Source of the DNA: a virus | Virus record (IMG/VR): IMGVR_UViG_3300010299_000025 | Location: 1 to 33,899 of that record | Length of the DNA stretch: 33,899 bases | Reading direction: 5' to 3' (one strand) | Part shown: in pieces, positions 1 through 33,899 of the stretch | Layout: each line of letters starts with the position of its first letter | How positions within the stretch are numbered: the first letter of the stretch is position 1 | Translations under genes and position numbers: made by a program | Notes under the pieces: generated by a model | The model's database searches: none | The model's input: only the letters and a program-made list of their open reading frames with translations | Told to the model about the DNA's origin: nothing

Positions 1-1
1 C

Positions 2-148
2 CCACAGATGCAAGTCTTCGACTCTGGAGAGGTTCAGGATATGTGTGGAGAGGACGTTTCGTTCTGTCTCGATGCTAAGAAGGCTGGATTTGAGATCTGG
101 TGTCATCCACAGGTCAGAGTTGGTCACGAAAAAACCCGAGTCATTTGA
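2..148 (+). CDS. Glycosyltransferase family 2-like protein, C-terminal fragment
   Basis: This is the last 48 codons of a gene that begins before the window; the frame opens at base 2 and ends at TGA 146-148. The fragment contains a GED motif followed by FCLDAKKAGFEIW and, about ten residues later, VGHEK. In GT-A fold glycosyltransferases of family 2, an acidic ED pair is followed by F-x-x-(R/K)-x-x-x-x-G and a later histidine in a V(G/A)H context, so the fragment fits the end of such a catalytic domain. Such enzymes move a sugar from a nucleotide-sugar donor to an acceptor. In marine myoviruses the acceptor is usually unknown and could be a virion protein or host surface glycan. Base composition is clearly richer in G+C than the structural genes downstream. 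The N-terminal half, including any DxD motif, is outside the window, so the substrate cannot be judged. Confidence 0.7.
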   Translation, partial: PQMQVFDSGEVQDMCGEDVSFCLDAKKAGFEIWCHPQVRVGHEKTRVI

Positions 149-160
149 TTATTATTTTTT

Positions 161-889
161 ATGAGTCATCTACTAGTAAATTTACCCTCAGAAAAAGTTT
201 GGGTTAGAAAAGAATATCTAAGAGATCTCAAAGATGGTCACGGTGAATTTGTAGAAGGTGTCTGGGTTTCGGTTAAATCGATTCCTGGACGTGCCTTTTA
301 CTTTGAGACCTATTTACCAGAATACGGTGCAATGTTTGATAAACTTCCTATCAGTGCATTTGTGTCTAGACCTGAAACTCCTACTCCAGATCTAGATCTA
401 CCAAACCTACAGTTCTGGAATTGTATGGATTATGGAGTTACTACAATTTGTAAACAATTCACTGCTTCAATGGATTGGCAAATTAAAACTCGTCATTTTG
501 GAAATATGAATGGTTATTATGTTTGCACATTGGATAATTATCATGCAAATCCAGATGTAATTGATTGTTCTACAAGTGAATCGCCATCTGAACATAAGTC
601 ATTTAATGTAATTAATTTAAAAAATGGTCAGTTTGCATTGTATCCAAACAATAGGTGTAGAATCTTTGATCTTAGTTTAACTCCAGAAAATCCAAAAGAT
701 CCTGACTTCAAAGTTTCGACTGAATATTATCAGGTTGAGAATGACATTGGTTGGGGAAGACTTGGTGATACTGATGAGTATTTCTGGGAGACGCCGGATG
801 AAAAGTATTCATGTCTATCAGTTACTCTTCCTATGCCAAATGATATAACGGATGAAAAAGATTCAATCCTAAGGTTTGAGAGAATTTAG
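161..889 (+). CDS. Conserved phage protein of unknown function (242 aa)
   Basis: A complete 242-residue reading frame starts 12 bases after the glycosyltransferase stop, with no clear Shine-Dalgarno sequence. I do not recognise a named family. The protein is soluble in appearance: there is no signal peptide or membrane segment, it is rich in aromatic residues (many F, Y and W) and has scattered cysteines. The middle (about residues 95-135) alternates aromatic and polar residues, as in a beta-rich domain, and the C-terminal part is acidic. The general look is that of conserved hypothetical proteins of T4-like cyanophages, but that is an impression and not a match I could test. It lies upstream of the late terminator, apart from the baseplate operon, so a structural role should not be assumed. 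Confidence 0.75.
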   Translation: MSHLLVNLPSEKVWVRKEYLRDLKDGHGEFVEGVWVSVKSIPGRAFYFETYLPEYGAMFDKLPISAFVSRPETPTPDLDLPNLQFWNCMDYGVTTICKQFTASMDWQIKTRHFGNMNGYYVCTLDNYHANPDVIDCSTSESPSEHKSFNVINLKNGQFALYPNNRCRIFDLSLTPENPKDPDFKVSTEYYQVENDIGWGRLGDTDEYFWETPDEKYSCLSVTLPMPNDITDEKDSILRFERI

Positions 890-899
890 GCGTTAGAAA

Positions 900-907
900 A
901 ATAAATA
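900..907 (+). promoter_or_regulatory. T4-type late promoter (AATAAATA)
   Basis: The octamer AATAAATA matches the T4 late promoter consensus TATAAATA at seven of eight positions and the NATAAATA form reported for marine T4-like phages. It lies about 25 bases before the ATG of the 56-aa gene, in the only intergenic gap nearby. The sequence is AT-rich in general, so chance occurrence is possible; the position upstream of a start codon is the main support. Confidence 0.5.
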
Positions 908-931
908 TTAGTTGGATAAAATTTTGAGCAA

Positions 932-1102
932 ATGAAAACAGAAAAAATCAATATATACTGTCAGGGGAGAAAGATCTACCACGGTCTTTCTGAAGAATCA
1001 ATGTTTGAAGTTCTTGATCAATTAACTGAAGAATTTTATGCAACAGGGGTTCCCCTTCCTGAGGAAATTATGGTAGAATACACAAGTACCGAAGGAGATT
1101 AA
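932..1102 (+). CDS. Small acidic hypothetical protein (56 aa)
   Basis: ATG at 932 opens a 56-codon frame ending at TAA 1100-1102. The product starts MKTEKINIYCQG and ends EYTSTEGD; it is acidic in its second half and has a helix-prone centre (about residues 20-38). No domain is recognised and there is no membrane segment or signal peptide. Support for it being real comes from the late-promoter-like octamer 25 bases upstream, the two-base gap to the next small gene, and ordinary codon use. It could be a small structural or regulatory protein; the sequence does not show which. Confidence 0.6.
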   Translation: MKTEKINIYCQGRKIYHGLSEESMFEVLDQLTEEFYATGVPLPEEIMVEYTSTEGD

Positions 1103-1104
1103 TT

Positions 1105-1248
1105 ATGGCACTGCGTCCAGGGAAAAATGGAAAGGAGACTATCGAAAGTCGTCCGAAAAAAACGAGACAGGGGAGCTCGCAATATACGAAACTCTCTGCA
1201 TCATCTCGGAATGGAAAGCGAAAACGTTATAGGGGTCAAGGTAGATAA
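1105..1248 (+). CDS. Small highly basic protein (47 aa)
   Basis: ATG at 1105 follows the previous stop by two bases and opens a 47-codon frame ending at TAA 1246-1248. The product is strongly basic: it starts MALRPGKNGKE, has a central KKTRQG stretch and ends GKRKRYRGQGR, with few acidic residues. I recall this style of very short basic protein with a terminal RYRGQGR-like end as recurrent in T4-like cyanophages, with no assigned role. The lysine and arginine pattern suggests binding to nucleic acid or to an acidic surface, which is inference. Arginine codons include CGT, CGG and CGA as well as AGA, and 28 of 60 bases at 1141-1200 are G or C, much above the baseplate genes. Confidence 0.7.
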   Translation: MALRPGKNGKETIESRPKKTRQGSSQYTKLSASSRNGKRKRYRGQGR

Positions 1249-1299
1249 TTCTTTACAACTATTTCTGATTTGAGAGTCTGTGTCTTTTACGTAGTTTAA

Positions 1300-1425
1300 A
1301 TGTCAAATACTCTCAGAAAACTGAATAGCGTTAACTTAACGACGCTCTTAATCACTGTGATGGCATCTTCTGCCCTTATTAAAATGTCGGTAGCGTCATT
1401 ATATCTTGAGGAATACTTCGACTGA
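1300..1425 (+). CDS. Putative small membrane protein (41 aa)
   Basis: ATG at 1300 opens a 41-codon frame ending at TGA 1423-1425. The product has a short basic start (MSNTLRKLNS), a hydrophobic stretch of about 20 residues (roughly 13-35, containing LLITVMASSALI) and an acidic end (LEEYFD). This charge layout fits a single membrane-spanning peptide with its N-terminus inside. There is no good ribosome binding site. The frame sits between the 47-aa gene and an intrinsic terminator, as the last gene of a transcript would. It may be a real small phage protein or a chance frame; I cannot tell without comparison to related genomes. Confidence 0.45.
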   Translation: MSNTLRKLNSVNLTTLLITVMASSALIKMSVASLYLEEYFD

Positions 1426-1442
1426 ATTTTCTCAGATCATAT

Positions 1443-1469
1443 GAAGTCTCGAAAGAGACTTCTTTTTTT
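1443..1469 (+). terminator. Intrinsic (rho-independent) terminator
   Basis: A perfect 8-bp stem, GAAGTCTC at 1443-1450 pairing with GAGACTTC at 1455-1462, closes a GAAA tetraloop (1451-1454) and is followed at once by seven T residues (1463-1469). It lies 17 bases after the stop of the 41-aa frame and before the late promoter of the baseplate operon, so it separates the two transcription units. Confidence 0.9.
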
Positions 1470-1503
1470 ATGCTTGGAATTATTTTAAGGTAATCATATC
1501 GCG

Positions 1504-1541
1504 TTTCTTTCAATAAGCGAACGTCGAATTTCTTTCAATAA
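1504..1541 (+). repeat. Pair of 13-base direct repeats (TTTCTTTCAATAA)
   Basis: TTTCTTTCAATAA occurs at 1504-1516 and again, without mismatch, at 1529-1541; the starts are 25 bases apart. The pair lies in the gap between the terminator and the late promoter at 1548. The rest of the 1426-1581 gap holds only the terminator, this pair and the promoter. A protein-binding role is possible but nothing in the sequence proves it. Confidence 0.6.
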
Positions 1542-1547
1542 AACTCA

Positions 1548-1555
1548 AATAAATA
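1548..1555 (+). promoter_or_regulatory. T4-type late promoter for the baseplate operon (AATAAATA)
   Basis: AATAAATA matches the late promoter consensus of T4-like phages at seven of eight positions. It lies 26 bases before the GTG start of gp25 and downstream of a strong terminator, exactly where the large baseplate transcript should begin. In T4 such sites are read by host RNA polymerase carrying the gp55 sigma factor and the gp33 co-activator. Confidence 0.65.
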
Positions 1556-1581
1556 CATATATAATTTTTGAGAAAGACAAA

Positions 1582-1986
1582 GTGCCTCTCAATGCAGTAT
1601 CAATAGGATTTAAAGATATCAGTCTATCTTTTTTAAGAAATCCTGTAACAAATGATATTACATCTTTAAGAAATGAAGATGCAATAAAGAAATCAGTATT
1701 CAATTTAATTAGAACTCAGGTAGGAGAAAGGTTCTTCAATTCTCTTCTAGGTTCAAATGTTGAAGGATCCCTATTTGAACTTGCGACAGATAATTTACTT
1801 GATCCACTAGAGATTGAAATTAAAAACGTAATTAATAACTTTGAACCTAGAGTAATATTAAGGGAAGTTGAAGTTGATCCTTTACCAGATAGAAATACAT
1901 TAAATATTTCTATATCTTACGATATTGTTGGATTAGGTGCTCCTACACAAACAATTAACTTTGTATTACAACCAACCCGATACTAA
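1582..1986 (+). CDS. gp25: Baseplate wedge protein gp25 (sheath initiator, lysozyme-like fold family)
   Basis: The 134-residue product has the length of T4 gp25 (132 aa) and the family features: a GER motif (48-50) followed by FFNSLLG, an LFE at 64-66, and the conserved EPR triplet at 88-90 that this family shares with TssE of type VI secretion. In T4, gp25 sits in the baseplate wedge next to gp6 and nucleates sheath assembly. The start is GTG at 1582: the protein contains no internal methionine, so no ATG in this frame could replace it. A purine-rich GAGAAAG precedes the start by five bases. The stop overlaps the gp6 start by one base (TAATG), which suggests translational coupling. Confidence 0.93.
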   Translation: MPLNAVSIGFKDISLSFLRNPVTNDITSLRNEDAIKKSVFNLIRTQVGERFFNSLLGSNVEGSLFELATDNLLDPLEIEIKNVINNFEPRVILREVEVDPLPDRNTLNISISYDIVGLGAPTQTINFVLQPTRY

Positions 1987-3869
1987 TGGCATTCACACAA
2001 CTAACGAATTTAGACTTTGATCAAATTCGGGAATCAATTAAGGACTACTTAAGATCAAATTCAAACTTCACAGACTTTGATTTTGAAGGATCCAACTTTT
2101 CAATACTAATTGATATTCTAGCTTATAATACTTATTTGACAGCCTACAACACCAATATGGTGGCGAATGAGGCGTTCTTAGACTCTGCTACAGTTCGTGA
2201 GAATGTAGTATCACTTGCACGTAATATTGGGTACGTTCCACTGTCTCGTAGGGCAGCTAGAGCGAGTGTATCTTTCTCTGTATTTGATATTCCAGACAGT
2301 TCTTTAACAGCAACTATCAAAGCAGGGATTCTTTGTACAGGAAATTTTAATAATACAAGTTTTATTTTCTCAGTTCCTGAGGATATTCAGGTTGGAGTTG
2401 TAAATAACAGAGCAGATTTTTCAGATATTGATATCTTTGAAGGAACTTTGATCACGAAAAAGTTCACAGTAGATGATTCTCAACCAAATCAAAAGTATAT
2501 TTTACAAAATCCTTTCATTGATACTTCTACAATTAGAGTTAAAGTTAAAAATACTTCTACAGATACTACTGAAGAGGAGTATACTCAGATTGACAACATC
2601 ATAAACATTGATTCTGACTCTAAAATCTTCTTAGTTCAAGAAGTTTCTGATGAAAAATATGAAATTTTCTTTGGAGATGGTATTTTAGGTAAGAAATTGA
2701 GCAATAATAATGAAATTACCGTGACTTATATTGTCACAAATGGAAGATCTGGCAATGGAGCATTAGATTTTACGTTCTCTGGTAACATTTTAGACAATAA
2801 TTCCGCAAATATTAGCGGAGGAACCGGACTTGTCATTACAAATGAACCAGCATCAAATGGAGATGAGATACAAAGTATCGAATCAGTACGTTATTATGCA
2901 CCAAGACTCTATTCAACGCAGTATAGAGCGGTAACTGCAGCAGATTATGAGGCAATTATACCCTCAATTTTCCCAAATGTAGAATCTGTCACTGCTTTTG
3001 GGGGAGAAGATCTGGATCCGCCAAAGTTTGGCACTACTTTTCTTGCTATAAAGCCTAAAAATTCAGATTCTTTGAGTGTATTCTCTCAAGATTTGATTCG
3101 TCAGTCACTAAAGAATTATTCTGTTTCTGGATTAGCGGTAGAATTTGTTGATGTAAATGTATTATACGTAGAGTTAATAAGTACATTCTACTACAATTCA
3201 AGTTTAATTTCATCTCCATCAGATTTGAAGGCAAAAGTTACAAATTCTTTAACAAAATTTGCAAATTCTTCAGATTTAAACAAGTTTGGAGGAAGATTTA
3301 AGTATAGTAAAGCGATTCGTATCATTGACGCAACAAATGAAGCGATTACTTCTAATATTACAAAGGTAAGAATTCGTCGCAATATCCCAGTAACTCTTAA
3401 TTCTCCAACAAAATATGTAATTTGCTTTGAAAATAGATTCAATGTTTTAAATAAGAAAAATAATATTCGTTCAACAGGATTCAAGGTTAACGGTATTACT
3501 GAAACAGTTTATATCGGTGATCAACCAGACTCTGATTTGTCTAAAGGAACTTTATTTTTATTTTCTTTGAATCAAGATGAAGTTTCTATTAAAGTTCAAA
3601 ATGTTGGAACTATAAATTATACCACCGGAGAAATTAATATAGATAATATAAATGTATCTTCAACTGTTTTACCGAATAATATAATTGAAATTGATGCAAT
3701 TCCACATTCAAATGATGTAATTGCTAAAAAATCAATTTATTTGAAACTAGATATTGGAAGAAGTGTAATCAGTCCTGTAAAGGACATAATTTCATCAGGA
3801 GAAAATGTTTCAGGAAGTAGATTTACTCCAGAATCAAGTTATTTTTCAGACTCAAAAATAAGAATTTAA
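1986..3869 (+). CDS. gp6: Baseplate wedge protein gp6 (baseplate J-like)
   Basis: The 627-residue product is close in length to T4 gp6 (660 aa). Typical features are an N-terminal segment in which residues about 40-60 read LIDILAYNTYLTAYNTNMV, followed by NEAFLDSATVRENVVSLA, and a core at about 299-360 with YYAPRLYSTQYRAVTAADYEA and then VESVTAFGGEDLDPP. These are the hallmarks of the gp6/J baseplate family. In the virion, gp6 dimers form the inner ring that joins wedges around the hub and bind gp25 and gp53. The C-terminal third is more variable and rich in Asn, Ile and Ser. The start overlaps the gp25 stop by one base, and the next gene begins two bases after its stop. Confidence 0.93.
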   Translation: MAFTQLTNLDFDQIRESIKDYLRSNSNFTDFDFEGSNFSILIDILAYNTYLTAYNTNMVANEAFLDSATVRENVVSLARNIGYVPLSRRAARASVSFSVFDIPDSSLTATIKAGILCTGNFNNTSFIFSVPEDIQVGVVNNRADFSDIDIFEGTLITKKFTVDDSQPNQKYILQNPFIDTSTIRVKVKNTSTDTTEEEYTQIDNIINIDSDSKIFLVQEVSDEKYEIFFGDGILGKKLSNNNEITVTYIVTNGRSGNGALDFTFSGNILDNNSANISGGTGLVITNEPASNGDEIQSIESVRYYAPRLYSTQYRAVTAADYEAIIPSIFPNVESVTAFGGEDLDPPKFGTTFLAIKPKNSDSLSVFSQDLIRQSLKNYSVSGLAVEFVDVNVLYVELISTFYYNSSLISSPSDLKAKVTNSLTKFANSSDLNKFGGRFKYSKAIRIIDATNEAITSNITKVRIRRNIPVTLNSPTKYVICFENRFNVLNKKNNIRSTGFKVNGITETVYIGDQPDSDLSKGTLFLFSLNQDEVSIKVQNVGTINYTTGEINIDNINVSSTVLPNNIIEIDAIPHSNDVIAKKSIYLKLDIGRSVISPVKDIISSGENVSGSRFTPESSYFSDSKIRI

Positions 3870-3870
3870 A

Positions 3871-6800
3871 ATGAATCAAGATAAAAAAGTAATTAAAATT
3901 AGTGATGTTGTCGAAAATCAAATTCCAGAATTTATTTTCACAGATAATCCAAATTTTGAAGAATTTTTAAAGCAATATTACATATCACAAGAGTTTCAAG
4001 GCGGAGTTGTAGATCTTGCTGAGAACTTAATTGATTACAAAAATGCTGATTCATTCGATTCAAGCAATTTAATTACAAAAACAACATTATCTTCAGATAT
4101 TGATCCATTTTCTGAGACTATTACTGTAGAATCCACTACAGGTTGGCCAAAAACTTATGGTCTTTTAAAGATTAATAATGAAATTATAACTTATACTGGA
4201 ATTACTACAAATTCTTTTACTGGTTGTGTGAGAGGATTTAGTGGGATTCAATCTGTTTCCAAAGAAAATGATCCTGAATTCCTTGTATTCTCACAATCAG
4301 AATCAGATTTCCACACTAGTGGAGACTCTGTAGAGAATTTAAGTAATTTATTCTTAATTGAATTTTTTAAAAAGACTAAATCTCAGTTTATTCCTGGATT
4401 CGAAGACCTAAATTTTGATTCTAGAATTGATATTCCTAACTTCATCAGCAAATCTAAAGACTTTTATAGATCTAAAGGTACTGATGAATCTTTTGAAATT
4501 TTATTTAAAGTTCTTTTTGGTGAAAAAGTAGAAGTAATTAAACCAAAAGACTTTTTATTCACACCTTCAGATGACAAATGGATTGTAGTTGAAAACTTTA
4601 TTTGTGATTTAGTTGAAGGAGATCCTTTAAAGATAAGTGGTCAGACTCTGTTCCAAAGTGAAAATGATTCAGGTACTATTTTAGAAGCTAGTGGATCAAT
4701 TTATGCCATAAGTTCTTTCAATGTTAGAGAAAATATTTTTTATAAAGTTAGCATATTCTCAGGATTTTCTAATAATTTAAGTCCAAGAGGATCTATTTTT
4801 GGAGAATTTAAAACTACAGCAAAAACATATGTAGTTTCTGATGTTTCTGAAAACAGTAGCACTATTCCGGTAGTATCTACAATTGGATTTGATCGTAGTG
4901 GTAAGTTAGTTATTGGTAGTTCCGAAATAACATATACAGATAAAACTTCTACAGAGTTTTTAAATTGTTCGGGAATAGTAAATTCTATATCAAATTCTAC
5001 AGAAATATATTCTGATAACTTTGTATTCTCATATGAAGATGGTGATATAAATTCCATTGTAAAATTAAGAATAGTCAATACAATTTCAAATATTGATTCT
5101 AGTGACTTAGTATTAATTAATGAGGGTGATCAAATTAATATTAAAGGTTTAGGATCTACTAGAAATAGTATTTTTACAGATTCTTTAAATTATAATGTAC
5201 CATCAGTAATTTCAGCAGGAAAGGTTTTCCCTGCTGAAGAAGATTTAGGAGAATTTGAAGAAGGTATTAACATTAATGGTTTTGTGAAAACAAAGTTTCC
5301 ACATTATTTAAAAAATGATGATGATGTTGAAATATTCAACTCATCTAGAAATATTAAAATTGCTAATGCTAAAGTTAGTAATGTTAATACTTCTAGATCT
5401 TTTATAATTAATAATTCATCAGGACTTTCTGAATTTATAAACAATGAAATAAAAATAAGAAGAATTCCTTTTAGATCAAAATCTTCACTTTATCCCGAAG
5501 TTGATAAAAAATTTGCAGTCAATGTTCAGAATTCATATGAAGACACGGATAATTATTACTTAGAGTCTAATGGATTTCCAGATAATGATATAAAACCATA
5601 CAAAAAAGAATATAAATTTACTGTTGAAAATGAAAATGGTCTTTTAAGTATAATAAGTGACTCTAATAATAGATCTGAGCATATTTTTCAAAATGGAGAT
5701 ATAGTAAGAGTATCTAATATAGTTGGAGTTTCTACTGTACTATCTAATAATGTTGATTATTATATAAAAAGAATAAATGTATCTAGTTTAAAATTATCTA
5801 GAAGTTTACTTAATGTATTAAAAGAAGATTTTGTAATCCCTGAGGTTGATATTGAATGCACTTTGACATCTAAATCATTATCTGGAAAGCAATTAACTTC
5901 TTCAAAATCATTTAAAAAGATACCAAAAGATATTGACTATACTAGAACTGAAGAAACTACAAAACCAGGATCAATTGGAGTTTTAGTTAATGGAGTAGAA
6001 ATTCAAAATTATAAATCTTTAGATAAAATTTATTTTGGCACTTTAGAAAATATATTAGTTTTAAATTCTGGTTCTGGATATGATTTATTGAATCCTCCTA
6101 CTTTTAAAATTGGAATTGGTTCGGAAGTTGATACTGTATCATCAATTATTCCACAATTAGAAGGAAAGGTTGAAAGTATATTTGTAGATGATCCTGGTTA
6201 TGATTATGTTGAAACACCAATTGTTACTATAAGTAATGGAAGCAATGAAGAAGTTAAGACTGAAGTTAGAATGAAACTAATTTCAAGAGAACTTGAATTT
6301 AATGCAGGAAACTCTGATGTAGTTGCAACTTTAGACACTGAAGAAAAGTTTATATTTACAGAACCTCATAGATTGATTGTTGGAGATGGTGTAATATATG
6401 ATTCTCTTTCAGGCACTAAAATTGGTATTGGAACTGAGTCTAGTGACGGTACACTATTAGATAAATCTGTATACTATGTTTCTTCTATTGGCGCTGGAAC
6501 TTCTTTTAGACTAGCTCCAACGGTAAAAGATGCTATAGATGAAACAAACTTGATTAGACTTAGAACTCTTGGAACTGGACTTCAGAAGTTTACTTCAGTA
6601 AAAAAAGTAAAAGTAATAGATTCAGTCAACTTGACTGATATTAATCCCACATTAAGATATAAAAAAATTGTAGCTAAAGCAGATGATATTAACAAATTTG
6701 ACAATATTATCAATATAAAAAATCACGGATTTTTATCCGGAGATGAAATTTCATATTCATTCTCTAATGGTAGTGGTTTAACTAATCTTTCAACATCAGA

Positions 6801-9800
6801 ATTTTATTATATAATTAAAATTGATAATAATAGTTTCAAATTATCATCTACAAAAGATTTAGAAAGTATTGTAGATTTTAATTTACCTGACAACGATACA
6901 GTTCATCTATTTGAGTATTCTCCAATAAAAGTAAATATTATAGGTTCATTAACTGTATCTGGTATATCTGAAATAGGAACTCCTGCAGTATTAACTCCAG
7001 TAGTAAGAGGATCAATTAATGAAGTATTAATTGAATCTTCTAAAACTGATTATAACACATCTGCTCGTACATTTTTAAATTTTAATGTCAATCCACAAAT
7101 TAAAGTAAATGATGGAAAAGGTGCTTTCTTACAACCAGTTATTGAAAATGGTAGGATAACTAATGTTATAATTCTAAGTCAAGGTGAAAACTATTTTAAC
7201 TCATTAGATTTAGAAGTTATTGGTAGTGGTAGTGGAGCAAAACTAAGCCCAGGAATTGTAAATGGTAAAATTACAAGTGTAAAAATTGTAAACAAAGGTA
7301 TTGGATATGATTCAAATACCACAATTAGAATAAAAAATATAGGATCAGGATTTAGTGCAATAGGTGAAATTAAGGATTATACATTAAATGAAGTTGATAG
7401 GTATAAAACTTCAATACTAAACAGAGGGATTATAGTTAATGATGTCTATAGACCAGAAAATAACATATATGGAGTATATAAACTAACCAATACTCTAAAG
7501 AATCTTCTAGGTGCAAATGATTCGAAATTACATTCTCCTATAATTGGATGGGCTTACGATGGATGTCCAATTTATGGACCTTTTGCATTTGAGAACAATG
7601 ATGGAACTGGTAATATAATTGAAATGACCAGTAGTTATAAAAAATCAAAAATACAAAGAATTACAGATGTTATAGAAGATTTTAAATTCGTAGAAAATAT
7701 AGGATCTTTAGATAAGCATAATGGAAGATATTGCATTACACCAGAATATCCAAATGGAGTTTATGCATATTTTGCAACTTCATCTTTTCCATTCTTCATA
7801 GGAGATACATATAAATTCAAACCATTACAAGAAAACTTTGAATTTAATTTTAGTCAAAATTTAGACTTTAACAAATTAGATATAATCAAATATACTTTAC
7901 CATATTATGTTAAAGATCAATTAAACTACTACGATTATTTTGATTACAGACCAAATCCAAAAAAAGAAGAAGCAATTGTACTAAAAACTTTATCTGGTGA
8001 TATTGATAATGTCGAAGTAATAGATTCTGGTGAAGGATATTCTATAGGTAGTAAACTGACATTTGACAATGATGGTACAGGTGGATTTGGAGCATCAGCA
8101 GAGATTACTGAACTTTCTGGAGTTGGAATTACAACAATAAATTCTAATACAAAAACAGTTCAAAATATAACATTTGTTTCAAATAATAATATAATTACAG
8201 GAATTGCTACAACTGCACACAATTTCAAGGATGATTTCTTTATAAAAATTTCAGGAATTACTGATTCTAATTTTAAATCATTGAATGGAGTTAAGCAAAT
8301 AAATGTAAATGAATTTAAAACAAGTCTAGATGAAAATTTAGATTCTGAATCTAATACTGGAATTGTAACTTCAATTAAAATTAAAGATTCTATAAAAATT
8401 TTTGATATAGATTCAGAAATAAAAATTTCCGATGAAACTGCTACTGTTATTGGTTTTGACTATTTAAACAATAGAGTTAATATTTTAAGAGAATCTTCTT
8501 CTCCATCATCTTCTATTGGTTCTTTAGTTGAGTTAAAACAGAATAAATTTAGTTTTAATGAAAGTAAATCTCTAGATCTTCCAGAAAAAGATGTATCATA
8601 TTATTTCAATTCTGATCTTGTTTCATTAGGATCAGATACTTCTGCAGGTGCTGGAAATACTGTTAATCTAGAACCACTTGGAGCTGGAGTTTCTCAAACG
8701 AAATATATTAGGACAGCAGGAATATGGATGCCTAATAATGAATTTAAGTCTGGAGAGTCAGTATCATATTCTAACAATTCAGCATTTTCAGATGTTCAAA
8801 GTGATCAATCCTTATCTAGTTTTTCAGAATTGTATATTGTAGATTTTGGAAACAGTGTAATTGGATTGACAACTATTCAAAACGATTTAAGTGGTTTATT
8901 ATATTATACTGATAAAGGAACAGGAAGACTTCACAAATTAAATACAAACAGAACTGTAATTTCAGGTCAAGCAATATTTAATGAAACAGTTGTTTCTACA
9001 GCATCTTCTCACGGATTAGATGTTGGAGATGAAGTAAGTTTAAAAGTAATATCTGGATTAACTACAACTTATACTACAACTTACAATCAATCAGATGCAA
9101 AACTTCAAATTGACGGACAAAATAATCCTGAAATAAATGTTTATAGAAATCAAAAAGTTGTATTTGATACTTCAACCGATACATTCTTAAGTGGTTCAAA
9201 CGCTGAATTTAAATTATATACAGATAGTGAATATAAGAATGAATATATTGGAACTGGAACTTCTGGAGTAGAAGTTGTAGTTGGAGTTGGTTCTTTAACT
9301 TTAAATGTTACAGATACAACTTTATCTACTCTTTATTACAATTTTGAATCTGATACTAAAAAAGTTTTTGATGATAAAACTGTTACTAACAATAATAGAA
9401 TCAATATTCTAGAAAGTCTTTATAATGTTACTAGTGGAATAGTAACTAATACAAATCAAACTTTTACAATAAACTTACCATCTTCTCCAGAGGAAGATAA
9501 TTACAATTCATCAGATTCTAATAAATTGTCATATACAGTTAAAAAGTCTGATGTTTTAGGTCCTATTTCTAAAATAAAATTAACTTCTAAAGGAGTTGAT
9601 TATAAAAAAATTCCATCTATAAAAAGTATAGAAGGTGATGGAAAATCTGCTGTATTAGTTCCTACAACAAAAAATATTGGAAGAGTATCAGAGATAGGTC
9701 CAATATCAATTAATGTTTGTCCTTCAGATAAAACTTTAGTTCCTGAATCAAATTCATATTCAGTTTTATATTTAAAAAACAACTATGAAGTATCATCAAT

Positions 9801-12072
9801 AGACTTAACTTTCTCTGGAAAAAATTATCTAACTCCTCCTAAAGTAAAACTATTCAATAGTAGTAAGAATTCACTTGACGATTCTTTTAGTGCATTTTGC
9901 ACTCTAAAAGGAAATACTGTTGATCAAATTTCAATTTTAAATCCTGGAAGTGGATTAAGTAGATTTGGAAATAAAATAGTATTTACTGATAATTCTAATG
10001 GAGTAAAGATTCTAAGTGCATCTTCTGTTCAAGATACACCATCAAATTTTGTAATAACATTAACTGTTGAAACTCCTTTATCTGGATTTACAACTTCAAA
10101 TCCACCACCATTTAGTATTAATGATGAAATATTTGTTGAAAATCTTGGTACTAATTTTGACTCTTCAGATTATTCTTATAATACATTCAAAGTAATAGGA
10201 ATAGTTACTAATTTTAGTAGTCAAAATCAAACAACAATAACATATGAAGTTCCAAGAAGTGTTGGAAGTGTAATTTCATATGATAAAGCTTTTGTAATTA
10301 ATGCAAATGATCTTCCAAAAGCAAATGTTTTACTTACTCAAAGTTCATTTATTGCTGGAGAAGAAATTAATAGCGAAAAGACTATATCAAACAAAAAAGA
10401 TAGTTTAACAAAAAATATTGTAAAGATTGAAGATTTAAAATCAATAAAAGTTGGTAATAAAATAAAAGGTAATTTAAGTTCTTCTGAAGGTGAAGTTGTT
10501 AAGATTGATAATTACAATTCAAAATTTAATATTGATAATAGTGCTTCTGAGATATTTGGATGGAAAGAATCTAAAGGTAAACCCTCTTCAAATGAGCAAA
10601 CTTTATCAGATAATGATTACTATCAAAATTTTTCATATTCTTTGAGGAGTAAGTTACAACTTTCTGATTGGAATTCTCAAGTTTCAGATTTAAATCATAT
10701 TTCTGGATTTAAAAAGTTTAGTGATTTGCAGATAGAATCCGAATTTAATTCATCTGTAGTGGAATCCACTGCTTCTTCTGATGTAAATTTATCAATAAAT
10801 TCTTTTGGAGATATAACAACAAAAAATAACTTTGATCTAGTTTTAGAACTAGATATTGAAGATAATAATAATCAGTTCTCAGAACTATTGAAGTTTAAAT
10901 CGAGAAAACTTTCAGATTTTCTACTTTCAGAAGAAAATAGAGTTTTGCCAATAGATAATATTGCATCAAATTTCAATAATCAAGTAAAATTTGCTGAAAT
11001 TGTTGTGGATACTTTACCAACAATTAATACTGGAGGTATTGTTGCGAAATATTTTGTTTTCATAGAATCTACAGCTTCATTGTTTACAGATTTTGAACTT
11101 CCTACATTGGCAGAAGTTTTTATAACTAAAAAAAGTAATGATTTAGATGATGATAATACAAGTGTAATTGCATATTCATATTTTGAAGATATTGACTTAG
11201 GTACATTTACTGCTTCAATAAATCCTCAAAACCAAAATGAAATTTTATTGAAGTTTGTACCAAGGAGTGTTAATAATATTTTGTCTGCAAGAACTATAGT
11301 AGATTTTGTTCCTTTAAATTTAACTACAGAAACTGTACCATATGGTAATGTAAATAGTTTAGCAATTACTACATCATTTTCTGCAGAAAGTTCCCCAACT
11401 CAAAAGGAAGTTATATTATCTTCATTATCTGAGTGTCAATCTGGAACAGTTTATGTAGGAATTTCTTCATCTTCTGGTGTAATTCAAGAATTTAAAGAAC
11501 TTGGATTTAGATATGACGGTACAAATGTTGCATTTTCCGTATATGCCGAAAGTAGAAAATCAGATTTAGGCGATATTGCAGTATCTACTAGTGGTACTGA
11601 TTTAGTTCTTACATATGATGGAGTTCCTAATTTAGGTGTAACTTTATACGTTGACACAATTTTACTTGTAGAAACTGAAACTTCTCCAAATGAAATACAA
11701 AGCGACTTTGGATTGATACGTGGTGATTCATTACAATTTTCAGGAAGTAGTCAGATAGGTATAGCAACTGTTGGGGAAGAATACGCAGTTTCAAATTTCA
11801 TAATTGAAGTTGAAAAGACTGTTGGGAGTACAACAACAAGATCTCTCGCTCAATTAAATGCAGTTCATTATAATGTAAATTTGCCAACTAATAAATATTT
11901 GGCAAATATTACTTATAATGTTGTTGGAAATTTTGATGATTTAGATTTTGATCTAACTTTTGATCCAGGTTCAAATAATTACACTCTTTCTTACATTCCT
12001 TTTGAAAATGCGGCTTTTGATGTAAAGTTATCTCAAAAAAGTATATTAAGATCCACAAATCCATTATTGTAA
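3871..12072 (+). CDS. Giant virion protein in the gp7 position, with YHYH domain and GxGY repeats (2733 aa)
   Basis: This 8.2-kb gene follows gp6, where T4 has gene 7 (1032 aa). The N-terminal 230 residues (IPEFIFTDNPNFEEFLKQYY near the start, SKDFYRSKGTDESFEILFKVLFG at about 200-222) look like a conserved attachment region, so a gp7-like wedge role is likely by position. The rest is beta-rich and repetitive. GxGY-type repeats occur near residues 736, 776, 1105, 1144, 1388, 1908, 1984 and 2026. A YHYH-type domain lies at about 1215-1305: GWAYDGCPIYGPF, then NGRYCITPEYPNGVYAYF. Segments at about 98-122 and 345-368 carry an EIITYTG-type motif. A conserved block near 2195-2290 contains DNDYYQNFSYSL and HISGFKKFSDL. 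Codon use is extremely AT-rich. The product is probably a peripheral baseplate or adhesin-like extension of a wedge protein; direct homology of the whole chain to gp7 is not claimed. Confidence 0.85.
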   Translation: MNQDKKVIKISDVVENQIPEFIFTDNPNFEEFLKQYYISQEFQGGVVDLAENLIDYKNADSFDSSNLITKTTLSSDIDPFSETITVESTTGWPKTYGLLKINNEIITYTGITTNSFTGCVRGFSGIQSVSKENDPEFLVFSQSESDFHTSGDSVENLSNLFLIEFFKKTKSQFIPGFEDLNFDSRIDIPNFISKSKDFYRSKGTDESFEILFKVLFGEKVEVIKPKDFLFTPSDDKWIVVENFICDLVEGDPLKISGQTLFQSENDSGTILEASGSIYAISSFNVRENIFYKVSIFSGFSNNLSPRGSIFGEFKTTAKTYVVSDVSENSSTIPVVSTIGFDRSGKLVIGSSEITYTDKTSTEFLNCSGIVNSISNSTEIYSDNFVFSYEDGDINSIVKLRIVNTISNIDSSDLVLINEGDQINIKGLGSTRNSIFTDSLNYNVPSVISAGKVFPAEEDLGEFEEGININGFVKTKFPHYLKNDDDVEIFNSSRNIKIANAKVSNVNTSRSFIINNSSGLSEFINNEIKIRRIPFRSKSSLYPEVDKKFAVNVQNSYEDTDNYYLESNGFPDNDIKPYKKEYKFTVENENGLLSIISDSNNRSEHIFQNGDIVRVSNIVGVSTVLSNNVDYYIKRINVSSLKLSRSLLNVLKEDFVIPEVDIECTLTSKSLSGKQLTSSKSFKKIPKDIDYTRTEETTKPGSIGVLVNGVEIQNYKSLDKIYFGTLENILVLNSGSGYDLLNPPTFKIGIGSEVDTVSSIIPQLEGKVESIFVDDPGYDYVETPIVTISNGSNEEVKTEVRMKLISRELEFNAGNSDVVATLDTEEKFIFTEPHRLIVGDGVIYDSLSGTKIGIGTESSDGTLLDKSVYYVSSIGAGTSFRLAPTVKDAIDETNLIRLRTLGTGLQKFTSVKKVKVIDSVNLTDINPTLRYKKIVAKADDINKFDNIINIKNHGFLSGDEISYSFSNGSGLTNLSTSEFYYIIKIDNNSFKLSSTKDLESIVDFNLPDNDTVHLFEYSPIKVNIIGSLTVSGISEIGTPAVLTPVVRGSINEVLIESSKTDYNTSARTFLNFNVNPQIKVNDGKGAFLQPVIENGRITNVIILSQGENYFNSLDLEVIGSGSGAKLSPGIVNGKITSVKIVNKGIGYDSNTTIRIKNIGSGFSAIGEIKDYTLNEVDRYKTSILNRGIIVNDVYRPENNIYGVYKLTNTLKNLLGANDSKLHSPIIGWAYDGCPIYGPFAFENNDGTGNIIEMTSSYKKSKIQRITDVIEDFKFVENIGSLDKHNGRYCITPEYPNGVYAYFATSSFPFFIGDTYKFKPLQENFEFNFSQNLDFNKLDIIKYTLPYYVKDQLNYYDYFDYRPNPKKEEAIVLKTLSGDIDNVEVIDSGEGYSIGSKLTFDNDGTGGFGASAEITELSGVGITTINSNTKTVQNITFVSNNNIITGIATTAHNFKDDFFIKISGITDSNFKSLNGVKQINVNEFKTSLDENLDSESNTGIVTSIKIKDSIKIFDIDSEIKISDETATVIGFDYLNNRVNILRESSSPSSSIGSLVELKQNKFSFNESKSLDLPEKDVSYYFNSDLVSLGSDTSAGAGNTVNLEPLGAGVSQTKYIRTAGIWMPNNEFKSGESVSYSNNSAFSDVQSDQSLSSFSELYIVDFGNSVIGLTTIQNDLSGLLYYTDKGTGRLHKLNTNRTVISGQAIFNETVVSTASSHGLDVGDEVSLKVISGLTTTYTTTYNQSDAKLQIDGQNNPEINVYRNQKVVFDTSTDTFLSGSNAEFKLYTDSEYKNEYIGTGTSGVEVVVGVGSLTLNVTDTTLSTLYYNFESDTKKVFDDKTVTNNNRINILESLYNVTSGIVTNTNQTFTINLPSSPEEDNYNSSDSNKLSYTVKKSDVLGPISKIKLTSKGVDYKKIPSIKSIEGDGKSAVLVPTTKNIGRVSEIGPISINVCPSDKTLVPESNSYSVLYLKNNYEVSSIDLTFSGKNYLTPPKVKLFNSSKNSLDDSFSAFCTLKGNTVDQISILNPGSGLSRFGNKIVFTDNSNGVKILSASSVQDTPSNFVITLTVETPLSGFTTSNPPPFSINDEIFVENLGTNFDSSDYSYNTFKVIGIVTNFSSQNQTTITYEVPRSVGSVISYDKAFVINANDLPKANVLLTQSSFIAGEEINSEKTISNKKDSLTKNIVKIEDLKSIKVGNKIKGNLSSSEGEVVKIDNYNSKFNIDNSASEIFGWKESKGKPSSNEQTLSDNDYYQNFSYSLRSKLQLSDWNSQVSDLNHISGFKKFSDLQIESEFNSSVVESTASSDVNLSINSFGDITTKNNFDLVLELDIEDNNNQFSELLKFKSRKLSDFLLSEENRVLPIDNIASNFNNQVKFAEIVVDTLPTINTGGIVAKYFVFIESTASLFTDFELPTLAEVFITKKSNDLDDDNTSVIAYSYFEDIDLGTFTASINPQNQNEILLKFVPRSVNNILSARTIVDFVPLNLTTETVPYGNVNSLAITTSFSAESSPTQKEVILSSLSECQSGTVYVGISSSSGVIQEFKELGFRYDGTNVAFSVYAESRKSDLGDIAVSTSGTDLVLTYDGVPNLGVTLYVDTILLVETETSPNEIQSDFGLIRGDSLQFSGSSQIGIATVGEEYAVSNFIIEVEKTVGSTTTRSLAQLNAVHYNVNLPTNKYLANITYNVVGNFDDLDFDLTFDPGSNNYTLSYIPFENAAFDVKLSQKSILRSTNPLL

Positions 12073-12078
12073 AATAAA

Positions 12079-14787
12079 ATGCCAATATCAGGTTCTACAA
12101 ATTCAATTTTTGTGCCAACTAGTTTTGGTACTAATGCTTTTAATTTAAAGTCAAAAGGTGATTCAATTTTTTTTAAAATTTTTGATGGGTCAAGTATAGA
12201 AACTGTAGATTTAAATAGAGATAAAATAACTATTAAAAATCACTTTTTTAAAACGGGTGAAAAATTAACATATAGAATTGAGGAAGGTGGAGAAAAAATA
12301 GGAATTTCTCCATCAAGTCCTGGAAATACTTTATCAACTACATTTTTACCAGATGAAGTATATCCTTTAGTTATTGATTCTGATAATATAAGTCTTGCTT
12401 TTAGCCCTTCATTAGCAGAATCAGGTCAAGTTATAGATTTAACTTCTGTCGGAATTGGTACATTTCAATCTTTAGAAGTTGAAAAGCAAAATACAAAGTG
12501 TTTGATTTCAATTGATAATATAATTCAATCTCCAGTTTCTGTTGCTGCTACCGTTGGTATATTAGATTTTACTTCAAGTAGTTTGACTTTAGATAGTTTA
12601 GATAATATAAAAATTGGAACAACTCTCAGAGTATCCAATGAATTAGTAAAAGTGACAAGAATTATTTTTGAAGATAGCAGAGTAAGTATATTGAGAGGTG
12701 AACAATATTTGGGAACAGAAAAGGAAGATTTTACACCTTCAACTACAATGGCTGAAGTAATGTCTGGACAATATAATATTGTTAAAGATGTTATTTATTT
12801 TACAGATGCTCCATTTGAAGGAATTAGATTGAAGTTTGATATACCTACTTCAGATTTGAATTACGAAAATAATTCTTTTAATTTATTTGATAGTGGAATA
12901 GAAACTGGATCTTTAATATCAATATCATCACAAAATCCTCCAGATGGTTTAGAGAAATCTACTAGATTCTTTGCTATTAAAAACTTCGAAAATAATTTTA
13001 GTTTTGCTGAAACATTTACAAAAGCAATATCTGGAGAAAAAATAGAATTTCAAAATTTAGGTGGAATTGATCCAACATCAAAAGTTGAAGATATTGAGTT
13101 AACTTTCATAGATATTTCTGGTGGTAGCAGTTTTTCTGGTAGAGCTTTTCTTAGGAGTGATTATAGTGGAAATGCAGTATTTGATGATTTTTCTGAGGAG
13201 TTTAATGGTATAACAACTTCTTTCGAATTGAAGGAATCTGGAATATCGACTGTTGGTATAAAATCTGAAAATGGTATTGTATTAATTAATAATTTATTTC
13301 AATTTCCAGGTTTTGATGAATCATTTAGTTTTGATGATGATTCTGGATCTTCAACTAATATAGTTTTCACAGGAATATCTTCAGCAAATGGATTTACTAC
13401 TAGTAAAGATTACGATGTTAACATAAGAGGTCTTCCTAGAAATGGTATAATAGTTGCATATGGAACAAGCAATGGAACTAACTATCAACCTCAAAGATCA
13501 GCAGTTTTATCTGTTACTGGAGTAATTGAAGATGCAAATGGAAATTTTATTGTTGATTCTGATAATATTGGAATTGCTTTTAGTGGATCAGGTTATAGAG
13601 ATGTTCCAGGTTCTACAACTTCGATATTCTTTGAAGACAAGTTTGGTAATAGAATTTCAGGAATTGGTACAGCAATAATTGAAAATGGAAATGTAACTAG
13701 TGTTTCTATGTCAGTAGGATCAACATTTACAACATTAGAAGATGAACCAATTGTAAAAATAGATCCGCCAATACCATATTCAAATCTTGAATTTTCTGGA
13801 TCTACAAATGGAGTCGGTGCTAGAGTATCATTAAAGATAAATGATGATGGAACAATATCAAATTTAATTCTTACTAATCCAGGATATGGATATACAGTTG
13901 GAGAAGTTCTTACAATTCCATCTATTGTAGGGACATCTACTCAAATTTCTTCTGAAGAAATAGAGTTTACAGTCGAAAGAGTTGAAAAGGATAAATTTTC
14001 AGCTTGGAATATTGGTATACTAAGAAAATTAGATGATTTAGGACCACTTTCAAATGGAGTAAGAAGAACTTTTAATATAAAGGAAAATGGAGAACTTTTA
14101 AGTTTGGAATCTAGTCCAGGTTCAGATATAGAGATTTCTCAAAATGTTTTAGTGTTTGTAAATGATGTTTTACAAATACCTAATGATTCATATTCATTTG
14201 AAGGAGGAACTCAAATTATATTCTCTGAAGCACCTCCTGAAGGAAGTACTATAAAAATATATTTTTATGCTGGTAGTGAAAACGATACCTCTATTGTCAA
14301 TGTAATTCCCCCTATAGAAATTGGAGATAACGTTAAAGTTAAGAAAAATTTTGAAGAAAATCCACAAACTCAGCTCAAAAGAACTGTCAAGAGAATCATA
14401 TCTTCTGACATTTTAAAAACTGAAATTTATAGTGATAAAGGACTTTCTTTCGACGCTGCTACGTTTAGACCAGTAGACTTAACCCCTCAAAAAAGAGATA
14501 TATTAGTTGGTGGAGAAAAAATAAGTAAATCTAGGGAATCTTTAAATTCTAAAATTGATATTTTTGAACTACAAGTTATTACAACTGGAACTTTTGTAGG
14601 TGTTAATACAAATACTGTAGGAATTGATACAACTTCAATTGAGATTGGAGATTATATAGAATCTGTTTATACTGGAATTGGTATAACAATATCATCAATT
14701 TCTACTGGTGAAGTTGGTCTTTCTACTAATTCTAATTCCGATCCTGGAACTAATACAGTAAATTGTTCTATATTTAGAAAACTCTGA
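12079..14787 (+). CDS. Virion structural protein, baseplate-associated (902 aa)
   Basis: This 902-residue beta-rich protein lies between the giant gp7-position protein and gp8, six bases after the former. I do not recognise a T4 counterpart. It shares short modules with its neighbours: an ELVKVTRI...VSILRGEQYLGT segment at about 178-215 resembles the EIITYTG...RG motif of the giant protein, and GxGY-type turns occur at 503-506 (GSGY) and 602-605 (GYGY). It has no signal peptide or membrane segment. Composition is rich in Ser, Gly, Asn, Ile and acidic residues, like a tail fibre or baseplate spike. A role as a peripheral baseplate or fibre component is inferred from position and repeats; it could also be a split-off part of a larger ancestral structural protein. 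Confidence 0.75.
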   Translation: MPISGSTNSIFVPTSFGTNAFNLKSKGDSIFFKIFDGSSIETVDLNRDKITIKNHFFKTGEKLTYRIEEGGEKIGISPSSPGNTLSTTFLPDEVYPLVIDSDNISLAFSPSLAESGQVIDLTSVGIGTFQSLEVEKQNTKCLISIDNIIQSPVSVAATVGILDFTSSSLTLDSLDNIKIGTTLRVSNELVKVTRIIFEDSRVSILRGEQYLGTEKEDFTPSTTMAEVMSGQYNIVKDVIYFTDAPFEGIRLKFDIPTSDLNYENNSFNLFDSGIETGSLISISSQNPPDGLEKSTRFFAIKNFENNFSFAETFTKAISGEKIEFQNLGGIDPTSKVEDIELTFIDISGGSSFSGRAFLRSDYSGNAVFDDFSEEFNGITTSFELKESGISTVGIKSENGIVLINNLFQFPGFDESFSFDDDSGSSTNIVFTGISSANGFTTSKDYDVNIRGLPRNGIIVAYGTSNGTNYQPQRSAVLSVTGVIEDANGNFIVDSDNIGIAFSGSGYRDVPGSTTSIFFEDKFGNRISGIGTAIIENGNVTSVSMSVGSTFTTLEDEPIVKIDPPIPYSNLEFSGSTNGVGARVSLKINDDGTISNLILTNPGYGYTVGEVLTIPSIVGTSTQISSEEIEFTVERVEKDKFSAWNIGILRKLDDLGPLSNGVRRTFNIKENGELLSLESSPGSDIEISQNVLVFVNDVLQIPNDSYSFEGGTQIIFSEAPPEGSTIKIYFYAGSENDTSIVNVIPPIEIGDNVKVKKNFEENPQTQLKRTVKRIISSDILKTEIYSDKGLSFDAATFRPVDLTPQKRDILVGGEKISKSRESLNSKIDIFELQVITTGTFVGVNTNTVGIDTTSIEIGDYIESVYTGIGITISSISTGEVGLSTNSNSDPGTNTVNCSIFRKL

Positions 14788-14812
14788 TTAAAGTACAATA
14801 GCATAAAAAATT

Positions 14813-14820
14813 GATAAATA
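14813..14820 (+). promoter_or_regulatory. T4-type late promoter before gp8 (GATAAATA)
   Basis: GATAAATA matches seven of eight positions of TATAAATA. It lies in a 54-base gap, one of the few true gaps in the baseplate cluster, with its last base 21 bases before the gp8 ATG. This supports an internal late promoter that adds transcripts for gp8 and the genes after it. Confidence 0.65.
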
Positions 14821-14841
14821 GGGATAAACTAGAATTTTAAA

Positions 14842-16401
14842 ATGCCAGCAATTATAACAGATAATTTAAAGATTCAAAATTGTTCTAATTTTGTTTCTCA
14901 AATTGCAGGTTCTGATAGCAATTACTACATCTCTATTGGTATTGCTAATCCTGATTTTTACTTTTCAGATTTTGACACAAATCCACCAGCACCTATAGAT
15001 AATACAACTTATTTAAATTTCTATAGAGATAATATTCTTGGAGTCAAAAAAATAACAGCATCAGATGTAATTAGAGTTGTTCCAAAAGTTGAATGGAAAA
15101 GAGGAACTACTTATGATCTTTATAGACACGATTATAGCGTAAACAATACTACTAAAGTAACTGGTTTTAGCAGTTTATATGATAGTAATTTTTATGTTGT
15201 AAATGATTTTAAAGTTTATCTCTGCTTGAATAACGGTGCTTCATCTTCTAATAGTATGAAGGGAGTTCCTTCTACTATAGCTCCAGTTCAAACTGATACA
15301 GCAGACTTAACAGACAAAGGAGATGGATATGTATGGAAGTACCTATACACAATTAGTCCTGGAGATTTTTTAAAGTATGATTCAACTAATTTCATTTCAG
15401 TTCCAAATAATTGGTTAACTTCTTCAGATGCTGCAATTGTTTCCGTTAGAGAGAGTGCCACAGATGGTGAAATAAAAACTATTTTAATTGAAAGGGCAGC
15501 AAAATATAATATTACATCAAATACTGTAACCTGTAACATTGAAGGAGATGGTACTGGAGGAACTGCATCAGTAACTTTTGATAGTCTTGGAAATCCAAAT
15601 AAAGTTCAAGTTTTAACCGGAGGTTCTGGATACACATTTGCAACTTTAAATTTAGACGCTGTAGTTTCTCCAATCGATACTAATAATAAAGCAATATTTA
15701 ATGTTATTATTCCTCCAGAAGGTGGACACGGTGCTGATATATACAGAGAGTTAGGGGCAAATAGAGTTTTAATTTATTCTAGAATAGAAAACTCATCAAC
15801 AAATCCAGACTTTATTGAAAATAATCAATTTGCATCAGTTGGAATAATAAAGGATGTTAAGAGTTATAAAAGTTCTTCACTTTTCACATCAGATACTGGA
15901 TCAGGTGTATATGGTATATCACTCAACACTTCAGAACAACTTACACCCGATGCTCTTATAGAGCAATCATCATCTGGTGGAACTGCTAGAGGATCTTTGG
16001 TCACTAGTAAGTTTTATGGTACTGAAAATATAACTATAGTAAAATATTCTCAAACTAGAGATTATTATACTGATTCTTATAGTGAAGGAAATGTTGTAAA
16101 TATATTTGACCCGTTTATAGTAAATCCAAATTTTTCGGGGTTAAATAATTCTTCAGTATATAAATTTATAGAATTTGATTCTTCTAATCCAGTAACAATT
16201 AATAATAATAGTTACAATGTTTCATCTAGTTTCAATGGAGATGAAATTAATTCAGAATCTCTTGGTCAAGAATTTACATCAGGCATATCAAAACCTGACA
16301 TAAATACAAAGAGTGGTGATATTTTGTACGTAGATAATCGAGTACCTGTAAATAGATCACCAGATCAAAGAGAAGACATTAAAATTATTATAGAGTTCTA
16401 A
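14842..16401 (+). CDS. gp8: Baseplate wedge protein gp8
   Basis: The 519-residue product carries motifs I associate with gp8 of T4-like marine phages: an N-terminal YYISIGIANPDFY-type segment, TTYDLYRHDYS near residue 90, FYVVNDFKVYLCLNNG near 115, and GYVWKYLYTI at 162-171. T4 gp8 is 334 aa and forms a dimer at the outer part of each wedge, touching gp7 and gp10. The marine form is longer; the extra part includes a GGSGY turn at 260-264 after an EGDGTGG stretch, the same repeat type as in the giant protein and gp14. A late promoter lies just upstream, and the next gene starts two bases after the stop. Confidence 0.85.
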   Translation: MPAIITDNLKIQNCSNFVSQIAGSDSNYYISIGIANPDFYFSDFDTNPPAPIDNTTYLNFYRDNILGVKKITASDVIRVVPKVEWKRGTTYDLYRHDYSVNNTTKVTGFSSLYDSNFYVVNDFKVYLCLNNGASSSNSMKGVPSTIAPVQTDTADLTDKGDGYVWKYLYTISPGDFLKYDSTNFISVPNNWLTSSDAAIVSVRESATDGEIKTILIERAAKYNITSNTVTCNIEGDGTGGTASVTFDSLGNPNKVQVLTGGSGYTFATLNLDAVVSPIDTNNKAIFNVIIPPEGGHGADIYRELGANRVLIYSRIENSSTNPDFIENNQFASVGIIKDVKSYKSSSLFTSDTGSGVYGISLNTSEQLTPDALIEQSSSGGTARGSLVTSKFYGTENITIVKYSQTRDYYTDSYSEGNVVNIFDPFIVNPNFSGLNNSSVYKFIEFDSSNPVTINNNSYNVSSSFNGDEINSESLGQEFTSGISKPDINTKSGDILYVDNRVPVNRSPDQREDIKIIIEF

Positions 16402-16403
16402 AA

Positions 16404-19400
16404 ATGTCACAAAGCACAAATTTAAATGTCAATCCATATTATGACGATTTTGATTCCCAGAAAAACTACTATAAAGTACTTTTTAAACCTGGAGTAACAG
16501 TTCAGGCTAGAGAACTTACAACTCTACAGTCTATTTTACAAGATCAAATTGAAAAGTTTGGTAGTAGTTTTTATGCAAATGGTGGTATTGTAATTCCAGG
16601 AAACTTTGCTTATGACGGAACTTTTACTTGTGTTGAAGTAGAATCTACGTACAAAGGAGTTGATGTAGAAACATATTTTAATTCTTTAATTGGAAAAATT
16701 GTAAAAGGTAAAAATACAGGAATTACTGCAAAAATAGAAAGTGTTTTATCTAGAAATAATTCTATAAGAGATACAACAACTTTATATGTTAAGTATCAAA
16801 ATTCTTCCTCAGAGGACTTTTCTACAGAAATTTTTGAAAATGGTGAGGAATTATCAGTAACTTCTAATGTATCAATAGGAAATACTTTAATTGAATCTGG
16901 ACAGGATGTTTTTAGAGTAATTTCTCCACTTGATAGAAGTGCTTGTTCTGTTGGTTCTGCTGCAAAAATTGAGTCTGGAGTTTACTTTGTAAGGGGATTC
17001 TTCGTAGATATAGACTCAGACTTAATTATACTTGATCAATATACTAATACTCCTTCATATAGAGTTGGATTAAAGATAACTGAAAGCATTGTAGATGCTA
17101 ATGATGATTCTTCACTATTTGATAATGCTCAAGGATTTTCAAATTTTGCTGCACCAGGGGCAGATAGATTTAAAATATCCTTAACTTTAACTAAAAAAGA
17201 ACCTGATAATTTCGTTGATAATGATTTTATAGAACTATTTAAAGTTGAGAATGGTATAGTTAAAAAGATCAAGCAAAATGATAAATTTTCATTTATAAAT
17301 GAAATTTTAGCAAGAAGAACTTTTGATGAATCTGGAAATTATTATGTTTCTCCTTTTGAAGTAGAATCTTTTGAATCTTTAAATGATAGATTAGGAAATC
17401 AAGGATTATATTTAAGTAATGAAAAAACTCCTGATGGATCTACTCCGTCAGATGACTTAGCGGTATTGAAAGTATCTCCAGGAAAAGCTTATGTAAAGGG
17501 ATTTGAAATATCAACTTCAGATGAGATTTTAGATTTACCAAAACCAAGAAATACTAAAGAAGTAGAATCTTCATCTAGCAATTTTTATGCTGCTAATTTA
17601 ATTAAAGTTAATAATGTTCAAAGTTTACCTAAAATAGGTCTAACCACTGATTTTACAGTATCTCTTTATGATACTAGATTGGATGGTTCTGCTTCAGTTT
17701 CAGCAGGAACTACAATTGGACTTGCAAAAATATATGATTTTGAATCTGACAATACTTCTTATGTAGATGCATCAAGTCAATCTAACTTGTACCTATTTGA
17801 CATTCAGACATACACAAACTTGACTTTGAGTAGTTCGGTAAGTGCAGGAATGGGAGAGTATATTCAGGGACAATATAGCAACGCCTCAGGATATGTTCAA
17901 TCTGGTTCTGGTGGTAATTTATCTTTATATCAAGTTTCTGGTGAATTTCTAGATAATGAACCTTTAATAATTTCAGGTATTTCTACAAATACAACTATCA
18001 CTGAAATTGAAGATTACTCTATACAAGATGTAAAATCTTTTGGATTTGGTGATGATTTTGCTGCAGATACACTTTTATCTAAAGAATTATTAATTGATGG
18101 TCCGTTTGATTTTGAATCATCTGCAGGGGTTGCTACAATTACTAGATTCGATGGAAGTGCATTTGCTACTGGATTTAAAGTTAATGATATTGTAAAATAT
18201 TCTAGAACTGGTGGAGCTAACGAACCAAGATTTGCTAGAATTACTAGCATCAATTCTTCTTTAACTGGAATTGGAGTTACTGATGTAGCTAATGTTTCAA
18301 ATGTTTGCACTGGAGATATTGACAGCACTACAACTCTACAAACTATTAAAATAATTAGACCAGAAGTTATAAACTTCGAGGATTCTTCATTATATTCAAG
18401 ACTGAATAATACTAATATTTCAGAAATTAGTTTCTTAAATTCCAGTATTTTTATTAAGAAGTATTACGATGGTCAAACTATTTCTGGCAATTCTATCACA
18501 CTTCCATCTCTACTCAATACAGATTTTGTCTATGCAGCTTTTGACGAGGAGAGATATAGTCTAGTAGACGACTCTGGTAATGGTGTAAATTTATCTTCTG
18601 CAACATTTAATATTACAAATGGCGGAAAAGATGCAGAATTTACAGGATTAAGCGTAGCAACTGCTTCTTCAGCAAAAATAATAACTACTCAAATTAAATC
18701 AAATATTTCACAAAAATTCAAAAAACTGCAAAAAGCACAGTCAGTTGTACTAAACAGAACAAAATATAGTCCTACTAGAAATGGTGGATTAACTAATTCT
18801 ACTGTATATGGAACTAGAGTTGAAGATAATGAAATAAGTTTAAATTATGCAGATATAGTTGAAGTTCACGGAGTATACCAATCTTCAACTACATCAGATC
18901 CAGAGTTACCTTCTATTACATTTTCTGGTGCGAATTCTAGTAATTTTAAACTAGGAGAAGTTTTAATAGGAAAAACTTCTGGTGCTGTTGCAGTTTATGT
19001 AGAGCAAAACTCAAATAGTAAAATTTCTTTCGTTTATAAGTCAAATAACAAGTTTATTGTAAGTGAAGTTGTTGAATTTCAAGATTCTTCACAAAATGCA
19101 ACAGTATTAACTGTAAATGAAGGTGAAGAAAATATAATTTCAGACTTTATCTTAGATAACGGTCAAAGAAAGCAGTTTTATGATTTTGGTAGGTTAGTAA
19201 GAAAAGAATCTACAAAAGAACCTTCTTCTAGATTGAAAATTGTATTTGATTATTTTAAATTTGAATCAACAGATTCTGGAGACTTAGTTGGAGCAAATAG
19301 TTATCAAGAATTTTTAGATAAAGATAAAATTCCATTCTTTAATGGTTTGAGAAACTCTGACTCGATTGATATTAGGCCAAGAGTATCTGATTATAATACT

Positions 19401-22400
19401 GCATCGTCTATGAGTCCATTTGATTTCAAATCAAGGTCTTTTGATACTAGTTCAAACAATTCTACACAAGTACTTTCTTCTAATGAATCTATAGTTTTTG
19501 ATTATAGTTTTTACTTACCTAGAATTGATAAACTAACTTTAGATAAAAATGGTAAATTTGATTTGGTATTTGGTGAATCTAGTGAAACACCAGTTAAACC
19601 ACAAATATCAGAAGATGTATTAGATGTTGCAACAATTTTAAGTTCTGCTTATGTTTATGACGTAAACAGAGACATCGATATTGTATTAACTGACAATAGA
19701 AGATTTACTTTTTCTGATATAAGAGATATTGAAAAGAGAGTTGATAATCTTGAATTAACAAGCACATTATCTCTTCTTGAAGTTGACACTAAAAATCTTT
19801 TAATCCAGGATTCTGAAGGTTTCAATAGATTCAAGTCTGGATTTTTTGTAGATGATTTCCAAAATTTTGATACTTCAGATGTTAAATCACCAATTTTCAA
19901 AGCAAATATTAGTAATGGATCTTTAAAGTCTGAAGTAAATAAAAACAGAATTACACTTAAGTTAGATTCAAATACTAATACTCAAATAACTGGACATACA
20001 CTAACATTAAGTTATTCTGAGAATGATTATCAAAAACAACCATTTGCAAGTAGAATTGTAAATGTAAATCCATTTAATATTGTAACTTGGACTGGAAAAC
20101 TTGAATTAAATCCATCTAATGATAGTTGGACTATAGAAATTTCTTCTTCTGAAAGAGTTGGTAGTGCTACAAGAGGAGGTGAAACAGAGGTTATTAGATC
20201 TTCTAGATCTATAGAATTCATTAGATCTAGAAATATAGAGTTTATTGGAACTAGATTAAAACCTTCTACTGAGTTTAGTTTGATATTTGACTCTAGAAAT
20301 CTCTCTTCAAATTTAACAGGAACTACTTATGCATTCCCCAAATTACTACAAATAACAAGTGTAGTTGGAACATTTAATGTTGGTGAGACTGTTAATGGAT
20401 TTGATAATAATGGAAATAGAATCTCATTTAGAACTTGTACAGCAAATCATAAGACTGGAGTATTCAACAATCCAGATTCAACTTATAATATTAATCCTTA
20501 TGATCCAACTGTACAACTTCCTTCAAGTTATGGTCCACAGTCTACAGTATTGAATGTTGATACATCATCATTACAAATTTCAAACGAATCTTCTTTCTTT
20601 GGAAATGCTACTTCTGGTATGAGATTGTTTGGAACAGAAAGTGGAGCAATAGCAACAATATCTGCATTAAAACTAGTATCAGATGATAACGGAACTTTAA
20701 TAGGAAGTGTATTTATTCCTGATCCAGATTCAAGTTCATTGAAATTTAGAACTGGTAATGCTTCTGTGAAGTTAACTACATCTACTGCAGGTTTAGGAGT
20801 TCCAGGAGAATTTACCAGCACTGCAGAAACTGTCTTTAATACTTCAGGAACTAGAATAGAGATTAGGACTGTTACTTATTATGATCCTCTAGCACAGACA
20901 TTCATTGTAGATGAACCTGAAGGGATTTTCCCAACTTCTATTGATGTTTTCTTTGCTACTAAAGACGATACAATACCAGTTACACTTCAGATTAGAGAAG
21001 TTATAAACGGTATTCCAGGTGGTCCCGATAAGATTGTTGGAAGTTTAGAAAAGATTTTAAATCCAAATGAAGTTAAAGTTAGTAAAGATTCTTCGGTAGC
21101 AACAAACTTCAAGTTTGATAATCTAACTAGATTAGAAGGAGGTAGAGAATATGCTATTGTTCTTATTTCTGATTCAAGCGACTATCAAGTTTGGATTTCT
21201 AGAGTAGGGGAAATTGAAATTTCTACACAATCATTCACTGAAGCTCAGAAAGTTTTAATCAGTAAGCAACCATCTTTAGGATCTTTATTCAAATCCCAAA
21301 ATGGAACTACTTGGATTCCAACTCCAGAAGATGATCTTAAATTTACAATTAAGAATGCTAAATTTAATACTACAGGAGGAACTTCAACATTCTTCAATAG
21401 TGAAGTTAATGCAAGATCAAATGAAAATAAACTTGCTCCAAATTCAATCTTCTCAATATCAACAGATGCCTCAGAATTCAATAATGGAAGATATATTCTA
21501 GTTTTTCATCCAAATCATGGAATGTATTCATCAACTAATAAAGTTGTTATTGAGGGAGTTAAATCAGATATTCTTCCAGAAAAATTAACAATTGGGTATG
21601 GTATTACATCTTCTGGTGCGATAGACGTATCAGATTCTACAATATTCCAACAATTTGAAGGATCTACAGTTAGTAATTCTGATGCTTATATTGAGATTAA
21701 TGGTGAGATTATAAAATATGAAAATGTTTCTGGAAATCAATTAACTGATATTACAAGAGGTCAATTTGGAACTAAACAATTAGATCATCCAGTAAATTCT
21801 TTAGTACGTAAGTATGAATTTAACAATGTTTCTTTGGCCGGAATCAATACGGAACACGATGTAATTAGTCCAACAATAGATTCTTACTATGTACAAGTAG
21901 AATCTGGAAAACAATTCAGCGAAAGTAAATTTGGTGGTGGTGATAAAATATTTGCCTCAAGAAATAAGCAATTTAGTAAATTAGAATTTGAGAATAATTT
22001 TATTAGAAAATTTGAATCCACTTCTGTAGATTCTTCTATTAGAACAGTAAGTTCTACTAGTGTAGATGGAACAGAAGTATCATTTAAAGATAAAGGATTT
22101 GAATCTGTCGGTATTAATAGTACAAATACATTTACAGATCCAAGAATGGTTTGCTCTAGAGTTAATGAAACTACATCATTAAATTCCAATCAATTCAAGG
22201 ATAATAAGTCATTCACTTTACAATTAACATTATCAACTGATAATGAAGACTTATCTCCTGTAATAAATTTGAATAATTCAAATTTAATTGTAGAAAATAA
22301 TAGAATAAATCAACCAATTAGCACAAATTCTTATCCTGTAGACGGTAGAGTTAATTCAAATGTTGATGATCCAAATGCTTTAATTTATGTTTCTAATAGG

Positions 22401-22766
22401 ATTGAATTGGCGCAAAGTGCATCTTCAATAAAGGTTTTACTTTCAGCATTCAGATCACAATTTTCTGATATTAGAGTTCTTTATAAGATTTTTAGGGACG
22501 ATACTCCAGATGAAAGTCAAGTTTGGCAGTTATTCCCAGGATACTTGAACCTTGATGTAAATAATAAAATTGTTGATCCTTCTAAGAATGATGGTAGATC
22601 TGATAAATTAGTTCCATCTAGTTTTGAAGATGAGTATCGTGAATACTCATTCACAATTGATGACTTACCACAATTTACATCATTTGCTGTAAAGATTGTT
22701 GGTACAAGTACAAATCAAGCATTCACCCCAATTATAGAAGATCTAAGAGTTATTGCATTAAAATGA
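16404..22766 (+). CDS. Large DUF4815-type virion structural protein (2120 aa), gp10 position
   Basis: The N-terminus reads NVNPYYDDFDSQKNYYKVLF, then KPGVTVQARELTTLQSILQ, which is the signature of the DUF4815 family of phage structural proteins. A further family-like block at about 1100-1150 has DIEKRVDNLELTSTLSLLE followed by GFNRFKSGFFVDDF. The protein also carries an EINGEIIKYENVSGNQLTDI segment at 1764-1783 followed by TRGQFGT, a module type also seen in the giant protein and in gp18. The C-terminal 150 residues (LSAFRSQFSDIRVLYKIFRDD) look like a compact conserved beta domain. By position it corresponds to the T4 gp9/gp10 region, so a peripheral baseplate or fibre-attachment role is likely; in marine phages such proteins are often called gp10-like or simply structural. 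Its stop overlaps the next start by four bases (ATGA). Confidence 0.85.
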   Translation: MSQSTNLNVNPYYDDFDSQKNYYKVLFKPGVTVQARELTTLQSILQDQIEKFGSSFYANGGIVIPGNFAYDGTFTCVEVESTYKGVDVETYFNSLIGKIVKGKNTGITAKIESVLSRNNSIRDTTTLYVKYQNSSSEDFSTEIFENGEELSVTSNVSIGNTLIESGQDVFRVISPLDRSACSVGSAAKIESGVYFVRGFFVDIDSDLIILDQYTNTPSYRVGLKITESIVDANDDSSLFDNAQGFSNFAAPGADRFKISLTLTKKEPDNFVDNDFIELFKVENGIVKKIKQNDKFSFINEILARRTFDESGNYYVSPFEVESFESLNDRLGNQGLYLSNEKTPDGSTPSDDLAVLKVSPGKAYVKGFEISTSDEILDLPKPRNTKEVESSSSNFYAANLIKVNNVQSLPKIGLTTDFTVSLYDTRLDGSASVSAGTTIGLAKIYDFESDNTSYVDASSQSNLYLFDIQTYTNLTLSSSVSAGMGEYIQGQYSNASGYVQSGSGGNLSLYQVSGEFLDNEPLIISGISTNTTITEIEDYSIQDVKSFGFGDDFAADTLLSKELLIDGPFDFESSAGVATITRFDGSAFATGFKVNDIVKYSRTGGANEPRFARITSINSSLTGIGVTDVANVSNVCTGDIDSTTTLQTIKIIRPEVINFEDSSLYSRLNNTNISEISFLNSSIFIKKYYDGQTISGNSITLPSLLNTDFVYAAFDEERYSLVDDSGNGVNLSSATFNITNGGKDAEFTGLSVATASSAKIITTQIKSNISQKFKKLQKAQSVVLNRTKYSPTRNGGLTNSTVYGTRVEDNEISLNYADIVEVHGVYQSSTTSDPELPSITFSGANSSNFKLGEVLIGKTSGAVAVYVEQNSNSKISFVYKSNNKFIVSEVVEFQDSSQNATVLTVNEGEENIISDFILDNGQRKQFYDFGRLVRKESTKEPSSRLKIVFDYFKFESTDSGDLVGANSYQEFLDKDKIPFFNGLRNSDSIDIRPRVSDYNTASSMSPFDFKSRSFDTSSNNSTQVLSSNESIVFDYSFYLPRIDKLTLDKNGKFDLVFGESSETPVKPQISEDVLDVATILSSAYVYDVNRDIDIVLTDNRRFTFSDIRDIEKRVDNLELTSTLSLLEVDTKNLLIQDSEGFNRFKSGFFVDDFQNFDTSDVKSPIFKANISNGSLKSEVNKNRITLKLDSNTNTQITGHTLTLSYSENDYQKQPFASRIVNVNPFNIVTWTGKLELNPSNDSWTIEISSSERVGSATRGGETEVIRSSRSIEFIRSRNIEFIGTRLKPSTEFSLIFDSRNLSSNLTGTTYAFPKLLQITSVVGTFNVGETVNGFDNNGNRISFRTCTANHKTGVFNNPDSTYNINPYDPTVQLPSSYGPQSTVLNVDTSSLQISNESSFFGNATSGMRLFGTESGAIATISALKLVSDDNGTLIGSVFIPDPDSSSLKFRTGNASVKLTTSTAGLGVPGEFTSTAETVFNTSGTRIEIRTVTYYDPLAQTFIVDEPEGIFPTSIDVFFATKDDTIPVTLQIREVINGIPGGPDKIVGSLEKILNPNEVKVSKDSSVATNFKFDNLTRLEGGREYAIVLISDSSDYQVWISRVGEIEISTQSFTEAQKVLISKQPSLGSLFKSQNGTTWIPTPEDDLKFTIKNAKFNTTGGTSTFFNSEVNARSNENKLAPNSIFSISTDASEFNNGRYILVFHPNHGMYSSTNKVVIEGVKSDILPEKLTIGYGITSSGAIDVSDSTIFQQFEGSTVSNSDAYIEINGEIIKYENVSGNQLTDITRGQFGTKQLDHPVNSLVRKYEFNNVSLAGINTEHDVISPTIDSYYVQVESGKQFSESKFGGGDKIFASRNKQFSKLEFENNFIRKFESTSVDSSIRTVSSTSVDGTEVSFKDKGFESVGINSTNTFTDPRMVCSRVNETTSLNSNQFKDNKSFTLQLTLSTDNEDLSPVINLNNSNLIVENNRINQPISTNSYPVDGRVNSNVDDPNALIYVSNRIELAQSASSIKVLLSAFRSQFSDIRVLYKIFRDDTPDESQVWQLFPGYLNLDVNNKIVDPSKNDGRSDKLVPSSFEDEYREYSFTIDDLPQFTSFAVKIVGTSTNQAFTPIIEDLRVIALK

Positions 22767-22990
22767 GTAAATTTGCTAAAATAGATGGACATCAAAATTT
22801 AATAAGAGACATTAAATCAAATGCAATAATAAATACTGACATATCTGAGGGTAACAATTATTTTCTAAATAGGCAAAAGAGAAAAGAAGATGAAGAAACT
22901 ATGAACAAATTGAAAAATGATATTGATTTTCTAAAATCTTCTATCGATGAAATTAAATCTTTAGTTAAAGGATTAAAAGATGGAAAGTAA
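22763..22990 (+). CDS. Small conserved coiled-coil phage protein (75 aa)
   Basis: The start codon overlaps the stop of the 2120-aa gene (ATGA), suggesting coupled translation. The product begins MSKFAKIDGHQNLIRDIKSN, followed by AIINTD, and ends in a charged helix with heptad-like spacing (about residues 40-72, MNKLKNDIDFLKSSIDEIK). Short proteins with an xGHxxLxRDxxSxAIINTD start and a C-terminal coiled coil recur next to neck or baseplate genes in T4-like phages; I recall them without an assigned function. It may be a structural cofactor or assembly chaperone; that is inference from position and the coiled coil. Confidence 0.75.
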   Translation: MSKFAKIDGHQNLIRDIKSNAIINTDISEGNNYFLNRQKRKEDEETMNKLKNDIDFLKSSIDEIKSLVKGLKDGK

Positions 22991-23156
22991 TGAAATTAAA
23001 TTGGAAAATGTTTCAAAATTATTTCTTTTTGAAAATTTATCGAGAGACATAGATTCTATCGAAGACATTAATAAATTGAAGGAAATATGTAAATCTTGTA
23101 TAAAACTTTATTTTAAGCAACAAGAAACATTAAAAGTAATCTTTCTAAATAGTTAA
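22980..23156 (+). CDS. Small hypothetical protein (58 aa), overlaps previous gene
   Basis: ATG at 22980 opens a 58-codon frame ending at TAA 23154-23156, overlapping the end of the 75-aa gene by 11 bases in another frame. The product starts MESNEIKLENVSKLFLFENL and is predicted mostly helical, with a KLKEICKSCIKLYFKQQETL segment (33-52) that includes two cysteines three residues apart. No membrane segment is evident. The frame fills the gap before gp13, which would otherwise be 179 bases without a gene in a tightly packed cluster; this and ordinary codon use support it. The function is not recognised. Confidence 0.65.
   Translation: MESNEIKLENVSKLFLFENLSRDIDSIEDINKLKEICKSCIKLYFKQQETLKVIFLNS
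23144..23151 (+). promoter_or_regulatory. Possible late promoter before gp13 (TCTAAATA)
   Basis: TCTAAATA differs from the late consensus TATAAATA at one position. It lies 18 bases before the gp13 ATG and overlaps the last codons of the 58-aa frame. The same octamer occurs before gp20, which makes chance less likely, but a C at position 2 is not part of the usual consensus. Confidence 0.35.
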
Positions 23157-23169
23157 AAAAGTAAAAATA

Positions 23170-23991
23170 ATGGCAAAACCCGCATCAAGACAAGAATTAA
23201 AAGATTATGCTTTAAGACAACTTGGTGCTCCAGTTTTAGAAATCAATGTTGACGATGAGCAAATGGATGATCGTTTAGATGACGCTCTTCAACTTTTTTA
23301 TGAACGTCATTTTGATGGTGTGGAGAGAGTTTATCTAAAGTATAAATTAACTGAAGATGACATTAAAAGAGGTAGAGCAAGAGGTGGAGATGAAACTCTT
23401 GGTATTACAACTTTCACTACTTCTAGTGGAAACTTTGAAGAGAATTCTAATTTTATAAATTTGCCAGACTTTGTTATTGGTGTAGAAAGAATTTTTAAAT
23501 TCGATACAAGTACTGTTACTAATAATTTTTTCAATTACAAGTATCAACTTTTTTTGAATGATGTCGCTTTTAATGTTGGTTATGGTGGACTTTTAAATTA
23601 TTCAATGGTAAGAACTTATGTTGAAGAAATTGATTTTTTACTTTCAACAACTAAGCAAATTAGATTTAACAAAAGAAATAATAGATTATATTTAGATGTT
23701 GATTGGGGAACAGCAGTAAAAGATACTTACATTATTATAGATTGCCAGAGAATTATGGATCCATCAGATTATACTGGAGTTTATAATGATTCTTGGTTGA
23801 AAATGTATTTTACTGCTCTTCTTAAGAAACAGTGGGGTCAAAATTTAATTAAATTCCAAGGAGTAAGACTTCCAGGTGGAGTGGAACTTAATGGAAGACA
23901 AATTTATGACGATGCTGTTAATGAATTAGAATCGATAAGACAAAGAATGATGAGTGAATACGAAACTGCTCCTTTTGATGCCATAGGATAA
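23170..23991 (+). CDS. gp13: Neck protein gp13
   Basis: The 273-residue product begins MAKPASRQELKDYALRQLGA and continues PVLEINVDDEQMDDRLDDALQLFYERHFDG, the typical start of gp13-type neck proteins of T4-like marine phages (T4 gp13 is 309 aa). In T4, gp13 and gp14 form the neck that seals the filled head and allows the tail to join. The C-terminal part (MKMYFTALLKKQWGQNLIKF, then VRLPGGVELNGRQIYDDA) is also typical. No Shine-Dalgarno is obvious. The gp14 ATG follows the stop after one base, so the two neck partners are probably made together. Confidence 0.88.
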   Translation: MAKPASRQELKDYALRQLGAPVLEINVDDEQMDDRLDDALQLFYERHFDGVERVYLKYKLTEDDIKRGRARGGDETLGITTFTTSSGNFEENSNFINLPDFVIGVERIFKFDTSTVTNNFFNYKYQLFLNDVAFNVGYGGLLNYSMVRTYVEEIDFLLSTTKQIRFNKRNNRLYLDVDWGTAVKDTYIIIDCQRIMDPSDYTGVYNDSWLKMYFTALLKKQWGQNLIKFQGVRLPGGVELNGRQIYDDAVNELESIRQRMMSEYETAPFDAIG

Positions 23992-23992
23992 T

Positions 23993-25363
23993 ATGCTAAA
24001 TCCATTTTTTCTAAACGGTAGTAATGGTGAACAGGGTCTTGTTCAAGACCTTATTAATGAGCAACTTAAAATTTATGGAATAGAAGTTTACTACTTACCT
24101 AGAGCCATTTTTTCTGAAGGAAAGGTAATTAGGGAAGCTATATACTCAAAATTTCAAAATGCATTTCCAATTGAAGCCTACGTCCAAAATTTTGAGGGGT
24201 TTCAAGATAATACTGTTTTAATGAGTAAATTTGGAGTTAGAGTTACTGATGAACTTAATTTAATAATCTCAAAAGAGAGGTTTGAATTATACATTGGTGA
24301 GATTATGAAATCAATTCCAAATGTAAAAAACTTTTCTAGACCAAATGAAGGAGATCTAATTTATGTTCCATTAACTGAAAGTTTAATGGAAATTAAATTT
24401 GTAGAAAATAGAAAACCATTCTTTCAATTGCAAAAAATTTATGTTTATGAATTAAGATGTGAATTATATGAATTAGAAGATGATGAAATTAAAACTGGGA
24501 TAACTGATATTGATAAACAATTTAAAGACGAAAGTTATTCGGCAACATTAACTCTTTCTGGTATAGGCGTAACAGCAACAGCAACATCAACAATAGTTGA
24601 TGGTGGAATACAAACTGTTGATATTATAAACGGTGGATATGGATTTAGTTCTACACCATCAATAGTAGTAAGTTCTCCAACATCTGGAACTCAAGCTAGA
24701 GTTGTAGGTACTACTACAAGTTCAATATCATTAAATTCCAAGTTAAGCATAAATAAAGTTTACATAGAAGATGGTGGTAGTGGTTACACTACAAAACCAA
24801 CAATATCTTTATTTGGTGGAGGAGGAACTGGCGCATCATTTAATGTTGGAATTTCTACAACTGGATCTGTAGGATTTGTATCAATTGCAAATACAGGTCA
24901 AGGATACACTTCTATACCAAATGTAACATTTTCTTCTCCTCCTGGTGCTGGTGTAACTGCCACTGGAGAAGCAGTATTAAATTCAACAGGAGGAATATCT
25001 ACAGTTAGAATGACAAATTGTGGTTCTGGATATTTAACTGCACCAACAGTTACAATATCAGCAGGATCTACTATATCTACTGGTAACTTTAAGTTCAACG
25101 AAACAGTGACTGGATCTATATCTAATGCTACTGGATTAGTTAGAGACTGGGATCCTGATACCAGAGTTTTAAAAGTTTATGGTCAAGGAAAAGATTTTAT
25201 TGTTGGAGATCTTGTAAAAGGATCAGATTCATCTGCTGAATATTTCATTCAAAAATATAATACTTTTGAGTCTGATACAGAATACGATCAAAATGAAATT
25301 ATTCAGGAAGAATCGGACAATATTCTTCAGTTTGATGAGATAAATCCTTTCGGAGAAGTTTAA
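23993..25363 (+). CDS. gp14: Neck protein gp14 with inserted GxGY repeats
   Basis: The N-terminal 180 residues fit gp14: a start at MLNPFFLNGSNGEQGLVQDL, a YYLPRAIFSEGKVIREA segment near 34-50, and KPFFQLQKIYVYELRCELYE near 142-161. In T4, gp14 is 256 aa and forms the neck with gp13. Here it is 456 aa. The extra length lies mainly in about residues 200-360 and consists of four repeats with the form hydrophobic strand, then GxGY or a close variant, then T-x-P: GGYGF at 214-218, GGSGY at 261-265, TGQGY at 301-305, CGSGY at 343-347, spaced 40-49 residues. The C-terminal part (EYDQNEIIQEESDNILQFDE) resumes a neck-like acidic tail. The insertion probably projects from the neck as a decoration. Confidence 0.87.
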   Translation: MLNPFFLNGSNGEQGLVQDLINEQLKIYGIEVYYLPRAIFSEGKVIREAIYSKFQNAFPIEAYVQNFEGFQDNTVLMSKFGVRVTDELNLIISKERFELYIGEIMKSIPNVKNFSRPNEGDLIYVPLTESLMEIKFVENRKPFFQLQKIYVYELRCELYELEDDEIKTGITDIDKQFKDESYSATLTLSGIGVTATATSTIVDGGIQTVDIINGGYGFSSTPSIVVSSPTSGTQARVVGTTTSSISLNSKLSINKVYIEDGGSGYTTKPTISLFGGGGTGASFNVGISTTGSVGFVSIANTGQGYTSIPNVTFSSPPGAGVTATGEAVLNSTGGISTVRMTNCGSGYLTAPTVTISAGSTISTGNFKFNETVTGSISNATGLVRDWDPDTRVLKVYGQGKDFIVGDLVKGSDSSAEYFIQKYNTFESDTEYDQNEIIQEESDNILQFDEINPFGEV

Positions 25364-25395
25364 TTGGTTAAATAATAACTACAGAGGTTAAGAAA

Positions 25396-26250
25396 ATGTT
25401 TGGAACTTACTTTTATAATAAAATAATTACAAAACACGTTGTAGCATTTGGCACGTTATTTAATAATATATCGATTAAAAAGCAAGATCAATCTGAAAAT
25501 GATCTTTCTATTTTTAAAGTTCCAATTTCTTACGGACCAGTACAAAAATTTCTAGCAAGGATTGAACAAGATCCAAATGCAAGTAGAAAGATTGCAACAA
25601 CCTTGCCAAGAATGTCTTTCGAAATGGTTTCTATTGATTACGATGGAACTAGAAAATCTTCTGTAATTCAAAAATTCAAAACAGCATCGGCAACTGATAG
25701 TACTGATATTAAAAATGTTTTTGTGCCGACTCCGTATAATATTCAATTTGAGTTGAATATTATGTCAAAGCTTCAAGATGATGTACTTCAGATCATAGAA
25801 CAAATACTACCATTTTTTCAACCATCTTTCAATCTTTCAATTAATTTTATTCCTCAAATTAATGAAATTAAAGATGTTCCAATAATATTAAATAGAATTA
25901 ATTTTAGAGATAATTACGAAGAAGATTTCAGAACTAGAAAGATTATAAATTATACATTAACTTTTACATTAAAAACATACTTATATAGTGAAATTCCATC
26001 AGATCAAGATGGTCTAATTAAAAAGGTTCAGGTCGATTATGCAACTGATGCATTGAGGAGTGCTAAGAGAGAAATTAGATACACATCAACTCCAAAAGCT
26101 CTTGAAGACTATAACGATGATGGTCAGATAAACTCTCTTGACGATCCATTTATTGAAATTGGAGATGATTTCGGATTCAACAGAGATCTACAAGAATTCT
26201 CAGACTTTAAAACTTACAGTCCAAATCAAGGAATTGATGTTGATGTATGA
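25396..26250 (+). CDS. gp15: Tail sheath stabiliser and terminator gp15
   Basis: The 284-residue product (T4 gp15 is 272 aa) starts MFGTYFYNKIITKHVVAFGT and has FKVPISYGPVQKFLARIEQD at about 41-60, typical of gp15. In T4, a gp15 hexamer caps the sheath and tube and joins the tail to the neck. Residues 238-249 spell DYNDDGQINSLD, which matches a dockerin-type or EF-hand calcium loop (acidic or amide side chains at loop positions 1, 3, 5 and 12, Gly at 6, Ile at 8). The segment just after it, FIEIGDDFGF, is also acidic. An AGAGG ribosome binding site lies eight bases before the ATG. The stop overlaps the gp16 start by four bases. Confidence 0.9.
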   Translation: MFGTYFYNKIITKHVVAFGTLFNNISIKKQDQSENDLSIFKVPISYGPVQKFLARIEQDPNASRKIATTLPRMSFEMVSIDYDGTRKSSVIQKFKTASATDSTDIKNVFVPTPYNIQFELNIMSKLQDDVLQIIEQILPFFQPSFNLSINFIPQINEIKDVPIILNRINFRDNYEEDFRTRKIINYTLTFTLKTYLYSEIPSDQDGLIKKVQVDYATDALRSAKREIRYTSTPKALEDYNDDGQINSLDDPFIEIGDDFGFNRDLQEFSDFKTYSPNQGIDVDV

Positions 26251-26696
26251 GTATGATGGAAAAAAAGTATGAAGGATTAGAAAAAGCTTTAAATATCAAA
26301 ACTGATATTGATAAAGCTATTGATACAGAAGTAGTATCAAATGAAATTGTAGATGTTAATCCTGATGAAAAAGAATCTAATGATCCAGAAAAAGATTATG
26401 AATATACTAGAGAAAATCTTTATAAGTTAATAGATAGAGGTCAAGAGGCAATTGAAGGAATTCTTGAATTAGCACAGGAATCTGAACATCCAAGAGCGTT
26501 TGAAGTTGCTGGTCAGTTAATTAAATCTGTTGGAGACGTTACAGATAAGTTATTAGATCTTCAGAAGAAGATGAAGGATTTAGATGCTCCAAATAAAAAA
26601 GGAAACACAACAGTAAATAATGCACTTTTTGTTGGATCTACAGCAGAATTATCTAAACTTTTAAAACAAGGTCTTCTAAATAATAAAGAAGAATAA
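26247..26696 (+). CDS. gp16: Terminase small subunit gp16
   Basis: The 149-residue product fits gp16 of T4-like phages (T4: 164 aa). It has an acidic N-terminal part and a central helical region, YTRENLYKLIDRGQEAIEGI at about 51-70 followed by AFEVAGQLIKSVGDVTDKLLDLQKKM, the family's oligomerisation coiled coil, then a tail with NNALFVGSTAELSKLLKQG. In T4, gp16 forms rings that recognise concatemeric DNA and stimulate the gp17 ATPase and cutting. ATG at 26247 overlaps the gp15 stop (ATGA); the methionine codons two and three codons later are alternatives. Unusually, the large subunit gp17 does not follow; three other genes lie between. Confidence 0.87.
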   Translation: MSMMEKKYEGLEKALNIKTDIDKAIDTEVVSNEIVDVNPDEKESNDPEKDYEYTRENLYKLIDRGQEAIEGILELAQESEHPRAFEVAGQLIKSVGDVTDKLLDLQKKMKDLDAPNKKGNTTVNNALFVGSTAELSKLLKQGLLNNKEE

Positions 26697-26705
26697 TCTT
26701 AACTC

Positions 26706-27734
26706 ATGAAATCACTTAATTTAAATGAGGAGGGACTACGTGATTGGTTTGGAAAGTCCAAATCTAAAGATGGTAAAAAAGGTTGGGTTAATGTTGTAAC
26801 AGGTGATTCTTGTGCAAGTGACAAGCCTGGTGAGGGCATTCCTAAGTGCGTATCTTCTGAAAAAAGAAATAGTATGTCAAAGAAAGAGAGACTTGCTGCA
26901 GCTGCTGCAAAAAGAAGAGAAGATCCAAGACAACAAGAAAAATCTGGAGCATCTTCTCCAACGATGGTAAAAACCGACAGAGAAACTAGGAAAGAAGAAA
27001 TGGACACAAGAAGAGCACCAGCAGAATTAGTTGCTAGATTGAGTGCCAGAAGAGAAGGAGAGATGGCAAAAGATGGTCCTAACAAACCAGCATATGATGC
27101 TAAGCAAAGACTTCTTGCTAAAACAAAAGCAAAAAGAATGAAAAATAAAGAATTAGAGTTAGAAGAAGCAAAAGATAAAAAAGGAAAGGGAAGTGGTAAA
27201 AAAGATGCTTGCTATAGTAAAGTAAAATCACGTTACAGCGTTTGGCCATCTGCTTATGCATCTGGAGCATTAGTAAAATGTAGAAAGGTAGGTGCAAAAA
27301 ATTGGGGAAATAAGTCTGAGTCTGCAGAAGCTAATGCTAAAATGTTAGCAGGTGAAAGATATTGTGATCTCTGCCAAAAGATGGAAAAAAGAGATGAGTG
27401 TATGTATGGTCCTAAAATGTGGGATAAGCATTCAAGAGGAATTAGTGAAGATTGTGTACCAGAACAAAAAACTTTTGATCAATTCATTTTAGAATCTGCT
27501 GCTTGGACAAGAAAAGAAGGACAGAATCCTGAGGGTGGACTCAATGACGCAGGACGTAAGTCTGCCAAAGCAGATGGACATAACTTAAAACGACCTTCAA
27601 AGAAAGTTGGTAATAAGAGAAGAGATTCATTCTGCAAAAGAATGAAAGGTATGAAGGAGAAACTCACTTCTGCCAAAACTGCTAATGATCCAGATAGCAG
27701 AATCAACAAAAGTTTAAGAGCTTGGAATTGCTGA
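26706..27734 (+). CDS. Basic, cysteine-containing multidomain protein between terminase genes (342 aa; DUF5872/DUF6321-like modules)
   Basis: Three basic modules follow one another. Module 1 (about 16-91) has GKKGWVNVVTGDSCASDKPG, then EGIPKCVSS and a Lys/Arg-rich helix, resembling what I know as DUF5872-type sequences. Module 2 (about 166-250) has KDACYSKVKSRYSVWPSAYA and later CDLC (220-223), C232 and C250, possibly a metal site. Module 3 (about 265-342) has AWTRKEGQNPEGGLNDAGRK and ends DPDSRINKSLRAWNC, resembling DUF6321. Between them lie LELEEA (150-155) and KTFDQFILES (255-264). The latter resembles the T4 capsid-targeting and gp21-cleavage signal, which normally stands at an N-terminus. 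No enzymatic motif is recognised. The high charge suggests DNA binding, and the cleavage-like sites suggest a protein packed into the prohead and processed; both are inference. The ATG follows gp16 by nine bases. Confidence 0.8.
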   Translation: MKSLNLNEEGLRDWFGKSKSKDGKKGWVNVVTGDSCASDKPGEGIPKCVSSEKRNSMSKKERLAAAAAKRREDPRQQEKSGASSPTMVKTDRETRKEEMDTRRAPAELVARLSARREGEMAKDGPNKPAYDAKQRLLAKTKAKRMKNKELELEEAKDKKGKGSGKKDACYSKVKSRYSVWPSAYASGALVKCRKVGAKNWGNKSESAEANAKMLAGERYCDLCQKMEKRDECMYGPKMWDKHSRGISEDCVPEQKTFDQFILESAAWTRKEGQNPEGGLNDAGRKSAKADGHNLKRPSKKVGNKRRDSFCKRMKGMKEKLTSAKTANDPDSRINKSLRAWNC

Positions 27735-27735
27735 T

Positions 27736-28041
27736 ATGAAAAGTTTTCAAGAATTTCTTTCCGAAGGAGTCACTATTCAAGGTGACTTCAATGGAAATAT
27801 GTACATAGGTCAGGAACAAACACAACAGCAGGAGACTTATTCTGCTGATATTGTTTGGGAAGGCAAGTTATACAGATTGGAAATGGAAGGTGAAATGATT
27901 CCCAAAAATAAATTAGCAGAGCAAATTCAGGGTGAATATCCTGGAGCAATTGTTCATCAAGTTTATCCTGGTGAAAATTCATCATCTAGAATTAAAAGTG
28001 CTAAGAGATATCAACCAGAAAGATTGCAATGGAGTGACTGA
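27736..28041 (+). CDS. Candidate internal head protein with capsid-targeting-like N-terminus (101 aa)
   Basis: The product starts MKSFQEFLSEG. From memory, T4 internal head proteins carry a ten-residue capsid-targeting sequence of the form MKTYQEFIAE, cut after the last E by the prohead protease gp21, whose sites have the form (L/I)-x-E. Here M-K-S-F-Q-E-F-L-S-E matches it at six positions exactly and at the other four conservatively, and L8-S9-E10 fits the cleavage rule. The mature part would be about 91 residues: a Gln-rich stretch, a compact domain (YSADIVWEGKLYRLEMEGEM, then IPKNKLAEQIQGEYPGAIVH) and a basic tail with SRIKSAKRYQPERLQ. No known domain is recognised. The ATG comes one base after the previous stop and the next gene starts two bases after its own. 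Confidence 0.75.
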   Translation: MKSFQEFLSEGVTIQGDFNGNMYIGQEQTQQQETYSADIVWEGKLYRLEMEGEMIPKNKLAEQIQGEYPGAIVHQVYPGENSSSRIKSAKRYQPERLQWSD

Positions 28042-28043
28042 AT

Positions 28044-28799
28044 ATGCCATTTAAAAATTACTTATGGGACGAGGCATGGGAACTCAATGTTTCTCGTGGT
28101 AAAGTTCGTGGTGCATTTCACATCATAAAGTTTGGTAATAATGATGACATTGATGGTTCATTAGAGACCATCTGGGATGGTGGTGGTCTTTATACATACC
28201 TAACTTCTGCAGGAGTTTTAACAGTTACAAGTACAGATAGTGATGATTCAGAATCTGGAACTGGTGCAAGAACTGTGACTGTTGAAGGTCTTGACTCCGA
28301 TTTTAATCAAGTTTCAGAAACTTTAACTGTTGGTGGTTCTGCAGGAACTGTAGAATTCTATAGAGTATTTCGTGCATTTGTTGCATCTTCTGGTTCAACT
28401 GGAAGTAATGAAGGAACTATTAGTATAAATCAAGGTGCAACAAATCTTGCACAAATTCGTACTGTAGGTTCTCCAAGTTCAAGTGGACTTGGACAGACCT
28501 TTATGGCATTATATACAGTCCCTGCTGGATACACTGGATATATCTATCAATTTGACGTATCAACTGCGAAAGCGGATGGTGATGTTTACTTAATGAAAAG
28601 ACTTCATAATCCAAATGATGGTGCATGGAGAGCACAGGACACGATTCATACCAATGTAAATAGTGTTGAGAGAGAATATAAATTTCCAATCAAAATTCAA
28701 GAGAAAGCAGATATTGAAGTAAGGGCATTATCTCCCACTAATAACATGAAGTGTGCTGCAACTTTTTGTATTCTATTAGTTCAAAATAACGATACTTGA
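28044..28799 (+). CDS. Beta-rich virion protein candidate widespread in marine phages (251 aa)
   Basis: The 251-residue product has an N-terminal block with FHIIKFGNNDDIDGSLETIW and DGGGLYTYL, then a run of beta-prone Ser/Thr/Gly-rich sequence containing SGTGARTVTVEGLDSDF and FYRVFRAFV, and a C-terminal part with YTVPAGYTGYIYQFDVSTAK. I recognise this arrangement (FGxN.DID...ETIWDGGG; GTGA..V.V.GLD; F.RVFRA) from many marine phages of different types, where it is usually annotated as structural or unknown. A capsid decoration or fibre role is plausible, not shown. There is no signal peptide or membrane segment. Composition is less AT-rich than the baseplate genes (21 of 60 bases G or C at 28081-28140). 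It lies between a possible internal head protein and the large terminase. Confidence 0.75.
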   Translation: MPFKNYLWDEAWELNVSRGKVRGAFHIIKFGNNDDIDGSLETIWDGGGLYTYLTSAGVLTVTSTDSDDSESGTGARTVTVEGLDSDFNQVSETLTVGGSAGTVEFYRVFRAFVASSGSTGSNEGTISINQGATNLAQIRTVGSPSSSGLGQTFMALYTVPAGYTGYIYQFDVSTAKADGDVYLMKRLHNPNDGAWRAQDTIHTNVNSVEREYKFPIKIQEKADIEVRALSPTNNMKCAATFCILLVQNNDT

Positions 28800-28806
28800 T
28801 TTTAAT

Positions 28807-30453
28807 ATGCCAGATAATATATACCTAGGTAATCCTTTATTAAAAAAAGCTAATACTCCAATTGAATTTAGTGAAGATCAAATTATTGAATTCATTAAAT
28901 GTAAAGAGGATCCAGTTTATTTCGCAAAAGAATATATTAAAATTGTAAACGTAGATAGGGGATTGATTCCCTTTGAAATGTATGATTTTCAAACAAAGTT
29001 AATTGATAACTTTCATAAGCATAGATTTAATATATGTAAAATGCCAAGACAGAGTGGTAAAAGTACCACTGTAGTTTCATATCTTTTACATTATGCACTT
29101 TTCAATGATAATTCAAATATTGCAATTCTTGCTAACAAAGCATCTACAGCAAGAGATCTTTTAGGTAGATTACAAACTGCTTATGAAAATTTACCGAAGT
29201 GGTTGCAACAGGGAGTTCTTGCCTGGAACAGGGGATCTTTAGAAATTGAGAATGGATCTAAGATTGTAGCAGCATCAACATCAGCATCTGCTGTTCGTGG
29301 TGGATCTTATAATATAATATTTTTGGACGAATTTGCATTCATCCCAAATCATCTTGCAGATCAGTTTTTTGCATCTGTATATCCTACAATTTCTTCTGGT
29401 AAATCAACTAAAGTAATTATGGTTTCTACCCCCCACGGTATGAACCATTTTTATCGTTATTGGCACGACGCTGAAAGAGGAAAAAATAAGTATGTGGCAA
29501 CTGAGGTTCATTGGACTGAAGTTCCTGGAAGAGACGATAAATGGAGAGAAGATACAATTGCAAACACTTCTGAACAACAATTCAGAGTTGAGTTTGAATG
29601 TGAGTTCTTAGGTTCAGTAGATACTCTTATTGCTCCTAGTAAGTTAAGGAGTATGGTATATGATGATCCAATTAATAGAAATGCAGGTTTAGATATATAC
29701 GAAAATCCAATATCTGGTAATGATTACTTAATTACTGTCGATGTAGCAAGAGGAGTTGAAATTGACTATTCAGCATTTGTAGTTTTTGACATATCGACTT
29801 TTCCTCATAAGGTAGTTGCAAAATATAGAAATAATGAAATAAAACCAATGATATATCCATCAGTTATACATCAGGTTGCGAAGTCATTTAATAATGCATT
29901 TATATTGTGTGAGGTTAATGATGTTGGAGATCAGGTAGCAAGCATTTTACAATATGATTTAGAGTATGAGAATCTTCTTATGTGCTCAATGCGTGGAAGA
30001 GCTGGTCAATTAGTTGGTCAGGGATTTTCCGGTAAGAAGACTCAACTTGGAGTTAAAATGTCTAAAGTTGTTAAAAAGGTAGGTTGCTTAAATTTAAAAA
30101 CAATAATAGAAGAAGATAAACTTATATTCAATGATTATGAAATTATTTCAGAACTAACTACATTCATTCAAAAATCAAACTCTTTTGAAGCTGAAGAAGG
30201 ATGTAATGATGACTTAGCAATGTGCCTTGTAATTTATGCTTGGTTGGTTGCTCAAGATTATTTTAAAGAACTAACTGAACAAGATGTAAGAAAGAGATTA
30301 TATGAAGAGCAAAAAAATCAAATTGAGCAAGATATGTCCCCCTTTGGATTTATTATAGACGGAAGAGAATCTACATCAATAGTAGATAAAGAAGGTGATG
30401 TTTGGCAACTAGATGAATACGGAGATAGATCATATATGTGGGAGTATAGATAA
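28807..30453 (+). CDS. gp17: Terminase large subunit gp17 (packaging ATPase and nuclease)
   Basis: The 548-residue product (T4 gp17: 610 aa) has an N-terminal ATPase and a C-terminal RNase H-like nuclease. The Walker A motif is RQSGKST at 81-87, and Walker B is IIFLDE at 170-175 with D174 and the catalytic E175, followed by VSTPHG, a coupling-type motif. In the nuclease half, the expected acidic triad is visible as D312 (ITVDVARG), E369 (CEVND) and D468 or D469 (CNDDLAMCL). The enzyme pumps DNA into the prohead through the portal and cuts the concatemer at headful. All key residues are present, so it looks functional. It begins seven bases after the 251-aa gene, with no clear Shine-Dalgarno sequence. 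Confidence 0.96.
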   Translation: MPDNIYLGNPLLKKANTPIEFSEDQIIEFIKCKEDPVYFAKEYIKIVNVDRGLIPFEMYDFQTKLIDNFHKHRFNICKMPRQSGKSTTVVSYLLHYALFNDNSNIAILANKASTARDLLGRLQTAYENLPKWLQQGVLAWNRGSLEIENGSKIVAASTSASAVRGGSYNIIFLDEFAFIPNHLADQFFASVYPTISSGKSTKVIMVSTPHGMNHFYRYWHDAERGKNKYVATEVHWTEVPGRDDKWREDTIANTSEQQFRVEFECEFLGSVDTLIAPSKLRSMVYDDPINRNAGLDIYENPISGNDYLITVDVARGVEIDYSAFVVFDISTFPHKVVAKYRNNEIKPMIYPSVIHQVAKSFNNAFILCEVNDVGDQVASILQYDLEYENLLMCSMRGRAGQLVGQGFSGKKTQLGVKMSKVVKKVGCLNLKTIIEEDKLIFNDYEIISELTTFIQKSNSFEAEEGCNDDLAMCLVIYAWLVAQDYFKELTEQDVRKRLYEEQKNQIEQDMSPFGFIIDGRESTSIVDKEGDVWQLDEYGDRSYMWEYR

Positions 30454-30464
30454 ATGGCAAAAAT

Positions 30465-30472
30465 TATAAATA
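30465..30472 (+). promoter_or_regulatory. Perfect T4-type late promoter before gp18 (TATAAATA)
   Basis: TATAAATA is an exact match to the T4 late promoter consensus. It lies in the 55-base gap between gp17 and gp18, 36 bases before the sheath gene start. This is the best late promoter in the window and precedes the sheath, tube and portal genes, whose products are needed in high amounts. Confidence 0.8.
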
Positions 30473-30496
30473 CTTTTAGACAAAAATGAAGCATTT

Positions 30497-30503
30497 AGAG
30501 GAG
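30497..30503 (+). promoter_or_regulatory. Strong ribosome binding site of gp18 (AGAGGAG)
   Basis: AGAGGAG ends five bases before the ATG at 30509. It is among the best Shine-Dalgarno matches in the window, where most genes have weak or none, and it fixes the gp18 start. Confidence 0.75.
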
Positions 30504-30508
30504 TTAAA

Positions 30509-33145
30509 ATGGCTTTACGCTTAGCATCTCCAGGGATTAATATTAGGGAAGTAGATTTAACTAGAGGATCAGTAAATGCTACTTCTAGTTTATCTGCGGG
30601 AATTGCAGCACCATTTGAAAAAGGTCCCGTAGAGGAAGTAACTGAGATTCGTAATGAAAATCAGTTGTTTGAAACGTTTGGAAGACCAAGTAAAAATGAT
30701 TTTCATTATGAGTATTGGTATTCAGCAGCAAACTTTTTATCTTATGGGGGAAGTTTAAAAGTAGTAAGAGCAGATTCTTCTAATCTTAAAAACTCAAATG
30801 CTGGAGTTGGCGAAGCTTCATCATCAACCCTTAAAATTAAAAATTTTGAAAATTATCAAGAAGGTTCTACTGGATACTACTGGGCGGCAAAAACTCCAGG
30901 ATCCTGGTCAGAATCAGTAAGAGTTTGTGTAATTGACAATCTTGCAGATCAAACTTTTTCTGGATTAAGCACTTCGTTAATTACTGTTGGAGCTGCAATT
31001 ACTCAAACAGTTTCTTCTGATGAATCTTTAAGAGGAATTGTAACTGGAGTAGGAAGTTCCGAGTTTTATGTTAAGGTTGTAGGAAAGGTCAATACTTCAA
31101 CTGGTACTGCAGTAACAACTTCACAAGAATATACTGAAAGAGGTAAATATTCATTCAAAACAGGATCTGATTTTTATATAAATGGATCTTTAGGAGCAGG
31201 AACAACTTCAGTTTCTGTATCTAGAGCAGGTTTAGGAACAGAATCTGCATCAACAATTGGAGCAGGAAGAAGTTTCACTTTATTAAATGAAATTGGAACT
31301 ACTACATTACAACTAGCTGGAGGAGATACTTTTACTGTATCTGATTCAGAGGCTATTGTAGCAAGCAGTTCTGGAATTTCTGTAAATAATGTTATTTTAA
31401 TAGGAACAGAACTTTTTAGAGTTAATAATGTTCTTGGTAACAACTTATCAGTAAGAGATAGTGGAGGTGTTAGTTTCAATGGTTATGGAACAACTCAAAC
31501 AGAGCATTTGGATGGAGATACTGTAACAATTTTTGAATTACAAGCTAGTGCTGTAGAGATTACTGAAGAAGTTTCTTCAACTGATACTACTTTAAAATTG
31601 AATACTATTGGAGATGTCACAGCAAATGATTATTTAATTCTTCAAGATGAAAGTAATGCTGCTGTATATGGTGAAATACTTAAAGTAGATACAGTTTCAA
31701 ACACTGGAGTATTAACTCCAAATACTATTGAAGATTGGTACAATACACAATCTTTACTGAGTACTGCAGATGGTGATTCTACAAATATTTTGTGGAGAGA
31801 TGTAGCACCAAAACCAAGAACTAATGATTATGTTTCATCTAGAAATGGTGGAAATGATTCTTTCCACTTAGTTGTAGTTGATAATTTGAAGGGATCAAAT
31901 AACAATAATAATGTAACACAAGAAAGATTAGAAACATTCCTAAATCTTTCAAAAGCAACAGATGCAAGAATTTCCCCATCTCAAAAAATTTATTATAAGG
32001 AATATCTTGAATTAAATTCAGAGTACATTTACGCTGGAAGTGTATTAGGTGCAACTGATACTTTCTGGAAAGTAAATCCTGTTGCTTCTAACTTCTCAAG
32101 TGGAAACACTCCAATTTCAACTTCATTAGGATTATGGGGACAAGAAGCTTCCGGAGTATTCTTCAACTCAATTGGAAACAAATCATTCACTCTTACTGGT
32201 GGTAAAGATTACTCCGGAACTAATAACGTAGGAGGTTTCTCAGTAGGAGTTGCTGACATTGAGAGTGCTTATAATGAATTGTCAAATGAAAATGAAGTAG
32301 AATTAAACTTCTTACTTCAAGGTGGAGCATCTGGAACTACTGAGGATGAACAGAGAAAAGCAAATTATATAATTAATATTGCCCAAAATAGAAAAGATTG
32401 TGTGGCATTTATTTCTCCAAACAGATCTAGTGTAGTTACTCCAACAACACAAGCTCAAAAATTAGAGAAAATCCTAGAATTCTTTACACCATTGATTTCT
32501 TCATCTTATGCAATATTTGACTCTGGATATCAATATGTATTTGATAGATTCAATAATGAGTTTGTATATATGCCTTGTTCTGGTGATATTGCTGGACTTT
32601 GCGTAAGAACTGACATTGATCAGTTCCCTTGGTTCTCACCAGCAGGAAAGGTTAGAGGTACTTTAAATAATGTAATAAAACTAGCATATAACCCTAATCA
32701 ATCTGATAGAGATAGTCTTTATTCAAATAGAATTAATCCAGTTATAACTTCTCCAGGTTCAGGAACAATTTTATTCGGTGATAAGACTGCACTTTCATTC
32801 AGTTCAGCATTTGACAGAATAAATGTTCGTAGATTGTTTATTACAATAGAACAAGCAATTAGATCTGCTGCTGATGCTCAATTATTTGAGTTTAATGACA
32901 GTTCAACTAGAGCTAACTTCATAAATATCGTAGATCCATATCTAAGAGATGTTCAAGCAAAGAGAGGAATTACTGATTTCCTCTTAATTTGCGATGAAAG
33001 TAATAATACTCCAGCGGTTATTGATCGTAATGAATTTATAGCAGACATCTACGTAAAACCAGCTCGTTCAATCAACTTTATTGGACTTACATTTGTTGCT
33101 ACGAGAACTGGAGTTTCATTCCAGACCGTCGCAGGTACAGTTTAA
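30509..33145 (+). CDS. gp18: Tail sheath protein gp18, enlarged
   Basis: The start SPGINIREVDLTRGSVNATS, followed by SLSAGIAAPFEKGPVEEVTE, is the typical N-terminus of T4-like contractile sheath proteins. The C-terminal part has DRINVRRLFITIEQAIRSAA near 770-790 and INFIGLTFVATRTGVSFQTV at the end, the conserved sheath core. The protein is 878 aa against 659 in T4. The added sequence lies in the variable middle, roughly 110-430, and includes VILIGTELFRVNNVLGNNLS (295-314), then GTTQTEH and LDGDTV, a module also seen in the baseplate giants. Such surface domains would project from the tail. Sheath subunits stack around the gp19 tube and contract on infection. A perfect late promoter and a strong ribosome binding site precede it. 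Confidence 0.94.
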   Translation: MALRLASPGINIREVDLTRGSVNATSSLSAGIAAPFEKGPVEEVTEIRNENQLFETFGRPSKNDFHYEYWYSAANFLSYGGSLKVVRADSSNLKNSNAGVGEASSSTLKIKNFENYQEGSTGYYWAAKTPGSWSESVRVCVIDNLADQTFSGLSTSLITVGAAITQTVSSDESLRGIVTGVGSSEFYVKVVGKVNTSTGTAVTTSQEYTERGKYSFKTGSDFYINGSLGAGTTSVSVSRAGLGTESASTIGAGRSFTLLNEIGTTTLQLAGGDTFTVSDSEAIVASSSGISVNNVILIGTELFRVNNVLGNNLSVRDSGGVSFNGYGTTQTEHLDGDTVTIFELQASAVEITEEVSSTDTTLKLNTIGDVTANDYLILQDESNAAVYGEILKVDTVSNTGVLTPNTIEDWYNTQSLLSTADGDSTNILWRDVAPKPRTNDYVSSRNGGNDSFHLVVVDNLKGSNNNNNVTQERLETFLNLSKATDARISPSQKIYYKEYLELNSEYIYAGSVLGATDTFWKVNPVASNFSSGNTPISTSLGLWGQEASGVFFNSIGNKSFTLTGGKDYSGTNNVGGFSVGVADIESAYNELSNENEVELNFLLQGGASGTTEDEQRKANYIINIAQNRKDCVAFISPNRSSVVTPTTQAQKLEKILEFFTPLISSSYAIFDSGYQYVFDRFNNEFVYMPCSGDIAGLCVRTDIDQFPWFSPAGKVRGTLNNVIKLAYNPNQSDRDSLYSNRINPVITSPGSGTILFGDKTALSFSSAFDRINVRRLFITIEQAIRSAADAQLFEFNDSSTRANFINIVDPYLRDVQAKRGITDFLLICDESNNTPAVIDRNEFIADIYVKPARSINFIGLTFVATRTGVSFQTVAGTV

Positions 33146-33152
33146 TTTAATT

Positions 33153-33157
33153 AGGAG
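33153..33157 (+). promoter_or_regulatory. Strong ribosome binding site of gp19 (AGGAG)
   Basis: AGGAG ends eight bases before the gp19 ATG at 33166, in the 20-base gap after gp18. It fits the need for high output of the tube protein. Confidence 0.7.
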
Positions 33158-33165
33158 AAAAACCA

Positions 33166-33792
33166 ATGCCACAGTTTCAAGATAGAACTATTGAAAAGTT
33201 CAAAAAGCAGCTAAAAGGTGGAGGAGCTCGTAGTAATCTATTTGAAGTAAGTTTTGGTAGCAGTCCATCTGGAACATTTACTTTACCCCCAACTGGGGAT
33301 GAGATTGAACAAGATGATTATATGATGATCAAATCTGCTGGTCTTCCTGCATCCACTATTACTGAAATTCCAGTTCCTTTTAGAGGAAGAACTTTAAAAA
33401 TCGCTGGAGACAGAACATTTGATATCTGGACCATTACAGTTATCAACGATACTGACTTCAAGTGGAGAAATATCTTTGAAAGATGGATGAATTACATTGT
33501 AAAAGTTTCTGATGGAAGTGGTGAAATTGAGCCTGAGGAGTATATGGTAGATATGAATGTAACTCAATTATCTAAGGGTCCAGGAACTTCATTAAATACT
33601 CCTGGAACTCAAGGTGGTGATATTGATGTTTTAAGAAAATACATTGTTCATAGTGTATTCCCAACTAATATTTCTCAGATTGATCTTTCTTACAACAATG
33701 AAAATGAAATTGAAGAATTTACTGTAGATCTTCAAGTTCAGTGGTGGGAAGCTGCTGATAAGAATAATAGTTCAGGTTCTCAAGTCATCTAA
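33166..33792 (+). CDS. gp19: Tail tube protein gp19
   Basis: The 208-residue product (T4 gp19: 163 aa) has the tube-protein pattern: NLFEVSFG at about 24-31, YMMIKSAGLPASTITEIPVP followed by FRGRTLKIAGDRTFDIWTIT, then NDTDFKWRNIFERWMNYI. The C-terminus with NISQIDLSYNNENEIEEFTV and VQWWEA is the conserved strand region that joins subunits within a ring. It polymerises as hexameric rings inside the gp18 sheath, from the baseplate to gp15, and forms the channel for DNA. The added length over T4 lies in loops that include a GPGTSLNTPGTQGGD stretch at about 140-154, typical of marine relatives. It follows gp18 by 20 bases behind an AGGAG site. Confidence 0.94.
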   Translation: MPQFQDRTIEKFKKQLKGGGARSNLFEVSFGSSPSGTFTLPPTGDEIEQDDYMMIKSAGLPASTITEIPVPFRGRTLKIAGDRTFDIWTITVINDTDFKWRNIFERWMNYIVKVSDGSGEIEPEEYMVDMNVTQLSKGPGTSLNTPGTQGGDIDVLRKYIVHSVFPTNISQIDLSYNNENEIEEFTVDLQVQWWEAADKNNSSGSQVI

Positions 33793-33795
33793 ATA
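33788..33795 (+). promoter_or_regulatory. Possible late promoter before gp20 (TCTAAATA)
   Basis: TCTAAATA, one mismatch from TATAAATA, lies 22 bases before the gp20 ATG and overlaps the gp19 stop. The identical octamer precedes gp13 at a similar distance. It is a weaker candidate than the site before gp18. Confidence 0.35.
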
Positions 33796-33817
33796 TTAGA
33801 AAGTTTAAAATTACACG

Positions 33818-33899
33818 ATGGCAAAGTTATTTGGATTTTCTATTGATAATGAAGATAATAAGCCGAAAGGCGCTATATCCCCCGTCCCCGAAAATAACG
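33818..33899 (+). CDS. gp20: Portal vertex protein gp20, N-terminal fragment
   Basis: ATG at 33818 opens a frame that runs off the window end after 27 codons. The visible start, MAKLFGFSIDNEDNKPKGAI followed by SPVPEN, fits the N-terminus of portal proteins of T4-like cyanophages (FGFSIE..., then SPVPPN). The position directly after gp19 is also that of gene 20 in T4. The portal is a dodecamer at one head vertex, the initiator of head assembly and docking site for the gp17 motor. Only about five percent of the protein is present, so no domain can be assessed. Confidence 0.85.
   Translation, partial: MAKLFGFSIDNEDNKPKGAISPVPENN

Follow-up and report, generated by a model that had tools for sequence, protein, structure and literature searches.

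In bacteriophage T4, the prohead protease gp21 removes both the propeptide of gp23 and the 10-residue capsid-targeting sequence (CTS) of the internal proteins; residues 4 and 7 of the CTS direct targeting, and residues 8 and 10 direct cutting (PMC9026906, PMC9958956). The protein family described here resembles the T4 internal proteins IPI, IPII, and IPIII (and Alt) in being basic, apparently targeted to the prohead, accompanied by an S77 protease, and, as judged from relatives, located inside the head. Its leaders resemble those of the T4 proteins in their aromatic residues 4 and 7 and in the I8-x-E10 found where the cut falls. The T4 proteins differ in that each gives a single product minus its 10-residue leader, whereas this family joins several unrelated modules with repeated internal sites. 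Family searches revealed no sequence similarity to the T4 internal proteins; given this lack of relationship, and given that cleavage is only inferred, filing the chain as a T4 internal protein would be unwarranted. The inner head proteins of phiKZ and SPN3US are likewise cut after x-x-Glu by an S77-related protease at several sites each, but removal of their propeptides leaves one mature product rather than a string of separate products. Polyvalent proteins, including DarA and DdrB of P1, are also long, multi-module, packaged or predicted to be so, shuffled, and sometimes proteolysed (PMC5512222). In contrast to the small basic modules and separate head protease of the present family, they carry enzymatic or otherwise known domains and embedded peptidases; a Pfam search for known catalytic or conflict domains in our chain and seven relatives matched DUF6321 only. 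The DUF6321 and PHROG 727/3477/4689 entries, which match one module (M3) or the chain, offer neither a function nor a processing model.

The window, i.e., the whole stretch of 33,899 nucleotides that was analyzed, is a 33.9-kb fragment of a T4-like cyanophage that ends after gp19; among named records, Synechococcus phages of the S-8S55/S-CAM9 kind come nearest. The region 5' of terS holds neck and sheath-stabiliser genes of T4 type, and tail sheath and tube genes lie 3' of terL. The genes around the chain are as follows.

26247-26696, plus strand: terminase small subunit terS (gp16), given for context.
26706-27734, plus strand: 342-aa chain of basic modules, the proposed head polyprotein (phrog_727 match, E 1.4e-102).
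27736-28041, plus strand: neighbor gene of 101 aa, with the leader MKSFQEFLSE up to a predicted cut, then a stand-alone relative of module M8 (WEGKLYRLEM...YPGAIV).
28044-28799, plus strand: phrog_8198 protein, 251 aa.
28807-30453, plus strand: terminase large subunit terL (gp17), given for context.

The 342-aa ORF was confirmed from ATG to stop, and its limits and motifs (LELEEA at residues 150-155, KTFDQFILES at 255-264) had been placed exactly by the sequence-only reading. That reading also set the gene between the terminase genes; terS and terL do flank it, but the two small genes at 27736-28041 and 28044-28799 intervene before terL. The S-SCSM1 gene SSCSM1_31, placed like the second of these, is labelled as a virion protein. 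Elsewhere in the window, the tail sheath gene (30509-33145) encodes 878 aa, compared with 749-753 aa in S-SM1 and Syn9, and the neck and tail region holds very long ORFs at 3871-12072 and 16404-22766 (2733 and 2120 aa).

The whole chain is strongly basic (net charge +33, pI 9.8). Its sole Pfam match is DUF6321 (PF19846) at residues 273-340 (62.8 bits against a gathering cutoff of 28.5, E 5e-17), and its PHROG matches carry no function. The modules follow the order M1-M9-M2-M5-M3, with these features.

26706-26729, plus strand: N-terminal leader MKSLNLNE, residues 1-8, short, CTS-like, and ending in LxE.
26730-26978, plus strand: module M1, EGLRDWFGKSKSKDGKKGWV..., residues 9-91.
27003-27143, plus strand: module M9, RRAPAELVARLSARREGEMAKDGPNKPAYDAKQRLLAKTKAKRMK, approximately residues 100-146, without Cys.
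27159-27167, plus strand: predicted cleavage motif LEE, residues 152-154, in the M2 register.
27168-27323, plus strand: module M2, AKDKKGKGSGKKDACYSKVKSRYSVWPSAYASGALVKCRK, residues 155-206.
27354-27443, plus strand: module M5, RYCDLCQKMEKRDECMYGPKMW, residues 217-246, with C-x2-C-x8-C.
27441-27449, plus strand: predicted cleavage motif ISE, residues 246-248.
27468-27494, plus strand: internal segment KTFDQFILE, residues 255-263, resembling a capsid-targeting sequence and closing with the motif ILE.
27495-27731, plus strand: module M3 (DUF6321), SAAWTRKEG...LRAWNC, residues 264-342.

The chain had been described as three basic, cysteine-containing modules; its basic character stands, but five recurrent modules were counted and one of them, M9, lacks Cys. 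Four [IL]-x-E sites are present, ending at LNE8, LEE154, ISE248, and ILE263. Cutting at all four would yield three basic products, 9-154 (16.3 kDa, +12), 155-248 (10.5 kDa, +11), and 264-342 (8.8 kDa, +13), and an acidic linker, 249-263 (-3). With five modules and only four sites, M1 would not be separated from M9, nor M2 from M5.

Structural searches were uninformative. AlphaFold gave a mean pLDDT of 52 and a pTM of 0.22 for the whole chain, for which a PDB fold search returned no match, and a sequence search of solved structures with the chain found nothing at E up to 1. M3 was modelled as mostly helical (pLDDT 73); with no PDB match below E 7, no claim is made about its fold. A metal site, envisaged earlier within residues 166-250, could not be confirmed by structure prediction: pLDDT falls below 50 at M5, and visual inspection of the family reveals no more than three Cys of the four Cys/His ligands of a zinc site.

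Homology searches place the chain in a large and mosaic family. Using tblastn, we detected it in 491 phage records (367 Synechococcus, 59 'Cyanophage', 41 Prochlorococcus, and 11 Pelagibacter), and IMG/VR yielded more than 280 relatives. The family is present in about 500 cyanophage and related records and is uncharacterised, with no description found in the literature on DUF6321 or on cyanophage head polyproteins. About ten modules recur, in 93 distinct orders across the 230 unique proteins that contain at least two module types; M9, for example, occupies a different chain position in locus L061. The modules are recognized by the signatures GLRDWFGKSKSKDGKKGWV (M1), KDACYxKVKSRYSVWPSAYASGALVKCRK (M2), CWKGYEKKGMK (M4), RYCxxC...C (M5), KDHExSMA (M6), WSxKYKKSIDC (M7), WRGxxYxLxMFFP (M8), and ANIHAKRKRGE (M11), with M3 corresponding to DUF6321 and M9 and M10 also recurrent.

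For five unrelated modules, we took the 20 residues upstream of each in non-redundant sequences and counted hydrophobic-x-Glu (Psi-x-E) at every offset. The motif occurred at one register per module, i.e., in 31/59 sequences for M1, 32/39 for M2, 28/51 for M3, 43/91 for M4, and 7/9 for M7; in a control from an earlier run, in which these 20 residues were shuffled 300 times, the maximum count at any offset was 4-10. The two defining positions were coupled, since P3 was hydrophobic in 143 of the 162 cases with Glu at P1 and in 7 of the 89 with another residue there, and the columns around the site were variable (P2, P4-P8), with P3 and P1 the exceptions. Of 251 boundaries, 224 had Psi-x-E in the 14 residues before them, and 42 had hydrophobic-x-Asp there. 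Glu is roughly two to five times commoner than Asp in the stretches upstream of boundaries; such Glu-rich linkers do not explain the register or the P3-P1 coupling.

The same motif closes the gp23 propeptide of these phages, which ends in LME, LAE, LNE, or LTE in all eight available sequences. T4 gp21 prefers Leu or Ile at P3. Family-wide, P3 at the joints is I, L, V, M, or F, with Val the commonest (48/143); this frequent Val counts against cleavage, being unpredicted from T4 and absent from the gp23 sites here, which all have Leu. The behavior of M3 is a further complication. An internal LNE is present in M3 of 45/51 relatives, implying either that M3 is also cut or that the motif alone is insufficient. 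At the last position of GGLNx in M3, Glu is found in 28 of 32 chains (giving the LNE site) and Ala in 31 of 34 stand-alone genes (LNA), a difference that may reflect an extra cut in M3 or simply a difference between lineages. The M3 of the window has LND where other chains have LNE; Asp at P1 of the T4 CTS blocks processing (PMC9026906). When modules were tested for internal avoidance of Psi-x-E, M1 and M2 showed it but M3 did not, and the avoidance is therefore not general.

The segment KTFDQFILE had been likened to the T4 CTS MKTYQEFIAE, and the two agree at every functional position. The pattern K[ST][FY]xxF[ILVM]xE arose in 5 of 200,000 shuffles of the window protein. Across all chains, the strict pattern was found seven times, compared with 0.015 expected from shuffles, either beside M3 or at the N-terminus; instances include KSFEQFIGE (S-T4), KTFGNFMIE (L216 and L228), and KSFRQFVLE (N-terminus of L282). 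The N-terminus of the window chain, MKSLNLNE, is short and degenerate relative to the CTS of about 10 residues, and the perfect CTS-like segment lies within the chain, at 255-263. Leaders in relatives take the forms MKSFRQFVLE, MKSLNLFINE (L268), and MKTFKQYITE, the last beginning the chain of the T4-like relative S-SZBM1_192, which ends in M3. CTS-like N-termini were found in 101 of the 6,825 ATG ORFs of the fetched loci, nearly all of them in genes of the same type as the window neighbor (27736-28041) and the rest in a few other families and in some chains of the present family. A KTFxxF leader is not a general property of M3 proteins, since only close relatives and three other loci have one; the cleavage motif, in contrast, is family-wide. 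As a separate observation, the basic S-CREM2 protein gp136 (L347:1302-2015), whose gene adjoins terS, has the CTS-like N-terminus MQTFSMFFSE followed by D and is represented in virions by 8 peptides (PMC10665884 Table 3), making it another candidate for a targeted internal protein.

Several modules also exist as separate genes. Stand-alone M3 genes encode 79-90 aa and start with MAK[ST][AP]AWQRKEG, only a few residues from the predicted cut between E and SAAWTRKEG. The suggestion that M3 derives from an independent, capsid-targeted protein is borne out insofar as such genes exist, but those in non-S77 phages lack a KTFxxF leader. The internal CTS-like segments by M3 and the leader-bearing, M8-type neighbor gene support the inference that, in the window lineage, M3 was formerly a gene of its own with a leader. 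In the Roseobacter phage CRP-901 (L342:2974-3751), M2 (54 aa), M1, and an HVA1-type gene are unfused and in tandem; the public record annotates only the HVA1-family gene, leaving the basic M2 and M1 genes ahead of it unannotated. M3 and M11 are adjoining separate genes in the T7-like P-SCSP1o and fused as M11-M3 in S-CAM4, where the chain is preceded by MRDYKELKELCE up to a predicted cut. In podoviruses, scaffold, capsid, and tail genes often surround the stand-alone gene, although not in Greip or Lederberg. Peptidase_S77 was present in 19/19 of the records examined with fused modules and in 0/16 of those with only stand-alone modules, several of which are fragments; an HK97-type protease (S78) was also absent from these 16. 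Given that all S77 phages here are T4-like, and so one broad lineage, the two sets are not phylogenetically independent, and the contrast is consistent with processing without being independent proof of it.

Evidence that the chains reach the virion comes from relatives. S-CREM2 ORF160 was found in CsCl-purified virions with 7 unique peptides and 13.1% coverage (PMC10665884 Table 3); this protein (gp160, 128342-129235) has the module order M1-M4-M2, and LSE, LEE, and ISE stand before its modules. S-SCSM1_29, a seven-module chain at the position of the window gene, is labelled 'virion protein' in its record. Mass spectrometry of S-SCSM1 virions identified 45 proteins (PMC9602691), whereas we counted 48 such labels in the record, among them a RegA-like repressor and neither terminase subunit; the label is therefore strong, if not exact, evidence of detection. 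The S-SM1 homologue is annotated as hypothetical, though 41 virion proteins are reported for that phage, and S-SZBM1_192 is not among the 30 detected S-SZBM1 proteins. Small basic products give few usable tryptic peptides, and thus absence from virion lists is weak evidence.

S-CREM2 also offers a possible link to the capsid. Residues 16-42 of gp160 (L344:4242-5135) read EMMAAGATGFTGAAAPEGPVAGYDPL directly after IKE, and the mature arm of the phage's own gp23 reads APTQAVGADGFTGAAAPGGPNAGFDPV directly after LTE; the gp160 segment GFTGAAAPxGPxAGxDP matches this mature N-arm, which suggests a possible docking to the capsid interior. Similar mimics of the gp23 arm (GFTG...GPxAG[FY]DP) occur in S-SCSM1_97 (L334:43121-43306) and at loci L269, L055, L073, L074, L021, and L141. 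They are found in small cyanophage proteins and some family polyproteins, in some cases directly after Psi-x-E.

We consider it probable, at about 0.72, that the window gene, from a T4-like cyanophage, codes for a polyprotein that is processed in the prohead and whose products are kept in the head with the DNA. The main claim of the sequence-only reading, a processed head polyprotein, is well supported, with cleavage, DNA binding, and injection remaining inferences. The chain would enter the prohead core through its CTS-like leader and internal CTS-like segment, where the S77-family gp21 would cut after hydrophobic-x-Glu at the joints; the site pattern is observed and the cutting inferred, as no neo-N-terminus has been observed in published data. 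In the window, these cuts would set free the leader, the acidic linker 249-263, and the three basic products; the basic products would remain in the head with the DNA like T4 internal proteins, in keeping with the virion presence of relatives. DNA binding or neutralisation by the products is probable, on the basis of charge alone, and their injection is possible, by analogy with T4. Free swapping of modules, evident from the mosaic, would make the chain an interchangeable cassette of putative cargo.

The motif and the virion data could also be accommodated by a multi-domain basic virion protein that is never cut, with Psi-x-E acting as a structural cap or linker element. Published peptides are tryptic only and reveal no termini, the motif could have been inherited with each module, and the internal LNE of M3 is presumably not always cut. 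We nevertheless think an uncut protein unlikely, since the motif stands before five or more unrelated modules, at an offset particular to each and with variable P2, shows the P3-P1 coupling, closes N-terminal CTS-like leaders as well as the gp23 propeptide, and is missing from stand-alone versions in non-S77 phages.

Low and partial virion coverage, as for gp160, and the many Psi-x-E sites in long linkers (1072, compared with 735 in shuffles) would fit a component of the core or scaffold, comparable to T4 gp22, gp67, or gp68, which helps prohead assembly and is cut to peptides that mostly leave, such that the modules are not cargo. This seems distinctly improbable for modules that are highly conserved, basic, mostly spared by the sites (0 within M1 versus 7.4 in shuffles, and 0 within M2), and found as stand-alone genes in phages without such a protease. 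The common order of terS, polyprotein, and terL, together with the basic modules, raises the prospect of a DNA-packaging accessory that works with terminase on cytoplasmic concatemers and is not a head protein. Very little weight can be given to this, as the S-CREM2 copy lies far from the terminase genes (128 kb versus 107-111 kb) and is present in the virion, podovirus stand-alone modules sit among scaffold, capsid, and tail genes, and the chains have CTS-like leaders.

A wider proposal extends the prohead-processed polyprotein to marine T4-like phages in general. These would possess an in-head cargo system in which unrelated small DNA-associated modules, found as separate genes in other phages, are joined, packaged together via CTS-like leaders or mimics of the mature gp23 arm, and released in equal quantity by the head protease, with the cleavage site as a universal adaptor for swapping any module. 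This proposal is tentative, and we give it slightly less than an even chance. T4-like cyanophages are among the most abundant viruses in the ocean. If processing of the chain is confirmed, a function and a processing map would be available for a large set of unknown genes (about 500 records), and packaged cargo in a tailed phage would be shown to undergo polyprotein processing; the predicted new N-termini can be checked in existing virion mass-spectrometry data. The swapping of modules hints at a variable cargo, possibly directed against host defences.

Follow-up and report, generated by a model that had tools for sequence, protein, structure and literature searches.

The window (the whole stretch of DNA analysed, 33,899 nucleotides) is a 33.9-kb fragment of a T4-like cyanophage that encodes tail, neck, terminase, sheath and tube genes, with the Synechococcus phage S-SKS1 as the closest isolate in the region. 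Flanked by terS and terL is a gene for a 101-aa protein, which starts 1 base past a DUF6321 gene and ends 2 bases ahead of the gene for a 251-aa protein. A preliminary description, made from the letters alone, had noticed that its N terminus resembles the capsid-targeting sequence of T4 internal proteins and had taken it for an undescribed internal head protein that is delivered with the genome and acts against host restriction. The question raised by this locus is whether the leader is a T4-type head-targeting signal and, if so, what kind of protein it carries. The features of the locus are as follows.

26247 to 26696, + strand: terminase small subunit, gp16 (phrog_445, E = 1e-52)
26706 to 27734, + strand: 342-aa basic protein (pI 9.8) with a C-terminal DUF6321 segment (Pfam PF19846, E = 5e-17)
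27468 to 27497, + strand: internal motif copy KTFDQFILES in the 342-aa DUF6321 protein (motif scan; E[GSA]/AAWT in relatives)
27736 to 28041, + strand: 101-aa protein, PHROG 1742 (ORF; phrog_1742, E = 8e-39; between terS and terL)
27736 to 27765, + strand: capsid-targeting-like leader MKSFQEFLSE (comparison with T4 IPII/IPIII; conservation in 61/61 homologues; T4 determinants, PMC9026906)
27765/27766, + strand: predicted gp21 cut past E10 of the 101-aa protein
27835 to 27969, + strand: beta-beta-alpha-beta domain, residues 34-78 of the 101-aa protein (AlphaFold2, profile matches, BFVD matches)
28044 to 28799, + strand: 251-aa protein (phrog_8198; orthologous to the virion protein ORF31 of S-SCSM1)
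28807 to 30453, + strand: terminase large subunit, gp17 (Terminase_6N, E = 4e-24)

Comparison of the leader with T4 signals and cleavage sites

The 101-aa ORF starts with MKSFQEFLSEG at precisely the position reported earlier, 27736-27768 on the + strand. The T4 signal had been given as MKTYQEFIAE, which is correct, since IPII and IPIII from NC_000866 both translate as MKTYQEFIAEA; the four differences (S/T at residue 3, F/Y at 4, L/I at 8 and S/A at 9) are conservative, as had been said. Amber-suppressor work on the T4 IPIII leader assigned residues 4 and 7 to targeting and residues 8 and 10 to processing (PMC9026906), and MKSFQEFLSE has the aromatic residues at 4 and 7, the L or I at 8 and the E at 10 of a T4-type leader.

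Using a strict motif, M[KR]x[FY]xxF[ILMV]xE, 0 to 0.05 occurrences per phage genome were expected from shuffled ORFs, and three were observed in T4 and zero to two in each of the scanned cyanophages. A looser motif was also scanned, of which the window holds two copies against 0.05 expected, the second being within the preceding protein. A chance match to the T4 tag was ruled out by the shuffles, by reversed patterns and by a spacing-shuffled scan of the whole IMG/VR collection. The strict-tag starts in T4 are those of IPII, IPIII and gp61.1; the last of these (NC_000866.4:18966-19130, - strand) is a hypothetical protein of 54 aa that starts MKTFKEFIKE and may be an uncharacterised internal protein.

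The gp21 cleavage motif is L/I-x-E (PMC9026906). No gp21 gene is present in the 33,899-nt window, as the fragment stops short of it; gp21 is annotated in the relatives S-SKS1, S-SCSM1 and Syn9, and none of the grounds named earlier for abandoning the proposal, a genome devoid of such a protease among them, was encountered. The motif scan of T4 also found the motif in gp23, where it ends at E65, and the published gp23 propeptide is 65 residues long (PMC9026906). Cyanophage gp23 at the equivalent place reads SFLAE/A in S-SCSM1, EFLSE/A in S-SKS1 and SFLNE/A in S-CAM9, with different sites in S-SZBM1 (ILTE/A) and S-PM2 (MLNE/V), all of these cut positions being inferred by sequence comparison. 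The earlier assignment of LSE as a gp21-type site is supported by its match to the gp23 FLxE/A of relatives and by the residue classes at determinants 8 and 10, which are kept in 61 of 61 homologues. The FxxFLxE/A context of the T4 site E65/A66 is like the leader of the 101-aa protein, although in gp23 it closes a 65-residue propeptide belonging to the capsid shell protein.

Conservation of the leader within PHROG 1742

The 101-aa protein matches PHROG 1742 near full length (profile positions 1-106 of 108, E = 8e-39); it was therefore already catalogued when it was called undescribed, a term that stands only insofar as the family has no assigned function. Matches to the protein were found in 139 phage records, all of them from cyanophages, with at least 80% of the query covered in 135, and the family profile found no match in Syn9, S-PM2, P-SSM2, P-SSM4, S-SM2, HTVC008M, T4 or KVP40. 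In an alignment of 61 homologues, which included the divergent sequences of S-RIM2, S-RIM8, S-H38, S-B43 and S-T4, K2, F7 and E10 were invariant (61/61), residue 4 was F or Y and residue 8 was L, I or M (M in three), and positions 3, 5, 6 and 9 were variable. The leader is thus universal in the family, the outcome that the preliminary description had looked for, and in S-B43 it is retained with the adjoining GDFNG stretch gone. Because the T4 determinants are residues 4, 7, 8 and 10, the leader positions that are held to one residue class are the functional ones.

All 61 homologues descend from one ancestor, and residues 11-20 are conserved too. The codon comparison suggested earlier gave a divided result: pN/pS was lower for codons 2-10 (0.26) than for the remainder of the gene (0.34), but lower still for codons 11-20 (0.17). 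Since residues 11-20 show no less conservation than residues 2-10, the leader is not uniquely constrained, and stronger constraint on it than on the rest of the gene was rejected as a stand-alone proof. The G11 at which virion peptides had been predicted to start is present in the window protein but is atypical, with S11 found in 57 of the 61 family members.

Related leaders on neighbouring and unrelated cyanophage proteins

Among the other proteins of S-SCSM1, Syn9 and P-SSM4, the NMNAT/cytidylyltransferase (PHROG 395; recognised by sequence in Syn9 and P-SSM4) is alone in starting with the strict tag. It has the same leader as the 101-aa protein, MKSFLQFLKEA in S-SCSM1, but is a virion-detected enzyme of approximately 400 aa with no similarity seen beyond the leader. 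Mass spectrometry has detected it in S-SCSM1 and S-SZBM1 virions. The tag, or a sequence close to it, opens all 47 IMG/VR relatives of NMNAT that have an N terminus. In S-SZBM1, the cytidylyltransferase has the motif one residue early (MRFRQFIIEA), and the looser motif occurs four times, at the N termini of this enzyme, of _191 (PHROG 1742) and of the DUF6321 protein S-SZBM1_192, and internally in _194. An unannotated 111-aa ORF in S-SKS1 (HQ633071.1, 72899-73234, - strand), starting MKSFFQFLFESA, resembles the N terminus of NMNAT only.

The second motif copy in the window, KTFDQFILES in the 342-aa protein, lies directly ahead of the conserved AAWT at which the DUF6321 segment starts, and in most relatives the junction before AAWT consists of E followed by G, S or A. 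Past the junction, the C-terminal DUF6321 segment is about 78 aa long and very basic, with a pI of 10.5 (window 27468-27725; loci L182-L261). From its sequence, the E[GSA]/AAWT junction looks like a prohead-protease site that would release a basic peptide. The orthologue of the 342-aa protein in S-SCSM1, ORF29, is annotated as a virion protein. This DUF6321 virion protein (PHROG 727) resembles the 101-aa protein in its beta-beta-alpha-beta domain and in a leader motif that is N-terminal or internal in some phages; it differs in being large, basic, modular and detected in S-SCSM1 virions.

Survey of tagged proteins in IMG/VR

A DNA pattern encoding MK[ST]FxxF[LIMF]xE was run on IMG/VR and was found in at least 120 stretches, with 125 matches listed. 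Among the matches listed, 114 of the 125 open a frame of at least 40 aa and 113 start within 35 codons of the frame's upstream end. T4-like proteins occur at 109 of the 120 loci among these matches, a count that may be inflated by the tagged proteins themselves, and 82 of the 120 listed loci match T4's own proteins of at least 200 aa. A spacing-shuffled control, in which the same bases were given a different spacing, returned 25 stretches from the whole IMG/VR collection, with an ORF of at least 40 aa in 11 to 12 of the 25 and T4-like proteins in six. Once the first 12 residues were removed, the tagged proteins of the first 80 of the at least 120 loci formed 35 clusters, with no similarity detected beyond the tag.

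Pfam searches of the tagged proteins identified a GNAT acetyltransferase, an HD_4 domain and, weakly, a methyltransferase; the carriers are a GNAT acetyltransferase at L352 (4149, + strand), an HD_4 (SpoT-like) hydrolase at L399 (1783, - strand) and a methyltransferase-like protein at L396 (1586, - strand). The carrier at L328, starting MKTFQEFILEA, is a PHROG 727 protein and so belongs to the family of the upstream neighbour of the 101-aa protein. A YHGT motif occurs in two of the tagged proteins (L344, 11047, - strand; L352, 3736, + strand), which are ADP-ribosyltransferase-like by eye; neither has an ADP-ribosyltransferase match in Pfam, and one matches RNA 2'-phosphotransferase weakly. They recall T4 Alt, an injected ADP-ribosyltransferase. 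Tag-starting ORFs were also seen in adjacent pairs, at L331 (3936 and 4695), L352 (3736 and 4149) and L361 (3562 and 1722), which hints that neighbouring tagged ORFs are cargo clusters.

It is conceivable, at slightly below even chances, that MK[ST]FxxF[LI]xE is a general transferable tag, by which dozens of unrelated T4-like phage proteins would enter the head, lose their leaders to gp21 and be injected along with the genome; PHROG 1742 would then be a common cyanophage carrier. The cargo under this proposal, to which the same joint estimate applies, would comprise NMNAT-like enzymes, the GNAT acetyltransferase, the HD_4 hydrolase, the methyltransferase and the ADP-ribosyltransferase-like proteins.

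Body of the 101-aa protein and its record in virion proteomes

AlphaFold2 predicted residues 1-30 to be disordered and residues 34-78 to form a beta-beta-alpha-beta domain (mean pLDDT 68; 78-88 in the domain). By profile, the domain is also found within two DUF6321 proteins, one from S-CAM9 (E = 9e-10) and one from S-SCSM1 (E = 0.0015), and the same two proteins rank among the best viral matches in Foldseek (BFVD). A PDB sequence search with the 101-aa protein gave weak, nonspecific rows only. The top PDB fold rows were T7 gp2/RNA polymerase epsilon-like (Foldseek E = 0.17, Z = 5.1, 2.3 Å over 49 residues) and were not significant, nor was phi29 p6, which ties with T7 gp2 in this ranking; T7 gp2 is an inhibitor of host RNA polymerase and phi29 p6 binds DNA. 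A Pfam match to DUF4840 (E = 0.006) was below the cut-off and was taken as noise. No match was found in PADLOC (defence families) or in NCBIfam.

The predicted mature product has a pI of 4.9, versus 9.0-9.7 for T4 IPI*, IPII* and IPIII*, and thus lacks the basic character of the DNA-associated T4 internal proteins. As the leader is of the T4 type and the product is not basic, the protein is described here as carrying a T4-type head-targeting tag rather than as a T4 internal protein. It is like IPII and IPIII in its small size, in opening with a leader of ten residues, MK-x-[FY]-x-x-F-[LI]-x-E, and in the gp21-type protease of its relatives, and unlike them in its unrelated body, its fixed cyanophage locus and the lack of reports from virion proteomes.

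In the S-SCSM1 virion proteome (45 proteins), with detection read from GenBank "virion protein" notes, the homologue ORF30 stays "hypothetical" and its neighbours ORF29 and ORF31 are virion proteins. Table 1 of the S-SZBM1 virion report (30 proteins) includes _190 and _195 but not the homologue _191. Tryptic peptides of suitable length number two in ORF30 and six in S-SZBM1_191. In T4, each head contains about 360 copies of the internal proteins (PMC9026906). Because suitable peptides are few, these absences oppose a high copy number more than they oppose presence. Of the proposed internal head protein, the targeting leader with its gp21-type site is well supported; presence in the mature virion is so far not supported, the homologue being missing from the GenBank notes of S-SCSM1 and from Table 1 of S-SZBM1.

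Possible roles of the tagged protein

The first ten residues are probably a capsid-targeting sequence of the T4 type that ends in a gp21-type site, judging from the family-wide retention of the determinants, the match to the gp23 site, the virion-verified NMNAT and the recurrence of the leader on unrelated proteins. In the proposed mechanism, the disordered leader would dock the 101-aa protein into the prohead scaffolding core via F4 and F7, and the gp21-type prohead protease would cut past E10 (FLSE/G). Cleavage would free an acidic product of 91 residues, in which a flexible segment is joined to the small beta-beta-alpha-beta domain; this product would remain in the head, probably in few copies.

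The same tag evidence applies if the protein is instead a prohead-core component that is recruited to the scaffold by the tag, aids assembly and is then degraded by the protease or expelled, as with T4 gp67 and gp68. This is a rather unlikely but serious alternative: the homologue was not reported from the mature virions of two phages, in the GenBank notes of one and Table 1 of the other, and the occurrence of its domain in the adjacent virion protein suggests a structural role; however, an ordered domain and conservation in the C-terminal half speak for a stable product, and S-SCSM1 virions still contained detectable gp21 and gp22. It is improbable that the N-terminal peptide docks another virion part, such as the DUF6321 protein or the neck, and resembles T4 through convergence on an amphipathic helix. 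Tail and terminase genes do adjoin the locus and the DUF6321 protein contains a related motif and domain, but unrelated enzymes bear the same peptide, mostly in T4-like phages, and residues 8 and 10, on which protease processing depends, are among the invariant positions.

The role originally proposed, an injected protein blocking a host restriction or defence enzyme, has the T4 delivery tag in its favour. T4 IPI blocks GmrSD (PMC9026906), and IPIII is required on strain ECOR17 (PMC9391042). For the 101-aa protein this role found no support and is judged very unlikely, given the lack of a defence-related family match in PADLOC or NCBIfam, the acidic mature product, the domain in common with a structural neighbour and a family fixed at one locus across cyanophages, whereas T4 internal proteins are variable. 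A chance resemblance preserved through common descent would account for the agreement of 61 sequences, as these are one family and so count as one ancestral event, but it is scarcely credible beside the 35 unrelated clusters bearing the tag (from the first 80 of at least 120 loci) and the clean spacing-shuffled control.

Implications for T4-like phages

For few T4-like phages besides T4 is it known which proteins are injected with the DNA. The tag itself is a T4 discovery and already known; how widely it extends among cyanophages and T4-like phages of metagenomes did not come up in the open-licence literature searched. Virion enzymes of cyanophages, such as NMNAT, had been detected earlier with their route of entry unexplained, and the capsid-targeting reading of the leader suggests a shared route for packing proteins beside the DNA in T4-like phage heads. 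The tag would place PHROG 1742 in head assembly, and a ten-residue tag that is searchable by sequence would point, in abundant viruses, to candidates for injection that can be tested directly.
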